Source: a gamma proteobacterium symbiont of Taylorina sp. (lineage in GTDB: Bacteria > Pseudomonadota > Gammaproteobacteria > GRL18). Taken from it: 64,000 nt of DNA. The stretch covers positions 124,001 through 188,000 of the forward strand of contig JAHXIV010000037.1 in the NCBI GenBank assembly GCA_025655455.1, read 5' to 3'. Positions 1 to 64,000 of this stretch are shown here, piece by piece. Each line of letters begins with the position of its first letter. Position 1 is the stretch's first letter. The notes under the pieces were generated by a model. That model did no database searches. It worked only from the letters and a program-made list of their open reading frames with translations, and had not been told where the DNA came from. The position numbers were made by a program, and so were the translations under genes.

Positions 1-3000
1 CTCGCCAGTTATCCGACAAACTAATTACCGCTGATGCTGTTTCTCCCTGATAATGACAAACAACCTGACACTCTCCACCTTCTTTAAAAGTCGTTAATAT
101 TTCCTTAAAATACTCAATAAAATCTTGGTCTATTTGATGATAATTAAGCTTGATGATTAAACGTCTTGCATAATGATTTCTGGCACCATCAAGATCATAA
201 ATAGTATTTACATTGACCCGGGCATTACCTGAATAATGATCAATTCCTAATTCACCTGAGATAACAATGATCTGATCGCTGATTAAAATATCCTTATATG
301 CCTCATATTTGTCTGCAAATAAAGCCACTTCCTGGCGCCCGCTGCGATCATCTATGGTGACAAATGCCATTTTGTCACCCCGCTTGGTCATCATGGTTCT
401 CATTGCTATAATGAGTCCGGCAATCACAATATTTTGATTTTTATCCGGATTGAGTTCCATCAAACGATGAGTGGTAAAATTTCTTAATTCTTCTAAATAT
501 TGATCAATAGGATGGCCGGTTAAATACAATCCCAGCGTGTCTTTTTCAGCACTCAGACGTTCATCATCCGACCACTCTGCCAATTGTTCGATTTTATTTG
601 AATCATCAGCCGTACTATCCATAGCACCGGTATTAAAAAAATCACCACCAAACAAATCATCCTGGCCTGCATCGTGCGCTTTGGAAAACTGATCGGCTGC
701 TTTTGTGGCTTCAGCAATAGCATTGAATAATGAGGAGCGGGTCAAACCAAAATCATCCAGAGCCCCTGATTTAACCAGCTTTTCTATCACACGTTTATTG
801 CAACGGCGTAAATCAACACGGTTACAAAAATCCTGAAATCCTTTATAAAGGCCACCTGATGTGCGTGATTCAACAATACTTTCAATCGCACCCTCGCCAA
901 TTCCCTTTATGGCACCAAGCCCGTAAACAATATCATTCTCATCATTAACAGTAAATTTATATTCAGAAAGGTTGACATTGGGTGCAATCACATTCACTTG
1001 TGCATCACGACATTCTTCAATCACCACAACGACTTTTTCAGTATTATCCATATCTGCGGATAATACTGCTGCCATAAAGGCTTCAACATAGTGCGTTTTT
1101 AGCCATAGAGTCTGGTAAGAAACCAGTGCATAGGCAGCTGAATGTGATTTATTAAAACCATAAGCAGCAAATTTTTCCATCTGGTCAAAAATATGCGTGG
1201 CAACCTCTTTATCAACGCCATTAGCCACTGATCCCTCTTCAAAGATTGAGCGTTGTTCTGCCATGACTTCCGGCTTTTTCTTACCCATGGCACGACGCAA
1301 TAAATCAGCACCACCCAAAGTATAACCTGCCAGCACCTGTGAGATCTGCATCACCTGCTCCTGATATAAAATCGTACCATAGGTCGGTTTCAGAATTGGT
1401 TCCAAGGAGGGATGATCATACACAACTTTTTGACGACCATGTTTACGATCAATAAAATCATCTACCATTCCAGACTGTAGCGGGCCGGGTCTGAACAAGG
1501 CGACCAAAGCGACAATATCCTCAAAACAATCCGGTTGAAGACGTTTGATGAGATCTTTCATCCCTCTGGATTCCAACTGAAAAACAGCCGTTGTGTCACT
1601 GGCCTTCAATGTCTTAAAGGAAGCTCGATCCTCCAGATCAATCTGTATAATATCAACGTCTGTTTCACCAATTTTTTTCTTTTTGGCATTAACAATAGCC
1701 AAAGCCCAGTCAATAACAGTCAGTGTTTTTAAACCAAGAAAATCAAATTTGACCAGACCTACTGTCTCCACGTCATTTTTATCATACTGGGTCAAAATAC
1801 TCTGTGAATCAGGTTCACAATAAATGGGTGAAAAATTATTAATATCACTGGGTGAAATCACCACACCGCCAGCATGTTTACCGACATTTTTAGTAATACC
1901 CTCCAATGCCAGAGCCATATCAATTAAATCACGTACCGCCTCATCATTATCATAACGTCGCTGCAGTTCCTCTTCCTGCTCCATTGCCTTGGCAATGGTA
2001 ATACCGATATCCATAGGAATTAATTTGGCCAGAGAATCTACAAAGCCATAACCCTGTCCCTGCACCCTTCCCACATCACGAATAGCAGCTTTGGCCGCCA
2101 TAGAACCAAAGGTAATAATCTGTGAAACCCGATCACGGCCATAGGTTTCAGCGACATATTGAATAACTTTATCACGACCATCCATGCAAAAATCAATATC
2201 AAAGTCAGGCATGGAAACCCGCTCAGGATTAAGAAATCGCTCAAACAACAGATCATATTCCAGGGGATCTAAATCAGTAATGGTCAATGCATAAGCCACC
2301 AGAGAACCTGCACCTGAACCACGACCAGGCCCTACAGGTACCTGATTTTCTTTTGACCATTGAATAAAATCAGCAACAATTAAAAAGTAACCGGGGAAGC
2401 CCATTTTGGTAATAACATCCAGCTCGATATCCAGTCGTTCTCTATATTCATTAACTTGTTTCTGATATTGCGGATTATCTTCATAATCTGTTGTAGCCAA
2501 TAATTGCACAAAGCGTTTATTAAGACCCTCATGTGACAATTGACGAAAATATTCATCCATACTCAGGCCTTCAGGGATAGGAAAGTCCGGTAGAAAGTTT
2601 TCACCCAGATGCAGAGTCACATTACAACGCCTGGCAATTTCAACTGTATTCTCAATGGCTTCTGGAATATCAGCAAAGAGCTCGGCCATTTCATTCGTTG
2701 ACTTAAAATGTTGTTCTTCTGAATAATTCTGCGGGCGTTTTTTATCTGCCAGAATACGTCCCTGATTTACACAAACTCTGGCATCATGAGCTGAGAAATC
2801 ATCTTTTTGTAAAAATCGCACGGCATTAGTCGCCACCACTGGTAACTGCAATTCAGTAGCCAGAGTAACAACATGGTGAAGATAATCCTCATCACCCTTT
2901 CTGGAGGTTCTTTGTATCTCAAGATAACAATCATTGGGGAATAGGCTTTGATAAAATTGCAGAGCCTGTTTTGCTTCAGAAGGTTTTTCTTCCAACAGTA

Positions 3001-3418
3001 ATTGGCCAACCTCACTTTCTTTGCCCACGATGGCAATTAAGCCAGTCGCATTTTCAGTCAGCCAGCTTTGTTTTATAATTGCCTTGCCAAGATGCTGGCC
3101 CTGTAAATAACTCCGGCTAATCAACTTTTTAAGGTTAAGATAACCCTCATTATTTTTACATAACACTAATAAACGAAAGGGATTAGCGGGCTTTTCCTGA
3201 TTTTCAAGCCAGATATCAGTACCAACAATAGCTTTAATTCCAGCACTGAGACAGGCCTGGTAAATTTTTACCAGAGCGTATAAATTACTTTGATCAGTAA
3301 TCGCAATGGCCGGCATCCCCGCATCCTGAACCGCCTTAATCAACGGTTTTATACGGATAATACCATCCACTATAGAAAATTCGGTATGCAGGTTTAAATG
3401 TATAAATTGATTCGACAT
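1..3418 (-). CDS. dnaE: DNA polymerase III subunit alpha, 3' end cut by window edge
   Basis: This encodes the catalytic subunit of the replicative polymerase. About 1139 codons are visible and the frame runs off the left edge; the E. coli protein has 1160 residues, so only a short C-terminal piece is missing. The N-terminus begins with a PHP domain (HLNLHTEFS). The palm carries GPGRGSGAG and the catalytic PDFDIDF motif. A beta-clamp binding motif, QDDLF, lies near residue 920, where E. coli has QADMF, and an OB-fold follows it. I chose the ATG at 3418 because it aligns with the E. coli start; an in-frame ATG three codons upstream (3427) is also possible. The gene follows rnhB by 24 bases, as in many gammaproteobacteria. 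Confidence 0.98.
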   Translation of the reverse strand, partial: MSNQFIHLNLHTEFSIVDGIIRIKPLIKAVQDAGMPAIAITDQSNLYALVKIYQACLSAGIKAIVGTDIWLENQEKPANPFRLLVLCKNNEGYLNLKKLISRSYLQGQHLGKAIIKQSWLTENATGLIAIVGKESEVGQLLLEEKPSEAKQALQFYQSLFPNDCYLEIQRTSRKGDEDYLHHVVTLATELQLPVVATNAVRFLQKDDFSAHDARVCVNQGRILADKKRPQNYSEEQHFKSTNEMAELFADIPEAIENTVEIARRCNVTLHLGENFLPDFPIPEGLSMDEYFRQLSHEGLNKRFVQLLATTDYEDNPQYQKQVNEYRERLDIELDVITKMGFPGYFLIVADFIQWSKENQVPVGPGRGSGAGSLVAYALTITDLDPLEYDLLFERFLNPERVSMPDFDIDFCMDGRDKVIQYVAETYGRDRVSQIITFGSMAAKAAIRDVGRVQGQGYGFVDSLAKLIPMDIGITIAKAMEQEEELQRRYDNDEAVRDLIDMALALEGITKNVGKHAGGVVISPSDINNFSPIYCEPDSQSILTQYDKNDVETVGLVKFDFLGLKTLTVIDWALAIVNAKKKKIGETDVDIIQIDLEDRASFKTLKASDTTAVFQLESRGMKDLIKRLQPDCFEDIVALVALFRPGPLQSGMVDDFIDRKHGRQKVVYDHPSLEPILKPTYGTILYQEQVMQISQVLAGYTLGGADLLRRAMGKKKPEVMAEQRSIFEEGSVANGVDKEVATHIFDQMEKFAAYGFNKSHSAAYALVSYQTLWLKTHYVEAFMAAVLSADMDNTEKVVVVIEECRDAQVNVIAPNVNLSEYKFTVNDENDIVYGLGAIKGIGEGAIESIVESRTSGGLYKGFQDFCNRVDLRRCNKRVIEKLVKSGALDDFGLTRSSLFNAIAEATKAADQFSKAHDAGQDDLFGGDFFNTGAMDSTADDSNKIEQLAEWSDDERLSAEKDTLGLYLTGHPIDQYLEELRNFTTHRLMELNPDKNQNIVIAGLIIAMRTMMTKRGDKMAFVTIDDRSGRQEVALFADKYEAYKDILISDQIIVISGELGIDHYSGNARVNVNTIYDLDGARNHYARRLIIKLNYHQIDQDFIEYFKEILTTFKEGGECQVVCHYQGETASAVISLSDNWR

Positions 3419-3442
3419 ATTTTCCATTACAAATAAGAGTTT

Positions 3443-4054
3443 CTATAAAAGTTTTTGTACCGGCTTAAAACTTCTACGATGAATTGGAGTCACGCCCAGT
3501 TTCTGTAATGCTTCTATATGAAGTTTAGTCGGGTAACCCTTATGTTTTGCAAAGCCATAGCCGGGGTATTGTTTATCCATCTGAATCATTTCATTGTCCC
3601 GACTCACTTTTGCCAATATGGATGCTGCACTGATTGCCGCCACTTTAGAATCACCTTTGATCACGGCTTCGCAGGGCAACGATATTTCAGGACAAAATTT
3701 TCCATCCACCAAAACATGATCAGGCTCTATTTCTAGACTTTCAATGGCACGTTTCATCGCTAACAAGGTGGCATGAAATATATTTAATTGATCAATTTCA
3801 AACTGTTCTGCTCTGGCAATTGAATAACATAAGGCTTTTTCTCTGATCTCAATAGCCAGTAATTCACGTTTTTTTTCAGTGAGTTTTTTGGAGTCTGCAA
3901 GACCGCTAATGGGATTATCTGGATCCAGGATCACAGCCGCCGTCACCACAGCACCAGCTAGCGGACCACGTCCGACTTCATCAACACCGGCAACAAGACC
4001 TATCAGGGTCGGAGTCAAAGCAATATCAATATTATTTTTATGTAAAGAACTCAT
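3443..4054 (-). CDS. rnhB: Ribonuclease HII
   Basis: This 203-residue enzyme cleaves RNA in RNA-DNA hybrids and starts removal of single misincorporated ribonucleotides. The type 2 RNase H signature [12 protein letters not shown] holds the first catalytic Asp-Glu pair, DSKKL follows, and VDG and the later acidic residues of the family are present. An AAGGA Shine-Dalgarno sequence lies 8 bases before the ATG. The N-terminal residues ALTPTL just before the conserved core are encoded by one arm of a REP-like inverted repeat shared with the end of lpxB, so this N-terminus is probably not ancestral. Confidence 0.97.
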
Positions 4055-4104
4055 TATTGTATTCCTTGATCACAAAAATCTCAGAGTTGTTTTGACTCCG
4101 ACCC
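4006..4104. repeat. REP-like inverted pair across the lpxB/rnhB junction
   Basis: A 14-base sequence at 4006-4019 (gggtcggagtcaaa) recurs as its exact reverse complement at 4091-4104, about 70 bases away. The left arm lies inside the 5' end of rnhB and the right arm inside the 3' end of lpxB. Both arms are therefore translated, giving the ALTPT stretch of RNase HII and the QGSESK tail of LpxB. The word resembles short repeats I associate with REP elements, but I cannot search for further copies in the genome. Confidence 0.6.
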
Positions 4105-5262
4105 CTGACGTATATAATCTATCACAGCCTTAGCTGCACTCTGATTAGCAGACTGACGTAATAAAATATGTATATCATTAAAAGCCTTTAATTTATCATC
4201 CCAAAAAGCGGATAATAAGCCTAATACTTTAGGGGCTAATACTTCAGGACAAACATCATTTTGAGTAATTTCTTCAACCAGATATTCATCGGCCAAAAGA
4301 TTGGGCAATGAATAATATGGCACATTTAACAGGCGTTTAGCAATCCAATAAGTTATCGGGGATAACTTATATGCAACTATCATTGGTTTTTTTAGCAGTA
4401 GAGCTTCCAGTGCTGCAGTTCCAGATGCCAGTAATACCGCATTGGATGCAGCCATCGCCTCTCTGGAGTGTCCGTCAATTATTATAAATTGTGCTTGCAA
4501 CTGAGGATTATCACCAGTTTGCCGAGCCAGCTCTTCTTCAAAAATATATCTGGTTTTATTATTAATCAGTGGAATAATAAAGCTGAGATCCGCTTTAACC
4601 TGTAAACATTGTAATAAGGTTGCTATAAAGGGTTTTGACAATCGAGTCACTTCAGACATGCGACTGCCAGGCAAAACAGCAATAAGAGATTGATCAGCTC
4701 CAATATCCAAAGCTAAGGTTTGTCTGGCCTGCGCTATGGCTTGAGGCTTTTCGTGGCCTGAACTAATTTCATCAGCCAGTGTATGACCAACATATTTAAC
4801 CAGAATATTATGATTTTCGTAAAACCGAGCTTCAAATGGAAATAAGGTCAACATCAAATCCACAGCACGGGAGATTTTTCCGAGGCGATATTGCCGCCAC
4901 GCCCAAACCGATGGGCTCACATAATGTATCGTACCAATACCAGCTGCTTTAAGTGCTGCTTCAACTCCCAGGTTAAAATCCGGAGCATCAACGCCAATAA
5001 AAACATCCGGTGGACTATCAATAAAATGCTGGATAATGGATTGACGAATATTGGATAACTCACGATAGTGGGATAAAACTTCCACCAGCCCCATCACTGA
5101 TAGTTTTTCAGCAGGATACAATGCCTTGCAGCCCGCTTTAATCATTAATGGACCGGCTATACCTTCAAATTCAGCGTGCGGATAACTTTCTAAAATGGCA
5201 TTGATTAACCCGGAAGCCAGGATATCACCTGAAGCTTCACCTGCAATAATACCTATGCGCAT
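4081..5262 (-). CDS. lpxB: Lipid-A-disaccharide synthase
   Basis: This GT-B glycosyltransferase (393 residues) joins UDP-2,3-diacylglucosamine and lipid X into the lipid A disaccharide at the inner face of the cytoplasmic membrane. It begins with the family motif GIIAGEASGDILASGLI. GVDAPDFN, YVSPSVWAWR and the C-terminal donor-binding region (LLASGTAALEALLLKKPMIVAYK) are also visible. It overlaps lpxA by one base, indicating translational coupling. The last residues, QGSESKQL, come from a repeat element and are probably a non-ancestral tail. Confidence 0.97.
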   Translation of the reverse strand: MRIGIIAGEASGDILASGLINAILESYPHAEFEGIAGPLMIKAGCKALYPAEKLSVMGLVEVLSHYRELSNIRQSIIQHFIDSPPDVFIGVDAPDFNLGVEAALKAAGIGTIHYVSPSVWAWRQYRLGKISRAVDLMLTLFPFEARFYENHNILVKYVGHTLADEISSGHEKPQAIAQARQTLALDIGADQSLIAVLPGSRMSEVTRLSKPFIATLLQCLQVKADLSFIIPLINNKTRYIFEEELARQTGDNPQLQAQFIIIDGHSREAMAASNAVLLASGTAALEALLLKKPMIVAYKLSPITYWIAKRLLNVPYYSLPNLLADEYLVEEITQNDVCPEVLAPKVLGLLSAFWDDKLKAFNDIHILLRQSANQSAAKAVIDYIRQGSESKQL

Positions 5263-6059
5263 TAGCGAATAATTCCACGATTCACATTATTATTTAAAAA
5301 ATCAATCATAATAGACAGTTCTGGACAATTTGTCTCTAATTCACTGACTTCTGTGATTGCATCTTCCAGTGTTAAATTAGAGCGATAAAGTGCTTTGTAT
5401 GCTAATTTTATTGATTTTATAGCCTCTGCAGAAAAGCCCTGACGTTTTAAGCCTTCAGTATTCAGACCGTGCGGCTTGGCCATATGACCTGAAACCATCA
5501 CATAAGGAGGAATGTCTTTTGATATCACACTATTCATTGCTGTAAAACAATAAGAACCAATAGTACAAAATTGATGAATCAGTGAGTAACCACCAAGAAT
5601 AGCACCACTATGTATGTTCACATGTCCTGCCAGTGCCACATTATTAGACAGAATAATCTGGTTGCCCAGCACACAGTCATGAGCAATATGCACATAAGCC
5701 ATAATGAGATTATCATCACCCAGACTCGTTGCCCCCCTATCCTGAACCGTACCCCGATTTAAGGTGGTAAACTCACGAATCACATTTCTGTCACCAATTT
5801 CCAGTAATGTATCTTCACCCTGATATTTTTTATCCTGAGGAGCTTCTCCAATAGAGCCAAATTGATAAAAAGTATTCCCTTTTCCTATATGAGTCGACCC
5901 GTTAATAACCACATGAGAGGCAATTTTATTAGCACTGTCAATTTTAACTTTCGCACCGATAATTGAATAGGCGCCCACTTCAACATCATCTGCCAACTCC
6001 GCTGAAGGATCAATAATTGCGGTAGGATGAATGAGAGTATGGTTAAGAGGATCATTCAT
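5262..6059 (-). CDS. lpxA: UDP-N-acetylglucosamine O-acyltransferase
   Basis: This catalyses the first step of lipid A synthesis, moving a 3-hydroxyacyl group from ACP to UDP-GlcNAc. The 265-residue length is typical. The left-handed beta-helix hexapeptide repeats fill the first two thirds. The catalytic histidine lies in HIAHDC (about residue 127; E. coli H125). A helical C-terminal domain follows. It lies between fabZ and lpxB, the normal order, with six bases to fabZ. Confidence 0.97.
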   Translation of the reverse strand: MNDPLNHTLIHPTAIIDPSAELADDVEVGAYSIIGAKVKIDSANKIASHVVINGSTHIGKGNTFYQFGSIGEAPQDKKYQGEDTLLEIGDRNVIREFTTLNRGTVQDRGATSLGDDNLIMAYVHIAHDCVLGNQIILSNNVALAGHVNIHSGAILGGYSLIHQFCTIGSYCFTAMNSVISKDIPPYVMVSGHMAKPHGLNTEGLKRQGFSAEAIKSIKLAYKALYRSNLTLEDAITEVSELETNCPELSIMIDFLNNNVNRGIIR

Positions 6060-6065
6060 AATAAA

Positions 6066-6521
6066 TCAGGCATCCCTCTCAGCACACATTAATTCCGCTG
6101 AAGCCACAAGTTTATCATCCACTGTTGCTCGCGCTGTAAACTTCCAGACACCACGCATACTTTTTATCACATCAACTTTAAGCATCAATTGCTCACCCGG
6201 ATTCACCGGGCGTTTAAAACGAGCTTTGTCAATACCAACCAGATAATATAAAGATTCTTTATTAGCCTTTGTACCGGTAGATTTATAAGCTAATATTCCC
6301 GTCGCCTGAGCCAGAGCTTCAATAACAAGCACACCGGGTAAAATTGGTTTTTGTGGAAAGTGACCGGTAAATTGCGGCTCATTATAGGTCACATTTTTTA
6401 GTGCTAATAATGATTTCCCCGGTACAAAATCAATCACTTTATCAACCAATAAAAATGGATAACGATGTGGTAAATGATCCAGAATATCATTGATATCCAT
6501 TGAGTTCAGTTGATTTTCCAT
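6066..6521 (-). CDS. fabZ: 3-hydroxyacyl-ACP dehydratase FabZ
   Basis: This hot-dog fold enzyme dehydrates 3-hydroxyacyl-ACP in fatty acid elongation and competes with LpxA and LpxD for the same substrate. The core motifs [13 protein letters not shown] and [20 protein letters not shown] contain the catalytic His and Glu. The frame is open from 6545, but I chose the ATG at 6521: it lies one base after the lpxD stop and gives 151 residues, the same as E. coli FabZ. The upstream codons would overlap lpxD. Confidence 0.95.
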
Positions 6522-6522
6522 T

Positions 6523-7566
6523 CTATTTTTCTTTTCTCGTAGCAAAGTGTTTTTCTAATTGAGTTAATCTTCTGGCCATACCATCTAATTGTTTAAATCG
6601 AATAAAGTTTTTGTGCCATTGATGATTTTCCTGTAATGGTGTTCCTGAAGAGTACACACCTGAATTTTTTATAGATTTTGTGACTAAAGAGGTTGCTGTA
6701 ATATGCACATTATCAGTAATACTTAAATGCCCTAATATCCCTGCACCACCACCAATAGCACAATTTTTTCCAATCGTTGTACTCCCGGCAATGCCAACAC
6801 AACCAGCTATGGCTGTATTTTCACCAATGCAGACATTATGTGCAATCTGTATCAAATTATCCAGCTTAACACCATTTTCAATAATAGTATCTTCGATAGC
6901 ACCTCTGTCAATGGTTGTATTGGCACCAATTTCAACGTCATCGCCCACGATCAATGAACCTAATTGAGGTACTTTAAGCCATTTCCCCTGTTCCTGAGCA
7001 ATCCCGAAACCATCACTCCCCAATACGGCACCGGAATGAATAACAGAATTTTTACCAATAGAAATATCATCATACAAAGTCACATTTGAATATAGAATAG
7101 TATTATCTGCAATATTAACATTTTCGCCAATAATACAGGCTGCTTTTATCAATATATTATCAGCAATTCTAGAGCCACTGCCAATAATCACATATTCTCC
7201 AATAGTGACATTATCACCAATGTCAACATCATCAGCAATCATAGCAGTTGCAGCAATTTTTGTTTTTTGTCGTTGTTTTTGTGTCAAAAAAGTTGCTATT
7301 TTGGCATAGGCAAGATAGGGATCATCTGTAACTATTGCGTTAGTAGGACATTGATCAACATCATCGGGATGCAGTATCACCACCCCAGCCTGAGTCATAG
7401 CCAGATACTGATGATATTTACGGTTTGAAAAAAAACTCAAATGATTATTTTCAGCTAATTCAAGTGTTGCGATACCTGAAATAGAAACATTTTTGTCTCC
7501 GTGGATTTTTGCGCCGATTAACTCGGAAAGCTCAGCAATACCGGCACTTCGAGTTGCAATCGACAT
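6523..7566 (-). CDS. lpxD: UDP-3-O-acylglucosamine N-acyltransferase
   Basis: This is the third enzyme of lipid A synthesis and adds the N-linked acyl chain. At 347 residues it has the N-terminal uridine-binding domain (about 1-100), a long left-handed beta-helix of hexapeptide repeats and a C-terminal helix. The catalytic histidine is in QIAHNVCIG (about residue 243; E. coli H239). It follows skp by six bases and is followed by fabZ with a one-base gap, so the group is a tight operon. Confidence 0.97.
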
Positions 7567-7572
7567 AAAAAA

Positions 7573-8088
7573 TTACTGACCGGATTTATATTGTTTTTTA
7601 AGTTGTGCAAGAATTTTATCTGTAATATCCGAACGCTGACTGGCATAAACAATGCCTTCACTCAAAATCAAATCATATTTTTCTTTTTCTGCAACTGTTT
7701 GAATAGATTTTAGTACTGATTTTTGTAGTTTAATCAGTTCTTCATTTTGGCGAATACTTAAGTCTTCTTTGAAAGCAGCTTTATCTCGCTCCAAATCACG
7801 GCTTAATAAGGTCACTTTTCTTTTTAATTTATTTAATTCTTCTACTGATAAAACTGCTGCATTTTTTTGTAATTTATCAGCTGCTTTTTTAATTTTCTTC
7901 TGCAAGCTGACCAGCGCTTTATCCCGGCTGGCAAATTCTTTTTGCAATTTAGTGCGGGCATATTCTGCCTGTGGTGCTTTTTGTAATAGTTTAGCCTGAT
8001 TGACAAAGGCAATCTTTTGCTCTGCAAAAACAAATGATGACACAAAAACAAAAGCTAAAAGAATAATAAATCGAGTAAATACTGGCAT
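7573..8088 (-). CDS. skp: Periplasmic chaperone Skp (OmpH family)
   Basis: This 171-residue protein has a cleavable signal peptide (FIILLAFVFVSSFVFA, cut near residue 22). A long charged coiled-coil region rich in Lys, Glu and Gln matches the tentacle helices of Skp, which carries unfolded outer-membrane proteins to the Bam complex. It lies directly between bamA and lpxD, the standard place, 68 bases after bamA. Sequence conservation in this family is low, so the call rests largely on architecture and context. Confidence 0.93.
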   Translation of the reverse strand: MPVFTRFIILLAFVFVSSFVFAEQKIAFVNQAKLLQKAPQAEYARTKLQKEFASRDKALVSLQKKIKKAADKLQKNAAVLSVEELNKLKRKVTLLSRDLERDKAAFKEDLSIRQNEELIKLQKSVLKSIQTVAEKEKYDLILSEGIVYASQRSDITDKILAQLKKQYKSGQ

Positions 8089-8156
8089 TTTTTCACCTTA
8101 AACTATGTATAATTATAAACAGATTTTCTAACTCTAACCCTAAGAAACCCTAACCG

Positions 8157-10502
8157 CTAAAAACTTTGACCGAAGGAAAACTGGAACACTTCAGTATCAT
8201 CATCATCTTTTTCATTGAGCGGTGCAGCAACACTCACTCTTAGTAATCCAAATGGGCTAATCCAGGCACCTGCAATGCCTGTGGTATAGCGTAGTTCTCC
8301 TACATCAAAATCACCCGCTTCTTCAAAAACATTACCAATATCAAAGAAACCGCTCAAGCGATAGGCAGAAGAATCTTTAACAAAAGGCACTGGTAAAATC
8401 ACTTCGGCATTGCCAATGACTTTCAACTGACCTCCCAGGGGATCTCCTGTAGGCTGCAGAGTAAAAGCAGGTCTGTCACCAATACTGGGAATCTCATGAG
8501 GCTCATCATCCCTGGGCCCTAATGTGTTAGATTTGTAACCTCTCACATCATTCATACCACCGGCATAATATTTTTCAAACGGGGGAAATGAATCACCATT
8601 AAAAGTATCGGCATAACCCAGATTTCCTTTTAACATCAGAGTTGTGGTTCTGCCTAATGGGAAAAAGCGTTGCTGCACATAATTAAGATGATAAAATAAT
8701 AAATCACTACCGGGTACTGCCATATCGCCGGATAATCTTTGCAAAGCACCTCTGGTCGGGAAAATTGCCTTATTACGACTGTCATGTGCCCAGTTTGCAG
8801 AAAATCTCAGGGTATTAAATTCATCCCCTTCTTCAGCGACAAATTTAAGAATATCGTATGAGGTTTCTGTTAAGTCATTAGGTAAATCAATGACAGTATT
8901 CTCAAAATCCAGGCTAAAGCCAATACGGTCAAATTCATTAATAGGAACACCAAAACCAATACCAAAACTAACATTATCAGTGGCATAATTGGATAGATTT
9001 TCTTCATTTAAATCAGTCTCACGCCAGTTAAACCGGTAAGTTCTGCTAATACCATCATCGGTAAAATAGGGATCTGTCACACTGAAGCTATACAAGGTAT
9101 TCGCATCACTGGTATTAGCGGCAACAGAATATCGATTACCCGTTCCTAAAAAATTATCCTGAGTAATACTAAAATTGAAAATAACACCCTGTGACTGGGA
9201 AAAACCAGCACCCGCATTAATACTGCCCGTTGATTGTTCTTCTACCGTGTAGACAACATCCACTAAATCACTATGTCCTGGTACTGCCGGGGTCTCTACA
9301 CTAACATCTTTAAAAAAACCGAGTCTTTGCAAGCGAGTCTTGGAACGTTCAACGTTACTGGTCGAAATCCAACCATTCTCAAACTGTCTCATCTCACGAC
9401 GAATAACATGATCTGCAGTATTGGTATTCCCTACGATATTAATACGTCTGACATAAACTCTGTCACCGGGATCAACAAAAAATGTCAACGTTACTTCTTT
9501 AGTTTTATCATCCACCTGGGGAATTGGATTAACATTAGAAAATGCATAGCCCACCTGACCCAGCATATCAACAATTGCTTCACTGGTTTCAGTTATATCT
9601 CTTCTGGAAAAATGTTGCCCCTTGCGGATTTTAACGACAGGAAACAATTCTTCCGGTTTTAATATCAGGTCACCGGCCAGCTTAACTTCTTTAATGGTAA
9701 ACTTTTCACCTTCAGTAAGATTAATTGTAATATAGATATTCTTTTTATCGGGAGTAATAGCAACCTGAGTTGAATTAATTTTAAAATTAATATAGCCGCG
9801 ATCAAGGTAATGAGAACGTAATTTCTCAAGATCCCCGGCTAATTTCTGTTTAGAATATTGATCAGTTTTCGTATAGAAGGAAAATAATGTCGGAGTTGTT
9901 AATTCCAATTCATCCAGTAATGTTTCAGTATCAAAAACTTTGTTACCGATAATATTAATTTGATGTATTGTCGTAACAAGGCCTTCTGATATTTCAATTT
10001 TAATACCAACACGATTACGTTCCATTGGTGTCACTTTAGTCTCTACACGTACTGAATATTTACCTCTGGCATAATACTGACGTTTTAATTCTGTCACCAC
10101 TCTTTGTAAAACAGACTTATCATAAACTCGTCCAACTGCAAAGCCAATTTGTTTCAGCGCCGTTTCCAATTCCTCTGTATCAATATCTTTGTTACCTTCA
10201 AATTCAACATCGGCGATTGCCGGACGTTCAATCACTGAAACAATTAATGCATTGGCTAAACGTTCAAGGCGTACATCTTTAAAAAATCCGGTTTTATATA
10301 ATTCTCGAATTGATTTGGAAATAGTCGTGCTATTAGCTGAATCACCTATTTTCAAAGGCAGATAGTTAAAAACAGTACCTGCAGATATACGTTGCAGACC
10401 TTCAACTTTTATATCATCAATAATAAATGAATCAGCAGCCAGTAGGGTTTGACTTGAAAAAAAAGAGCTAATACAAATAATTATTAGAAAAAAATATTTC
10501 AT
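8157..10502 (-). CDS. bamA: Outer membrane protein assembly factor BamA
   Basis: This is the Omp85-family core of the Bam complex, which folds and inserts beta-barrel proteins. The 781-residue precursor has an N-terminal signal peptide ending near LLAADS, five POTRA domains (about 24-420, starting with the FIIDDIKVEGLQRI motif) and a 16-strand barrel. VRGY, the family's conserved loop-6 motif, is present, and the protein ends in an aromatic residue (FGQSF), the C-terminal signal of outer-membrane barrels. It follows rseP and precedes skp, as is usual. Confidence 0.97.
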   Translation of the reverse strand: MKYFFLIIICISSFFSSQTLLAADSFIIDDIKVEGLQRISAGTVFNYLPLKIGDSANSTTISKSIRELYKTGFFKDVRLERLANALIVSVIERPAIADVEFEGNKDIDTEELETALKQIGFAVGRVYDKSVLQRVVTELKRQYYARGKYSVRVETKVTPMERNRVGIKIEISEGLVTTIHQINIIGNKVFDTETLLDELELTTPTLFSFYTKTDQYSKQKLAGDLEKLRSHYLDRGYINFKINSTQVAITPDKKNIYITINLTEGEKFTIKEVKLAGDLILKPEELFPVVKIRKGQHFSRRDITETSEAIVDMLGQVGYAFSNVNPIPQVDDKTKEVTLTFFVDPGDRVYVRRINIVGNTNTADHVIRREMRQFENGWISTSNVERSKTRLQRLGFFKDVSVETPAVPGHSDLVDVVYTVEEQSTGSINAGAGFSQSQGVIFNFSITQDNFLGTGNRYSVAANTSDANTLYSFSVTDPYFTDDGISRTYRFNWRETDLNEENLSNYATDNVSFGIGFGVPINEFDRIGFSLDFENTVIDLPNDLTETSYDILKFVAEEGDEFNTLRFSANWAHDSRNKAIFPTRGALQRLSGDMAVPGSDLLFYHLNYVQQRFFPLGRTTTLMLKGNLGYADTFNGDSFPPFEKYYAGGMNDVRGYKSNTLGPRDDEPHEIPSIGDRPAFTLQPTGDPLGGQLKVIGNAEVILPVPFVKDSSAYRLSGFFDIGNVFEEAGDFDVGELRYTTGIAGAWISPFGLLRVSVAAPLNEKDDDDTEVFQFSFGQSF

Positions 10503-10556
10503 TAATTGAATTCCAATTATAATATTTCAAATTAATAGAGCAGGAGTCCCATCAGC

Positions 10557-11909
10557 TTAACCAAGCAAACGCATAAAATCATTATATAAGGCAACACTCA
10601 TCAGCATAGCCAAAAGCATCACTCCAATCTTAACACCAAATTCCTGCATCATTTCGGAAACAGGAGAGCCTTTTATCATTTCAATTAAATAAAAAAGCAA
10701 ATGTCCCCCATCTAACATGGGTATTGGAAGTAAATTAATCACTCCCAGACTCAGGCTCACTATTGCCAAAAACCTTAAAAAACTTTCCCATCCCATTTGT
10801 GCTGATTGTCCGGCAACTTCGGCAATCGTAATTGGCCCGCTAATGTTTTTTATTGAAGCTTCACCAATTATTATTTTTCCCAACATGGTGATAGTAAGTA
10901 TTGATAAATCCCATGTCTTTTCTATACTCTTTGGTATGGCTGAAAAAATACCATACTGGTGCTGTGTAAACATAGACTCAGGTAGCGGAGTCACTGATTT
11001 GGGACGGACACCAATTCTTCCAATGGTCTTACTTCCCTGTTTAAAATGGCCAATTATAACAGAAAATATAATGACTTTCTCATTTCTTAACACTTTAATA
11101 TTAATTTTTTTATCCGGTTTATTAATAATAGAACGAACCAGATCCCGCCAATGATCTATTTGCTGTTCATCAATAGCAAGCACTTGATCTCCGGCTTGAA
11201 TTCCAGCAGAAAAAGCAGGGGAATCAGCATTAACTTCACCAATAATAACTTTTTCAAGCGGAAATTTTACACTTAAGCCAATCACTTCTTTCAGTTGAGA
11301 AGGTTCGACATCTTTTTCAATTTTTTCCAGGTGTAAAACAAGTCGACGCTGATCTGACAATTGAAGATCAACGCTTTTACGAGCAATAAAACCACCTAGT
11401 AACTCCTCATAAACTGAAGTAAAAGTCGGGGTTTCTTTACCGTTAACAGAGATAATTTGATCCCCGTTACGTAAGCCTGATTCCCAGGCAAGTGACTGGT
11501 GATCCAGCTGACCCATTATCGGTATCACACCCTGAATACCAATGATAAACATGAGCCAGAAAGCAAATACAGCAAACAAGAAATTAACGAATGGACCGGC
11601 AAACACTATGGCAAAACGAGAATAGACAGACTTTTGATTAAATTCTCTATGGTATTCTTCTTTGGCTACTTCACCTTCTCTTTCATCCAGCATTTTGACA
11701 TAACCACCCAAAGGAATACTGGCTATTACAAACTCTGTATTATCCTTTTTGCCATTAAAACGCAACAGGGGTTTACCAAAGCCGATAGAAAAGCGTAATA
11801 CCTTGACATCCAGTTTTCGAGCAACCCAGAAATGCCCGAATTCATGGATAGCAACAAGCAGGGCAATTGTAAAAATAAAAGCCAGTAGGGTAAAAAAAAT
11901 ATTGTCCAT
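10557..11909 (-). CDS. rseP: Site-2 intramembrane protease RseP
   Basis: This inner-membrane zinc metalloprotease makes the second cut in anti-sigma-E RseA and clears signal-peptide remnants. Its 450 residues include HEFGH at 22-26 in the first membrane segment, two tandem periplasmic PDZ domains (about 115-300) and the second catalytic motif NLLPIPMLDGGHLLFY in a C-terminal membrane segment. It lies between dxr and bamA, matching the common gammaproteobacterial order. Confidence 0.97.
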   Translation of the reverse strand: MDNIFFTLLAFIFTIALLVAIHEFGHFWVARKLDVKVLRFSIGFGKPLLRFNGKKDNTEFVIASIPLGGYVKMLDEREGEVAKEEYHREFNQKSVYSRFAIVFAGPFVNFLFAVFAFWLMFIIGIQGVIPIMGQLDHQSLAWESGLRNGDQIISVNGKETPTFTSVYEELLGGFIARKSVDLQLSDQRRLVLHLEKIEKDVEPSQLKEVIGLSVKFPLEKVIIGEVNADSPAFSAGIQAGDQVLAIDEQQIDHWRDLVRSIINKPDKKINIKVLRNEKVIIFSVIIGHFKQGSKTIGRIGVRPKSVTPLPESMFTQHQYGIFSAIPKSIEKTWDLSILTITMLGKIIIGEASIKNISGPITIAEVAGQSAQMGWESFLRFLAIVSLSLGVINLLPIPMLDGGHLLFYLIEMIKGSPVSEMMQEFGVKIGVMLLAMLMSVALYNDFMRLLG

Positions 11910-11941
11910 ATATTTGGGTATTCAGATTTAAGGGTTAAAGG

Positions 11942-13150
11942 TTATAATTTGCTACACAATTGCGTTGCCAGTGTTCTTGCTCCAGCATCGGCTGCCATAA
12001 TAATTTCTAGTGAATCAGCTGTTTGGCTATTGAGTTGATTAAGTGTTTCTTCAACCACATTAGAAATCCGAGTGAAAGAAATTTGCCCCTTTAAAAAGGC
12101 TGCAACTGCTATTTCATTAGCTGCATTTAAAATAGCAGGTGCAGTGCCGCCGCAACGCAAAGTATCATAAGCCAGTTTAAGACAAACAAAACGAGTGAAA
12201 TCAGGAGCTTCAAAATCTAACTGCGCTATTTTAAAAATATCCAGTTGTGCCACACCTGATGCCATTCTTTCCGGCCAGGCCATTGCGTGTGCAATTGGAG
12301 TGCGCATATCAGGATTACCCAATTGTGCCAGAACAGAACCATCAGAATAAGAAACCATAGAATGAATAATACTTTGCGGATGTATCACCACTTGAATATC
12401 ATCTGCTGTCGCATTAAATAACCAACTGGCTTCAATGACTTCCAGCCCTTTATTCATCATGGTAGCAGAATCCACTGAAATTTTTCTACCCATCACCCAG
12501 TTTGGGTGAGCACAGGCTTGATCGGGAGTGACATTATGGAGTTCTTCCAGTGTTTTATTAAGAAAAGGACCCCCTGATGCCGTCAATAATATTTTTTCAA
12601 CACCGGAAACCTGTAGTTTTTCAATATTCTTGTTCTTAGTATTAACATCAGTTTGTCTGGCAGGCATAGATTGAAAGATAGCATTGTGTTCACTATCAAT
12701 AGGCAGGAGCGTTGCACCATTATCTTTTACAGTCTGAATAAACAAATCACCGGACATCACCAGAGATTCTTTATTTGCCAATAAGATTCTTTTCCCTGAT
12801 TTAGCAGCAGCCAGTGAGGAATCAAGACCTGCAGCACCTACAATCGCAGCCATGACATAATCAATCTGGTCATGTTCTGCCACTTCATCCAGCGCTTTAA
12901 TCCCTGAAAGAACATGAATATGACGAGTGCTGGCCTGTGTTTTTAAACGCTGTTGTAATTCATTAGCTGAGTTAATATCAACCATAACTGCAATTTCAGG
13001 TAAAAATTGCAAGCATTGTTCATAAAGACGATCAACATTAGTATTAGCTGTGAGAGCAAATGCATTAAATTGTTCTGATTGCCTGGCAATCACATCCAGA
13101 GTACTAGTCCCTATTGAACCGGTAGAACCTAAAATTGCTACATTTATCAT
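11942..13150 (-). CDS. dxr: 1-deoxy-D-xylulose 5-phosphate reductoisomerase
   Basis: This is the second step of the MEP isoprenoid pathway, converting DXP to MEP with NADPH. The 402-residue protein starts with the nucleotide-binding motif [16 protein letters not shown]. It carries [11 protein letters not shown], the metal and substrate motif [10 protein letters not shown], and [23 protein letters not shown]. It feeds isoprenoid to the uppS product two genes downstream. The downstream neighbour is rseP. Confidence 0.97.
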
Positions 13151-13202
13151 AATGATCCACTCAAGACTCTATTGGCTCTGACTCTGAGTATGACTCAGTG
13201 CA

Positions 13203-14048
13203 TTAAAGTTTATAGAGCTGTGAAATTGTAATAAAAAAAATCGGCACAGCCGCTATCACACCATCAATGCGATCCAGTATACCACCGTGACCAGGTAATA
13301 TTTTACCACTATCTTTGACTCCTGCCTGGCGCTTAAACATACTTTCCATCAAATCACCAATCACAGTAAATGATACAGTGGCAATGGTAATAATCAATAT
13401 ATTTAAATAATCCTGAAGGCTGGCCTGATAAAAAATTGTACTCAAAAAAGCAATAAAAATTGCTAAAATTAATCCACCATAAACACCTTCCCACGATTTA
13501 CCAGGGCTAATTTTAATCGCTAGTTTCTTGTTGCCAAAACGGCGACCGGAAAAATAAGCCCCGGTATCTGCAGACCAAATCAACATCATACAAAATAACA
13601 TGATATGGGGGCCATTAATAGTTTGTTGTGCAAACTGAAATCCCTCAATTGCATGAATTGAGATGGCAGCATACCACGTTAGAAGAAACAGGAATATTCC
13701 CATAATAGCAATAATTAATGATTTATCTTTCCAGAAGAAAGCACTTTTAGGGTATTTAAAAACCAAAATTGAGCTAAAAAACCAGAAAAAAACAGCAATT
13801 AAGTTCATAAAGTCCGATGATAATAAGAAATTAATTAACCAGATAGAATAAATAACAGTGGCAACAATGACAACAAAAGCCATTTTTGTCAATGGCGTAG
13901 GAAAGCCTGCAAGTCCTGCCCATTCATAAGCAGCCAATAGCATAATGCCCCCTATTACCAGGGCAAAATGAGCATTGGACAAAAATAAAATACTGTAAAG
14001 AGTAAAAGGAAATAAGACCATAACAGTCATAATTCTGAGTTTTAACAT
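13203..14048 (-). CDS. cdsA: Phosphatidate cytidylyltransferase
   Basis: This integral membrane enzyme makes CDP-diacylglycerol from phosphatidate and CTP. At 281 residues it has about eight hydrophobic segments. The C-terminal family signature is clear: DLMESMFKRQAGVKDSGKI, then PGHGGILDRIDG. It lies 39 bases after uppS and 52 before dxr in the same transcription direction. Confidence 0.97.
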   Translation of the reverse strand: MLKLRIMTVMVLFPFTLYSILFLSNAHFALVIGGIMLLAAYEWAGLAGFPTPLTKMAFVVIVATVIYSIWLINFLLSSDFMNLIAVFFWFFSSILVFKYPKSAFFWKDKSLIIAIMGIFLFLLTWYAAISIHAIEGFQFAQQTINGPHIMLFCMMLIWSADTGAYFSGRRFGNKKLAIKISPGKSWEGVYGGLILAIFIAFLSTIFYQASLQDYLNILIITIATVSFTVIGDLMESMFKRQAGVKDSGKILPGHGGILDRIDGVIAAVPIFFITISQLYKL

Positions 14049-14087
14049 ACAATTTTTCTGCTTATTTTTTTGACATGAATGGATACA

Positions 14088-14840
14088 TTAGTTCAAAGAA
14101 GTCAGTTGATCACCAGTACGGCCAAAACGTCTTTGTCTGGAAGAAAAGGATTGAATAGCCTCTTCAAATATTTTTTTATCAAAGTCAGGCCACAGGGTGT
14201 CAGTGAAATAAAATTCACAATAGGCCAGTTGCCAGATAATAAAATTGCTGATTCTCTTTTCACCCCCTGTTCGGATAAACAGATCAGGCTCCACGATTGT
14301 CCTAAGTGATAAATGATCTTCAACAAGATTTTCATCAACTTCATCTATGCCTATCTCACCCTGCTGTACTTTTTGGGCGATCTGACGAGCGGCCTGAGTG
14401 ATATCCCAGCGTCCACCGTAATTTGCCGCTATATGAAGAATCAACCCTGTATTGTCAGCACATTGGGCAACAGCTTTTTCAACCAGATTCTGAATTTTTT
14501 CAGAAAAATCTGACATATCTCCGATAATACGTAACTGGACATTATTATCATCTAATTTTTTTACTTCACGTATCAGAGCTGTGGCAAATAGTTCCATCAA
14601 AAGGCTAACTTCTTTTTCCGGACGACGCCAGTTTTCACTACTAAAGGCAAACAGGGTTAAAACTTCAATATCCTGTTCTATACAACTACCAACAATCTTA
14701 CGAACCGCATTTAAACCCGCTTTATGCCCTGCAAAACGCGGCATGAATCTTTTTTTTGCCCAACGACCATTACCATCCATAATAATACAGACGTGTTTTA
14801 ATTGGTTTCCTAATGATCCGGTTGGATTATCCGCTGGCAT
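14088..14840 (-). CDS. uppS: Isoprenyl (undecaprenyl) diphosphate synthase
   Basis: This cis-prenyltransferase makes the C55 lipid carrier for peptidoglycan and O-antigen. The 250-residue protein has the family motif IIMDGNGRWAKKR with the catalytic Asp at residue 22. FAFSSENWRRP and the C-terminal DLFIRTGGEKRISNFIIWQ substrate motif are also present. The start lies one base after the frr stop, so the two genes are probably coupled. Confidence 0.97.
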   Translation of the reverse strand: MPADNPTGSLGNQLKHVCIIMDGNGRWAKKRFMPRFAGHKAGLNAVRKIVGSCIEQDIEVLTLFAFSSENWRRPEKEVSLLMELFATALIREVKKLDDNNVQLRIIGDMSDFSEKIQNLVEKAVAQCADNTGLILHIAANYGGRWDITQAARQIAQKVQQGEIGIDEVDENLVEDHLSLRTIVEPDLFIRTGGEKRISNFIIWQLAYCEFYFTDTLWPDFDKKIFEEAIQSFSSRQRRFGRTGDQLTSLN

Positions 14841-14841
14841 A

Positions 14842-15399
14842 TTAAATTTCCATTAAATCCTTTTCTTTTTCAGATAAGACCTGATCAATGGCTTTGATAT
14901 ATTTATCTGTCAACTTCTGAATATCATCCTGAGCCCGATGTTCCTCGTCCTCAGAAATATCTTTTTCTTTTTCAAGATCCTTCAGGGTACTATTAGCATC
15001 GCGACGGATATTTCGAATCGCTACTTTAGCATTTTCACTTTCACCACGCACAACTTTAATCAAACCTTTGCGGGTTTCTTCTGTCAGAGGGGGTAAAGGA
15101 ATTCGAATTAATTCACCACTGGTAGCAGGATTGAGACCTAAATTTGATTTAAGAATTGCTTTTTCCACAACGGGGGTCATTTGTTTTTCCCAAACTTGAA
15201 CAGATAAAGTTCTGGAATCTAATACAGAAATATTAGCAACCTGATTCAATGGTGTTGGATTACCATAATACTCAACGCTAATGCTATCAAGTAAACTTGT
15301 ATGTGCTCTTCCTGTTCTCACCTTCATTAAGTCATGCTTAAGAGATTCAATACTCTTTCCCATACGACTACCAGCATCACTATGAATCTCTTTAATCAT
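14842..15399 (-). CDS. frr: Ribosome recycling factor
   Basis: This 185-residue factor splits post-termination ribosomes together with EF-G. The conserved blocks [13 protein letters not shown] and the C-terminal ERRRD-like helix region are visible. Two ATGs lie two codons apart. The AAGGA Shine-Dalgarno directly abuts the first (15405) but sits six bases before the second (15399). That spacing and the E. coli length of 185 favour 15399. Confidence 0.96.
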
Positions 15400-15419
15400 T
15401 ATCATTCCTTAAACAGTTC

Positions 15420-15460
15420 GGAGCAGAATTAAAACGGCAGGCCTATTTGATTCCTGCTCC
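15420..15460. other. Stem-loop in the frr leader
   Basis: The arms ggagcag (15420-15426) and ctgctcc (15454-15460) pair exactly. A T-run follows on the plus strand (15461-15465), but no gene is transcribed toward it there. On the minus strand it lies about 20 bases before the frr start and has no T tail. It may be an RNA processing or translation-control structure in the frr leader. Confidence 0.45.
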
Positions 15461-15502
15461 TTTTTCTAATTTATTCAGGTAGAGCTTTATTCATCCACAT
15501 TT

Positions 15503-15582
15503 TTACTCAACCATCTTTACTCAATTATCTTTACTCAACTATCTTTACTCAACTATCTTTACTGAACTATCTTTACTGAACC
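15503..15582. repeat. 14-bp tandem repeat, about 5.7 units
   Basis: Five complete units of a 14-base sequence, consensus ttactcaactatct, lie head to tail (15503-15516, 15517-15530, 15531-15544, 15545-15558, 15559-15572). A sixth partial unit at 15573-15582 forms the pyrH stop codon and last codons. The units differ at only one or two positions. A 14-base period does not keep reading frame, so copy-number change would alter the intergenic length rather than the protein. Confidence 0.9.
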
Positions 15583-16283
15583 AAAGTCCCTTCATGATCA
15601 CCATGAATAATTTTTTCCAGTGCACCTTCCTTAGTCATATTATAAACCCGGATAGGCATCTTATGGTCACGACAAAGAACAATCGCTGTGGCATCCATAA
15701 CATTTAACTTTTTATTTAATACTTCATCGTAGTTAAGATTACGATACATTGTGGCCTCGGGATTTTTTACCGGATCATCAGTAAAAACACCATCTACCTT
15801 TGTGGCCTTAATCACAACATCAGCTTCTATTTCAATACCACGTAGACTGGCAGCAGAATCCGTAGTGAAAAAAGGATTCCCCGTACCTGCAGCAAAAATG
15901 ACCACTCGTCTTTTTTCCAGGTGACGAATAGCACGGCGACGAATATAATCTTCACAAACCTGATGAATAGGCAATGCAGACATCACCCGAGCCGGCACAC
16001 CATTTTTTTCTAATGCATCTTGTAAAGCGAGGGAGTTAATCACTGTAGCCAACATTCCCATATGATCACCGGCAACCCTATCCATACCAGACGCGGCTAA
16101 CCCCGCACCACGAAAGATATTACCACCGCCGATGACAAGACCCACCTGGACACCTTGTTTAACAAGGTTTTTTATTTCTTTAGCAACATAAGTGAGTATC
16201 TGCGGTTCAATACCAAAACTTTGTTCACCCATTAATGCCTCACCACTAAGCTTTAATAGAATTCTTTGATATTTTACACTCAC
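15573..16283 (-). CDS. pyrH: UMP kinase
   Basis: This hexameric bacterial UMP kinase of the amino-acid-kinase fold makes UDP. The 236-residue length is normal. It has KLSGEALMG at the phosphate-binding N-terminus, GGGNIFRGA, the [20 protein letters not shown] region and the uridine-binding segment with VDGVFTDDP. It lies between tsf and frr. Its stop codon is in the last partial unit of a 14-base tandem repeat. Confidence 0.97.
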
Positions 16284-16397
16284 AGACTACTCCTTATTTT
16301 AGTTTTAAGTGCTAAGTGTTAAGTCAAAATAAAGAAGCCGTTGATTCATAAATCAGCTCTTACTTATTACTTAGCAAATATTACTTCCCACTTCCTT

Positions 16398-17276
16398 TTA
16401 GCTGCCAATCTGAGCCATTACTTCAGCTGCAAAATCTTCCTGCTTTTTCTCCATACCTTCACCCACTTCTAAACGGGTAAATCCGAGCACAGCAGCACCG
16501 GCATCTTTAACTAACTTCTCAACAGTGATATCAGGATCTTTAACAAAAGCCTGACCCATTAAAGTATTGTCTTTAATAAAACGTTTGATTTTTCCTGCAA
16601 CAATTTTTTCTATAATGTTTTCAGGCTTGCCGCTATTAGCCGCTTCAGCAGCTGCAATCTCTTTTTCTTTAGCTAGTTCAGCAGCATCAAGAGAAGACTC
16701 ATCCAAACCTTTAGGATTACTGGCAGCAACATGCATAGCAACATCTTTTATTAATTCGGCGTTACCACCCTGCATATCAACCACTACACCGATTTTGGTT
16801 CCATGTAAATATGCACCAAGCTGTCCCGTTGTTTCAAATGTAACAAAACGACGCACAGACATATTTTCACCAATTTTTGCGATCATGGTTTTTAATACGA
16901 TATTAATTGTTTCACCACCATCCTGCAATGGCATTTCTAACAAAGCAGCCACATCGGCAGGAGCATCATTCAAAATACGCTTTGCTGCAGCACTGGCAAA
17001 TCCACCAAATTCATCGCCCATGGCAACAAAATCTGTTTCACAATTGACTTCCAGCATAACACCTTTTTTAGCATCATCACTAAATTCAACAACAACTTTA
17101 CCTTCAGTGGCAATACGTCCGGCCTTTTTATCAGCCTTAGCCAAACCTGTTTTGCGCATCAACTCAATTGCTGCTTCTACATCACCCTCTGTTTCCACAA
17201 GAGCTTTTTTACATTCCATCATGCCCGCGCCAGTGCGTTCACGTAATTCTTTAACCAAAGCGGCGGTAATTGCCAT
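16398..17276 (-). CDS. tsf: Elongation factor Ts
   Basis: This is the guanine-nucleotide exchange factor for EF-Tu. At 292 residues it is close to the E. coli length of 283. The N-terminal module has VKELRERTGAGMMECKKAL, followed by the conserved CETDFVA motif in the core domain. It follows rpsB, separated by a terminator-like hairpin that probably lowers its expression relative to S2. Confidence 0.97.
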   Translation of the reverse strand: MAITAALVKELRERTGAGMMECKKALVETEGDVEAAIELMRKTGLAKADKKAGRIATEGKVVVEFSDDAKKGVMLEVNCETDFVAMGDEFGGFASAAAKRILNDAPADVAALLEMPLQDGGETINIVLKTMIAKIGENMSVRRFVTFETTGQLGAYLHGTKIGVVVDMQGGNAELIKDVAMHVAASNPKGLDESSLDAAELAKEKEIAAAEAANSGKPENIIEKIVAGKIKRFIKDNTLMGQAFVKDPDITVEKLVKDAGAAVLGFTRLEVGEGMEKKQEDFAAEVMAQIGS

Positions 17277-17296
17277 TTTATTAACCTCTATAATCC

Positions 17297-17340
17297 AAAA
17301 AACGGGCAGTATCGAACATTAAAATGATCGATTTTGCCCG
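17297..17340 (-). terminator. Attenuator-type terminator between rpsB and tsf
   Basis: Read on the minus strand, the arms cgggca and tgcccg (17335-17340 and 17303-17308) pair, with a second inner match atcga/tcgat. The stem is followed by six T residues (17297-17302). It lies in the 98-base rpsB-tsf gap, so some transcripts should stop after rpsB. A partial terminator at this place is known in E. coli. Confidence 0.75.
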
Positions 17341-17374
17341 AAATATTATTTCTATTGAAAAGTTTTTTCTAAAC

Positions 17375-18127
17375 TTAAGCTGATGCTTTACCTTCAGCTT
17401 CTTTTGCATCGACCTCAACAAAATCATCTGATACAACTTCTGTATTGGCTGCTTTGGCATCCAGAACAGCTTCTGCTGCAGTTTCTACATATAAATTAAT
17501 GGCTCGAATTGCATCATCATTACCGGGAATAATATAATCAACACCGTTAGCTTGATTATTAGTATCGACAACACCAATCACAGGAATACCCAGTTTATTG
17601 GCTTCCTGAACTGCAATTTTTTCATGACCTACATCAATAACATAGATTGCTGATGGCAGAGACCCCATATCCTTAATACCACCCAGACTTTTTTCAAGCT
17701 TTTCCATTTCACGGGAATTCATCAAAACTTCTTTTTTACTTAAAGAGTCAAAAGTACCATCAGTAGAAGCTTTTTCTAAGTATTTCAGACGCTTGATAGA
17801 TTGCTTAACCGTTTTAAAGTTAGTCAACATACCACCTAACCAACGGTGATTCACATAAGGCATACCGCAACGCATAGCATGTTCTTTAACTGCCTTACCT
17901 GCAGCACGTTTAGTGCCCACGAATAAGATTTTGCCACGTTTGGCAGCAATTTGACCAACAAAATTCATTGCGTCATTAAACATCGGCAATGATTTTTCAA
18001 GATTAATAATATGAATTTTATTACGATCACCAAAAATATATTGTGCATTTTTAGGATTCCAGTAACGGGTACGGTGACCGAAATGTACGCCAGCTTCAAG
18101 CATTTGACGCATTGTGACTTTTGCCAT
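17375..18127 (-). CDS. rpsB: 30S ribosomal protein S2
   Basis: This 250-residue protein binds the head of the small subunit. It begins [19 protein letters not shown], the classic S2 N-terminus, and contains FVGTKRAA and [13 protein letters not shown]. The frame is open to 18178, but the ATG at 18127 has AAGGA seven bases upstream and matches known S2 starts. The C-terminal tail is acidic and low in complexity. Confidence 0.98.
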
Positions 18128-18300
18128 GATTTGTTCCTTAATATAAGGGTTAGATCTTCCAGATATCCCATAAACCAACTTGATTTTTCACGTTAACAGC
18201 TTTTAACGTGTTCAAGCACCCTGATTTATGTGCCGATATAAGGTCGGGATTTAGTAAAACTACGGTCTGTTATTTTGTATAAATATCCAATAATACGGAC
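18128..18300 (-). promoter_or_regulatory. rpsB leader region with perfect hairpin
   Basis: Upstream of rpsB a perfect eight-base stem, cacgttaa/ttaacgtg, with a six-base loop lies at 18189-18210. S2 is known in gammaproteobacteria to repress its own mRNA through a structured leader, so this hairpin is a good candidate for part of that site. I could not pick a convincing -35/-10 pair further upstream. The rest of the gap to 18482 shows nothing I can name. Confidence 0.5.
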
Positions 18301-18482
18301 TTAAATTTTACCACTAGTATTGCTTATTAATACTTTCATCAAACATATTAATGTTCACCACTATCATATTGACAGAATGAGATATGTTTGCAAAGCGACA
18401 GCGATAAACTTTATATAGCTGAAGGCTCACGTATAACAAGGCGTGCGCATTATTCCACAGATGCATAAAAACAACAAGGGAT

Positions 18483-18509
18483 TTTAATCATACAAATCGT
18501 ATGATTAAA
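18483..18509 (-). terminator. AT-rich hairpin just after the chemoreceptor gene
   Basis: The 11-base arms tttaatcatac (18483-18493) and gtatgattaaa (18499-18509) pair perfectly around a five-base loop. The hairpin begins five bases past the chemoreceptor stop codon. There is no clean T-run after it on the minus strand, so it could be a weak terminator or a 3' mRNA-stabilising structure. Confidence 0.45.
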
Positions 18510-18514
18510 GTTAA

Positions 18515-19618
18515 TCATGATTTACGTTTGGCATCATGGCTAATTTTAGAGAGACTATCAAAAACTTTTTGGCTGGATTCTTCCATCAGTATTACTGCTT
18601 GCATTATTTGTTCGTAGTCAATATTTTCCTGTTTTAGTAATTCAAAAATATTTTTGGTACCGTTATGAACGATTGAATGGGGCTGTTCCAGGGCTTTATA
18701 ATGTTCTGAATGTGAAAAAAAGACTTTACCTTCTCCTTCATAATACCATTTGCCTAAACGACAATTATGATGATCAACAAAGTCAAAAGCTGGTTCCCGA
18801 TTATTAATAGACAGATAGGTATTAATTTTCCACAACATATGATCAGATTTAGCCAGACTCATAAAAACCATATCTGTCATTAAATCAATACCATTAAAAT
18901 GACCTTTTACCTGACTATCAATCTCGTTCAAATGGGTTTCAAAAACATCCATATTACTGACCACATTCCCTATTTTACTGATAAGTTGTGAAGATATATC
19001 AGAGACAGACATAACATTATCTTTCAATGCAGTGATCACTTCATTAATTTCAGTAATTGCTGTCTGTGTTTTATCTGCCAGACCCCGCACCTCATCAGCC
19101 ACCACAGCAAACCCCCGTCCGGCTTCTCCGGCTCGAGCGGCTTCAATGGCTGCATTCAAAGCCAATAAATTAGTTTGTTCCGCAATACCTCTAATCATCG
19201 ATAAAATAACACTGATTTCTTCGGCTCTTGCTGTCATATTTTCCACAGCCTGGCCAGATTGACCTGAAATATTAGAAAGTCCCTGTACATCGGTACTAAT
19301 TTTTTGTAGGTTATCCGCCCGTGTACTAAATTCATTTTTAAGCATCGTGACACAGCTTAATGTCTCTTTTGCCGCCTCAACAGAACCTGCCAGATTTTTC
19401 TGAATATCACTCATACCTGATTTCATATGTTCATTTTCGAATCTGGCCAATTCCTCTAGCTGACCTGATATTGATTTTTTACTTTGTAAAGATTCTAATT
19501 GACTATTAAGCCTGTTATTTTCTTCTCTCAGTTGTAAATTTTCATCATTCACATCATTCAGTTTATTTTCCAGCTCAAATATTTTTTGAATATTTTTTTT
19601 ACAAAAAAACCAATTCAT
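18515..19618 (-). CDS. Soluble chemoreceptor with C-terminal CZB domain
   Basis: This methyl-accepting-type signalling protein has no membrane segment. Residues 10-50 form a coiled coil. The hairpin-tip signature ([20 protein letters not shown], then [15 protein letters not shown]) lies at about 144-182. The C-terminus (about 255-340) has the chemoreceptor zinc-binding pattern: a His in [16 protein letters not shown] with its Cys, and HSIVH. CZB receptors of this kind sense zinc or oxidants such as hypochlorite. The frame is open to 19636, but GGAG lies six bases before the ATG at 19618, so I prefer that start (367 residues). It follows a GGDEF/EAL gene on the same strand. Confidence 0.9.
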
Positions 19619-19710
19619 ATCATTCTCCATCATCATTATTCTTTACCCAAGGCTCCTACACTTCCATATCGACTCAAATTAAATAAACTTTAATTTTTAA
19701 GTCTTAAGAA

Positions 19711-19756
19711 AGCCATCAGCCAAAAATGGGCATGAATTATTATAAGTAAAATAAAA
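19711..19756. repeat. Partial copy of the dispersed ~90-bp element
   Basis: The segment from agccatcagcc through gcatgaattattataagtaa matches the left half of the elements at 44556, 33720 and 61494. The right half is absent; the sequence passes straight into the 3' end of the GGDEF/EAL gene. Confidence 0.5.
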
Positions 19757-19768
19757 CAGCCGGCAGTT

Positions 19769-22267
19769 TCATGTCTGCTGAAAGGTGTCGCTAAAAGCAT
19801 CAACATATTCTTTAAATTCAGCCTCCGGCAGGGGTTTAGAATAATAATACCCCTGTATCAGATTACAACCGTGCTGTTTTAAAAAATAAACCTGTTCTTT
19901 AGTTTCAACTCCTTCTGCTAAAACATCAAGCCCAAGATTTTTTGCCAGAATAATCATGGTAGAAGTTAATACGACATCCTCTTTATCATCCGGGAGATTT
20001 TTAATAAACTCCCTGTCAATTTTCAGTTTGTCCACGGTAAATTTTTTCAGATAGGCCAAAGAAGAATAGCCTGTCCCAAAATCATCAATAGAGATGCGAA
20101 TACCCAGTGTAGAGAGCTTATCTAAAATCCCGATGGCTTTGTCTGCATTTTCCATAATAGCACTTTCAGTAATTTCCAGTTCAATCCACTGAGTGGATAA
20201 ATTTTCCTGCTCAAGAACCGACTCAATCATATCAATCAGCCCTTCATCACTAAACTGTACGGCAGAAAGATTAATTGCAATCGGTACAGGATGTTTTCCC
20301 TGTGCAATACAATTGTGTAAATATCGACAAGTCTGCTTAAATACCCATTCACCAATTTCAATAATCATTCCGTTTTCTTCAGCAATGGGTATAAAATCCA
20401 GAGGAGAAATAAGACCTTTTTTCGGGTCGTTCCAGCGAATCAGTACTTCTGCACCAATAATTTCTTCTGTCAGAATATTAATCTGGGGCTGAAAGTAGAG
20501 TTCAAATTCTTCTTCTTTTATCGCACGTCGTAAATCAGCTTCCAACTGGCTGCGTTTTTGATTGCGTAAATTAATGGCTTCATTAAAAAACTGAAAATTT
20601 CCCCGTCCATTTTCTTTTGCATAGTACATGGCAGCATCAGCATTACGAATTAAAATTTCTCTGTCAGTACTATCTTCAGGATAAATACTGATCCCGATAC
20701 TGGCACCAATAAAAAGTTCATGATGATGCAAATTGATAGGTAAACTAACACGATTAATAATTTTAACAGCAATATCAGTAGCAACTGCTGACGAGTCAAT
20801 ATCAGAAAGAATAACCGTAAATTCATCTCCTCCCAATCGTGCAACTGTATCTTTATCGCGAACACAGGTTTCTAATCTTTGTGCAATAACCTGTAATAAT
20901 TCATCACCTATATGATGCCCGTGTGTATCATTAATATGTTTAAATTGATCAAGATCAATAAATAACAGAGCAACTCTTTTATTTTCCAGACGATTAGCCC
21001 GTTTCAATTCAAGTTCAAAGCGATCATAAAATAATTGTCGATTAGGTAAGTTAGTCAGGCTGTCCTTAAACGCTAAATGTTCCAGTTTTTTTTCAGTTTC
21101 CTTGATATGGGATATATCAGTAAAAACACCAATATAATGACTTATCTTTCCCTCCGTGTTAAGCACTGAGTTAATGGATAACCATTTAGGATAAATTTCA
21201 CCATTTTTTCTACGATCCCAGATTTCACCAGCCCATTGCCCTGATTGTATTATTGATTGCCACATTGACTTAAAAAAAATCTTGTTATGACGTCCTGAAT
21301 TGGCAATGCTGGGGTTTTTACCTTTCACTTCAGATAAAGAATAACCTGAAATATCAGTAAAAGCCTGGTTACAATCAATAATTAAAGCATTTGCATCCGT
21401 AATAATAATGCCTTCACTGGTATGTTCAAACACAGTAGAGGTTAAGCGAAGCTGTAGTTCTGCTTTATTACGCTCATCAACTTCATGCTGCAATGAGCGA
21501 TTAACATGATATAAGCTGTTTTGTTGTCGTTGTAGCTGCTTTAAATAAGTTTTTCTACGATATATAAAAAATCCAACAAATCCAACACCCAGTATCCAGA
21601 TACCTCCATGGGAAATCAATAATACCCGGCGAGCTTCCTGCTCTAATATATAAAAAGGGATTAAAGAGATAGCGACATTGGTTGCACCACCTACTTTCCC
21701 AATTCTATTTGTATCCCACGCATGACATTTTAGGCAACCTTTTTCAATGATCATAGGCTGCATATAACGTAATACGGGCTGGTCATCAATTTCACTGATA
21801 TTACTATAATCTCTCAGCGTCTTTGAAACTATTTTTAAGGCTTCTTTCTCCCAATGATCGGGGGCATTATCAGGATTCAAATATTCAGTGCTGGTAATAC
21901 TGGCTTTAACACCATACAATTTATCCTGTGTTTCCATGATAAGACGCAACATGATGGCTGGATTATAGAGAGTGAGTAATTGTCCGGAAGTACTGATCAA
22001 ATCACGTTCCGGCATATGGCTCATAAAAGGACTTGGCTGGCTGTCAGCGGTGACTCTAACATAGAGGCCACCCATTTTAGTAGCCCAGCGCCTAAAGGCT
22101 AAATCTTTTTTTAAATTGGTTTGTGCTTCTACTTCCGCAAGTTTTAATACCTGATTATGTTCTCTTTCAAAATTCCAAAAAAGGGAACTTACAATAATGC
22201 CGCTCCAGATAATAATAATGAGAATAGTATCATTATTAAGTTGTTGTATTTCGGAGTTTATTTTCAT
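19769..22267 (-). CDS. Heme-type sensor with PAS, GGDEF and EAL domains
   Basis: This 832-residue membrane protein should make and/or break cyclic di-GMP. A first membrane segment lies at about 14-31. A periplasmic Tll0287-like (DUF3365) domain follows, with CLKCH at 178-182, a possible c-type heme site. A second membrane segment lies at about 217-236. Next come PAS (about 275-390), GGDEF (400-560) with an intact RLGGDEF at 477-483, and EAL (about 575-825). The EAL signature reads EVL, but the downstream EITE, DDFGTGYSSL and EGVE motifs are kept, so phosphodiesterase activity is likely. It lies upstream of the soluble chemoreceptor, suggesting a shared redox response. Confidence 0.9.
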   Translation of the reverse strand: MKINSEIQQLNNDTILIIIIWSGIIVSSLFWNFEREHNQVLKLAEVEAQTNLKKDLAFRRWATKMGGLYVRVTADSQPSPFMSHMPERDLISTSGQLLTLYNPAIMLRLIMETQDKLYGVKASITSTEYLNPDNAPDHWEKEALKIVSKTLRDYSNISEIDDQPVLRYMQPMIIEKGCLKCHAWDTNRIGKVGGATNVAISLIPFYILEQEARRVLLISHGGIWILGVGFVGFFIYRRKTYLKQLQRQQNSLYHVNRSLQHEVDERNKAELQLRLTSTVFEHTSEGIIITDANALIIDCNQAFTDISGYSLSEVKGKNPSIANSGRHNKIFFKSMWQSIIQSGQWAGEIWDRRKNGEIYPKWLSINSVLNTEGKISHYIGVFTDISHIKETEKKLEHLAFKDSLTNLPNRQLFYDRFELELKRANRLENKRVALLFIDLDQFKHINDTHGHHIGDELLQVIAQRLETCVRDKDTVARLGGDEFTVILSDIDSSAVATDIAVKIINRVSLPINLHHHELFIGASIGISIYPEDSTDREILIRNADAAMYYAKENGRGNFQFFNEAINLRNQKRSQLEADLRRAIKEEEFELYFQPQINILTEEIIGAEVLIRWNDPKKGLISPLDFIPIAEENGMIIEIGEWVFKQTCRYLHNCIAQGKHPVPIAINLSAVQFSDEGLIDMIESVLEQENLSTQWIELEITESAIMENADKAIGILDKLSTLGIRISIDDFGTGYSSLAYLKKFTVDKLKIDREFIKNLPDDKEDVVLTSTMIILAKNLGLDVLAEGVETKEQVYFLKQHGCNLIQGYYYSKPLPEAEFKEYVDAFSDTFQQT

Positions 22268-22413
22268 CGATACTTTTTAGCTTAGTGGTAAAAATAAGAT
22301 CATGTTATAGAAAGTATAGTCTATAAAACAAAAAAGGGGATCAGATTTTAAAACTTTTTGGCTCAAGCCTGCCAAGGGGTTATCCATAAACAAGACTGAT
22401 ATTTGAACTGTTG

Positions 22414-23853
22414 CTAGCTAAACAATGAATTATTGATCCACATATGAGTCAGGATGCTGGCAACATAGCCAATTGCAATAACAGGGGTCCATTTAAGATG
22501 GCTGAAAAAGGTATATTGTCCACGCGCCTGCCCCATCAAAGCAACCCCTGCAGCAGAACCAATTGACAGAAGGGAACCGCCTACACCAGCGGTTAATGTC
22601 ACCAGCAGCCACTGACCTGTTGACATATCCGGATTCATCGTCAGCACAGCAAACATGACAGGAATATTATCAACAATGGCAGATAAAACACCCACACTGA
22701 TATTAGCAAAAGTAGCTCCCCATTGTTGATACATCAACTCTGATGCCATTGACAGATACCCAAGAAAACCCAGACCACCGACACATAAAACAACACCATA
22801 AAAGAACAGCAGGGTATCCCACTCAGCCTTCGCAATCGGCAGAAACACATCAAATGCAACCACTTCACCAATTTCATCTTCCTCTGAATTATTAATTGCC
22901 ATCTCATGTGCAACACATTTATGTTTAGTTTTCTTAAGATAGTAGCCCAATAGTTGAAGATAACTCAAACCAGTCAACATACCAAAGACCGGGGGCAGGC
23001 CAATAAAGTTATGAAAGCTCACAGCTGTGGCAATTGTCAGTAAAAACAAGATCATCATACGTCTCGCACCTCGCTTCATGACCACTATTTCACCTGTAGA
23101 ATCTGGTTTTTCATCTGGTACAGCAAGACTCATAATAACAGCAGGTAATACAAAATTAACAACAGAGGGTAAAAACAAGGCAAAGAATCCCCAGAAATCA
23201 ATCATTCCTTTTTGCCAGACCATCAGGGTAGTAATATCGCCAAAGGGACTAAAGGCACCACCTGCATTAGCTGCAACAACAATATTTATACAGGCAATAG
23301 CAACAAAACGAGTATTAGTCCCACCAACAGCTAAAACCACTGCGCACATCAACAATGCAGTGGTTAAGTTATCAGCAACCGGTGAGATAAAAAATGCCAG
23401 GATACCAGTCAGCCAGAATAGTTGACGAAAAGAAAACCCTTTGTGGATCAGCCAGGAGCGAAGCGCATCAAAAACACGTCGTTCTTCCATACCATTAATA
23501 TAAGTCATGGCAACCAGTAAAAACAGCATCAGTTCTGAATATTCCAGCAGGTTATGACGAATGGCCTGTTCAGCCAGTTCAGACATGCCATGATTAAGAT
23601 AAACCCAGCCAATCATTGCCCAGATAATTCCGGCAGCCAGAATAACCGGCTTTGATTTACGCAAAAGAGTGAATTCTTCGGCCATGACAAAAAGATAGGC
23701 TATAAAAAAAACCAATAAAGAGATAAAACCAATAGGACTTGAAGTTAAGTCCAGGGGTTCATGCTGACTACTCTCCATAGCAAAAACATGCAATGGCAAT
23801 AATAGTAAAGAAAAGCCCATTAGAAGTTGTTTAATATTTTTTTGCATGCTCAT
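22414..23853 (-). CDS. nhaD: Na+/H+ antiporter NhaD
   Basis: This 479-residue inner-membrane protein has a likely signal-like first segment and about 11-12 further membrane helices. It belongs to the NhaD branch of the IT superfamily, seen in ISPVADNLTTALLMCAV, GGAFSPFGDITTLMVW and SAIVDNIPVMFAV, which hold conserved polar residues of the transport site. NhaD is typical of marine and halophilic bacteria and exports Na+ at alkaline pH. It is divergent from the phosphoryl-transfer operon, with a 174-base shared upstream region. Confidence 0.92.
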   Translation of the reverse strand: MSMQKNIKQLLMGFSLLLLPLHVFAMESSQHEPLDLTSSPIGFISLLVFFIAYLFVMAEEFTLLRKSKPVILAAGIIWAMIGWVYLNHGMSELAEQAIRHNLLEYSELMLFLLVAMTYINGMEERRVFDALRSWLIHKGFSFRQLFWLTGILAFFISPVADNLTTALLMCAVVLAVGGTNTRFVAIACINIVVAANAGGAFSPFGDITTLMVWQKGMIDFWGFFALFLPSVVNFVLPAVIMSLAVPDEKPDSTGEIVVMKRGARRMMILFLLTIATAVSFHNFIGLPPVFGMLTGLSYLQLLGYYLKKTKHKCVAHEMAINNSEEDEIGEVVAFDVFLPIAKAEWDTLLFFYGVVLCVGGLGFLGYLSMASELMYQQWGATFANISVGVLSAIVDNIPVMFAVLTMNPDMSTGQWLLVTLTAGVGGSLLSIGSAAGVALMGQARGQYTFFSHLKWTPVIAIGYVASILTHMWINNSLFS

Positions 23854-24027
23854 AATATTCAGAAATCCCCAACCCTGTTAAAAGAAAAAAGAGTTTATTT
23901 TTTAGCTTATAACAGGAGTATACTGATTATATTTCAACAGGCAATAGTAAAAACTTCTTTATACTCACAATAATTTTAAAAATGGTTTATTATAGTACTT
24001 ATCCTTTAGCCAATGGACAAATAGTCA

Positions 24028-24918
24028 ATGAAAAAAATCGGTGTAGTAGGAATTCCTGGTAAGTGGTCAACAGAAACCCTGGCAGATGCAATTGAGCAAA
24101 GAACCGGATTTCGTCTGGTCATTGACATGAGCAAAGTCAGTCTGGATTTAGCAGAAAAAAAACTCAATTATTTAGATTCTGATGACAAAATTGATTTATG
24201 CCAGCTGGATGGATTAATTATAAAAAAAATCAGCGCCGAATATAATCCAAATACTTTAGATCGCCTGGAACTATTACTGCTTGCACAATCACAGGGGGTT
24301 CAGATATTCAGTTCTCCTGAAAAAATCATGCGTTTAATTGATCGTCTGAGTTGTACAGTCATGTTGCGCAAAGCAGGTCTGCCCATGCCCGAAACCATGG
24401 TGACGGAGAATGTGGATGAAGCCATTGAAGCGGTTAAAAAATATTCCAGCGCTGTTTTCAAACCTCTGTTTTCGACCAAGGCACGCGGCATGGTTATCAT
24501 TGATGCCAATAATTCTGATTCACAAATAAAAAATGAAATTGAGCAATTTCAATTAGACAACCCGATGATGTATATCCAGAAAAAAATAAATCTACCGGGT
24601 CAGGATCTGGGGCTGGTTTTTTTAGGTGGTCAGTATCAGGGGACTTATGCACGAGTGAATCAATCCGGTACCTGGAACACCACGATTAATAGTGGCGGGC
24701 GTTACGCAAATTTTACACCATCTGATGAAATTATTGCTATCGGCCAGCAGGCTCAGGATCTTTTTGCAATGGATTTTACCACTGTGGATATTGCCGAAAC
24801 AGATAATGGACCGATTGTATTTGAAGTCTCCGCCTTTGGCGGCTTTCAGGGAGCCTTAGATGGCATTGGTATTAAAGCAGCCGAATTATATGCTGACTAT
24901 GTTATTAATAAAATGTAG
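24028..24918 (+). CDS. ATP-grasp enzyme, GAK-system type
   Basis: This 296-residue protein has a RimK-like ATP-grasp fold: an N-terminal pre-ATP domain beginning KKIGVVGIPGKWSTETL, the ATP-binding lysine region VFKPLFSTKARGMVII (about 143-158), the hinge MYIQKKI, and the metal-binding end VDIAETDNGPIVFEVSAFGGF. ATP-grasp enzymes join a carboxylate to an amine or thiol through an acyl-phosphate. It heads a nine-gene operon with an HprK-related kinase and a CofD-related protein, a set I recall from family databases as GAK. No clear Shine-Dalgarno precedes the ATG. The substrate is unknown. Confidence 0.78.
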   Translation: MKKIGVVGIPGKWSTETLADAIEQRTGFRLVIDMSKVSLDLAEKKLNYLDSDDKIDLCQLDGLIIKKISAEYNPNTLDRLELLLLAQSQGVQIFSSPEKIMRLIDRLSCTVMLRKAGLPMPETMVTENVDEAIEAVKKYSSAVFKPLFSTKARGMVIIDANNSDSQIKNEIEQFQLDNPMMYIQKKINLPGQDLGLVFLGGQYQGTYARVNQSGTWNTTINSGGRYANFTPSDEIIAIGQQAQDLFAMDFTTVDIAETDNGPIVFEVSAFGGFQGALDGIGIKAAELYADYVINKM

Positions 24919-24930
24919 GTTCTGGCAATT

Positions 24931-25656
24931 ATGTCAAGGATAATAGCTGCCTTGGTTCGCCATGGTGATTATCAGCAGCTGGAAAATACACCCAGTGCCT
25001 GGCAACCATTTCCTCTGAATAAAGAGGGGCTGGGACATGCTCAATCAGCTGCACAGGATATACGTGACAGGCTTGTTGAACAACACTGGCATCTGCAAGC
25101 TGAATGTGATTCATCACAACTATTAAGAGCATGGCAAACAGCAGATATCATTTGCCGCTTATTAAAAGATAAGACATTTAGTCACGATCCTGAACAAGCC
25201 ATTGATATTCAAATTAATAGTTATGATGCTCTGGCAGAACGCAGTGTCGGTAGTGCCGCTAACTTAAATATTTCACAAATTGAGAAAATTATTGATAATG
25301 ATCCTCGTTTTGAGGCCTTACCAAAAGATTGGAAATCCAATAGTCATTTTTGTCTGCCTTTACAGGGCGCTGAATCTTTAATGGATTCAGGAAAAAGAGT
25401 TGCTGAACATTTATTAAAAGCAATGACTGATTTAAAGCAATCTGTGCAACCAGCAACAATGAAAATTTTTGTCGGTCATGGTGCCGCCTTTCGACATGCA
25501 GCCTATCATTTAGGCATACTGGAATTTGAACAAATCGCACAATTAAGTATGTATCATGGTCAGCCTGTCTATATTGAACTATTAGATGATGGTTCCTGGG
25601 TTCAGATAGCAGGTCAATGGAAAATTCGAGAGAAAAAAACTCAGTATACGGATTAA
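24931..25656 (+). CDS. Histidine phosphatase family protein
   Basis: This 241-residue protein has the phosphoglycerate-mutase-like catalytic RHG motif in ALVRHGDYQ near its N-terminus and a second catalytic His in FVGHGAAFRHA near residue 185. SSQLLRAWQTADIICRLL is the usual second arginine block. It probably removes phosphate from a small molecule or a phosphoprotein. It begins 12 bases after the ATP-grasp gene. A SixA-type paralogue closes the same operon, so two phosphatases of one superfamily serve this system. The substrate cannot be read from the sequence. Confidence 0.8.
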   Translation: MSRIIAALVRHGDYQQLENTPSAWQPFPLNKEGLGHAQSAAQDIRDRLVEQHWHLQAECDSSQLLRAWQTADIICRLLKDKTFSHDPEQAIDIQINSYDALAERSVGSAANLNISQIEKIIDNDPRFEALPKDWKSNSHFCLPLQGAESLMDSGKRVAEHLLKAMTDLKQSVQPATMKIFVGHGAAFRHAAYHLGILEFEQIAQLSMYHGQPVYIELLDDGSWVQIAGQWKIREKKTQYTD

Positions 25657-25697
25657 AGACTAATAATCCATGCCTTGCAACTTACTATTAATATCTT

Positions 25698-27050
25698 ATG
25701 ATACTAAAAAAATTTAAACATTATTTTAATCGCTATTACGGCAAGCAATGGATCAATGCCAAACTGCCGACACAGGCTCAGGTTTGGATGATGGGTCCTT
25801 ATGAGCTATCTGTAAAAAAAGACAGCGAATTAACCGATGCCATTGCCTGTGAAATTAAAGCGCATCTTGATAGTGATTCATGGATCTGGCCAGATAAAAC
25901 CATCTATTTTTTCTCTGATATGCATGCTGATGCCGATGCATTTATTGCTTCATTAGTTGCTTCCGGCGGCATAAAAAAAACAGGTAAAAAAGACAAACAA
26001 TTCAAGCTCAGCAAAGAGGGTAAAAAAGCCCGTTTTATCCTTGGTGGTGACTGTTTTGATAAAGGTCCAAGCACCTTGCGACTTTTAAGAGTGATAAAAT
26101 TGCTGATTGATAAGGGTGGTGATGTGGTGATTTTAGCCGGTAATCACGATATTAGGACTCTGGTTGGTATCCTGTCCCTATCTGAGAAAAAAAAGGCATG
26201 TAGCGAACATTTTTTTATTCGCATGGGATTAAAACCCCTCCCCCTTTTTAAAGAAATTTATGACTGCTATCTAAAAGGAAAGAAGGGCAAAAAATACAAG
26301 ACAGCAAGCACTAAAACTTGTAGAAAAAAATTATTTCCATCAAAAAACTGGGCGCAAAGATATCAACAATATGCCAAAAAATATCTATCTGAAAGTGCCA
26401 TTAAAAAAGATATGAAACACACCATTGAAAAAATGAATAATTTTGAAAACTGGTGTACCAGAAAAGGCTTAACACTCCCACAGGTTTATGCGGCAGCCAA
26501 AAAATGGCAGGAATTGTTTCTTCACCCAAAAGGTGAATTTTACTGGTTTTTTAAGCATCTTAAATTAGCCAATAGAGAGGGTTCATTTTTCTTTGTCCAT
26601 GCCGGCGTTGACAATTCAAGTGCTAAAATGATTCGCAGCCATGGTGTTAAAGGGATCAATAAAATCTTTAAAAAAGAATTAAAATCTGATTTATTTAAGC
26701 TTTATCATGGCCCCTTAGGTAATATGATTAGAACTAAATATCGTGATCATGAGCGTGATTTTACAAAAAAAGGTTCCCTGATGATGTACAATTCAGGTAT
26801 CAATGCCATTGTCCATGGACATAGAAACTTATATTATGGACAACGCATCATGTTACGCAAGGGGATCATGAATTTTGAATGTGATACATCCTTAGATATT
26901 AACACTCGAAAAAAGGAAGGCATTGTCCGGGGTCTGGGCGCGTCAGTCACTATTATTCATCCACAAAAGCTGGTTTTGGGAATAAGCAGTGATTATCCTT
27001 TTATTAAAGTTTTTGAACCTGAACTGACTAAAAAATTATGTAATATATAG
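25698..27050 (+). CDS. Calcineurin-like metallophosphoesterase
   Basis: This 450-residue protein carries all the metal ligands of the PPP/calcineurin fold: SDMHAD near residue 75, GGDCFDKGP (about 116-124), AGNHD (about 150), FVHAG and VHGHR toward the C-terminus. A Lys-rich insert of about 120 residues (roughly 165-285) separates the third and fourth motifs, which is unusual. It is cytoplasmic, with no signal or membrane segment. Its place inside the kinase/transferase operon suggests it hydrolyses a phosphorylated product or protein of that pathway. Confidence 0.85.
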   Translation: MILKKFKHYFNRYYGKQWINAKLPTQAQVWMMGPYELSVKKDSELTDAIACEIKAHLDSDSWIWPDKTIYFFSDMHADADAFIASLVASGGIKKTGKKDKQFKLSKEGKKARFILGGDCFDKGPSTLRLLRVIKLLIDKGGDVVILAGNHDIRTLVGILSLSEKKKACSEHFFIRMGLKPLPLFKEIYDCYLKGKKGKKYKTASTKTCRKKLFPSKNWAQRYQQYAKKYLSESAIKKDMKHTIEKMNNFENWCTRKGLTLPQVYAAAKKWQELFLHPKGEFYWFFKHLKLANREGSFFFVHAGVDNSSAKMIRSHGVKGINKIFKKELKSDLFKLYHGPLGNMIRTKYRDHERDFTKKGSLMMYNSGINAIVHGHRNLYYGQRIMLRKGIMNFECDTSLDINTRKKEGIVRGLGASVTIIHPQKLVLGISSDYPFIKVFEPELTKKLCNI

Positions 27051-27087
27051 ACAGTTCTTTTATACTAATCAAAGATAAATACTTTTT

Positions 27088-27549
27088 ATGGAAAATCTCT
27101 TAGATACTATTCGTAACGCTGCACGAGCAATCATTATCAGAGATGGAAAACTTCTGGTACTAAAAAAAACTGATGGTTCTTATACTTTGCCCGGTGGCGC
27201 ACACGATCCCGGAGAAACTATTGAACAGGGGTTACAACGGGAATGTCTTGAAGAAATTGGTACCCATGTTCGCATCAACAGACTTGCTTATGTCGGAGAT
27301 TATTTTAAACCTAAACAAAGCAATCCCCCCGGCATCAGACACCAGGTTGAATTTTTATTTGACTGTTGTGTCAGTGATGATTATATCGCACAATCAGGTC
27401 ATCACCCCGATAAACGGCAAATAGATGTAGTATGGCTTGATTTGAATGGTTTAGAAACGCAGACACTATATCCCGTTACATTAAAAAAATGCATCCGCGA
27501 ACTGGATGAAAATACTCCCGTTTATATAGGAAAGATGACACATCAATGA
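27088..27549 (+). CDS. NUDIX hydrolase
   Basis: This 153-residue protein has an intact NUDIX box (G, then E, RE and EE.G) in PGGAHDPGETIEQGLQRECL followed by EEIG. Such enzymes cleave nucleoside diphosphates linked to another group. The stop overlaps the next start in ATGA, so it is coupled to the PhoU-like/kinase gene. A second NUDIX domain occurs at the operon's end. Its substrate may be a nucleotide-activated intermediate of the CofD-like step, which is inference. Confidence 0.88.
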   Translation: MENLLDTIRNAARAIIIRDGKLLVLKKTDGSYTLPGGAHDPGETIEQGLQRECLEEIGTHVRINRLAYVGDYFKPKQSNPPGIRHQVEFLFDCCVSDDYIAQSGHHPDKRQIDVVWLDLNGLETQTLYPVTLKKCIRELDENTPVYIGKMTHQ

Positions 27550-29219
27550 ATATTTTCAGCGAGGTTAATGAGAATTTACGATTTTTGATTTCAGAAGTGA
27601 CACTACAGGTCAGTAATTTACAGCTTTATTTAAAAAATCCCTCTGATATAGTTGCCAAACATATTTTAGATAGAAGCGGCTATTTCTATAATCTGAAAAT
27701 ACGTATTCAAAATACCTGCAACCATATTATTGCCAATGACAAAGAACCGCCTCATATCAATAGAAAGTTAAAGGCTCTGGACTCCATTGCTACAAATCTG
27801 GCTGAAATAGCAGATTTATGCGGCAACTGTGTTTCTAATATCGAATCCGCCAACCAGATAAAACAATTTTATAGTAAAAAATATGATGAGATGCTTGAAG
27901 AGGTCAAAAATCAGATCAGCAAAATTGAAGTCAGTATTTATGATGATAATACTCAGATAGCATTAAAAATCGGTCAGATTAATAGCAAATTCAGAAAAAT
28001 CAATCAAAAACAGCAAAAACAATATATTAAAAAACTCTCACAAAAGAAATCAGTCAAAAAGCTCATCACTTTTATTAATGTGATGAACACATTAACACAA
28101 ATGGGCAAGGCCTTATTAGACATTAGTGAAATCATTATTTCATCCAACCTGGGAAAGTCAGTCAGCACTCAACGTTATAATTCTCTTAATAACTCCATTC
28201 AGAAATGGTGGGGAGTACCAATGGATCAGGTCAGTATTGAAACTGTTGCCGAAACCCGTTCCGGTAGTGGTATTTCCGGCATCTCCGCGGATAAAAATAA
28301 AGATAAGCAAAAAACTAAAAAGGACGTTAATAAAGCAGATGGTTATGATGCAATTTTTAAAGAGGGTGAAAGGAAAAAACTTAAGGAAGAAAAAGATAAA
28401 GTAGAAAGCTGGCATGAAATCTACCCCGGCCTGGCTCCTAAAATTATTGACTACCAGAAACAAGGAAAATCAGCTTCTATCTTAATTGAACATTTACCTG
28501 GTTATACTTATGAAAAAATATTGCTGACTCAATCTAATACTTTATTAAAGCAATCCAGAAAACAGCTTTTTAAAACTTTAAAAAATATTTGGAAAGAAAC
28601 TTATACAAAAAAAAGAATTTGTGCCGGATATATTCAGCAACTAAATAAACGTCTGGATGCTGTTTATTCTATTCATCCTGAGTTTATGCAACTCAATAGT
28701 TCTATTTGTGGTTATCCTGTTGCTAATTTCAAGACACTAATGACAAAGGCTGTAGTTTTTGAAGAAAAACATGCCAGAGCTGCTTTTTCTGTTTATATCC
28801 ATGGTGATCTGAATGTAGATAATATTATTTATGATTCTCTGGAAAAGAAAATTAATTTAATTGATTTACATCGTTCACAATATATGGATTATATTCAGGA
28901 TATCTCTGTTTTTATGGTTTCCAATTATCGTCTGCAAGTTCTGGATCGACCATTGCGTCGCAGGATATTAGAAACAGCTCTGATGTTTTATTATTGCACA
29001 CAAAAATATGCTCATAAAATGAATGATAAAAATTTTGAAATTCGCCTGGCATTAGGTCTGGCTCGTTCATTTGCCACATCAACTCGCTTTATTCTGGATA
29101 AAACACTGGCTCAGTCCATGTTTATTCGTTCCCGATATTTAATTGAAAGTGTCTTACAAACACCTGTCAATCAACTATCAAACTATCAATTACCCATTAA
29201 AGACATTTTTACAGGTTAA
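27546..29219 (+). CDS. PhoU-like helical domain fused to APH-like kinase
   Basis: This 557-residue protein looks like a two-part fusion. Residues 1-205 are all-helical with repeated blocks such as LKALDSIATNLAEIADLCGN, resembling PhoU-type bundles. A Lys/Glu-rich linker (about 240-290) follows. Residues 290-557 resemble aminoglycoside-phosphotransferase kinases, with ILIEHLPGYTYEKIL, the catalytic loop YIHGDLNVDN (417-426) and the metal motif LIDLHR (438-443). The kinase N-lobe is poorly recognisable, beginning around the FKEGER segment. The target could be a small molecule or a protein. The PhoU-like assignment is tentative. Confidence 0.65.
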   Translation: MNIFSEVNENLRFLISEVTLQVSNLQLYLKNPSDIVAKHILDRSGYFYNLKIRIQNTCNHIIANDKEPPHINRKLKALDSIATNLAEIADLCGNCVSNIESANQIKQFYSKKYDEMLEEVKNQISKIEVSIYDDNTQIALKIGQINSKFRKINQKQQKQYIKKLSQKKSVKKLITFINVMNTLTQMGKALLDISEIIISSNLGKSVSTQRYNSLNNSIQKWWGVPMDQVSIETVAETRSGSGISGISADKNKDKQKTKKDVNKADGYDAIFKEGERKKLKEEKDKVESWHEIYPGLAPKIIDYQKQGKSASILIEHLPGYTYEKILLTQSNTLLKQSRKQLFKTLKNIWKETYTKKRICAGYIQQLNKRLDAVYSIHPEFMQLNSSICGYPVANFKTLMTKAVVFEEKHARAAFSVYIHGDLNVDNIIYDSLEKKINLIDLHRSQYMDYIQDISVFMVSNYRLQVLDRPLRRRILETALMFYYCTQKYAHKMNDKNFEIRLALGLARSFATSTRFILDKTLAQSMFIRSRYLIESVLQTPVNQLSNYQLPIKDIFTG

Positions 29220-29228
29220 ATATCACTT

Positions 29229-30329
29229 ATGACTACAACAATTCCAACAATAGAATCTATCTCTCAACAACTCATCAGGGATCAGCAAATGGTCAGTGAT
29301 GTTTTACATTTAAAAATAGGTGACTGCTGTCTGAATTTATACTCTAATTCCAAAACATTAATTGACAAATTAAACCACTATTTTTCCCATTGTAATGTGA
29401 TTGGTGAGCATGATTCGGCGGATATTGATATCATAGCAATAGAATCAGAAGCACCTGAATTAGGAATTAATTTTACTGACTGGCAACGTGAACCTGGAAA
29501 AACAGGCCGTAAAGATGAATATCATGATCTGCAAAATGCCCGTGTGGTACGCAAGGTTCGCACCGGTATGGTCTTTCTGCAAAGTGAGCAGAAAAGAATT
29601 GCCGCCGGTCCCTGCATTAAATATGACAATCAGGTGATTAATTTTATCAATTCACAATATATGAACTGGTTACAACAACGCGGCTGGTTAATCTGCCATG
29701 CTTCGGGCTTAAGTCATAATAATAAGGGCTTTGCTATCGCAGGTTTTTCAGGTGGGGGAAAATCAACACTGATGCTGGATATGATGAAAGATCCAACCAT
29801 CTCATATATCACCAATGATCGACTCTTTATTAAATCTTCAAGTAATAAAACTGACATGGCCGGTATCCCAAAACTACCGCGCATCAACCCCGGCACCATT
29901 ACCGGTAATAGCACTTTACATCCATTATTATCCAAACAGGAACTGGATCATTACCAGGCAATGGCAAGGGAAGAACTATGGGATATTGAAAAAAAATACG
30001 ATGTTTTTATCAAAGAACTTTATGGCGATCAACGCATACAGGATGTTTCTCAGCTAGAAGCCTTTATTATTTTAAACTGGCAGCGCCAAAGTAATGATCC
30101 TGTGACTCTGACGCAAATTAATCTGCAGGATCACCGTGAATTATTAAAAGCCATTATGAAGCCTTCCGGCCCGTTTTATCAGGATGCACAGGGCATATTC
30201 CAAAAAGATGAACTGGATCTGGATGAAGAAGCTTATCTTTCCATGCTGTCTGGAATAAAAATATATGAAGCTCATGGCGGCATAGATTTTGGCCAATTAA
30301 CCAAACTTTGTATGACTAATATAATGTAA
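29229..30329 (+). CDS. HprK-related kinase B
   Basis: This 366-residue protein has a P-loop GFSGGGKST at 172-180 preceded by hydrophobic strands, and ITNDRLF (about 195-201), at the place where HPr kinase/phosphorylase has its acidic catalytic motif. It lacks the N-terminal domain of true HprK and shows no neighbouring HPr. A long C-terminal extension (about 235-366) is specific to the subfamily. It follows the PhoU-like/kinase gene by nine bases and precedes the small amphi-Trp-like gene by 11. It may phosphorylate a Ser, Thr or small molecule in this pathway. Confidence 0.78.
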   Translation: MTTTIPTIESISQQLIRDQQMVSDVLHLKIGDCCLNLYSNSKTLIDKLNHYFSHCNVIGEHDSADIDIIAIESEAPELGINFTDWQREPGKTGRKDEYHDLQNARVVRKVRTGMVFLQSEQKRIAAGPCIKYDNQVINFINSQYMNWLQQRGWLICHASGLSHNNKGFAIAGFSGGGKSTLMLDMMKDPTISYITNDRLFIKSSSNKTDMAGIPKLPRINPGTITGNSTLHPLLSKQELDHYQAMAREELWDIEKKYDVFIKELYGDQRIQDVSQLEAFIILNWQRQSNDPVTLTQINLQDHRELLKAIMKPSGPFYQDAQGIFQKDELDLDEEAYLSMLSGIKIYEAHGGIDFGQLTKLCMTNIM

Positions 30330-30340
30330 GGTAATAAAAA

Positions 30341-30631
30341 ATGAGACAAAGTAAAAAGACATTTTCGCATCTTTCACTACAGGATGCTAAATCAATTCAA
30401 CCCATTTTAAAGTCTATTATAAAAGGACTTTCAGCCGGTGAAATGACCTTTAGTGATGAAGAGGATGAAATTAAATTAAAGCCGGAAGGCTTATTGAGAT
30501 TTAAAGTATCAGCATCAGAATCTGAAACAAAGCATCAATTAAATATTAAAATCAGCTGGAATATTGATGATCCGGAATTAGATGATAAATCTATATTATC
30601 AGTATCCCCCAGCCGTTCGAGAAAAAAATGA
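30341..30631 (+). CDS. Small amphi-Trp-like protein
   Basis: This 96-residue protein begins with a helix, then has a run of alternating hydrophobic and charged residues ending in Trp (LNIKISW). That pattern fits the amphi-Trp domain I recall as a companion of GAK genes. SAGEMTFSDEEDEIKLKPEG is the conserved middle block. The C-terminus is Ser- and basic-rich (SVSPSRSRKK). Its size and position between the kinase and the CofD-like transferase make it a candidate carrier or substrate protein, which is inference. Its stop codon overlaps the first of two duplicated mini-ORFs. Confidence 0.65.
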   Translation: MRQSKKTFSHLSLQDAKSIQPILKSIIKGLSAGEMTFSDEEDEIKLKPEGLLRFKVSASESETKHQLNIKISWNIDDPELDDKSILSVSPSRSRKK

Positions 30632-30664
30632 GAGTCATTAACTAATATGAAAGTCATCAACTAA
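30628..30664 (+). repeat. Duplicated start/stop units before the CofD-like gene
   Basis: Two 18-base mini-ORFs, 30628-30645 (reading MRVIN) and 30647-30664 (MKVIN), lie head to tail directly before the ATG of the next gene at 30665, which itself begins MRVLQ. The first ATG overlaps the preceding gene's TGA. The three ATG-led segments look like imperfect copies of one another. Confidence 0.7.
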
Positions 30665-32467
30665 ATGAGAGTATTACAACTTTTTATTGAGATCATCTTT
30701 ATTGGCAGTCTGGCGATTATAGCCACTAATAAACTATTCCCGTTGCCTATTTTTTCACACGAAGCTGTAATACAAAATAAAATATTATTTACTTTAAATT
30801 TTGTTATTATTGCCTGGGTCATTGGTTTTTTTATTAATATATTCTCTGATATATTTTTGGTCCCGATCTATCGAAGAGTTGAAGCCCGCTGGATGCTGCG
30901 TGAAGCTAATCCGGAATTAGTATTAGAGCATTTACGTTATGATCTTTACGTTAAAGCTTCCAGTAAAGAAGTAATTCAACGTATAGAATATCACCGTTCT
31001 CTGGTCAGATTATCTCGCGGAATATTATTTGGATCCATTTTATATCTTTTCACAGCATTATTAGTCAGCAATTATTATCAGGCTGCTTTGTCTATAGTCG
31101 CTTCTCTATTTGCTTTTTTTGCCTATTACAGAGCCTTAATCTGGTCAATAAAATCAACTTATTATGCCTGGGTTTCACTTAAACAAAATAATGATCCTGA
31201 AATACCTGACTATGCAATAAAATCCTTTCCCTCCTTTCAGCAAGATGACAAAAATAAGATTAAAACACAGGGAATAAAGATTGTTGCCTTTACCGGAGGA
31301 ACAGGATTCAGAGACATCAATATGTCTTTGGCTCAAAAAACTCAGAATATCACACGTATTGTTCCTATATGGGATAATGGCGGCAGCTCCAAAGCATTAA
31401 GAAAATGCTTTGATATCATGCCTGTCGGTGATATCCGCCATGCTCTCATGACACAGGCACATGGTGAGGGCCGCGTAGGTTCTATTGTTAAATTATTTAA
31501 CTGGCGTCTTTCCGATTCAGGTGATAATGAACAACTCTTAACAGAGCTTGAAAGCTTTATTAATAACCAGCATCCATTAATGAAATCACTTGATCAAAGT
31601 CTGGGCAATGTCATTGTTAATTATTTAAAACACTTTTATGAACATCTGCCCTGCTCAGATAATGGCAAGGCAATGGATTTAAAAAATGGCAGTATTGGGA
31701 ATTTCGTCCTTGTAGGCGGCTATTTAGCCCATAATAAAGATATTAACACCGCTATCTATGTTTTCCGGCAGCTGTGTTCTATTGACGGGAATGTCTGGCC
31801 TGTTTCTATCGCCAATGACTTACATATCAAAGCTCACCTTGAGGATGGCCAAATTCTTATCGGTCAATCTAACACCACAAAGACAGATAAAACAAAATCC
31901 AGCCAACGTATTAAAAGTATTTCTTTCAGCAATGATCTGACTGATCTGAAAAACACTCAGATTATTCCCGCTCAGGCTAATCCAATGGTTCTGGATGCTC
32001 TGCAAAAGGCTGACGTGATTGTTTTTGGCCCCGGCAGCTTTTTTACCAGTGTCCTCCCCCAGATCAAAGTAGAAGGGATTGTTGACGCCATAGCAAAACT
32101 GGATGCCACAAAAATATTTATCGGCAATCTCATAGAAGATAACGAATGTCAGGGCTATACTTTAGAAGAAATCATTGACATATTTTTAAGCACATGCAAT
32201 CAGCATGCAAAAATTAAACGCCCTCTTAATCGATACCTGACACATATTATCGTTCATAGCAGTCATACTATAACTGAACATACACATAATGAACGTCACT
32301 ATTTATCACCCGGTAATAATATTAAACGTTTTAATAGTGACGGAATAAGCATTATCATCGATGACTTTGAAAATCCCTGGAAACGGGGTGGGCATGATCC
32401 CATCTGTATTTCAGAGTATTTAACCAATATCAACCAGCCTAATTCAAATCAAGAGCCTTCAAGCTAA
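30665..32467 (+). CDS. CofD-related transferase with membrane-spanning N-terminus
   Basis: Residues about 203-590 match the CofD/YvcK superfamily: VAFTGGTGFRDIN, IWDNGGSSKALRK and PVGDIRHALM, with a later FGPGSFFTSVLP block. True CofD moves a phospholactyl or phosphoenolpyruvyl group from a nucleotide to a deazaflavin; this protein belongs to a divergent branch. The first 160 residues hold about four hydrophobic segments (5-25, 40-62, 118-137, 140-158), so the catalytic domain is likely tethered to the membrane. No deazaflavin synthesis genes are in view. Its activated donor and acceptor are unknown. Confidence 0.8.
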   Translation: MRVLQLFIEIIFIGSLAIIATNKLFPLPIFSHEAVIQNKILFTLNFVIIAWVIGFFINIFSDIFLVPIYRRVEARWMLREANPELVLEHLRYDLYVKASSKEVIQRIEYHRSLVRLSRGILFGSILYLFTALLVSNYYQAALSIVASLFAFFAYYRALIWSIKSTYYAWVSLKQNNDPEIPDYAIKSFPSFQQDDKNKIKTQGIKIVAFTGGTGFRDINMSLAQKTQNITRIVPIWDNGGSSKALRKCFDIMPVGDIRHALMTQAHGEGRVGSIVKLFNWRLSDSGDNEQLLTELESFINNQHPLMKSLDQSLGNVIVNYLKHFYEHLPCSDNGKAMDLKNGSIGNFVLVGGYLAHNKDINTAIYVFRQLCSIDGNVWPVSIANDLHIKAHLEDGQILIGQSNTTKTDKTKSSQRIKSISFSNDLTDLKNTQIIPAQANPMVLDALQKADVIVFGPGSFFTSVLPQIKVEGIVDAIAKLDATKIFIGNLIEDNECQGYTLEEIIDIFLSTCNQHAKIKRPLNRYLTHIIVHSSHTITEHTHNERHYLSPGNNIKRFNSDGISIIIDDFENPWKRGGHDPICISEYLTNINQPNSNQEPSS

Positions 32468-32488
32468 AAAATCAACAGGAGTTCCCTA

Positions 32489-33472
32489 ATGTCTGCAAGC
32501 AAGAAAAATTTGAACAAAGAACTACTGATTCTAAGACATGGTAAATCTGCCTGGAATACTGGTGAAACTGACTTTTTAAGACCCTTAAAAAATCGTGGCA
32601 AACGCAGTGCTCAGAGAATGGGTGTCTGGCTGGCAGAACAAAAGCTTCTGCCTGATATAATTATTAGCTCACCAGCAGAACGAGCCATAAACACTGCTGA
32701 AAAGGCCTGCAAGGCAATGGGATTTGATGCCAGGATAATCCAGACTGATCAACGGATTTATGAAGCTGCTTTATCCGATCTGCTGCAATTGCTATCTGAA
32801 CTTTCAGAAAAGACACAACGTGTCCTGCTGGTTGGACATAACCCGGGCTTAGAAGATTTATTAACTTATCTGGTTTCTGACATAGTGATACCTAAAGATG
32901 GTAAATTATTAACAACAGCTACTCTGGCTCATGTAAAATTCAAACATCACTGGCAACTGCTATCACAAAATGATGCAGTTCTATGTTCCATCACACGGCC
33001 TAAATCTCTGCCAAAATCATTTCCTTTTCCCATAGCAGGTAAAATTGAGCAGCGCAAAAGACCAGCTTATTATTATTCTCAGTCCTCAGTTATCCCCTAT
33101 CGTATCACTAACAATCAACTGGAAATTATGCTGGTTACTTCCAGCAGCAATAAGCACTGGGTAGTACCCAAAGGCATTATTGATCCCGGACTCTCCGCCC
33201 TGGAATCTGCCGAAAAAGAAGCATTGGAAGAAGCCGGCATAGTGGGTTCAAGTCATGAAGAATTAATAGGCCATTATGTCTGTGAAAAATGGGGAGCGCA
33301 ATGCAGTGTTGAGGTGTATGCCATGCAGGTCGACAGGGTTTTATCCGAATTACAATGGCAGGAAAGCCATCGTAAACGCCTTTGGGTGGATATTGATCAA
33401 GCCATAAGTCGTATCCATCAGCCTGCTCTTATTCCTTTATTTAAAAAATTACAAAAGAAAAATCTAAGCTAG
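32489..33472 (+). CDS. SixA-type phosphatase fused to NUDIX domain
   Basis: This 327-residue protein joins two hydrolases. Residues 10-160 form a SixA-like histidine phosphatase with LILRHGKSAW and LLVGHNPGLEDLL. Residues 190-325 form a NUDIX domain with WVVPKG and a NUDIX box ending EKEALEEAG. In that box a Leu stands where the first Glu is usual and KE replaces RE, which I believe is normal for this branch. A good AGGAG precedes the start. It is the last gene of the operon. SixA enzymes act on phosphohistidine in proteins, so this one may reverse a phosphorylation made by the upstream kinases. Confidence 0.85.
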   Translation: MSASKKNLNKELLILRHGKSAWNTGETDFLRPLKNRGKRSAQRMGVWLAEQKLLPDIIISSPAERAINTAEKACKAMGFDARIIQTDQRIYEAALSDLLQLLSELSEKTQRVLLVGHNPGLEDLLTYLVSDIVIPKDGKLLTTATLAHVKFKHHWQLLSQNDAVLCSITRPKSLPKSFPFPIAGKIEQRKRPAYYYSQSSVIPYRITNNQLEIMLVTSSSNKHWVVPKGIIDPGLSALESAEKEALEEAGIVGSSHEELIGHYVCEKWGAQCSVEVYAMQVDRVLSELQWQESHRKRLWVDIDQAISRIHQPALIPLFKKLQKKNLS

Positions 33473-33999
33473 GAGCTTCTATTGCTATCCATTGAAACAA
33501 TAATCTTTTTCTAAAGGCAAAGGTTTTCCATCTTGATTTCAATAAAGAAATTATTTCATAATTATTCCCATTTTTTATTGTATTCATTAATGATATTGCT
33601 TCCTGAGTACCTTGTCTGATCTCTTTAATCACCTCACCTGCCTTTCTTTTATTAAAAAGAACATTGATTATTATCAACTCAACGACTATGGAGTGAAAGT
33701 CCTTAAAATCAAGAGCCTTCAGCCAACATGAATTTGGCCACCTTCATTTGTAGTAACATAAAATTTCTATAAATGATGGAGGATAAATTTTTGTTACTAG
33801 AAGCCAATAAATCCAAACTTACTTTTTGTTATCCGGCATGGACCAGCTAATAAACCTTGGAATCAAACACCAGAGCATAGCAGGTGGTATACTTAACAAT
33901 AGATGAATGAGATAATTTTTAATTCAATAAAACCCAGATTAGATGTTTTACGTGTTATTATTGCCAGTTAATAATTTGAAAAAACAAACTGAACTAACA
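33473..33999. other. Intergenic region before nhaA
   Basis: This 527-base gap contains one copy of the dispersed element (33720-33803) and no convincing gene. A short minus-strand frame at 33441-33677 has no family features and overlaps the end of the SixA-NUDIX gene. The word atcaagagccttcaa near the end of the CofD-like gene (about 32450) recurs with one mismatch at about 33708. No clear terminator for the operon was found. Confidence 0.5.
33720..33803 (+). repeat. Dispersed ~90-bp element, copy A
   Basis: This copy begins cagccaa and has the left hairpin ccaa...ttgg, then agtaacataaaatt and, about 35 bases on, aatttttgttact, which form an inverted pair. It aligns with the elements at 44556 and 61494 in the same orientation. 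The middle part is the most divergent. Confidence 0.6.
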
Positions 34000-35169
34000 A
34001 TGAAAATTATAGACGAATTTATACAGAAAGAATCTTCCGGTGGTATTTTATTAATATTTGCAACCATTTTGGCTCTCATATTAAGCAATACTTCAATGTC
34101 ATCCTTCTATGAAACTTTTTTACACATACCGGTAGAAATACGTGTTGGTGCCCTACATCTTGATAAGTCTCTCTATCACTGGGTAAACGATGGTCTGATG
34201 GCTATATTCTTTCTGCTAATTGGCTTAGAAGTCAAAAGAGAAATAGTAGAAGGTCATTTATCTTCTATAAAGCAAGTTATATTGCCCGGAGTCGCAGCTA
34301 TTGGTGGAATGCTTGTGCCTGCACTAATCTATCTAATATTTAATCAAAATAATCCCATTGCTCTCAATGGCTGGGCAATACCCACCGCCACTGATATTGC
34401 ATTTGCCTTAGGCATTCTTTCATTGTTAGGTAATCGGGTACCTGTTTCACTTAAAATATTTTTGATGGCCTTAGCCATTATGGATGATTTAGGTGCCATT
34501 GTTATTATTGCTCTTTTTTATACAACGGAGCTTTCCACTTTATCTCTTGCTGTTGCAGGTATTTCTTTATCCGCATTAGTTACTCTCAATTTTTTTGGCG
34601 TTGCAAAAAAAGCCGCTTATTTTATTGTCGGCCTTGTATTGTGGGTCAGTGTGCTTAAATCAGGTGTTCATGCTACATTGGCCGGCGTTGCATTAGCATT
34701 TACCATTCCATTAAATGCACGAGACGAAAACAATCAATCATTCTCACCTCTCAAAGAAATAGAACATGGCCTTCATTTCTGGGTTGCCTTTTTTATTCTG
34801 CCTTTATTTGCTTTTGTCAATGCAGGGGTCGATGTAACGGAGATATCCTTAAGCCAAATGTCCGGTTCTGTACCGCTGGGCATTATGCTGGGACTCTTTT
34901 TTGGTAAGCAAATCGGAGTGTTTGGATTCAGCTGGCTGGCAATAAAACTTAAACTGGCAAAACTGCCTGAAGATAGTAACTGGATGCAGCTTTATGGTGT
35001 GTCCGTATTAACAGGTATTGGATTTACCATGAGTTTATTTATAGTTTCTTTAGCATTTGAAGATGATAGTATTTTTCAATACACCGATAAACTGGCCATA
35101 TTGATAGGATCATTCCTATCAGGAATTGTTGGATATTTAGCTTTAAAAACAGGAAAAAATCCTGCTTAA
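34000..35169 (+). CDS. nhaA: Na+/H+ antiporter NhaA
   Basis: This is a 12-helix electrogenic antiporter exchanging one Na+ for two H+. It has NhaA hallmarks: GWAIPTATDIAFALGILSLL, FLMALAIMDDLGAIVIIALF with the paired transport aspartates, and KSGVHATLAGVALAF. The frame opens at 33943, but the ATG at 34000 (MKIIDEFIQKESSGG) matches the E. coli start and gives 389 residues against 388. It ends eight bases from the convergent PstS-like gene. Confidence 0.96.
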   Translation: MKIIDEFIQKESSGGILLIFATILALILSNTSMSSFYETFLHIPVEIRVGALHLDKSLYHWVNDGLMAIFFLLIGLEVKREIVEGHLSSIKQVILPGVAAIGGMLVPALIYLIFNQNNPIALNGWAIPTATDIAFALGILSLLGNRVPVSLKIFLMALAIMDDLGAIVIIALFYTTELSTLSLAVAGISLSALVTLNFFGVAKKAAYFIVGLVLWVSVLKSGVHATLAGVALAFTIPLNARDENNQSFSPLKEIEHGLHFWVAFFILPLFAFVNAGVDVTEISLSQMSGSVPLGIMLGLFFGKQIGVFGFSWLAIKLKLAKLPEDSNWMQLYGVSVLTGIGFTMSLFIVSLAFEDDSIFQYTDKLAILIGSFLSGIVGYLALKTGKNPA

Positions 35170-35177
35170 TTGCATTT

Positions 35178-35972
35178 TTATTTATATCCTACAAAACGTT
35201 TTTTAACTACTTTTTGGCCTTCATCAGAACGACTCCAGTCAATAAATTTTTGTACTTTATCCGAAGGTTTACCATGGGTTAGCAAATAGAGTGGTCGTGT
35301 AATAGGATAATTCGGGTTATGAACATGGCCTTTTTGCTGACCAATATCTAAAGTTTTAATTCTGGTTTTCTTGTTAAGAAAGGCAAAACTAATCTGGCCA
35401 ATGCCACCCCAGGCATGAGTCACCTTGGATATAATTTTTCTATCCGGAGCAACAACCTCAGTACCATGATATTCTTCAGTCCCTAATATCTGCTTTCTAA
35501 AAACATGACGTGTTGCTGAAGAGTCTTGTACAGTAAATACTTTGATGGGTGCATCTTCACCGCCCAGTTGTGACCAGTTATTGACTTTGCCGGTAAAAAT
35601 ATCTTTCAGCTGTTGCTTTGACAAATTATTAACAGGATTACGCTTATTAACAATGACGGCAATAGCATCCTTGCCAATTAAAAATCGTTGTATTTTATTT
35701 TCTGCCACTACTGAATCTGCAACACCACCCACATCACATGAGCCTTTAAGAGCACATTGATAACCACCCAGACTTTCTGTATCTATATTTTTTTCAAATG
35801 AGGCTGCTGTATATACTTTAGCAGCATCTGAAATAAATTTTCCAATGGTTGATGAGCCTTCATATTTGATAAGTTGTTTTTTCTGTATAGCACCTGTGGC
35901 AAACAGCGACTGGCTTAACACGAAGCAAGCAGTGAACAAACTGAGAACCGTCAGCAAATAAAATTTTTTCAT
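35178..35972 (-). CDS. PstS-like periplasmic binding protein in a respiratory operon
   Basis: This 264-residue protein has a signal peptide (about 1-26). It has the phosphate-binding-protein fold with YEGSSTIG, LSKQQLKDIFTGKVNNW and a late GIGQISF, typical of PstS. No Pst transporter genes are near. Instead its start overlaps the stop of the tri-heme cytochrome gene by four bases, so it is the last gene of the oxidase operon. It may bind an oxyanion such as phosphate, or have been recruited as an electron-chain accessory. Confidence 0.8.
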   Translation of the reverse strand: MKKFYLLTVLSLFTACFVLSQSLFATGAIQKKQLIKYEGSSTIGKFISDAAKVYTAASFEKNIDTESLGGYQCALKGSCDVGGVADSVVAENKIQRFLIGKDAIAVIVNKRNPVNNLSKQQLKDIFTGKVNNWSQLGGEDAPIKVFTVQDSSATRHVFRKQILGTEEYHGTEVVAPDRKIISKVTHAWGGIGQISFAFLNKKTRIKTLDIGQQKGHVHNPNYPITRPLYLLTHGKPSDKVQKFIDWSRSDEGQKVVKKRFVGYK

Positions 35973-38383
35973 TGGTTAGTTTCCTTATATAAGCTGCGCT
36001 GTCCGCGTACCACAAGTAAGCCTATGATAAACATAAGCAGTGCAAATCCTGCCGGATAAACATAAAGTTTAACGGGATCGCTTTCTGGCGGCAATAACAA
36101 CCAGTACCAGGTAGATAAGGTATGTTTAGAACCTGCTTCACCATTACTACCATCCCAGTTAGCAAATGAGACAGGGATAAACTCACCTTCATTAAAGCTG
36201 ATTTCACCTTCTGTACCAGCACGTTTACGTTTCATCAGGATCTGCCAGCGACCATCAAACCACTCACCCTGAGCTGAGACTTCCTTATAATCCATCATCG
36301 GCTCAGGTTTAGTATTTGGCCCGGATCCTTTAAGCACCATACTGCTTGCTGCCTGCTTAGGTTTCAGACTACCTGCATTCCAATACCACATAGAAGTATT
36401 ATGACTGCTGTCACCATGACGATAAAGCGGTTTTTCTACCATTGGTGCTGAAGTATAGGCTCCTTCCCTTGGAAATTGCATTGCCACAGCATCAGAATGC
36501 AAGGTAAGTTCTTCATCCTGAATGCTCATACTATATTCATGACCGGGCAAGCTGTGGGTACGATCATTCACTTCCATTAAGAAAGCAATTTCATCTTCAT
36601 TATAAAGTACTCTGACACTAATCAGATCATTGAGAGGTTTAAACATGCGTGGTTCTTTAATAATATTAGGCACCAACCTCATAGAAGTCACTGGTGCAGT
36701 TTTCCAGGCTTCATCTGCAATAGTATCCGGTAAATTACCCTCAACTTTAACACCTTGAATCACTCCCTTACCGGGTGCTGTATTGATGTCACGCAACGAA
36801 TAAACATAATTGGCAATATGCCAGCGATCTTCAAGACTGACCGGATCTTCATTGCCTTCACCCTCTGCCCTATGTGCCGGCATTGGAGTACCGGGGATAC
36901 CAATAGAAAGACGGGTATAAATATTTTTAATAATTTGATCACGGACTTTTTCAGGTTCTTTCTCGGCAGTACGATTGGTAGTTCTCCATGACCAGGCCTT
37001 ATTCAGATCTCGCGGCCAGATACGATATCCCCAATCATCTGCCAGCCGTTTTCCAGAGCGCAGATCACCACGTCCCTCCACACCATGACATTCATAACAG
37101 GGTTTAAAAGCTTTTTTACCTTTTGCCGCTGAATCAGCTGAATAAGCAATTTGACCATCTAATGGTTCAATTTCTGTGACATTTTTAAAGTCATCTTTCT
37201 TATAATGTCCTTCATCATCAAAGTCATCATCTTCAGCAGCATCCGGTGCCCAGGTGGCTGAAATATCAAAACGTTTAAGTACGGGAATTAAAGAATTGAT
37301 TTGTTCATCTGTCATCAACTTACTCCAGCCCGGCATACCTGTTCCGCTTAAACCATGTTTGATGGTATCAAACAGATCTTCATCCCGAACCGGCAAAGTC
37401 CCCGGAGATGTTTTATATTTAAACAAGCCCAGAGTAAAGTCCCTTGGTCTGGGATAGAGCGTATCAGCAGCCACACCATCACCCGCCCCCTCTTCACCAT
37501 GACAAACAGAACAGCGTAAATCATAAAGCTCCTTTCCTTTCATTTTTGCCCGTTTACTACTTAACTCTGTTTTCATACCGGTAACAATTTTAGATATTTC
37601 AGCATCCCAGATACGTGGTACTTCTTCTGTATAGTCATATAAAAAAGTAATAACATTCCAGACATCTTCCTCACCCAGCATTTCGTGCCAGACCGGCATT
37701 GCAGATTTCCAGGGTGTCCCTTCTTTGGGCAATCCCGGACCACCGGTGGTAATACGCCAGAATAAAAAGGCTTCCTGCAGCTGGTTAATGGTTTCATCCT
37801 GAAAGTTAATCGGTCTGGGATTAAAGCCATCAGCAAAAATACCCTCGCCGTACATCAGATCACCATGGCAGAAGAAGCAGTTCTGGTAATAAATATCACG
37901 ACCGGCAGACACGGCAGTATTATATGTTTCCCAGCCATCATCCTTATTCCCGGCTTTCATACTGGCAATCACTTTTTCTCTAACTGGATTTTCCAAGCTA
38001 CTCAAATCGTAAGTTTTATTGAAAACTTTTAGCTTGGAAGGCGGTGCAGGATGAACCTGACGTAACTCAACTGGGGAGTCAAAATCAGGTTTCACCATAA
38101 TGTGAGCGGTATAACCAATTAACGCCGGTATGGCTAACAAGAAGAACCATCGAATAGGCCAGGTATTGTCTTTTTGCGTGACAGCAGCAATAGGTGCCTT
38201 AAAACGTGACCAGGTATCCTCATCAAAAGAGAAAAATAATAGTACACCTATCACACAGATAATCATGTATTGAATTAATAGTGATACCGGCAACAGGGGT
38301 GGTATACCATATTTAAAGAATACAAATACGGCAACTAAAATGATAACGGCCATTAATAATGGCGGAAATTTAAAACTTTTCAT
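35969..38383 (-). CDS. Tri-heme cytochrome c with ethylbenzene-dehydrogenase-type domain
   Basis: This 804-residue membrane protein has two or three N-terminal hydrophobic segments (about 8-23, 28-51, 79-97). Three CxxCH sites follow at 169-173 (CFFCH), 291-295 (CSVCH) and 429-433 (CYECH), each in a class I cytochrome c-like domain. Residues about 545-765 resemble the heme b-binding gamma subunit domain of ethylbenzene and DMSO dehydrogenases. A C-terminal membrane segment lies near 775-793. It probably carries electrons at the periplasmic face for the CydA-like protein. Confidence 0.85.
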   Translation of the reverse strand: MKSFKFPPLLMAVIILVAVFVFFKYGIPPLLPVSLLIQYMIICVIGVLLFFSFDEDTWSRFKAPIAAVTQKDNTWPIRWFFLLAIPALIGYTAHIMVKPDFDSPVELRQVHPAPPSKLKVFNKTYDLSSLENPVREKVIASMKAGNKDDGWETYNTAVSAGRDIYYQNCFFCHGDLMYGEGIFADGFNPRPINFQDETINQLQEAFLFWRITTGGPGLPKEGTPWKSAMPVWHEMLGEEDVWNVITFLYDYTEEVPRIWDAEISKIVTGMKTELSSKRAKMKGKELYDLRCSVCHGEEGAGDGVAADTLYPRPRDFTLGLFKYKTSPGTLPVRDEDLFDTIKHGLSGTGMPGWSKLMTDEQINSLIPVLKRFDISATWAPDAAEDDDFDDEGHYKKDDFKNVTEIEPLDGQIAYSADSAAKGKKAFKPCYECHGVEGRGDLRSGKRLADDWGYRIWPRDLNKAWSWRTTNRTAEKEPEKVRDQIIKNIYTRLSIGIPGTPMPAHRAEGEGNEDPVSLEDRWHIANYVYSLRDINTAPGKGVIQGVKVEGNLPDTIADEAWKTAPVTSMRLVPNIIKEPRMFKPLNDLISVRVLYNEDEIAFLMEVNDRTHSLPGHEYSMSIQDEELTLHSDAVAMQFPREGAYTSAPMVEKPLYRHGDSSHNTSMWYWNAGSLKPKQAASSMVLKGSGPNTKPEPMMDYKEVSAQGEWFDGRWQILMKRKRAGTEGEISFNEGEFIPVSFANWDGSNGEAGSKHTLSTWYWLLLPPESDPVKLYVYPAGFALLMFIIGLLVVRGQRSLYKETNQ

Positions 38384-38388
38384 AGTTA

Positions 38389-39369
38389 TTATTCGCCCTT
38401 TTGCTCAGTATTGGATTCAGTGTCGGTTTCAGGTTCAGGAACTGTTTCAGTATGTTTCGGAGTGTCATTTTCATTAGAAACTTCTTTCTCAGGCTCCTTA
38501 GTCTCAGAATTTTTACTATCAACAGCTTTACTTTGATAGAGAAAATCAACCACCATTTCCAGTTCTTTAACTATCATTTTATTAGCAAAGTCCGGCGGCA
38601 TAATAGGTGGGAAGCCCTCAGCAATCACTGCAGATGGATTAATAATACTTTCTCGAATTTCTTCTTTAGATAAACGAGAACCGATTGTTTTCAGTTCCGG
38701 TCCAATCGTTGCAGGACTATCCAGAACCGCATGGCAGGCAGTACAGCCATTTTTAGTTAAAACAGCTTCAGCAGTTTCTGCTGGTTTTGGTGGTTCTGCA
38801 GAAGCCGCTGACTTTTCTGCAACAGCGGGAGCATCGGTGGGCAATTCAACCGTTGGCTGCCCCCCATCTTTGGCTTGTAAATAGGCAATCACTGCTCCCA
38901 TTTCAACCTCAGTCAGTTCAATCGGAGCTTTATCAATAATCGGCATGGTAGAGGTCTCACCCTGTTTACCAAAACCTGCCACAATAAATTTACTGGGTTC
39001 AATCATAGATTCACGGAAATAACTTTCTGAATCTTTAGCTGTACCCTTATATTGCGGATCTTTCAAGCGTTCCAAAGCTGTCGCTTCCATATCCATTACA
39101 GGAATATCCGGTGCACGCCCCATATTGTTATGGCAAAGCGTACAGGTGCCTTTTCCTTTAAAGATACTTTCTCCCATGGCAATATAGCTTTCCATGGTTA
39201 AAGCACCTAAATCGACTTTGATATCTTTTGGAGCCTGTCCTTCTACCTGAGGTAATAAATTAGCGATTCCGGTAAAAACCAGTATCATAAACAGCATAAA
39301 TGAAAGCACTTTGACAATGATCGGCAGCCCACCGCTTTCCTTAATTATTTCGTCTTGCATTGTTTCCAT
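38389..39369 (-). CDS. Membrane-anchored di-heme cytochrome c
   Basis: This 326-residue protein has one N-terminal membrane anchor (about 18-40) and two heme-binding sites, CTLCH at 76-80 and CTACH at 209-213. The second domain has the later INPSAVIAEGFPPIMPPDF segment typical of class I cytochromes. A Pro/Ala/Glu-rich linker joins the two domains, and the C-terminal 40 residues are Glu/Thr-rich and low in complexity. It lies between the CydA-like and tri-heme cytochrome genes with short gaps, so the three probably form one complex. Confidence 0.87.
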   Translation of the reverse strand: METMQDEIIKESGGLPIIVKVLSFMLFMILVFTGIANLLPQVEGQAPKDIKVDLGALTMESYIAMGESIFKGKGTCTLCHNNMGRAPDIPVMDMEATALERLKDPQYKGTAKDSESYFRESMIEPSKFIVAGFGKQGETSTMPIIDKAPIELTEVEMGAVIAYLQAKDGGQPTVELPTDAPAVAEKSAASAEPPKPAETAEAVLTKNGCTACHAVLDSPATIGPELKTIGSRLSKEEIRESIINPSAVIAEGFPPIMPPDFANKMIVKELEMVVDFLYQSKAVDSKNSETKEPEKEVSNENDTPKHTETVPEPETDTESNTEQKGE

Positions 39370-39380
39370 TATAGTGCCCC

Positions 39381-41201
39381 TTATTGCTCAGACTTTTGTA
39401 CAGGCACTGCCTGTCTGGTTTCACTTAAAGAAGCCACCCAGAAAATAAACAGGATCAGTATCAGAAATGCAACCGTGGCCACTGTCATCATATTTGCCGC
39501 ATAACCAATATTAGGAATAAAATTATCTGTCGAGTTATCCTTTATCACTGTATAGACATGCCAGTGTGTGCGTACTGAAGAACGCACATAGCCCATCAGA
39601 GCCATCAGCCAGGTAAAGGCTATGGGTAAAGCAAAAAGAGCATAAACCCCGCGATTAGAAATTTTGCCCCAGGTCACAGGCAAATTCTTTGCACCTTTAA
39701 ACATCATCGTATCAATAGTGACACCAGCAATAATGACAATCAAAGTGGACATAACCTGAGCCACTGAAGATCCTACTTTATAAACTGTGTTGGTATAATA
39801 ACCATAGTAAACACCCAGAAAAATAACGTTAGCAATTGCAACCAGATAGATGGCCGCCATTAAAGCATTACCAAATCCAGCCCATGCCACAGTAATCTCT
39901 TTATCAGAGCGGCGATAAAGCTGGAAGGACAGAAAAGTACCAATCAGCATTAAATTCACGGCAATATTTTTGGCCGGCATAATACCAAATGGCCCTAATA
40001 GCGGATGATGTGAACCACCCAGATCAGCAATTTCTTTAGCGGATAAAATCAAGGTATGAGGGGTCACCCAGATTAAAAAGCTGCCGACCAACGTGACGGC
40101 AATATATTTAATAAGCCAGGTATAACGTTTTGATCCTTCGCAGCGCGACATGCCATTCCATAGATAATAATTGGCCGCCAATAAAATGGTTCCAATCAAT
40201 ACTGCCTGTACAATAAATAACCAGGCCAGAATTCCACCCATGGCAGTAATACCCATTTGCTGTGAATAGGCATAAATTTCAGCCATCAACCAGTAACCGG
40301 CAAAAGGCAGGGGTAAAAAGGCTAATACCGCAATAAAGTTTGACGTATAACCCATCCAGTCATAATGAGCACGCTGAGCCATAGTACGGGCGCTGAGCAT
40401 TTTATAACCAGCATACGCTCCAACCACTGCACCGCCAAAAGCGATATTAGCCACGAAGCGATGTAAGTTCAACGGGTTCCATAAAGGACCACGCATAATA
40501 TCCCATATACCGCCTGTTACTACACCAGCTTCGTCCACACCGGAAGGAGCCATCATAAAAGTTGCCCAGGCATTGGCTACAAATAACAGCGTGGTTCCAA
40601 CCCCATTAAGCAGAACACCCAGAGATAAATGAACATACTTTTTGTTGCCATAACGCAGCGCATACCAACTATAGTAATAAATATACAAAACACCACTTTC
40701 CAGAAAGAACAACAAAGCATAAACCATCACCTGATTGCCGAATACTTCCATCATATAAGCCATAAAGGTGGGATAAAGCAGGAATAAAGAGAAAGCAAGA
40801 GTGCCGCCAAATAATGCTGTCAATGAATAAGCTGTCATAGAGACTTTCATAAATTCATGCGCCATATCATCATAGCGCTGGTCTCCCGTCTTAACACCAA
40901 TCCATTCAATCACTGTAACAAATAAAGGCACAGCAAGAACAAAAGCCGCCAAAAAGAGATGTAATTGTGCGACCACCCAGACAAAGGCACGACTGCTCAC
41001 CGAACCGATTTGACGATAATCTGAGGGCCCCATTCTGGGGGCGGCTTTCTTTTCTATAGTAGCATCAGCCGCCTGTTCAGCCGTTTCTATTATTGTATCT
41101 GCTGACCAGGCTAATTCCGTAGTCAATGTTAAACTGCTAAACACCACAAGCAAAAGAAACACTGACATTAAAGGCGAGCGTAATTTTATATAAGTGAACA
41201 T
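39381..41201 (-). CDS. CydA-like cytochrome bd-type oxidase subunit I
   Basis: This 606-residue protein has many membrane helices and resembles subunit I of bd-type quinol oxidases. Candidate heme ligands are the His in VAQLHLFLAAF (like E. coli H19) and the His in LNLHRFVANIAFGG (like H186). It differs from standard CydA by an N-terminal signal-like segment and a 60-residue leader region. A GRQPW motif and a clear Q-loop are not visible. No cydB lies in the window. Coupling with two c-type cytochromes suggests it does not simply oxidise quinol. Whether it reduces oxygen is open. Confidence 0.75.
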   Translation of the reverse strand: MFTYIKLRSPLMSVFLLLVVFSSLTLTTELAWSADTIIETAEQAADATIEKKAAPRMGPSDYRQIGSVSSRAFVWVVAQLHLFLAAFVLAVPLFVTVIEWIGVKTGDQRYDDMAHEFMKVSMTAYSLTALFGGTLAFSLFLLYPTFMAYMMEVFGNQVMVYALLFFLESGVLYIYYYSWYALRYGNKKYVHLSLGVLLNGVGTTLLFVANAWATFMMAPSGVDEAGVVTGGIWDIMRGPLWNPLNLHRFVANIAFGGAVVGAYAGYKMLSARTMAQRAHYDWMGYTSNFIAVLAFLPLPFAGYWLMAEIYAYSQQMGITAMGGILAWLFIVQAVLIGTILLAANYYLWNGMSRCEGSKRYTWLIKYIAVTLVGSFLIWVTPHTLILSAKEIADLGGSHHPLLGPFGIMPAKNIAVNLMLIGTFLSFQLYRRSDKEITVAWAGFGNALMAAIYLVAIANVIFLGVYYGYYTNTVYKVGSSVAQVMSTLIVIIAGVTIDTMMFKGAKNLPVTWGKISNRGVYALFALPIAFTWLMALMGYVRSSVRTHWHVYTVIKDNSTDNFIPNIGYAANMMTVATVAFLILILFIFWVASLSETRQAVPVQKSEQ

Positions 41202-41235
41202 AATGTTTATTCCAAAAATGTATGTTGTGTAGATT

Positions 41236-41361
41236 TTACTGAGCAGGCGTCATATCAATATTAAGAGGCAAGCCCTGCATAGACATAATGGCATGATCCA
41301 TCAAATAAAATAAAGCAAATGCAATGACAAAGGACAACAACCAGTTTTTCAGAGTTTTCAT
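41236..41361 (-). CDS. Small one-helix membrane protein of the oxidase operon
   Basis: This 41-residue frame starts MKTLKNWLLSFVIAFALF and ends DMTPAQ. GGAG lies five bases before the ATG. One hydrophobic helix spans about residues 6-21. Its place just upstream of the CydA-like gene recalls small CydX-like subunits, but there is no sequence match I can assert. Confidence 0.6.
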   Translation of the reverse strand: MKTLKNWLLSFVIAFALFYLMDHAIMSMQGLPLNIDMTPAQ

Positions 41362-41404
41362 TTTTTCTCCAGATCTTAAAGAGCGTTTATTTATGATGTC
41401 TCAC

Positions 41405-41569
41405 TTAATGATGCGATACAACACCATGATCATAAATAACCAGCCACCACATAAAGATTAAAGTACCCGCAAGGGTGATCCTTAACATCCAGGGTCCCCA
41501 GGTTGCATCATCATGAAGTGAAGTATTAGTGATACTATTCAGATCAGTATTATTTTCTTCAGTACTCAA
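41405..41569 (-). CDS. Small one-helix membrane protein, TTG start
   Basis: This is a 54-residue protein if started at the TTG at 41569, which has GAGGA seven bases upstream. A longer frame reaches 41650 but lacks that support. The N-terminus is polar and acidic (STEENNTDLNS). A membrane helix (MLRITLAGTLIFMWWLVIY) follows, and the end is DHGVVSHH. It leads the bd-like oxidase operon. The His-rich end might bind a metal. I do not recognise the family. Confidence 0.6.
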   Translation of the reverse strand: MSTEENNTDLNSITNTSLHDDATWGPWMLRITLAGTLIFMWWLVIYDHGVVSHH

Positions 41570-41761
41570 GATAGTTTCCTCAGTGTTTTTATTTGTTTGT
41601 ACAATAAAGACCTTAAACTTAACAGAGGATTGCAACAAATATACCAACAAAAAACAAGCTCAATAAAATAACTGTAAAATACTAATTTATCAAATAGTTA
41701 AATATAATATTTTAGCTGGAAATATTTTTTGTACAGTGTAATAACAAAAACAAAGCAAAAA

Positions 41762-41905
41762 ATTGAATAAATTGTTCAATAATATTAGAAAAACTAATAT
41801 AATTTGTTCAAACTTTATATTTGAACAAATTATTCACATGACTGTTTTTAATTATTCAAATGGCTAATCATTATTATACAGGCAATATCCCTTTGAATAA
41901 ATTCA
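41762..41905. promoter_or_regulatory. Cluster of inverted repeats in the divergent promoter region
   Basis: The 469-base gap between the oxidase operon (minus) and the HEAT gene (plus) has three inverted repeats. The longest is perfect: aatttgttcaa (41801-41811) and ttgaacaaatt (41821-41831), with a nine-base spacer. A related pair, attgaa/ttcaat, lies at 41762-41780, and tgaat/attca lies at 41894-41905. The word (A)AATTTGTTCAA or close recurs three times. This looks like an operator for a dimeric regulator. The rest of the gap is AT-rich without a gene. Confidence 0.6.
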
Positions 41906-42038
41906 GCTTTTTATTTACTTTTTATATAAGAGATTAATGTTTTAAGTATTTGGTATAGTACTTGCTCGTTTTGCTGGATTAGTACATTTAATCGCCGGGG
42001 TTCCTGACCCAAAACTAATTTCCTATGGAGTAGTCTTT

Positions 42039-44555
42039 TTGCAAACAATAAATCATCATGTAATTGATCGCTTATTAAATTATCTCGAAAATGGTGATGA
42101 AGTCGATCGTTGCTATGCAGCAAAAACGCTGGGAAATCTCAAAGTTAAAGCTGCAACCAGCGCCCTGTTAGAACGCATTAAAGATGAAGACATCGATGTC
42201 TGCATTGATGCGGTGACCGCATTAGGAAAAATTAAAGACTTTTCTGCTATTCCATCTTTACTGGAATCACTTGAAAAAGATCCCGATAGTGATGTAAAAC
42301 TTGCAATCACCGAATCTCTGGTTTATTTTCAGAGCCAGGATGCCATTGATGTCTTGTTAAAACTTGCTGAAGATCGTCCCGAGGGAATGGATTTTGACCA
42401 AAATGACGATTGGGACAGCTGGTGGGACTTACAAGAAAAAGCCATCTTCATTCTGGGTGAAATGAAAATACAAAAAGCAGTGCCCATTTTAAAAGATATT
42501 TTAGAAGATGAGTTCAGTCAGGATATTGAATCTATTGTACTAAAAGCTCTGGCAAAAATTGGTGGTGATGCAGACGAATATTTAATTAATCGCCTGAACA
42601 ATAGTGATAATACTTATGCAGAAAAACACCAGCGTCGTACAGCAACTGCACTGGGTTTTTCACAGAGCAAAGAAACCTTACAGGCTTTAGGACGTGCTCT
42701 GGTCAGCAAGTCCGCCGATACAAGAGAAAATGTGATCTATGCACTGGGTCAACGCAAAGCCAGTCAATATATAAGAGCCATACTATTGAGTCTACGGGAT
42801 CCCAATGCCAATGTTAAAAGTGCAGCATTGGAAGTTGTGCAGCAATTAGCGAGTGAAACACAAATTGATCAGGAGTTGGATTTTAATCAAATTGCAGCAT
42901 TCTTGCATAATAACCTGCAGAATAAAGACTTGTCTGATAAAGATATTACCTTACAAACCACAGTTTTATCTTTCTTTAAAGAGCAGGAGAAAATTCATCC
43001 TGTCATCGCTAAACTAAGCAAAGAAAATCAAAGTTTGATACACCAAAGCCTTTTATCATCTAATGATAATGTGCTCACTCAGGCAGCTCAGCTCGCAGGT
43101 ATTAGCCGGGATCCAGACAATGCAGAAGCTCTGTTTAATCTGGCATTTTCTGAAAGCCACTCAGTCTGGGTGAAAAAAGAAGCTATTTTAGCTTTAGGCA
43201 CTATCATTAACAACATAGAACCTGAGCATAGAAAACAAGCTCTATTAGACTTAAGACAACTGGTACATCATGAAGAGCAGGCCGTACGATTTGCAGCTTT
43301 GCAATCATTGTTAACCCTTTCCAATGAATATCAGCTGCCAGAACCTTCAGATGATGATAACGAGCTACCGCCGATCAGCATATTATTAGCCACTTTAAAA
43401 GGTGAACAATTTGATATTCAGGCGGAGGATGAAATCTGCAGTACAGGTGAAACTCCAACAGAAGATAATTGCAGCAGTTGTCCAAAAAATACAGCCTGTT
43501 CAGATAATATTCAGCTTACAGAATCTATAATAAAACAATTTGAAGACAATGATATAAAGGAAAGTACTCATCTGATTGCTGACAATGAAGACCAGACAAT
43601 AGGTGCTGCACAGTCAACCTTAGAAGCCATTGCCATGGATAATGTTGAAAGCACTTTATCTGTTATTCCTGAAACAACTGAACAAAAATCACACAACAAA
43701 GAAAGCGGGCCATTTATTTCAGAAGAACTACCAGAAGAGCTGGATGAATATGTCGCTATTATGCGTAAAAACTTTTCTGCTGGAAAAAAGATTGTAAGGA
43801 GAAAGATCAATACCTTTAGTGATGCTCGTCACATCTGTGCACGCTTGCTTTCCGATAATATTCACAGTCGGTATAATGAGCTTATTGTCAGTACTCTGTC
43901 AGAATGTTTAAATGATGAAGATGAACAATTACGTCAGGAAGCAGCTGAGACGTTATCACTGATCAGTTTAAAAAACCCTTTAATACCTGGCTTAAATAAT
44001 ACCTTTGGCAAGCTGGTCACACTATTGGACAGCAAAGATTCTGATATGAGAATTGCTTGTATCCATGCGATTAGCCATTCAGGTAATCCTGCAGCACTAC
44101 CTCATCTACTGGATTATTTATCTGATGAAGAATATATCGTTAAACTACAGGCAATTGAAGGTCTGGTCTATATACTAAATAATACGGCTGGACTGACTCA
44201 GGAACAAAAAGATGAGTTCATGGTTTTGGATGAAGTCAATCCAACTCAGATTGTAGCTGCACTTTTTGACTGTTTAGAAGATAAAAACTATAGTGTATCA
44301 ATGAGTGCTATTGAGGCTCTGGTTGAACTAAAACAAACGGATGCGATTGAGAAATTTGTTGATGTTGCACTCACAGGAGAAGGTCAGTCAGCAAGGCAGA
44401 TTTCAAAGTTATTGAAAAAACTGGATGTAGAAAAAAGTACTGAAGTTCTTTTAGCGCGACTGGATAGTGTTTCTGACAGCTCTTATAGACGTTATGTAAT
44501 GGAAATGCTGGAAGTTGTTATAGACTCAGATGAAGGACAAAAGCAAGCGGCTTAG
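42039..44555 (+). CDS. HEAT-repeat protein with central Cys cluster
   Basis: This 838-residue cytoplasmic protein consists of two helical HEAT/PBS-lyase-like repeat arrays (about 1-430 and 570-830), with units such as VDVCIDAVTALGKIKD and DSDVKLAITESL. The linker holds four cysteines at 467, 478, 481 and 487 (C-x10-C-x2-C-x5-C), a possible Fe-S or zinc site. It starts at TTG 42039, with GGAG eight bases upstream. Such proteins act as scaffolds. The divergent oxidase operon suggests a role in its regulation or assembly. Confidence 0.8.
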   Translation: MQTINHHVIDRLLNYLENGDEVDRCYAAKTLGNLKVKAATSALLERIKDEDIDVCIDAVTALGKIKDFSAIPSLLESLEKDPDSDVKLAITESLVYFQSQDAIDVLLKLAEDRPEGMDFDQNDDWDSWWDLQEKAIFILGEMKIQKAVPILKDILEDEFSQDIESIVLKALAKIGGDADEYLINRLNNSDNTYAEKHQRRTATALGFSQSKETLQALGRALVSKSADTRENVIYALGQRKASQYIRAILLSLRDPNANVKSAALEVVQQLASETQIDQELDFNQIAAFLHNNLQNKDLSDKDITLQTTVLSFFKEQEKIHPVIAKLSKENQSLIHQSLLSSNDNVLTQAAQLAGISRDPDNAEALFNLAFSESHSVWVKKEAILALGTIINNIEPEHRKQALLDLRQLVHHEEQAVRFAALQSLLTLSNEYQLPEPSDDDNELPPISILLATLKGEQFDIQAEDEICSTGETPTEDNCSSCPKNTACSDNIQLTESIIKQFEDNDIKESTHLIADNEDQTIGAAQSTLEAIAMDNVESTLSVIPETTEQKSHNKESGPFISEELPEELDEYVAIMRKNFSAGKKIVRRKINTFSDARHICARLLSDNIHSRYNELIVSTLSECLNDEDEQLRQEAAETLSLISLKNPLIPGLNNTFGKLVTLLDSKDSDMRIACIHAISHSGNPAALPHLLDYLSDEEYIVKLQAIEGLVYILNNTAGLTQEQKDEFMVLDEVNPTQIVAALFDCLEDKNYSVSMSAIEALVELKQTDAIEKFVDVALTGEGQSARQISKLLKKLDVEKSTEVLLARLDSVSDSSYRRYVMEMLEVVIDSDEGQKQAA

Positions 44556-44650
44556 GAGTGCTACAGCCAAAAAAATTGGCACGAATTATTTTTAGTAACA
44601 TAAAAATGACTTAAAATCATTTGTGCTAATTTTTTGTTACTCAAGAGTTT
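44556..44650 (+). repeat. Dispersed ~90-bp element, copy B
   Basis: It begins directly after the HEAT gene stop. A first hairpin is gccaa-aaaaa-ttggc (about 44566-44580). Then agtaacataaaaat and attttttgttact form outer arms around an inner atga/tcat pair. It is about 80 percent identical by eye to the copy at 61494 over its whole length. The second hairpin's T-rich arm could serve as a terminator for the HEAT gene. Confidence 0.7.
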
Positions 44651-44680
44651 ATTTTTAAATACAAACATTAGGAAAAAAAC

Positions 44681-45412
44681 ATGAAAAAATTAATTGCATC
44701 TATTGCATTAGCAACTGCAGCAACTCTCACCATGCCGGCTATGGCTGCTTATAAAGTAGTTGATGTTGCCAATGGCGGCACTATCACTGGAAAAGTTAAT
44801 TTTACTGGTAATGACAAGGCTCCCCAGACATATAAAGTAGCCAAAGACACTGATACTTGTGGTACTGCTAATCGTAAAATTGATTATGTCGATGTGAAAG
44901 ACGGTGCCTTAAGAAATGTAGTGGTTTATCTGGATAAAGTAAAATCCGGTAAAAAATTCGATCCTATTGATGTCCAGATTGATCAGAAGGGCTGTGATTT
45001 TATACCCTTTATGAGTGTTATGACTAACGGTGCAATGTTTGAAGCCACTAACTCTGATCCTGTTTTGCATAATATCCACACTTATGAAATCATGGGGCGT
45101 GCAAAAAAGACGGTTATGAATGTCAGTCAGCCCAAGCAGAATTCAGTTACCAAAAAGAAAGTTAAACTAAAGCGTGGCGCAGGCATGAAGATAGAATGTG
45201 ATGCTCATGACTTTATGCATGGTTTTGTTTTTGTCGCAAAAAACCCATACTACGCGATGGTCGCTGAAGATGGTACTTATACAATCAGTGATATCCCCGC
45301 GGGTAAATACAAAGTTAAAGCATGGCACGGTACCTTAGGTGAGCAAAAAGGCAAAGCCGATGTAGCAGCCGGTGCTTCAGCAACTGTTGATTTTACTTTT
45401 AAAGGTAAGTAA
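44681..45412 (+). CDS. Secreted cupredoxin-like protein
   Basis: This 243-residue protein has a signal peptide (cut after AMA, residue 22). The body has a beta-rich core with candidate copper ligands: H130 and H133 in DPVLHNIHTYE, then C173, H176, M179 and H180 in ECDAHDFMHGF. This spacing suits a type 1 copper site. The C-terminal part (about 187-243) resembles a carboxypeptidase-regulatory-like domain. An AGGA site precedes the ATG. It may shuttle electrons or copper in the periplasm next to the oxidase genes. Confidence 0.72.
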   Translation: MKKLIASIALATAATLTMPAMAAYKVVDVANGGTITGKVNFTGNDKAPQTYKVAKDTDTCGTANRKIDYVDVKDGALRNVVVYLDKVKSGKKFDPIDVQIDQKGCDFIPFMSVMTNGAMFEATNSDPVLHNIHTYEIMGRAKKTVMNVSQPKQNSVTKKKVKLKRGAGMKIECDAHDFMHGFVFVAKNPYYAMVAEDGTYTISDIPAGKYKVKAWHGTLGEQKGKADVAAGASATVDFTFKGK

Positions 45413-45467
45413 TAAAAATATTCATGAATGTGACTTTTTAATTCGTGCTTAGAAGTACGGGTTATGT

Positions 45468-45514
45468 TTCAGAGGACGCTCAAGGCCATGGATGGCCTTG
45501 AGCGTCCTCCTGAA
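45468..45514 (+). terminator. Long GC-rich hairpin after the cupredoxin-like gene
   Basis: An 18-base arm (45472-45489) pairs exactly with 45492-45509 around a two-base loop, and four further pairs form after one bulged base. This is the most stable hairpin in the window and is far more GC-rich than its surroundings. No T-run follows, so it may stop transcription with help, protect mRNA, or be a short mobile palindrome. Confidence 0.5.
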
Positions 45515-45621
45515 TTACACCTCATACATCGAAGTGCGTTTCCTTTATATAAATTCACAAATATCACCTTTTTTAAAAAATCATAAATCAATCCAGGTAA
45601 CAATATAGAAAGCAAATAATA

Positions 45622-45744
45622 ATGACAGAAGATACCAAAAACAAACTTAACTTAAGTATTACTGATTACATAATATTATCTGGCGGTATTATTAATATTA
45701 TTGTCATTACCACCATCTTTATTTTCTGGTTGAAATATACCTGA
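45622..45744 (+). CDS. Small one-helix membrane protein, hypothetical
   Basis: This 40-residue frame starts MTEDTKNKLNLSITDYI and has one hydrophobic helix (IILSGGIINIIVITTIFIFW). The Shine-Dalgarno is weak (AGAAAG). It lies between the cupredoxin-like gene and the Usp gene. It is similar in size and layout to the two small proteins of the oxidase operon, with a polar N-terminus before one helix. I do not recognise it. Confidence 0.5.
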   Translation: MTEDTKNKLNLSITDYIILSGGIINIIVITTIFIFWLKYT

Positions 45745-45785
45745 ATAAGCCTTTTTCCCTTAAAAATATTCAATGAGCAAATTCC

Positions 45786-47792
45786 ATGCAAGACAGTAAT
45801 ACTGCAACTCAGATAGAAGATGAAATAATCCCGCAGCTGGATACGGCTTATCATTCTATTTTAATGGCGGTTGATTCTTCTGATCATTCTAATCGTGCCA
45901 CTGATGATGCGATTGAATTGGGGCAGTTATATCAGTCGACTATTACTGCTTCTCATGTGTATGCTGCGCAAATGCATGATATGCGTTTTAAGCAGATGGA
46001 AGGTGGTTTACCTGAGCAGTTTAAGGAAGAAGATGAACTGGAACGGCAAAGGGATATTCATGATTCATTAATTACTAAGGGTTTGTCTATTATTACCGAT
46101 TCTTATTTAATTCAGGCTGAAAATGCATGTAAAAAGACAGGGCTGATATTTAAAGGGCGTTCTTTAGAAGGTAAAAATTATAAAATTCTGGTCAATGAAG
46201 CCAATAATGGTCACTATGATCTGCTGGTCATGGGTTCACTGGGATTAGGAGCCATTGCCGGTAGCACTATTGGTACAGTTTGTGAGCGTGTTGTGCGTAG
46301 AAGTACTGTGGATACCTTAGTCATAAAGCAACCGCAACGAAGTATTAAAGATGGACCGATTGTGGCTGCTATTGATGGTTCAAAACAATCCTATGCAGCA
46401 CTAATTACGGCTTTTAATCTGGCCAGACAATGGCAGCTGCCCCTGAAAGTCGTGTCAGCCTTTGATCCCTATTATCATTATGTTGCATTTAATAAAATTG
46501 CCGGTGTTTTAAGTGATGAAGCAGGTAAGGTTTTTAAATTTAAAGAACAGGAACAATTACACGAAGAAATTATTGATGACGGTCTTGCAAAAATTTATCA
46601 GGGACATCTGGATGTTGCTGAACAAATGGCTGAAGAACGAGGTATTGAGATAGAAACTCATTTGTTAAGCGGCAAACCCCACCATGCCATTGAAGAATAT
46701 ATTGATAGAATCAAAGCCAGCTTATTAATTATCGGTAAAATTGGAATTCATTGTGATGATGAACTGGATATTGGCGGCAATAGTGAAAATCTATTACGCA
46801 ATTCATCCTGTGCTTTATTACTCACACAACGTGAATTTACTCCCCCTGTTGAACTCATTGCAGAAACTACCACAACCTGGTCAACTCAGTCTGAAGAGGC
46901 TATGCGGCGTATTCCTCCCTTTGTACAAAATATGGCCAGAGCAACGATATTACGTTATGCGCAGGCTGAAGGTCATACGGTAATTACAGCCAGTATTGTG
47001 CATGAAGCCACAAAAAATATGTGCCCCGCCGGTATGAAGAATCTGGATAATTTAGTGGATGCTGCAACTGCAGCCAAACAGGCAAAAGAATCCAAATCAA
47101 CAGCAGGTGCATTTAATATGGACTGGTCTGCTGAGGCAGATGAAATTCTGCAGCAGGTTCAAGATAATACCTTACGTAATAATACAAAAATGCGCGCTGA
47201 GAAACGGGCTTTAACTGAGAAGTCCACTATAGTTGAAGTCGATCATATTTTACCTTTTGTGGTGAACCCTTCGCTAAAAAAAGAGCTGCCCTCTCCCTCC
47301 TCCTCTAAATGCCCTTTTTCCAGCATGGGAAAATTAGAGGATTCTATGGAGGAAGTTGATTTACCCTGGCATCAAGACGCTCTGACCAGATTAGAGAAGA
47401 TACCCGAGGGCACCAGTCGCAATATGACCAAAAAAGCTGCGAATGCGATTGCACAACAACAAAATATTGAAACTATCAGCCTGGAATTTCTAGAAAATAT
47501 TCTCAGTATTTTTAATTCAGGCTCCAAAAAGGTCATAATAAATTTAACCTGGACAAAGGATGCTGAAGCAGCTATTGCAAAAGCACCGTCAATGGTTCAG
47601 GGAATGTTAGTCCAGGAAATTGAGGCTTTTGCAAAAAGAGAAAATTTAACTGCAGTTGGTTTTGAAACTGTTCAACTGGTTAAGAAAAAATGGACAGATG
47701 AGGGATATTTTCATCTTGATCCTGATGATTCAAGAAGCTCTTCACCCCCTCACCCTGACCCCCTCCCAAAGGGAGAGGGAACAAATGGATAG
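45786..47792 (+). CDS. Universal stress protein tandem with PCP_red-like domains
   Basis: This 668-residue protein starts with two Usp domains (about 20-181 and 189-347); the first keeps the ATP-binding glycine pattern GSLGLGAIAGSTIG. Four helical segments follow at about 364-410, 446-490, 528-575 and 589-637. They share an opening W, then EA or DA, then P, the pattern of the PCP_red domain found at the end of light-independent protochlorophyllide reductase subunit B. The first is the clearest. The same domain closes the next gene. The last residues (SPPHPDPLPKGEGTNG) come from a repeat element. The function is unknown. Confidence 0.78.
   Translation: MQDSNTATQIEDEIIPQLDTAYHSILMAVDSSDHSNRATDDAIELGQLYQSTITASHVYAAQMHDMRFKQMEGGLPEQFKEEDELERQRDIHDSLITKGLSIITDSYLIQAENACKKTGLIFKGRSLEGKNYKILVNEANNGHYDLLVMGSLGLGAIAGSTIGTVCERVVRRSTVDTLVIKQPQRSIKDGPIVAAIDGSKQSYAALITAFNLARQWQLPLKVVSAFDPYYHYVAFNKIAGVLSDEAGKVFKFKEQEQLHEEIIDDGLAKIYQGHLDVAEQMAEERGIEIETHLLSGKPHHAIEEYIDRIKASLLIIGKIGIHCDDELDIGGNSENLLRNSSCALLLTQREFTPPVELIAETTTTWSTQSEEAMRRIPPFVQNMARATILRYAQAEGHTVITASIVHEATKNMCPAGMKNLDNLVDAATAAKQAKESKSTAGAFNMDWSAEADEILQQVQDNTLRNNTKMRAEKRALTEKSTIVEVDHILPFVVNPSLKKELPSPSSSKCPFSSMGKLEDSMEEVDLPWHQDALTRLEKIPEGTSRNMTKKAANAIAQQQNIETISLEFLENILSIFNSGSKKVIINLTWTKDAEAAIAKAPSMVQGMLVQEIEAFAKRENLTAVGFETVQLVKKKWTDEGYFHLDPDDSRSSSPPHPDPLPKGEGTNG
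47742..47782 (+). repeat. PHPxPLPKGEG-type repeat inside the Usp gene end
   Basis: The GC-rich segment (ccctcaccctgac and ctcccaaagggagaggg) has a small hairpin, ctccc-aaa-gggag, and translates as PHPDPLPKGEG. This nucleotide and peptide word is familiar from dispersed repeats in many proteobacteria. Here it is in frame and supplies the stop region. Confidence 0.65.
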
Positions 47793-47817
47793 ATACTAAT
47801 TAGTAAACTGAGACAAT

Positions 47818-49161
47818 ATGAACGATAAGCTCTTTCAACATTATGACAAATATGATCATCATGAGCTTTTTTTATTAGCCATTAATGTCACCAAACGTTG
47901 TAACCTTGCCTGCGAACATTGTTATCTGGATGCTGATACCTTAAAAAATGGTCAGTCTGATGAGTTAAGTCTTGTCGAAGTCAATTTATTATTAGATGAA
48001 GTAGCCAGCCGCAGTACGCAAACAATGGTAGTTTTAACCGGAGGTGAACCTCTGGCACGAAGCAATCTGGAAGCTATGATTCAGCATGGTGCTGATTTAG
48101 GCTTATCCATGGTAGTCGGAACTAATGGTACATTACTCACATCCAGACGCGTCGCATCATTAAAATCTGCTGGTGCTTTAGGGCTTGGGATCAGTGTTGA
48201 TTCCTTACATCCGACACAACATGATCAATTTCGCGGCCTTAACGGCAGTTGGAAAAAGACTTTTCAGGGGATACAGCACTGCAGAGAACAAGATTTATCT
48301 TTTCAAATTCATTTTACCGTCACCAGTAACAACTACTCAGAACTCAATGCTATTATCTGCTTTGCCTATGAAAATGGAGCCAGGGTACTCAATTTATTCT
48401 TTTTAATTTGTACTGGTCGAGCCGAATCCACTTCTGATATTACACCTGAACAATATGAGCAGGTATTAACACAAACCATTCAGGCACAAACAGATTATCC
48501 GGATATGATCATCCGTCCACGCTGTGCTCCTCATTATAAGCGCATCGCACATCAACTCAATCCTGACTCCCCTATTACCCGAGTGAGTGGTTTTGACGGA
48601 GACGGCTGTATTGCCGGTACTCATTATTGTCGTGTCGCACCTAATGGCGATGTGACAGCCTGCCCCTATATTGATACAGCCTCAGGTAATATCCGTCAAC
48701 AGAGTTTTCTTTCTATCTGGGATAATGCCAATGAATTTCAATCGCTAAGAAAGCCGCTTCTTAAAGGGGCTTGTGGTGAATGTGAGTACAAAAAGCTCTG
48801 CGGCGGCTGCCGTGCCCGCCCCCTTGCTATGGGTGGAGATTTAATGGACTCTGATCCCTATTGTGCTTATGTACCAGAGGGTGGAAATATTATTGAGCCA
48901 TTTCAGGAAATCATCGATAAGTCAATTATCTGGCATGAAGAAGCCCGTCAAAGACTCTCCAGAATTCCCGGATTTTTACAGAAAATGATTAAAAAACGTG
49001 CTGAAGCCTATGTATTAGAACTAGGTGAAACAGTGGTTAAGGCCGAACATCTGTCTAATTTAGCCAGTAAACGCTTTGGCAGTAAATTACCTTTTTCCAA
49101 ACCTTCTCCCGGACAATCAAAATCAACTTCAGATAATACAAGCAGAGAGTCATTTTCATGA
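47818..49161 (+). CDS. Radical SAM/SPASM protein with C-terminal PCP_red domain
   Basis: This 447-residue protein has the radical SAM motif CNLACEHC (C28, C32, C35) and LTGGEPL. It ends the catalytic part with a SPASM/twitch Cys set (CRVAPNGDVTACPY, then CGECEYKKLCGGCRARP). This resembles NirJ and AhbC/AhbD, which process heme precursors. Residues about 370-422 (IIWHEEARQRLSRIPGF onward) match the PCP_red domain. Its stop overlaps the next start, a protoporphyrinogen-oxidase-like gene, in ATGA. A role in tetrapyrrole processing is likely but not certain. Confidence 0.8.
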   Translation: MNDKLFQHYDKYDHHELFLLAINVTKRCNLACEHCYLDADTLKNGQSDELSLVEVNLLLDEVASRSTQTMVVLTGGEPLARSNLEAMIQHGADLGLSMVVGTNGTLLTSRRVASLKSAGALGLGISVDSLHPTQHDQFRGLNGSWKKTFQGIQHCREQDLSFQIHFTVTSNNYSELNAIICFAYENGARVLNLFFLICTGRAESTSDITPEQYEQVLTQTIQAQTDYPDMIIRPRCAPHYKRIAHQLNPDSPITRVSGFDGDGCIAGTHYCRVAPNGDVTACPYIDTASGNIRQQSFLSIWDNANEFQSLRKPLLKGACGECEYKKLCGGCRARPLAMGGDLMDSDPYCAYVPEGGNIIEPFQEIIDKSIIWHEEARQRLSRIPGFLQKMIKKRAEAYVLELGETVVKAEHLSNLASKRFGSKLPFSKPSPGQSKSTSDNTSRESFS

Positions 49162-50606
49162 GATCATCGACAGCTCATGAATATGATGTTGATGTGCTGG
49201 TCATTGGCGGCGGTATTTCCGGTCTGACAACTGCTTCCTATCTTAGCAGTAATGGCTTATCTGTTCAGATTTGGGAAAAAACTGATCGTGCCGGTGGTAA
49301 GATAAAAACTAATCATACTGATGGTTTTCAAACTGAACAGGCCGCCTCAATGGTGATGAATTTCAGACCTGAAGTCGATCAGTTTTTACAACAAACAGGT
49401 TTAGAACAATATAAAATTAAACGTTCCCTGAAATCTGAAAATCAACGTTATCTAATACATCAGGGAAAATTACAATCTTTACCCATGACAATTGGCCGCT
49501 TATTCCTTTCTCCCCTATGGAGTACTTCCGGAAAATTCAGATTATTGATGGAGCCTTTTATATTTAAAGGCACTCATAGCAATGAAACAGTCACTGAATT
49601 TGTCAGTCGTCGTTTTGGTAGTGAGTTTCTGGAAAAAGCCATGGAGCCTTTTATCTCAGGAACTCTGGCTTCTGATCCTGATCTGGCCTGTGCACAATAT
49701 GTTATTCCAAGATTAACCGCATTGGAAAAAAAATATGGCAGTATTACGGCCGGTATTTTTGCCCATAAAATTCTAGGTAAACGAACAGCCAGAAATCCTG
49801 AAAGTTTTTCATTTAAAGATGGAATGGAAACACTAACCAAAAGATTAGCGGCTAATCCTGTAGTTGGATTTCAGTACAACTATCAGGTGCAAAAAATCAT
49901 TCAACATGGCCATTACCACTGGGAAGTTCAAGCTTCAACACCTGAAGGGGATATTCAGTGCAAATCCCGGCATGTGGTCATTACAAGCCCGGCAGAAACT
50001 GCCGCTCGCTTACTTTCTCCTTTAAGTCAAACATTATCAGATACATTATCCAGTATTAAATATACCTCTTTATCTGTAGTTCATCTTGGCTATGAACAAT
50101 CAGCCGTCAAACATTCTCTGGACAGTGCTGGCTTCCTGGTGCCCAGACAAGAAAAAATGAACATTAATGGTAACTTATGGATGAGTTCTATTTTTTCCGG
50201 TCTAACACCTGATAAGCATATTCTTTTATCCAGCTATCTGGGTGGTACTCGTCATCCATCTGCAATTAATTTATCCCATCAGCAAAGCATTGAACAGGTA
50301 ATAGAAGACATCAATTCATTGCTCAATATTAATGATTCACCAGTGATGACCAGAGTTGATAAACACCCTAAGGCATTGCCGCTATATCATGGTAATTATC
50401 ACCAGAAACTTTTATTGATTAAAGAGCAATTACAAACATTAGCAGGACTACATATCGAAGCCAATTATAAAGGTGGGATTTCTATAAGAGATCGGATTGT
50501 CTCCGCAGAAAAAACAGCCAATAAAATTATCCATCATTTACATTTGGGCAATGAACCTGAACGCTTATTTTTTTCTAAGCCCTCTCTAAGACCAGTCATC
50601 TCCTGA
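49158..50606 (+). CDS. Protoporphyrinogen oxidase-like flavoprotein
   Basis: This 482-residue protein has the FAD-binding GGGISGLTTASYL motif near residue 17, then WEKTDRAGGKIKT. The middle resembles HemY/PPO-type amine oxidases (FVSRRFGSEFLEKAMEPFISG). It would oxidise protoporphyrinogen IX or a related porphyrinogen. It is coupled to the radical SAM gene and to the small gene downstream, so it may serve a specialised heme step rather than housekeeping synthesis. Confidence 0.82.
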   Translation: MRSSTAHEYDVDVLVIGGGISGLTTASYLSSNGLSVQIWEKTDRAGGKIKTNHTDGFQTEQAASMVMNFRPEVDQFLQQTGLEQYKIKRSLKSENQRYLIHQGKLQSLPMTIGRLFLSPLWSTSGKFRLLMEPFIFKGTHSNETVTEFVSRRFGSEFLEKAMEPFISGTLASDPDLACAQYVIPRLTALEKKYGSITAGIFAHKILGKRTARNPESFSFKDGMETLTKRLAANPVVGFQYNYQVQKIIQHGHYHWEVQASTPEGDIQCKSRHVVITSPAETAARLLSPLSQTLSDTLSSIKYTSLSVVHLGYEQSAVKHSLDSAGFLVPRQEKMNINGNLWMSSIFSGLTPDKHILLSSYLGGTRHPSAINLSHQQSIEQVIEDINSLLNINDSPVMTRVDKHPKALPLYHGNYHQKLLLIKEQLQTLAGLHIEANYKGGISIRDRIVSAEKTANKIIHHLHLGNEPERLFFSKPSLRPVIS

Positions 50607-50965
50607 TGAGTAATTATGAGATTTCTACTGATGATTTTAAACCCACAAAGTTTAAAACTATTCCTTTTGTCTTTAGTATACTAATCATTATTTTATTTAT
50701 TTCTCAGGCTATCCAATGGTATAGCCGCTCCGTTACGCTACCCAGATTTTGTGAGGATCCGCAACTATCATTACATCATCTACAGGAAATCATTACTCAA
50801 CAACCTCCCCATGTCAAGATAGCTGAATTAGCAGGAAGAGAAGCCAGAAAACCTTATATTATTGCCGCCAAACTCATTTATATTATTCCACAAAAAGCCA
50901 ATGAATCAATAGAAGATTATATTCATCGTGTGCATCAGGAACTCAGTCAGCGGTGTATGCGGTGA
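50606..50965 (+). CDS. Small membrane protein, unknown function
   Basis: This 119-residue protein has one membrane segment (about 20-40, FVFSILIIILFISQAI) and a likely periplasmic C-terminal domain. Its start shares one base with the preceding stop, and its end overlaps the sensor kinase start, so it is translated with both. It might sense or stabilise something for the kinase. No family is recognised. Confidence 0.7.
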   Translation: MSNYEISTDDFKPTKFKTIPFVFSILIIILFISQAIQWYSRSVTLPRFCEDPQLSLHHLQEIITQQPPHVKIAELAGREARKPYIIAAKLIYIIPQKANESIEDYIHRVHQELSQRCMR

Positions 50966-53601
50966 AACAAAATAAAACTGCTATAGACTATTTTTTTCCC
51001 GGAAAATCCCAGTCTTTTATCTGGCACTTCCTGCTATTTTTTATTCCAGCCGCCATTGTTTTAATTATAGGTATTAGTCTACACTATTCCTTTCATGTTA
51101 AGGCAAATAAGGAAAATTTAGAAAAAACGGACTTGCTTAATATTCGTTTAGCGCAATTAACAATCAATAATGTGTTACAGGATATTGTGTCTGATATTAA
51201 ATATCTGCAGGAACACAATCAATTAAAAAATGGCTTTCTCAATACACCCAGAGCCAGGAAAATACTGGAAAATGATTTTTTAAGCTTCAGCCGCAACCGA
51301 AAAATTTATGATCAGATTCGTTATCTTGATGTGGAAGGAAAAGAAATTGTAAGAATTAATTTTAATAACGGTCATCCCATTATCGTTAAGGAAGAACACC
51401 TACAGGAAAAAGATAATCGCTACTATGTTGCCAGTACGCTGGCCTTGCAAAAAAATGATATTTACTGGTCTCCCTTCGATCTTAATCTGGAAAATAATAA
51501 AATTGAAAAACCATATAAACCCACTATTCGTATTGGCACCCCCGTTTATAACACCGATGGTCATCGTACCGGTGTATTAATATTAAACTTTGATGGAAAA
51601 AAACTCATCAATGAATTTAAACGCGCTACAGCCAATATCGCCGACCATATCATGTTAGTTAATGACTTTTCATATTGGCTGATTCATCCACAATCAAAAT
51701 ATGAATGGGGCTTTATGTTTGCAGATTCTGATAAAGCAACAACTGAGATACGTACCTTTGCCCAGCAGTTTCCGGAATTATGGCAGACAATTTATAATAC
51801 ACAGCGTGTCAGTCAACATTATATTGATCATGATTTACTCACCTATGCCACTATTTTTTTTAATACCATTGGTAGAAATGCACCGGAAAATGATACTATC
51901 AGTAACTTGTATTCTCAACAAAAAAAATCATTTTGGAAAATCATTGCTTTTTCACAAGCAAAATTATTTGATCAATCTCATATAGAATTTCTTAAACCTA
52001 ATGCTCTATTTTATATTATTATTTTTTTTGTCATTATCAGTAGTTCAGTATTACTCGCCCGCTTACAAATTAATAAACAAAAAGCTGAATCTCAAGGAGA
52101 ATATGATCGAGGCTTTAGAAACATTCTGGAATCTATGGATCTTATTGCCATCACCCTGGATAAAGAGGCCAATGTAATTTTTTGTAACCATTCTTTTATA
52201 GAGCTATCAGGCTATGACAAAGAAAGTGTGTTAAACAGCAGCTGGTTTCAAGCCTTTATTGGAAAATCTGAAAGACCATTTTGCCAGCAAAAATTTGCTG
52301 AAAGCTTTAGCACAGGTATTAGCGGTTCTCAAAGAGAGGGTGTAATTATTATCAAAAACGGCTCAAAGCGTTTAATATGCTGGAGTACCACACTCTCCTA
52401 CGATAATCAGAATAATCCCGTCAGTATTACCTACATTGGCAGCGACATCACTGAACAGCGCTATACAGAAAATGAACTTAGAAAAGCCAGTCAGGCAATT
52501 GAACAAAGTCCGAGTACGGTTCTTATTACAGATACTTCAGGAAAAATTGTCTATACTAATCCAAAATTCACCGAATTGACCGGTTATAGCAAAGAAGAAG
52601 TGCTTGGTGAAAACCCAAAAATTCTACACTCAGGTGAAACCAGTACAGAAGAATACAACGAGCTCTGGAGCGCCCTGAGAAGTGGGAAAGACTGGTCAGG
52701 TGAATTTCATAATAAGAAAAAAAATGGTGAACTTTACTGGGAATCAGCACATATTTCGGCAATAAAAGATGCTGATGGAAATATTACTCATTACCTGGCA
52801 GTTAAAGAAGATATTACCGAGAAAAAACAACTTGAAGAAAAAGTTGAATTACACAATGAAGAAATCAGAAAAAACCAATTATTAGCAGGGGTTGGGAAAA
52901 TGGCCAATATGATTGCTCATGATCTCAGGAATCCATTGTCTTCTATTAAAATGGGCATGCAGATTTTAAAAAATCAGGTTCATCAGCCGATGGGAGAAGA
53001 TGGTGAAGAACTGATTGATATCAGTATGGAACAGGTTCATTATATGGAATCTATTCTCAGTGATCTTTTGAGTTTTTCTCGTCCTGATCAACTGAATACT
53101 GAATGGTTATCTGTTGATCAGCTCATTGATACCTCTCTGGTTAGCGTACAAACAAAAATAGATAGTAATCAAATTATTGTCAAAAAGGATTATCAGACCG
53201 GACTGCCAACTATCTTTGCTGATAAGACAAAGTTAAGACAGGTATTTTCTAATTTAATTATTAATGCCTTACAGGCATTCAACAGTCAGCCGGGAGATAA
53301 ACAAAAAGAGCAAAATATTATTTTAATTATTGTCTCCTTAAAAATTACCCAGCTTGGCCCAAAACTGGAAATAAAAATTATTGATAATGGTTCAGGAATT
53401 GATAAAGAAACTCAGGAAAAAGTATTTGAACCATTTTTTACAACCAAAGCCAAAGGGACAGGCTTGGGACTGGCTATCGTACAACGTATTATTGAGCAGC
53501 ATAAAGGTCAGATTACTATCCATTCAATGATTGAGGAAGGTACCGAAGTAACCATTATGCTGCCTATTTCCACAATTGAATCACAGGCAAGCAGTACATA
53601 A
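50953..53601 (+). CDS. PAS-domain sensor histidine kinase
   Basis: This 882-residue membrane kinase has a first membrane helix (about 24-45), a large periplasmic sensory region (dCACHE-like, about 46-350) and a second helix (about 353-370). Two PAS domains follow (about 385-500 and 510-625), the second with YTNPKFTELTGYS. The phosphoacceptor H656 lies in MIAHDLRNPLSS, and the ATPase domain has DNGSGI and GTGLGLAIV. Another possible start is the GTG at 50962, which overlaps the preceding stop as GTGA. It pairs with the NtrC-type regulator 40 bases downstream. Confidence 0.93.
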   Translation: MYAVKQNKTAIDYFFPGKSQSFIWHFLLFFIPAAIVLIIGISLHYSFHVKANKENLEKTDLLNIRLAQLTINNVLQDIVSDIKYLQEHNQLKNGFLNTPRARKILENDFLSFSRNRKIYDQIRYLDVEGKEIVRINFNNGHPIIVKEEHLQEKDNRYYVASTLALQKNDIYWSPFDLNLENNKIEKPYKPTIRIGTPVYNTDGHRTGVLILNFDGKKLINEFKRATANIADHIMLVNDFSYWLIHPQSKYEWGFMFADSDKATTEIRTFAQQFPELWQTIYNTQRVSQHYIDHDLLTYATIFFNTIGRNAPENDTISNLYSQQKKSFWKIIAFSQAKLFDQSHIEFLKPNALFYIIIFFVIISSSVLLARLQINKQKAESQGEYDRGFRNILESMDLIAITLDKEANVIFCNHSFIELSGYDKESVLNSSWFQAFIGKSERPFCQQKFAESFSTGISGSQREGVIIIKNGSKRLICWSTTLSYDNQNNPVSITYIGSDITEQRYTENELRKASQAIEQSPSTVLITDTSGKIVYTNPKFTELTGYSKEEVLGENPKILHSGETSTEEYNELWSALRSGKDWSGEFHNKKKNGELYWESAHISAIKDADGNITHYLAVKEDITEKKQLEEKVELHNEEIRKNQLLAGVGKMANMIAHDLRNPLSSIKMGMQILKNQVHQPMGEDGEELIDISMEQVHYMESILSDLLSFSRPDQLNTEWLSVDQLIDTSLVSVQTKIDSNQIIVKKDYQTGLPTIFADKTKLRQVFSNLIINALQAFNSQPGDKQKEQNIILIIVSLKITQLGPKLEIKIIDNGSGIDKETQEKVFEPFFTTKAKGTGLGLAIVQRIIEQHKGQITIHSMIEEGTEVTIMLPISTIESQASST

Positions 53602-53641
53602 ATAAGATAAGAGCCTTTTGCCAATATATTAAGAGAACATA

Positions 53642-55024
53642 ATGAGTACTATATTAATAATTGATGATGATATTGCCAGCTGTCGTATGCTGCAAATGCA
53701 TTTCAAAGCTCAGGGTCACCAGATAACTTTAGCTCATTCAGTCGATGAAGGGCTTGCACGGAAGGGTAAAATTAATCCTGAAGTTATTATCCTGGATATC
53801 CGCATGCCGGGAAGAAGTGGCCTGGAAGCTTTACCGGATATAAAGAAAGAGTTTTCCAATAGCCGAATTATTATGATTACTGCTTTTCATGACATGAACA
53901 GCACAATTCAGGCGATGAAAGACGGTGCTGATGATTACATTCATAAACCTATTGACTTGACCGAACTTGAAGAAGCCGTCAACAAGGCACTGATTTCTCA
54001 TTATGCTTCAGATGATGATATTACTATTGAAGCATTGCAGGCAAGTGATTCTCCCCTCAATACCATGGTAGGCAGCAGCTTTGCCATGAGGGATATTTAT
54101 AAAACGATTGGTCGTGTATCTCAAAGCCCCGCCAGTGTATTAATTACCGGTGAAAGTGGAACAGGAAAAGAACTGGTTGCCAGAGCAATTCATCTTTCCA
54201 GTGAAAGGGCTGCCGGTCCTTTTATCGCAATTAACTGTGCAGCTTTGGTCGAAACCTTGCTGGAATCAGATATGTTTGGACATGAAAAAGGTTCTTTTAC
54301 GGGTGCTGTCAATAAACAAACAGGTAAATTTGCACTGGCTAATAATGGTACTATTTTTTTAGATGAGGTGGGTGAACTCTCATTAACCATGCAGGCAAAA
54401 CTATTACGCGTACTACAGGAAAAAGAATTTATATCGGTTGGTGGAAAAACAACTCAAAACACTAACGCCCGGGTGATTGCCGCTACCAATGTTAATTTTT
54501 CTGAACAAATTGATAAAGGGCTTTTTCGGGAAGATCTATTTTACCGTTTACAAGTAGTCACCATTCATATTCCTCCATTAAGAGAACGCCGTGAAGATAT
54601 ATTTGATTTAACACAGGCTCTGTTAGGAAGAGCAAATAAGGAAATGAACAGAAATGTGAATCGGGTTGCTGTCGATGTTATGCAGGCCTTACATGATTAT
54701 GACTGGCCAGGTAATATTCGTGAACTGGAAAATATTTTAATTAAATCTGTCGCCATGTCACCCAGAGATATCATCACAGCAGATTTACTACCAGAAAAAA
54801 TTATTCAACAAACAATCACTCATCCGAATAATTTTAAATTTGAAACAACCATCGAAAAACAGGATGATGATTTAAATCATTTAAGTATTCAGGATGTTGA
54901 AAAAATACATATCCAACGTATTCTGGATTCAACTAATGGCCATAAAGGCAAAGCATGTGATATTTTAGGCATCTCCCGTCCTAGACTTCGCCGTTTGATT
55001 AAGCAATATGATTTAAATGGATAG
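53642..55024 (+). CDS. NtrC-family sigma-54 response regulator
   Basis: This 460-residue regulator has a receiver domain with phosphoacceptor D52 (VIILDIRMPG), an AAA+ domain with GESGTGKE at 170-177 and the sigma-54 contact loop GSFTGA at 217-222 (a common variant of GAFTGA), and a C-terminal Fis-type helix-turn-helix (ACDILGISRPRLRRLIKQY). It should activate sigma-54 promoters when phosphorylated by the kinase just upstream. I found no clear sigma-54 promoter in the window. Confidence 0.95.
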   Translation: MSTILIIDDDIASCRMLQMHFKAQGHQITLAHSVDEGLARKGKINPEVIILDIRMPGRSGLEALPDIKKEFSNSRIIMITAFHDMNSTIQAMKDGADDYIHKPIDLTELEEAVNKALISHYASDDDITIEALQASDSPLNTMVGSSFAMRDIYKTIGRVSQSPASVLITGESGTGKELVARAIHLSSERAAGPFIAINCAALVETLLESDMFGHEKGSFTGAVNKQTGKFALANNGTIFLDEVGELSLTMQAKLLRVLQEKEFISVGGKTTQNTNARVIAATNVNFSEQIDKGLFREDLFYRLQVVTIHIPPLRERREDIFDLTQALLGRANKEMNRNVNRVAVDVMQALHDYDWPGNIRELENILIKSVAMSPRDIITADLLPEKIIQQTITHPNNFKFETTIEKQDDDLNHLSIQDVEKIHIQRILDSTNGHKGKACDILGISRPRLRRLIKQYDLNG

Positions 55025-55026
55025 GT

Positions 55027-55051
55027 GTTAAGGGTTAAGGGTTAAGGGTTA
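55027..55051 (+). repeat. 7-bp tandem repeat
   Basis: The unit gttaagg is repeated 3.6 times between the regulator stop and the SCO1-like gene. Related words (taaccctaag, aagggttaaagg) lie near 8130-8155 and 11931-11943. Confidence 0.7.
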
Positions 55052-55074
55052 GTTTTATATAGAAGGAAAGACTT

Positions 55075-55710
55075 ATGTTTGAAAAAAATAGTTTAAGAAA
55101 TCAAGTAATGGGGGTAGCATTAATTTTAATAATAGCCTTTCCGGGTTTATCTTTTTCTAAAGATAAAGTCATTGCGGCTGCTCAGGCACAGAATGCTCAT
55201 ATTGATATAAAAGATCGTGGTGGTGATTTCTCATTAATAGGTTCCACCGCAAGCGGGGAAATAGCTTGGGTTTCTTTATCAGATTTTAAAGGGAAAGTTG
55301 TTGCTATCTATTTTGGCTACACAAAATGCCCTGATGTCTGCCCGACCAATCTCAGCTTTTTATCCAGTGCCATTGCACAATTAACAGCAGAGGAAAAAAA
55401 GAATTTCCAGAGCATCTTTATCAGTGTTGATCCAGGACGTGATACCCCTGAGGTATTGGCTAAATATGTTAAATATTTTGACGATCAGATGATAGGTCTC
55501 AGTGCTGCACCGGACGACATAGATCCCGTTGTAGCACAATATGGTGCCTATTATGAAAAAGTCCCCTTTTCTAACTCAGCTCTGATGTATGGCATTGATC
55601 ATACATCAGAAACCTATATAGCAGGAAAGGACGGAAAGTTATTTGCCATTTTAGATCATGCGACTGAATCTAAAAAAATATTGGCAACCATTCGAGAAGC
55701 AATGAAATAA
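55075..55710 (+). CDS. SCO1/SenC-type copper chaperone
   Basis: This 211-residue protein has an N-terminal hydrophobic signal or anchor (about 11-28) and a thioredoxin-like fold. Its copper ligands are C85 and C89 in YTKCPDVCPTN and H176 in GIDHTSE, all conserved in SCO proteins. SCO proteins deliver copper to or reduce the CuA site of heme-copper oxidases. None lies in the window, but the secreted cupredoxin-like protein 10 kb upstream is a plausible local client. Confidence 0.92.
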   Translation: MFEKNSLRNQVMGVALILIIAFPGLSFSKDKVIAAAQAQNAHIDIKDRGGDFSLIGSTASGEIAWVSLSDFKGKVVAIYFGYTKCPDVCPTNLSFLSSAIAQLTAEEKKNFQSIFISVDPGRDTPEVLAKYVKYFDDQMIGLSAAPDDIDPVVAQYGAYYEKVPFSNSALMYGIDHTSETYIAGKDGKLFAILDHATESKKILATIREAMK

Positions 55711-55827
55711 ACCAATCTAAAATGCTGTATAAAAATTTACACCATCATCGTTTTTATGTTTCTTTTCGTTATGTACACCAAGACGAATAATACCTATTCA
55801 TTCTGAATTAAAGCGATTAATGATTTA

Positions 55828-56001
55828 ATGAAAAGTGAAAGTAAGGATAAGTATCTAATTGAAGGACTAAATCGTACAGGTGATGATAATAAACGTAGTC
55901 ATAGTGTTGTACAAAGATCTGGTGAATTTAAGCGAACATTAGTATTTGAACCAACAAAGGTTTTCCATAGTTTTAGAAAATCATTTATACCTTTTAATTA
56001 A
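55828..56001 (+). CDS. Short hypothetical ORF
   Basis: This 57-residue frame begins MKSESKDKYLIEGLNRTG and ends RKSFIPFN. It has no clear Shine-Dalgarno and overlaps the end of the antitoxin gene on the other strand by eight bases. It could be a real small gene or a decayed remnant. No family is recognised. The rest of the stretch after the SCO1-like gene shows nothing else. Confidence 0.25.
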   Translation: MKSESKDKYLIEGLNRTGDDNKRSHSVVQRSGEFKRTLVFEPTKVFHSFRKSFIPFN

Positions 56002-56413
56002 AAAAAAGAGAAGGACTAATATTAAATCGATCTGACAATGATTGAATATGTTCAGTAGTAAGCTTTCTTTTTCCATTCAATATCATTGATACCAAACTTT
56101 TACCACCTATTTCATTCTTTAAATCTTCAGCTTTCAATTTATTCTGTTCCATTAAAACTCTTAATAAAGAAGTATCACTGTCTAACAATTCAATTTCTTT
56201 ATTAAATTCAGAAAACTCATCGCTATTCTCTTCCCAATTATCAATTGTAGACACTACAATATTAATTAACGGTTCATTATCATCATAATCTTCAATCAAA
56301 TCTTCAACTAAATCCAACGCCTTTATATAATCAGCTTCATTACTGATGTAAGTAACGTATGGGAAATCATCAAAAAGTTCATGAGCTTTTTCTTTAATCA
56401 TTGCATAAGCCAT
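55994..56413 (-). CDS. higA: HigA-type antitoxin
   Basis: This 139-residue protein has an acidic N-terminal half (LVEDLIEDYDDNEP) and a C-terminal helix-turn-helix (LVSMILNGKRKLTTEHIQSLSDRF), the layout of HigA antitoxins of the YgjM type. It should neutralise HigB and repress its own operon. The frame opens at 56476, but GAGGA lies before the ATG at 56413, one base after the toxin stop, so I chose that start. Confidence 0.88.
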   Translation of the reverse strand: MAYAMIKEKAHELFDDFPYVTYISNEADYIKALDLVEDLIEDYDDNEPLINIVVSTIDNWEENSDEFSEFNKEIELLDSDTSLLRVLMEQNKLKAEDLKNEIGGKSLVSMILNGKRKLTTEHIQSLSDRFNISPSLFFN

Positions 56414-56414
56414 A

Positions 56415-56729
56415 TTATTTCCTCTTTGTTTTTGAATATTGTTTACAAAGTTTATCGTATTCAGTATGTGTAACAATATGCTTCACATACATTTTATTAT
56501 ATTTAAACTCGATAAAAGCTAATAAGCGTAGATTATTACCTCCAATATCAATGACCCACCACCTATCCTTATATTTAAAGTTATCCAGGCTTGAAAATAC
56601 AGCCTTCAATTCATCAGGATTTGAAAAGTTACCATTCTTTAATATTTTATATGACCACTTTATTGAATCAGCATCGTTTGGAAATTTTTTTGCTGCTTCC
56701 ATGAAAGGTTTTCGTGTAATTATATGCAT
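56415..56729 (-). CDS. higB: HigB-type mRNA interferase toxin
   Basis: This 104-residue RelE-superfamily protein starts MHIITRKPFMEAAKKFP, the same opening as E. coli HigB, and ends with THTEYDKLCK. RelE-type toxins cut mRNA on the ribosome. The toxin-first gene order with one base to the antitoxin is normal for higBA. It lies in a small accessory patch near tRNA-Leu. Confidence 0.92.
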   Translation of the reverse strand: MHIITRKPFMEAAKKFPNDADSIKWSYKILKNGNFSNPDELKAVFSSLDNFKYKDRWWVIDIGGNNLRLLAFIEFKYNKMYVKHIVTHTEYDKLCKQYSKTKRK

Positions 56730-56784
56730 TAATATTTATTAATTTTATTCACATATTGTGAATTATAACAAAATCACTTGCAAT

Positions 56785-56985
56785 TTACAAGATGTGAACT
56801 TTTTGAAATTTTAATAATATAACTCTTGGTTTATCCTCAAATCTATATCTAATGCTCTTATGATTTATTTTAATGTATGCTGATGCTGTTACTCCTAACA
56901 GAAGACCTGATTGGCAGCTTTGTTTAAAAGCCACTCCAATCATTGTCGCAGTCTCAATTGGAACTGATAATCGATCATTTAACAT
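56785..56985 (-). CDS. Small hypothetical protein
   Basis: This 66-residue protein starts MLNDRLSVPIETATMIG. A good GAGG lies five bases before the ATG at 56985; a longer frame reaches 57033. It is rather basic toward the C-terminus. It is upstream of higB on the same strand but 55 bases away. I do not recognise it. Confidence 0.45.
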   Translation of the reverse strand: MLNDRLSVPIETATMIGVAFKQSCQSGLLLGVTASAYIKINHKSIRYRFEDKPRVILLKFQKVHIL

Positions 56986-57357
56986 TTTAACCTCAATATA
57001 TAATAAAGTTAATATATACGAATAACGTATCAATATATGCGATTATATACCCATCAATTTGAATTATAAGTTTGGTTTTTTATTTTTAATATTATAAAAC
57101 AATAAGTTACAACTATATTAAATCTGAATTATAACATCAAATATTTAAAAGTTGGATAGTTAATTAACTGGGAAATAGAGAGTTTTTATTGTTGAATGCA
57201 GAGAAAATTAACTTGGTATAAGGGAAATTATTAACTATTTTTAGAAAGAATTACTGATGAAGATTACAGAAAAATTTTCATAAAAGATATTTATTAAATA
57301 TATAGACCATTGAATTTTATGCCTGAAGTCATGGAATATAAATTCACAGTCTATGCT
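56986..57357. other. AT-rich intergenic stretch
   Basis: This stretch is very AT-rich and shows no convincing gene, repeat or RNA. It separates the higBA patch from the phosphoesterase gene. A 26-codon frame (57320 onward) reads into the promoter and has no ribosome-binding site. Confidence 0.5.
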
Positions 57358-57385
57358 TTGAACGGCTATCAGATTAGGCTAAAAT
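57358..57385 (+). promoter_or_regulatory. Sigma-70-type promoter for the phosphoesterase gene
   Basis: A -35 box ttgaac (57358-57363) and a -10 box taaaat (57380-57385) are separated by 16 bases. Transcription would start near 57392 and cover the leader ORF and the phosphoesterase gene. Confidence 0.55.
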
Positions 57386-57416
57386 CGCCGCTACAATAAA
57401 AAATACAGGAAGGTAT

Positions 57417-57485
57417 ATGGATGCAATGGTTATGTTACAATTTTGCAAAAGACAGACTAAACACTTGAATATATGGTTTAACTAA
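57417..57485 (+). CDS. 22-codon leader ORF
   Basis: A strong AGGAAGG lies just before this ATG; the frame reads MDAMVMLQFCKRQTKHLNIWFN and stops one base before the next gene's ATG. The phosphoesterase gene has no Shine-Dalgarno of its own, so this ORF may carry ribosomes to it by translational coupling. Confidence 0.4.
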   Translation: MDAMVMLQFCKRQTKHLNIWFN

Positions 57486-57486
57486 A

Positions 57487-58428
57487 ATGAAATATAAAAA
57501 TTTTGATATTATTGGTGATATTCATGGCCATGCTGATGCTTTAGTCAGATTATTAAAGAAAATGGGTTATAAGAAACATAATGGTATTTATTCACATTCA
57601 AAAAGGCAAGTAGTCTTTCTTGGAGATTTTATTGATAGAGGTAATGAACAAAAAAATGTTATAGATATTGTAAAACCAATGGTTGATAACGGCTATGCTT
57701 TAGCAATTATGGGTAATCATGAATTTAATGCTATCTGTTATCATACTTATGGTGATGATAAAAAACCATTAAGAGAGCATTCTAAAAAAAACCAAGAACA
57801 GCATTATGAATTTCTTAAAGCTTACCCTCTTGGAGATGATAAAACAAAATACGTTATTGATTGGTTCAAAACACTTCCTTTGTTCTTGGATAATAAATTT
57901 GAGGATTTTAGAGCAATTCATGCCTGCTGGAATGAAGCTGCAATAAAAACAATACAACCATATTTAGAATCAGATAATACTATATCAGAAGAATTTATCA
58001 AAAAGTCTAGTCAGAAAGGTACTATTGAATATAATGCTATAGAAGTACTATTGAAAGGTCTGGAAATAAAATTACCTGATGGAAATTCATTTAAAGATAA
58101 AGATGGACATATTAGACATAAAATACGTGTAAAATGGTGGTTAAATGATGCAGAAACTTACTATGATTATGCTTTAGTCCATAAAGCTGCCATGACTTCA
58201 ATATCAAAAGAAAAATTATTAAAAGATAAAATTATTCCTGCATATTCTGGTACAAAAGCAGTTTTTTTTGGGCATTATTGGTTTACAGATAAGCCAAGAA
58301 TCCTCACAGAAAAAATTGTTTGCCTGGATTATAGTATTGCTAACAAAGAAAAATTAGTTTGTTATCGTTGGAATAATAATGAAAAAGAACTATCAGACAA
58401 TAATTTTGAGATGGTAACAGCTGAATAA
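57487..58428 (+). CDS. PPP-type metallophosphoesterase
   Basis: This 313-residue protein has the calcineurin-like metal motifs IIGDIHGHADAL at its start, FLGDFIDRGNE (about 48-58), MGNHEFN (about 79-85), RAIHACWN and FFGHYW. It resembles bacterial PPP phosphatases such as PrpA and ApaH-like proteins, so it may act on phosphoproteins or dinucleoside polyphosphates. Its base composition is even more AT-rich than the core genes, which with its setting suggests acquisition. It is not closely related to the operon phosphoesterase at 25698 beyond the fold. Confidence 0.85.
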   Translation: MKYKNFDIIGDIHGHADALVRLLKKMGYKKHNGIYSHSKRQVVFLGDFIDRGNEQKNVIDIVKPMVDNGYALAIMGNHEFNAICYHTYGDDKKPLREHSKKNQEQHYEFLKAYPLGDDKTKYVIDWFKTLPLFLDNKFEDFRAIHACWNEAAIKTIQPYLESDNTISEEFIKKSSQKGTIEYNAIEVLLKGLEIKLPDGNSFKDKDGHIRHKIRVKWWLNDAETYYDYALVHKAAMTSISKEKLLKDKIIPAYSGTKAVFFGHYWFTDKPRILTEKIVCLDYSIANKEKLVCYRWNNNEKELSDNNFEMVTAE

Positions 58429-58679
58429 AAAATTTAATCTATAGATAAGCCATAAGTCCAATATATTATCAATTATTACACCTATATGCCCTCAGCCAGT
58501 CATGTTAGCAATAATTAATTTAAGAAAAGCTAATGGAATCATTTACTTTATAAACATAAAAATATAGTCAAATAGACCATAAATTAAATAAACCGTACTA
58601 TTTAACTATGACCTATTTTATTTAAAAACTGTGCCCTATAAGTTTTATAAGATATTGTTTTTTAAGGCTCTTAGTTGTA

Positions 58680-58766
58680 TGGTGCCGACGGGCGGACTCG
58701 AACCGCCACGGACGTAAGTCCACTACCCCCTCAAGGTAGCGTGTCTACCAATTTCACCACGTCGGC
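58680..58766 (-). tRNA. tRNA-Leu, anticodon GAG
   Basis: The minus strand folds as a class II tRNA of 87 bases with an encoded CCA. The acceptor arm is GCCGACG paired with CGTCGGC, the anticodon loop is TTGAGGG giving GAG, a variable arm is present and the T loop has GTTCGAA. In E. coli the same tRNA follows secG. Its 3' end faces the accessory patch at 55.7-58.4 kb. Confidence 0.97.
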
Positions 58767-58785
58767 ATATATTTTTATGGGCAGG

Positions 58786-59166
58786 TTATTCTACAGGTAT
58801 AACAGGTTTATCAGCTGATTCTTTTGCTGTATCTGCAATCGGTAAGGCGGGTTTGTCTTGTGCCATCGTTGCAGTAGCTTCAACCCGATTTGATATTTCA
58901 ATCGATTCTGCTTTATCTGAAGAGACTTTACCGGATAAATAAGACAGGAATAGACTACTCACAAAAAAACTAGTGGCTAAAATTGCTGTTGTCTTACTTA
59001 AAAAATTACCTGATCCCTGACTACCGAAAACTGTTGATGAAGCACCACCACCTCCGCCTCCGCCAAAAGCAGCACCTGCATCAGCACCCTTACCCTGTTG
59101 AATTAAAATTAATCCAATTAATGTGATTGCAATGACAATGTGTACTGCTAATATGACTGTTTCCAT
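58786..59166 (-). CDS. secG: Preprotein translocase subunit SecG
   Basis: This 126-residue membrane protein aids SecYEG-mediated export. It has two hydrophobic helices (about 4-22 and 58-77) joined by the Gly-rich segment GKGADAGAAFGGGGGGGAS, with FGSQGSGNFLSKTT typical of SecG. The C-terminal tail is polar. It lies between tpiA and tRNA-Leu in the usual order. Confidence 0.96.
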   Translation of the reverse strand: METVILAVHIVIAITLIGLILIQQGKGADAGAAFGGGGGGGASSTVFGSQGSGNFLSKTTAILATSFFVSSLFLSYLSGKVSSDKAESIEISNRVEATATMAQDKPALPIADTAKESADKPVIPVE

Positions 59167-59242
59167 AATTTCTTACCAAAGATCGTTCTATTATTTAAAT
59201 GAGATAGCTATAATTTAATACAGATTTATGCTTAAAACCAGA

Positions 59243-59995
59243 TTATTGACCAGCCTGACAGACAGCCATAAAATCTTCTGCTTTTAGTGATGCACCACCA
59301 ATAAGCCCGCCATCAATGTCCGGCTGACCAATCAGCTCCTTTGCATTAGCAGGGTTCATACTACCGCCGTATAAAATTTGTACTTTTTCAGCAATATCAG
59401 CATTACGCTTAGCAAGATGCTGACGAATAAACGCATGGACTGACTGAGCCTGTTCCGGAGAAGCTGTTTTACCGGTTCCTATCGCCCAGACCGGCTCGTA
59501 AGCAATTACTGAACCTGCAAATGCATCGTCACCCTGAGCGGCAAAAACAGCATCAATCTGACGTGCACAAACTTCTTCTGTAATACCACCTTCACGTTCT
59601 TCCAGTGTCTCACCAATACAAAAAATAGGGATAACACCAGAATTTTTAACTGTAGTAAATTTCTCAGCCACAACTTCATCAGTCTCACCATAAATACTAC
59701 GGCGCTCTGAATGACCAATAATGGCATACTTACATGAAAAGTCTTTCACCATTTCAATTGAAGTTTCGCCGGTAAATGCACCCTTAAGTTCAGTACAGGC
59801 ATCTTGTGAACCCACTTCAACAGAACTGCCTGATGTCACAGCCGTCACATCAGCAATGTAGATAGAAGGCGGACAAACAGCCACTACAACACCTGTTAAA
59901 GATTTAGCACCTTCAACAACACCGTTAATTAATTCTTTTATGCTCTCTCTAGAGCCGTTCATTTTCCAGTTACCAGCAACTAATGGTGTTCGCAT
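59243..59995 (-). CDS. tpiA: Triosephosphate isomerase
   Basis: This 250-residue TIM-barrel enzyme interconverts dihydroxyacetone phosphate and glyceraldehyde 3-phosphate. The start has GNWKMNG with catalytic Lys11. The catalytic His is in IIGHSERR and the catalytic Glu in AYEPVWAIGTG. I chose the ATG at 59995; the frame continues to a TTG at 60007, but the ATG gives the usual N-terminus. Confidence 0.97.
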   Translation of the reverse strand: MRTPLVAGNWKMNGSRESIKELINGVVEGAKSLTGVVVAVCPPSIYIADVTAVTSGSSVEVGSQDACTELKGAFTGETSIEMVKDFSCKYAIIGHSERRSIYGETDEVVAEKFTTVKNSGVIPIFCIGETLEEREGGITEEVCARQIDAVFAAQGDDAFAGSVIAYEPVWAIGTGKTASPEQAQSVHAFIRQHLAKRNADIAEKVQILYGGSMNPANAKELIGQPDIDGGLIGGASLKAEDFMAVCQAGQ

Positions 59996-60123
59996 GTTTT
60001 TTTCCAATTATAAGTCTAGTTAAATTTTCTATATTAATTATTTAGTGCGAAATCATACTCTTATAAGCACAATAAATCAATTATCCGGGCTATAAAACAC
60101 TAATTTTGTTTAGCGGACGGCTG

Positions 60124-61464
60124 TTATGAAAAAACCTGCTTAACCACTTCTGCTAATTTTTCCACTTCATCCAGCACCTGCTGCTTGTCTGAGCCTTCCA
60201 CCATAACTCGTATTAACGGCTCTGTACCAGAGGCTCTTAATAAGACCCGCCCCTCATCAGCCAATCTCTGCTCTGCATCTTTCACTGCGAGGCTAACAAC
60301 ATCCGAGCTGAATGGATCAACTTTTTCTTTGATACGAATATTAATCATATGCTGAGGATATTTCTGCATCCCGTTTTTTAGTTCATGTAATGTTTTACCA
60401 CTGGCAATTATGGCTGATAATACCTGCAAAGCGGAAACTGTACCATCCCCTGTCGTGGTTCTATCCAGACAAATAATATGACCCGAAGATTCACCACCAA
60501 TAGCCCAGCCTTTGTTATTTAACTCTTCCATAACATAACGGTCACCCACATCAGCACGAACAAAGTCAAGACCAGCATTTTTCAGGGCAACTTCCATGCC
60601 CAGATTACTCATCAGTGTACCCACTACCCCGGAATCCTGATTATCTGAATATTGTTTTCGTGCCATAGCAATAATAAAGAGTAGTTCATCACCATCAACC
60701 AGTTCACCCTTATGATCAATCATTAGCACTCTATCAGCATCACCATCCAGAGCAATGCCCAGATCAGCACGGTGTTGCAAAACAGCCGTTTGTAATGTTT
60801 CAGGGTAGGTTGAACCCACGTTTTTATTAATATTCAATCCATCCGGTTCAACACCAATAGCAGTCACTTCTGCCCCTAGTTCTTTAAACACACTGGGGGC
60901 AATTTGATAGGCAGCACCATTGGCACAATCAAGAATAATCCTTAAACCGGACAAATCCATAAAAAAAGGAGAAGTCGCTTTACAGTGTTCAATATAACGA
61001 CCTGGAGCATCTTTTATTCTTCTGGCTTTACCTAATTGAGAGGATTCAACGGTCACCATCTCATGTTCAAGTTCCGCTTCAATAGCCTGCTCAACTTCAT
61101 CAGAAAGCTTCGTCCCTTCATGGGAAAAGAATTTAATACCATTATCATAATATGGGTTATGGGAAGCACTGATAACAATCCCTAATTGAGCATTCATGGT
61201 ACGAGTCAGGTAGGCAATACCCGGTGTCGGCATAGGACCGGTCAGGAGGCAGTCAATGCCCGCTGCAGATAGTCCAGCCTCCAATGCTGATTCATACATA
61301 TAACCAGAAATTCTCGTATCCTTACCAATAACTGCTTTCCCACGTCCCTGCTTGGCAAGCACTCTACCTGCAGCCCAGCCTAATTTCATTACAAAATCAG
61401 CTGTCATAGGACTTTTACCCACTTTTCCACGAATTCCATCCGTACCAAAAAATTTCTTTTTCAT
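60124..61464 (-). CDS. glmM: Phosphoglucosamine mutase
   Basis: This 446-residue enzyme makes glucosamine 1-phosphate for UDP-GlcNAc, feeding peptidoglycan and the lipid A genes at the other end of the window. The catalytic serine is S101 in [12 protein letters not shown]. The metal loop DGDADR and the phosphate-binding [11 protein letters not shown] are intact. The frame opens at 61506, but the ATG at 61464 ([13 protein letters not shown]) matches the family start. Confidence 0.97.
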
Positions 61465-61493
61465 TGTAAATAACCTTTTACTGATTATATCAG

Positions 61494-61590
61494 TTAGAAG
61501 TGCCACAGCTAAAAAAATTGTTACGAATTATATTAAGTAATATAAAAATAACATAAAATAATTTTTGAAATTTTTTTGTTATTTAAGAGT
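61494..61590 (+). repeat. Dispersed ~90-bp element, copy C
   Basis: It fills the glmM-folP gap and runs into the last codons and stop of folP. The order of blocks is the same as in copy B: cagctaaaaaaattg, acgaattatatt, agtaatataaaaat, then tttttttgttattt. Identity to copy B is about 80 percent by eye. Confidence 0.7.
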
Positions 61591-62415
61591 GAGAGTCCTG
61601 GCTACTTTAACTGCATCCACTGTTTCTGCTACGTCATGAACTCTGAGAATAGATGCACCGCTAACTGTTGCCAGAGTTGCAAGAGCCAGACTAGCAGCCA
61701 GACGATCTTCAGTAGCCCTACCCGTCATTTGCCCCAGCATAGATTTTCTTGATGCGCCCACTAAAACCGGATAGCCCAAATTAGCTAATTCTTTCAGATG
61801 TTTAAATAAACAAATATTATGTTCCAGGGTTTTACCAAAACCAAATCCGGGATCAATGATAATCTGATTTTTATTGATACCTTCAGCAATGCAGCATTCT
61901 GCACGCTGCTGTAAAAAAGATTTTACCTCAGAAACAACATTGTCATATTGAGGCTGAATCTGCATGTTTCCGGGTTCACCCTGCATATGCATCAAACAAA
62001 CCGGCAAGCCTGTTTTATAAGCAGCATTAAGTGAGTCATCAGACTGTAACGCATTTACATCATTGATCAAACCTGCACCCGCATGAGCTGCTTCTACCAT
62101 GACTATTGCTTTACTGGTATCAATAGAAACAATAACATCCAGTTCCTGATTCAACTTCTCAATAACAGGGATCACACGATCCAGTTCTTCCGCCTCATTG
62201 ACTTTCTGAGCACCAGGCTTGGTTGATTCTCCACCAATATCAATAATATCGGCTCCTTCCTGCAGCATTTTTTTGGCCTGAAGAAATGCTGAGTCGACAT
62301 GAGTATAGAGGCCTCCGTCAGAAAATGAGTCTGGAGTCACATTTAAAATCCCCATCACAACAGGAGATGAGAGGTCAAGGGTTCGATTAGCACATTGGAA
62401 AGATTGTCTGGTCAT
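61579..62415 (-). CDS. folP: Dihydropteroate synthase
   Basis: This 278-residue TIM-barrel enzyme joins p-aminobenzoate to the pterin diphosphate in folate synthesis and is the sulfonamide target. The family signatures MGILNVTPDSFSDGG and DIIDIGGESTKPGA are present, with DPGFGFGKT and GASRKSML later. Its final codons and stop lie in the dispersed 90-base element. It follows ftsH, as in E. coli. Confidence 0.97.
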   Translation of the reverse strand: MTRQSFQCANRTLDLSSPVVMGILNVTPDSFSDGGLYTHVDSAFLQAKKMLQEGADIIDIGGESTKPGAQKVNEAEELDRVIPVIEKLNQELDVIVSIDTSKAIVMVEAAHAGAGLINDVNALQSDDSLNAAYKTGLPVCLMHMQGEPGNMQIQPQYDNVVSEVKSFLQQRAECCIAEGINKNQIIIDPGFGFGKTLEHNICLFKHLKELANLGYPVLVGASRKSMLGQMTGRATEDRLAASLALATLATVSGASILRVHDVAETVDAVKVARTLTLK

Positions 62416-62480
62416 ACTCAGCGGAGAACGGTCTAAAATATCGGCGTTAAATTATTTTAACTCCGATACCAGCCTATAAA

Positions 62481-64000
62481 TTAATGTTGATCAGCTGTTC
62501 CATCTATCGACTTATCAGGATCATCAAAGCTTTCTTTTTTTTGTTCCTGACTGTCATCTACATCAGCTTGTTCATTACTGACACTGGCGTCATCATCTGA
62601 ATCAGAAGAGTCATCAACATCTGACCAGCCTTTAGGCTCTCGTGGTTCTTTACCTGCCATAACATCATCAATCTGATCCCGATCAATAGTTTCATACTTC
62701 ATCAAAGCATCCGTCATACTATGCAGTTTTTCCAGATTATCTTTCAGTATTTTTTCTGCACGATCATAATTTTTATCAATAAAACTGCGGATTTCTTCAT
62801 CAATGATATGCGCAGTTTCATCAGAAACATTTTTATGCTTGGTCACTGAACGCCCCAGAAACACTTCCCCTTCATCTTCAGAATAAGCCAGTGGGCCTAA
62901 TTTGGTTGATAAACCCCATTTGGTGACCATATTCCGAGCTAAATCTGTTGCTCGTTCGATATCATTACTGGCTCCGGTTGTGACTAAATCTGAACCATAA
63001 ATCAGCTCTTCTGCAATTCGCCCCCCAAATAAACTGGAAATCTGACTATTCAGCTGTTCCTTAGTCAAACTATAACGATCTTCCTCTGGTAAAAACATCG
63101 TTACACCTAAAGCTCGGCCACGAGGGATAATACTGACTTTATAAACCGGATCATGAGAAGGCACTAACAGACCCACAATTGCGTGACCTGCTTCATGATA
63201 AGCCGTCATTTTTTTCTCTTTATCTTTCATCACCATGGATTTACGTTCTGAACCCATCATAATTTTATCTTTTGCTTTTTCCAGATGTGCCATTGAAACT
63301 ACCCGTGCATCATCTTTGGCTGCAAATAAGGCGGCTTCATTCACTAAATTCGCTAAATCAGCACCGGAAAATCCGGGAGTTCCACGGGCAATATATTTCG
63401 GCTGAACATTGTCATCAATAGGTACTTTACGCAGGTGCACCTTTAGAATATGTTCACGTCCCTTGATATCAGGCAGCGGTACTACGACCTGACGGTCAAA
63501 ACGTCCAGGACGTAATAAAGCCGGATCCAGTACATCAGGCCGATTAGTCGCAGCAATAACAATCACACCTTCATTGCCTTCAAAACCGTCCATTTCAACC
63601 AGCAACTGATTCAGAGTCTGTTCGCGTTCATCATGCCCGCCGCCAAGACCTGCACCACGATGGCGACCAACTGCATCAATTTCATCAATAAAAATAATAC
63701 AAGGTGCATGTTTCTTGCCTTGTTCAAACATGTCACGAACACGTGAGGCACCAACACCGACAAACATCTCCACAAAGTCAGAGCCGGAAATGGTAAAGAA
63801 AGGCACTTTAGCCTCACCTGAAATTGCTTTGGCTAACAGAGTCTTACCTGTTCCGGGGTTACCCACCAATAAAACACCACGAGGAATTTTTCCACCCAGC
63901 TTGGTAAATTTTCCCGGGTCTTTAAGAAAATCGACTAATTCAGAAACTTCTTCCTTAGCTTCATCACAACCTGCCACATCAGCAAAAGAAATTTTTACCT
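62481..64000 (-). CDS. ftsH: ATP-dependent zinc metalloprotease FtsH, 5' part beyond the window
   Basis: About 506 codons of the membrane-bound AAA+ protease are visible; the frame is open through the right edge, so the N-terminal membrane segments are not seen. The first visible motif is [15 protein letters not shown]. Walker A is GNPGTGKT, Walker B is [11 protein letters not shown] and the zinc site is HEAGH. A long acidic C-terminal tail (Asp/Ser-rich) follows the protease domain. FtsH degrades LpxC in E. coli, linking it to the lipid A genes here. Confidence 0.97.

Follow-up and report, generated by a model that had tools for sequence, protein, structure and literature searches.

The nine plus-strand genes at positions 24028-33472 of the window (the whole 64,000-nucleotide stretch of DNA analysed here) form one module and not a chance grouping, given that their nine families are the nine most frequent clusters among the neighbouring ORFs of 94 sequences (80 scanned loci, a first set of 13 loci and the window itself). 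Within this module, which belongs to the GAK system of the NCBI annotation models, a near-invariant core of six genes is distinguished from three accessory ones. As to its function, we give about even chances to the reading that the operon is a reversible phosphoryl-transfer switch linked to phosphate or polyphosphate, on account of a fusion of a PhoU domain to a kinase, the linkage of related loci to genes for polyphosphate and for phosphate uptake, and the presence of hydrolases with relatives that cleave phosphoanhydrides. Any one named substrate would be a poor wager.

Composition of the operon and its conserved core

Genes were assigned by NCBIfam and Pfam profile searches with curated cut-offs, and a check of ORFs and profiles reproduced the coordinates, strand and assignments of the nine-gene operon claimed in a first-pass annotation, with all nine ORFs as first listed. 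The intergenic distances are, in order, 12, 41, 37, -4, 9, 11, 33 and 21 bp; a gap of 470 bp then separates the operon from NhaA, the next gene. The genes are given below with the letters used for them here and their presence among 57 loci that have at least 5.5 kb on either side of G:

24028..24918, plus strand: G, GAK ATP-grasp protein with RimK-like fold, 296 aa (TIGR04356, 446.7 bits, cut-off 300; 57/57 loci)
24931..25656, plus strand: H, histidine phosphatase, 241 aa (His_Phos_1 PF00300, 48 bits; 55/57 loci)
25698..27050, plus strand: C, calcineurin-like (PPP/ApaH-like) phosphoesterase, 450 aa (Metallophos PF00149, 43 bits; 56/57 loci)
27088..27549, plus strand: n, NUDIX hydrolase, 153 aa, accessory (PF00293, 57 bits; 33/57 loci)
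27546..29219, plus strand: P, predicted fusion of a PhoU domain and an APH-like kinase, 557 aa (predicted structure and Foldseek; 57/57 loci)
29229..30329, plus strand: K, HprK-related kinase B, 366 aa (TIGR04355, 363.6 bits, cut-off 200; 56/57 loci)
30341..30631, plus strand: a, amphi-Trp small protein, 96 aa (TIGR04354, 63.5 bits, cut-off 31; 55/57 loci)
30665..32467, plus strand: D, YvcK/CofD-like protein with an N-terminal membrane-like region, 600 aa, accessory (PF01933, 168 bits; 31/57 loci)
32489..33472, plus strand: S, fusion of a SixA-like phosphatase and a NUDIX domain, 327 aa, accessory (TIGR00249, 57 bits, cut-off 74.5; PF00293, 36 bits; 42/57 loci)

The identification of the operon as GAK-type in the first-pass annotation holds, in that three of the GAK models (ATP-grasp, HprK_rel_B and amphi-Trp) score above their cut-offs; the model for the CofD-like member (CofD_rel_GAK, TIGR04357) gives 255 bits, under its cut-off of 340. 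Relatives were collected by scanning genomes at the species level with an alignment of the ATP-grasp protein, and the best 80 of at least 493 matches, hence the nearest relatives only, were taken together with flanks of at most 10 kb and mechanically called ORFs. Phosphatase and NUDIX genes do accompany the GAK core in these loci, as the first-pass grouping implied. On the presence counts in the 57 well-flanked loci, P, G, K, H, C and a constitute the core, and S, n and D the accessories; the PhoU-APH kinase, the histidine phosphatase and the calcineurin-like phosphoesterase are as constant as the ATP-grasp protein itself. The commonest gene order in the relatives is D< n> P> G> K> S> H> C> a>, of which the order in the window, G H C n P K a D S, is a rearranged version; its nearest relatives, L014-L016, also start with G H. 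In the phylum of Rhodopirellula, G was found in 5 of 294 sampled genomes, and two loci of that phylum (L145 and L146) show the order D K G P a a C H, with two amphi-Trp genes.

Sodium/proton antiporter genes stand on either side of the operon, NhaD at 22414-23853 on the minus strand and NhaA at 33943-35169 on the plus strand. Beyond NhaA, a gene for a PstS-like phosphate-binding protein (35178-35972, minus strand; TIGR02136, 143 bits, below the cut-off of 206.6) belongs to a minus-strand run reaching 41201 that also includes cytochrome c, ethylbenzene-dehydrogenase-like and cytochrome bd-like genes. Farther downstream, a plus-strand run at 42039-55024 encodes a HEAT-repeat protein, a heme-biosynthesis-like radical SAM protein, a PAS sensor kinase and a sigma-54 response regulator, and a second PPP-type phosphatase of the window (57487-58428, plus strand) resembles PrpE/ApaH and the phosphatase domain of Pnkp.

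Linkage to phosphate and polyphosphate genes

Beyond the nine families, the recurrent neighbours of GAK loci, which were selected post hoc after the data had been seen, are CHAD proteins with a ParA partner, Na/Pi cotransporters, CNNM/CorC proteins, an extra histidine phosphatase, a universal-stress protein and the polyphosphate kinase PPK1. The first-pass annotation did not mention this phosphate-related neighbourhood. The CHAD domain is a polyphosphate-binding one, and CHAD genes that stand alone are often members of polyphosphate gene clusters (PMC6537752). A CHAD gene is present in 14 of 98 GAK loci, or 13 distinct ones since L149 comes from the same genome as L085, against about 0.23 expected over the 1.58 Mb that the GAK loci span if a rough estimate of approximately 0.14 CHAD genes per Mb is used. 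The linkage is spread over the ATP-grasp tree with 11 changes, and the loci displaying it come from Gammaproteobacteria, an alphaproteobacterium (L093) and Rhodopirellula planctomycetes (L085 and L091); in L069, L070, L085, L133 and L138 the CHAD gene is on the strand of the operon. Na/Pi cotransporter genes are near GAK in 12 loci and PPK1 in 5. None of these three families is nearby in 76 of the 98 loci, though many loci are short, and with such variable lengths a missing neighbour in a short locus carries little weight. Two GAK loci that carry CHAD, L021 and L025, have homologs of the PstS-like protein of the window nearby.

At the level of whole genomes, PPK1 is present in 28 of 30 GAK-positive genomes compared with 78 of 120 sampled ones (p = 0.0015 by a statistic that ignores phylogeny), and the two GAK-positive genomes devoid of PPK1, that of the window included, carry PPK2. 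CHAD shows no such enrichment (6/13 GAK-positive genomes versus 148/299), so that linkage rather than co-occurrence bears the argument; the same figures led us to reject CHAD as an obligate partner of GAK. GAK relatives resemble the CHAD/PPK polyphosphate clusters in adjoining CHAD, ParA, PPK1 and Na/Pi transporter genes, whereas in the window neither CHAD nor PPK1, nor any other of these genes, adjoins the operon, and its genome has no PPK1 match. CHAD is encoded elsewhere in that genome, as are PPK2 (four full-length matches outside the window) and Na/Pi cotransporters (many matches).

There is also modest support, on the level of promoter sequence, for Pho-box-like sites in some lineages. 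A provisional Pho-box consensus, with a maximum score of 15.2, was used to score upstream regions; 6 of 91 GAK operons reach at least 12, compared with 3 of the 343 remaining genes in these loci that stand first in an operon (Fisher p = 0.0036; Mann-Whitney p = 5e-4, both with this provisional consensus and with kinship ignored). Among the top control sites, one lies in L138, upstream of its CHAD, ParA and GAK genes, and a second, scoring 11.6, is near a PPK1 fragment in L034; counting the L138 site with the operons would give p = 4e-4, and as this is a post hoc reassignment, 0.0036 stands as the figure. The promoter of the window operon has no Pho-box-like site by this provisional consensus, its best score being 9.2 of 15.2.

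Kinases, hydrolases and the proposed switch

P and the amphi-Trp protein were assessed through predicted structures, and G, K and D from their sequences. The AlphaFold2 model of P (66 sequences, pLDDT 89.9) comprises a helical bundle at residues 5-222 followed from about residue 229 by a kinase. The N-terminal half is predicted to have the PhoU fold: in Foldseek searches it matches PhoU of Pseudomonas aeruginosa (4q25) with a TMt of 0.86 over 201 columns and an rmsd of 2.1, and the Pfam PhoU model reaches 19.3 bits, slightly under its cut-off of 23.5. The other half matches APH kinases, and its kinase residues K272, E282, H419, D421 and D440 are invariant in the alignment. K likewise retains its Walker-A motif SGGGKS and a set of basic residues across 85 relatives.

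The relatives of G in the PDB are RimK/LysX ligases, and its next-best model after TIGR04356 is MptN (148 bits), with CofF matching weakly; the RimK-family model TIGR00768 gives 102 bits, below the cut-off of 143. Despite this likeness in fold and overall sequence to the RimK/LysX/MptN ligases, G departs from them in its residues for the substrate and the metal. The substrate-loop arginines of RimK are R211 and R216 (PMC10092738), and in G the aligned pair is Asn and Ser, while the Asn of the EVN motif is replaced by Ser; standard glutamate ligation by G is hence doubtful.

The catalytic residues of the hydrolases are well preserved. R10-H11, R66 and H183 of H are kept across 86 relatives, and D74, H76, D118, N149 and H150 of C, which form PPP/ApaH-like motifs, across 76; C scores 25 bits with the ApaH model, below its cut-off, and a sequence search of the PDB with C gave no match at E 0.01. 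The Nudix box of n is intact and its catalytic motifs are conserved in relatives. The NUDIX half of S has DIPP1 as its nearest PDB entry (E 5e-8), followed by Ap4A hydrolases. In seven loci (L069, L075, L085, L091, L093, L132 and L133) the RHG/RHA motif is gone from the SixA half of S with the NUDIX half conserved, and in these the former may have turned into a binding domain.

D is the only CofD_rel_GAK match in the genome of the window. It resembles the UDP-GlcNAc-binding YvcK/GlmR branch and not the CofD of F420 synthesis: YvcK/GlmR are its closest described relatives in NCBIfam and the PDB, the YvcK model TIGR01826 gives 150.9 bits (below the cut-off of 196), and the F420 CofD model (2-phospho-L-lactate transferase) gives 22 bits with a cut-off of 257. 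The likeness to YvcK/GlmR concerns the CofD-like part of the protein, and D differs from them, besides its score below the YvcK cut-off, in an extra N-terminal membrane-like region of about 200 aa with hydrophobic segments near residues 1-20, 34-69 and 116-160; within the locus set this region, which the first-pass annotation did not mention, is common only to the window and L055. The first-pass annotation counted a CofD-related transferase among the GAK set, and such a gene is indeed present, but we reject it as a core gene: it occurs in 31 of 57 loci, the CofD_rel_GAK model has no match in 12 of 20 GAK-positive genomes, and in several others its match is away from the operon. Among such off-operon CofD-like genes (L123-L127), three adjoin ABC-transporter genes, maybe of the glycerol-3-phosphate type; two of the three loci are related to each other and the third is independent, which is too small a number to carry weight.

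The computed basis of a phosphate-linked switch thus consists of the fixed gene set, the conserved catalytic residues of kinases and hydrolases, the PhoU-kinase fusion and the linkage, in relatives, to CHAD/ParA, PPK1 and Na/Pi cotransporters, with the resemblance to phosphoanhydride hydrolases lying in the NUDIX half of S and, weakly, in the ApaH-like character of C. In such a switch the PhoU domain of P would sense or dock to phosphate status, and P and K, perhaps with G, would phosphorylate a target that might be a small molecule or a protein. The amphi-Trp protein would be a scaffold or a target, whereas H, C, S and n would strip the phosphate or cleave its phosphoanhydride source, and the balance of the two activities would tune the handling of polyphosphate or phosphate.

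Alternative readings and significance

The best-surviving alternative, although an unlikely one, is that the operon adds and removes a phosphate-containing group, drawn perhaps from an activated nucleotide, on the amphi-Trp protein as a carrier. HprK_B would then act as serine kinase and the ATP-grasp protein as ligase, the transfer would fall to the CofD-like protein, and the hydrolases would erase the modification. Amphi-Trp is part of the core, and an N-terminal F-x-H-x-S motif marks its GAK versions and is not shared by amphi-Trp proteins that stand alone. Kinases of the HprK type place phosphate on serine residues of HPr and of lasso peptides. The best candidate for a modified residue in amphi-Trp is the GAK-specific Ser12 of this motif. 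However, Ala takes the place of Ser12 in 4 of the 69 amphi-Trp sequences in which the motif was found, which weakens Ser12 as a universal phospho-acceptor; one of the lineages with Ala also has Tyr in place of His10. The AlphaFold2 model of amphi-Trp has one helix and four strands, and comparison of this predicted fold with the PDB gave nothing below E 0.8 and one VIA hit at Z 2.3, with no clear match. The suggestion of the first-pass annotation that this protein is a modified carrier finds no support, and the dispensable, YvcK-like nature of D and the replaced substrate-loop arginines and metal-site Asn of G also speak against this reading. Stand-alone amphi-Trp proteins devoid of the motif were observed in L109, L110, L112 and L113, from genomes with no GAK ATP-grasp match.

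Less probable is a pyrophosphate-messenger pathway analogous to that of the eukaryotic inositol pyrophosphates, in which the ATP-grasp protein, P and K would be the kinases, the histidine phosphatase, NUDIX and PPP phosphatase the erasers, the PhoU domain the helical sensor, and polyphosphate the output. Yeast phosphate signalling uses Vip1/Asp1, Ddp1 and Ppn2 (PMC7381174, PMC9765450), whose folds are paralleled in the operon, the Asp1 kinase counts RimK among its structural relatives (PMC9765450), and the DIPP1-like NUDIX half of S is in line with the comparison. GAK and the eukaryotic inositol-pyrophosphate/polyphosphate network are alike in their set of folds, namely a RimK-like ATP-grasp protein, a histidine phosphatase, a DIPP-type NUDIX protein and a PPP phosphatase. 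Nevertheless, all the folds involved are common, the PhoU, HprK-like and amphi-Trp components are extra in GAK, and a search of the PDB with the G profile found RimK/LysX proteins and no PPIP5K or ITPK match at E 0.001. Moreover, inositol-phosphate synthase (PF01658) was found in just 1 of 28 GAK-positive genomes; its lack in the other 27 makes inositol, at least self-made inositol, an unlikely scaffold and disfavours a literal inositol-pyrophosphate pathway. A related proposal, to which we give the same small chance, is that a pyrophosphorylated messenger not described before, either a small molecule or bound to protein and probably not based on inositol, is made and erased by the GAK core and coordinates stored polyphosphate with phosphate uptake.

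Biosynthesis of an F420- or methanopterin-type cofactor, with the ATP-grasp protein as amino-acid ligase and the CofD-like protein moving a phospho-group, is the least credible reading, for despite the MptN and weak CofF scores of G and the presence of a CofD-fold protein, D falls far short of the F420 CofD cut-off, the CofD-like gene is missing from 12 of 20 genomes, and cofactor-biosynthesis genes do not recur in the neighbourhoods.

The GAK genes are named in the NCBI annotation models as hypothetical equivalogs (NCBIfam TIGR04354-TIGR04357, mostly 'hypoth_equivalog') and are widespread, with at least 493 relatives; no paper on the GAK system or the amphi-Trp domain was found in the literature searched, and a paper on CDC123 and ATP-grasp proteins does not mention the GAK partner proteins. 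The window shares with the system as defined by these models the ATP-grasp, HprK_rel_B and amphi-Trp proteins together with a CofD-like gene, and differs in the sub-threshold score and apparent membrane anchoring of the latter and in its rearranged gene order. To this definition our survey adds the PhoU-APH kinase, the histidine phosphatase and the calcineurin-like phosphoesterase as core members, so that the system is now enlarged to a six-gene core and three accessories with the PhoU-kinase fusion as a constant member. Were the messenger proposal true, the GAK core would be a bacterial analogue of eukaryotic inositol-pyrophosphate signalling. On the preferred reading of a phosphate-linked switch, these observations offer a testable functional lead for GAK, namely the control of phosphate and polyphosphate in largely marine bacteria.

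Follow-up and report, generated by a model that had tools for sequence, protein, structure and literature searches.

The window, a 64,000-nucleotide stretch of DNA from a marine sulfur-oxidising bacterium whose 4.5 Mb assembly is reported to be 100% complete, carries on its reverse strand two micro-ORFs, a gene for a CydA-like protein of the cytochrome bd family, and two genes for c-type cytochromes. Together these appear to form the operon of a bd-type complex, a unit that is inherited as a whole in related bacteria. An earlier note had placed the ends of the unit at 35178 and 41569. The upper end is the TTG start codon of a micro-ORF that is conserved; another micro-ORF lies inside the unit. 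The lower end had to be moved: the PstS/PBP-like gene at 35178-35972, considered as a possible subunit, was rejected as foreign to the operon because it had a counterpart in no related locus, so the unit starts at 35969. The PstS/PBP-like gene overlaps the stop codon of the neighbouring cytochrome gene.

Micro-ORF 1 (41405..41569, reverse strand) encodes 54 amino acids with one predicted transmembrane (TM) helix and the motif WGPxLF..LVFFWWLLIYSHGV..HH, which recurs ahead of the CydA-like gene in most of the related loci that were inspected, in both Gamma- and Alphaproteobacteria. Micro-ORF 2 (41236..41361, reverse strand; 41 amino acids, also with one TM helix) is preceded by a GGAG ribosome-binding site, and its motif FYxxDHxIMxxQGLPLNxDxTPAQ is likewise conserved upstream of the CydA-like gene. 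Recognised from their sequences and conserved motifs, these two putative single-helix proteins preceding the CydA-like gene are described here as new.

The CydA-like protein (606 amino acids; 39381..41201, reverse strand) scored 60 bits for PF01654, whose cut-off is 26.2, and was the only match to this family in the whole genome. A hydrophobic leader, found also in several relatives, precedes the bd core, and the protein has about 13 TM helices without a Q-loop; helices stand in the place of the Q-loop in the AlphaFold2 model (pLDDT 80). Ten CydA structures aligned with residues 58-600 of the model at Z 24-26, indicating the bd fold, and among solved structures no relative stood out beyond CydA, alternative complex III (ACIII) and PsrC, the last two being weaker matches (ActF/ActC, Z 15-18; PsrC, Z 13.5). 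Features shared with canonical cytochrome bd (CydAB, E. coli bd-I) are the CydA fold, the residues H81 (equivalent to H19), H247 (H186) and E168 (E107), invariant in all 80 close relatives and all 26 diverse ones, and the equivalents of R448 (R or K) and W451. Unlike canonical cytochrome bd, the complex has added c-heme subunits and is missing CydB, the quinol site, E99, E445 and M393: invariant glycines, G317 and G322, stand at the quinol-site positions K252 and E257, serine occupies the site of the heme ligand E445, E99 is not kept, and no methionine was found within the stretch aligned with M393. Replacement of K252 and E257 by invariant glycine makes a c-type cytochrome the natural reading of the donor, and with the loss of E445, E99 and M393 the O2 site may be altered or missing. 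The site of the GRQPW motif reads VRTHW (V-R/K-T-H-W-H in relatives, with W547 and H548 invariant). CydB (PF02322) had no match in the complete genome or in the conserved operon, and the tree placed the CydA-like branch far outside canonical CydA with 100% SH-aLRT support and about 8 substitutions per site separating the two. The earlier note had described a CydA-like protein with a secretory-type leader, no GRQPW motif and no cydB, all of which agrees with what was found. It had proposed a phylogeny as a check, and none of the outcomes that it named as refuting (a position within canonical CydA, a cydB elsewhere in the genome, cytochromes not linked in a conserved way) was borne out.

The membrane-anchored diheme cytochrome c (38389..39369, reverse strand) was identified by Pfam, two CXXCH motifs, an N-terminal TM helix and synteny. 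The second cytochrome (35969..38383, reverse strand; 804 amino acids), identified by Pfam, a structural model and fold matches, combines three c hemes with an EB_dh domain; an N-terminal TM region and heme 1 are followed by a Kustc0458-like diheme module (hemes 2-3), the EB_dh fold and a C-terminal TM helix. Its fold matched 2ivf_C (EbdC; Z 24.3), 7b04_C (Z 21.8) and 6h5l_B (Z 21.1), the last also by profile (E 6e-43). The CXXCH motifs, two in the diheme gene and three in the EB_dh gene, bear out the five c-type hemes claimed previously. The ethylbenzene-dehydrogenase-type heme domain claimed alongside them stands as a domain, but its binding of heme b is unproven because the methionine of the EbdC/NxrC 'MFP' motif is glutamine in 20 of 21 EB_dh sequences.

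Among the 54 related loci with room, 53 have the CydA-like and cytochrome genes in the order seen here, a new observation, so the arrangement is not due to chance; this linkage and the glycines at the quinol site support the proposal of a cytochrome c-linked bd-family complex. Some related loci (L079, G228) carry a tandem second copy, and the monoheme, diheme and EB_dh parts that make up one protein here are separate genes in L079 and L080. No plasmid-borne relatives of the CydA-like protein were found. NirS-type denitrification was encoded in 6 of 11 carriers and 48 of 263 other gammaproteobacterial genomes (P 0.009), and reverse Dsr sulfur oxidation in 6 of 11 carriers and 80 of 263 others (P 0.10); a strict tie to either pathway was rejected, these being enrichments at most.

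Associated genes run divergently from the operon on the forward strand. The first encodes a HEAT-repeat protein (42039..44555; Pfam), and its divergent placement is shared by many relatives. It is followed by a secreted cupredoxin-like protein (44681..45412; synteny) with the motif HNIHTYE ... ECDAHDFMH, conserved in a 47-sequence alignment, which may bind copper. Further genes encode universal-stress domains fused to PCP_red domains (45786..47792; Pfam, synteny), a radical SAM/SPASM protein of the NirJ2/AhbD type with a C-terminal PCP_red domain (47818..49161; NCBIfam, Pfam, co-occurrence) and a HemY-like FAD oxidase (49158..50606; synteny, and TIGR00562 at 258 bits, over the cut-off). The radical SAM protein, which scored 311 bits for NirJ2 and 293 bits for AhbD in NCBIfam, both under the cut-offs of 500, probably functions in tetrapyrrole modification. 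Two associated regulators were identified by Pfam: a PAS histidine kinase (50953..53601), relatives of which adjoin the operon in other loci, and a sigma-54-dependent response regulator (53642..55024) that is 37-40% identical to the regulators encoded at idr loci on plasmids and 33% identical to AioR. Of 11 carriers, 9 have the dedicated radical SAM gene, against none of the 263 other gammaproteobacterial genomes (Fisher P 2.6e-15), in a search whose alignment omitted the Usp-PCP_red protein (L014). The co-occurrence of a radical-SAM/HemY/PCP_red cluster with the CydA-like gene is a new observation. Carriers with the radical SAM gene span several families.

Also new is a link to iodate reductase (Idr): of 45 loci with room, 28, from both Alpha- and Gammaproteobacteria, have a complete or partial set of idr genes downstream of the bd-like operon and in the same orientation (median gap 703 bp), and the other 17 have no adjacent idr. 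The window's own genome has its idr set on another contig (L126:3659-9406), where genes for an AioA-like Mo subunit, a Rieske protein and two diheme peroxidases lie in synteny; its IdrA falls inside the bd-linked IdrA clade, which stands apart from the Idr of Azonexus and Thiothrix (48% identity). There are idr loci without a bd-like operon, as in Azonexus. The same four-gene set, idrABP1P2, is known from earlier work (PMC8692401) and is tied to the operon in most relatives with room, whereas the available sections of that paper present the genes around idrABP1P2 as poorly conserved and report no bd-like neighbour. A literature search of a limited collection found no paper joining bd-like oxidases to sulfur oxidisers or iodate reductase.

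The kind of complex to which the earlier note assigned an unknown electron donor or acceptor has already been described: the available sections of two papers (PMC6606698, PMC3578206) report clusters of a bd-like oxidase, an alternative NxrC and cytochromes c in Nitrospira, Nitrospina and Kuenenia, including 'bd-like_3' with alternative NxrC_2 and two membrane cytochromes c in Nitrospira moscoviensis, and related clusters in strictly anaerobic anammox bacteria. These and the OR-N and OR-C bd classes are, on the available text, the closest known systems. As described there, the clusters also pair a CydA-like protein that lacks CydB and quinol residues and has helices for the Q-loop with an EB_dh-type partner bearing c hemes and TM segments and with mono- and diheme c proteins, and they too may have a tandem second copy. 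They differ from our operon in their association with NXR, in the separate mono-, diheme and EB_dh parts of Nitrospira (our L079 and L080 being split likewise), and in that the sections available mention neither a radical SAM/HemY/PCP_red cluster nor idr. The likeness is one of description; in sequence or fold, only Kuenenia Kustc0458 and the NxrC structures match the EB_dh protein. OR-C and OR-N, again compared by description, are CydA relatives without a quinol site, and OR-N is predicted to use cytochrome c in the available accounts of Murali et al. 2021 (PMC10839748, PMC12342949, PMC13189123).

We propose, with a probability of about 0.5, that the product of the operon is a terminal reductase in the membrane, linked to cytochrome c and with a noncanonical bd core, and that O2 is its probable substrate. 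The proposal draws on the bd fold, the invariant H81, H247 and E168, the glycines at the quinol site, the absence of CydB, the conserved cytochrome linkage, the two micro-ORFs, the radical SAM co-occurrence and the idr link, Idr being reportedly oxygen-sensitive (PMC11445184). The electron donor would be either a c-type cytochrome of the periplasm or the co-encoded cupredoxin-like protein. From there electrons would travel over the five c hemes to a heme b bound by H247 and on to the heme of the active site, bound by H81, which would reduce a small oxidant, most probably O2. The companion radical SAM, HemY and PCP_red proteins may mature the active-site heme, and in most sampled relatives the complex would work beside iodate reductase, for example by clearing O2 or peroxide formed near Idr or harmful to it. 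Against a terminal reductase stand the loss of E445, E99 and M393, a cbb3 oxidase already encoded in the window's own genome, the anammox clusters, the loci without idr and the placement of the genome's own idr on another contig.

A membrane adaptor, suggested for the Nitrospina bd-like protein in the available part of PMC3578206, is possible though unlikely. The complex would then be an ACIII-like cytochrome c-quinone oxidoreductase that connects periplasmic high-potential oxyanion molybdoenzymes such as NXR or Idr with the quinone pool, the extra helices providing a novel site for quinone. The ACIII and PsrC matches, the related cluster in anaerobic anammox bacteria, the invariant H382, E390, H399 and K411 in the region replacing the Q-loop, and locus L043, where the operon sits beside a divergent type II beta subunit and TorD, are consistent with such a role. 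The model is nevertheless closer to CydA (Z 25 vs 18), the heme-site residues are invariant, the known quinol residues are missing, and dedicated heme-modification genes would be hard to account for.

The frequent idr neighbours in two classes and the distinct bd-linked IdrA raise the more doubtful idea of an iodine-specific enzyme that reduces HIO or H2O2 left by IdrAB; the step from HIO to iodide has no assigned enzyme in the available text of PMC8692401. An equally doubtful variant would run in reverse, with Idr oxidising iodide and the complex delivering the electrons to O2, in parallel to the related complex that lies beside nitrite oxidation. Loci lacking adjacent idr, related clusters with NXR, Azonexus idr loci without the operon, and literature in which idr alone is enough for iodate reduction in other species argue against this specificity. 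A wider proposal that we hold tentatively is that the bd-like complex is a dedicated iodine redox component of marine sulfur-oxidising Proteobacteria, with a radical SAM/HemY-modified heme, which might serve either to finish iodate respiration, reducing O2, H2O2 or HIO in the periplasm, or in iodide-oxidising lithotrophy with O2.

That the complex is an NXR partner in a cryptic nitrite oxidiser is highly improbable, as the seven PF00384 matches in the complete assembly have frames of at most 910 aa, with none longer found, and NxrA is presumably about 1,150 aa long. What favours it is the matching gene set around NXR in the available descriptions of Nitrospira, Nitrospina and Kuenenia (PMC3578206, PMC6606698). 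The PF01654 match speaks for an ordinary CydA that oxidises quinol and whose CydB the assembly lacks, but this reading was ruled out by the CydB search, the lost quinol, M393, E445 and GRQPW residues, the helices replacing the Q-loop, the deep separate branch and the fixed c-cytochrome linkage.

For more than 10 years, bd-like oxidases that lack a quinol site have figured in discussions of nitrite oxidisers and anammox bacteria with their reaction unassigned. The present version, tied to heme-modification genes and, in many marine bacteria, to idr, argues against a module specific to nitrite oxidation. The heme-gene set and the idr link give two testable handles, the type of heme and the role in iodine cycling, a process that is important in oxygen-poor seawater. 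The recurrence of the operon with heme-modification genes and idr suggests a poorly known respiratory branch tied to iodine chemistry.

Pfam domain matches and CXXCH counts confirmed a minus-strand operon in the window consisting of a CydA-like gene (39381-41201; PF01654, 60 bits against a cut-off of 26.2), a diheme c gene (38389-39369; cytochrome c domains, two CXXCH) and a triheme c/EB_dh gene (35969-38383; cytochrome c and EB_dh domains, three CXXCH). The earlier note, which described a CydA-like protein lacking CydB and accompanied by five c hemes and an EB_dh domain, was essentially right as an observation, except that the PstS-like gene it counted in (35178-35972) is absent from every related locus; its reading as a cytochrome c-linked bd-family complex is supported and extended here. 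CydB is indeed missing from the organism's genome (4.5 Mb, 104 contigs, completeness reported as 100%), as is any second PF01654 match; its two PF00115 proteins are read from adjoining genes as cbb3 and NorB. Upstream of the CydA-like gene lies a pair of small ORFs, both predicted to encode a single membrane helix, and their motifs, LVFFWWLLIYSHGV..HH and FYxxDHxIMxxQGLPLNxDxTPAQ, recur in most loci examined, as those of genuine CydX-type small subunits would. The two products may be subunits of the complex.

A scan of species genomes found 80 related loci. Most come from marine Gammaproteobacteria, including Beggiatoa relatives, Sedimenticola and Thiolapillus; the remainder are in Alphaproteobacteria and a few deltaproteobacterial MAGs. 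The CydA-like gene is rare (about 11/274 sampled gammaproteobacterial genomes and 4/398 sampled from the phylum). The order CydA-like, diheme, EB_dh is kept in 53 of the 54 loci with sufficient downstream sequence.

The AlphaFold2 model of the CydA-like protein, built from 26 sequences (mean pLDDT 80, pTM 0.81), matched ten CydA structures at Z 24-26, compared with Z 15-18 for ACIII subunits and 13.5 for PsrC. In a profile alignment with E. coli CydA, H19, H186 and E107 correspond to H81, H247 and E168, all invariant among relatives, whereas E99 is replaced by Tyr, K252 and E257 by Gly, and E445 by Ser; no Met occupies the M393-equivalent position, and VRTHW, with W547 and H548 invariant, replaces GRQPW. 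Extra helices take the place of the canonical Q-loop. All bd-like rows separated from 16 canonical, exclusively gammaproteobacterial CydA rows with 100% SH-aLRT, on a very long branch, in a quick search under a simple model. By description, comparable proteins are the Nitrospina bd-like protein, presented in PMC3578206 as having 14 helices, with helices replacing the Q-loop and no quinol residues, and the OR-N enzymes, thought to use cytochrome c (PMC10839748). Loss of E445 and M393, together with homologues reported in anaerobic anammox bacteria, would suit a cytochrome c-quinone adaptor, a possible but distinctly less probable function than the terminal reductase favoured below. Three loci (L079:2470-4599, L145, L165) carry a second, longer bd-like copy (709-727 aa), which falls in its own deep clade and, as in Nitrospira, is in tandem with the first.

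The model of the EB_dh protein (pLDDT 78.5) begins with a membrane region and first heme domain weakly resembling ACIII ActE (Z 10-11), and its diheme module resembles Kuenenia Kustc0458 (6h5l_B, Z 21, 36% identity). Next come a predicted EbdC/NxrC-type domain (Z 22-24) and a C-terminal helix; the EbdC/NxrC-type domain is only a putative heme b binder, because Gln replaces the Met of the EbdC 'MFP' motif in 20/21 sequences. Separate genes encode parts of the protein in loci L079 and L080. Elsewhere in the genome, contig C20 (L127:3845-8461) encodes a NirS-type cytochrome cd1 and then a 921-aa protein with a NapC/NirT domain, six CXXCH and two EB_dh domains. Near the bd-like operon of a Sulfuricaulis MAG (L043:17720-21450) are genes for a divergent type II DMSO-reductase beta subunit, a TorD-like protein and an EB_dh-diheme protein, a set recalling the NXR cluster.

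A companion cluster, divergent from the operon in the window and on either side of it in other loci, encodes a HEAT protein, a cupredoxin-like protein, a Usp-PCP_red protein, a radical SAM protein (nearest NirJ2 and AhbD), a HemY-like oxidase and a kinase/sigma-54 regulator pair. The radical SAM family, counted at >400 bits, occurs in 9/11 genomes carrying the CydA-like gene versus 0/263 others (Fisher P 2.6e-15; genomes are not independent, yet carriers span several families). Family resemblance makes dedicated tetrapyrrole modification the natural reading of this cluster. A SCO1/SenC-type protein hints at copper or thiol-redox maturation; its gene is near the cluster in the window (55075-55710) and, in Sedimenticola-type loci (L039, L040, L045-L049, L051, L056, L076), comes shortly after the EB_dh gene. 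Locus L018 (831-2849) and similar loci encode a 673-aa radical SAM protein whose C-terminus carries three PCP_red repeats, an unusual domain combination.

In 28 of 45 loci with >4 kb downstream, a descriptive fraction as loci are MAGs picked for similarity to the window, idrP1 follows the EB_dh gene on the same strand (median gap 703 bp, range 79-6149), usually with idrP2, idrB and idrA next. These loci belong to Gamma- and Alphaproteobacteria. The organism's own idrA, idrB, idrP2 and idrP1-like genes lie on contig C50 (L126:3659-9406) and probably encode the iodate reductase of this sulfur oxidiser; its IdrA branches within the clade of bd-linked sequences and away from the plasmid-encoded Idr of Azonexus and Thiothrix. 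The idr regions of those plasmids contain no bd-like gene. A tblastn search of a plasmid collection with the CydA-like protein gave no match. In PMC8692401, idrABP1P2 is presented as an island whose surroundings are poorly conserved; we found no paper mentioning the bd-like link, which does not prove that none exists. An iodine-specific role, to which this link points, seems unlikely. We favour a terminal reductase fed by cytochrome c, at a probability of about one half, because heme ligands are retained, the quinol site is missing, the c-heme partners are fixed and heme-modification genes are present; like those of the adaptor and iodine readings, all its steps are predicted.
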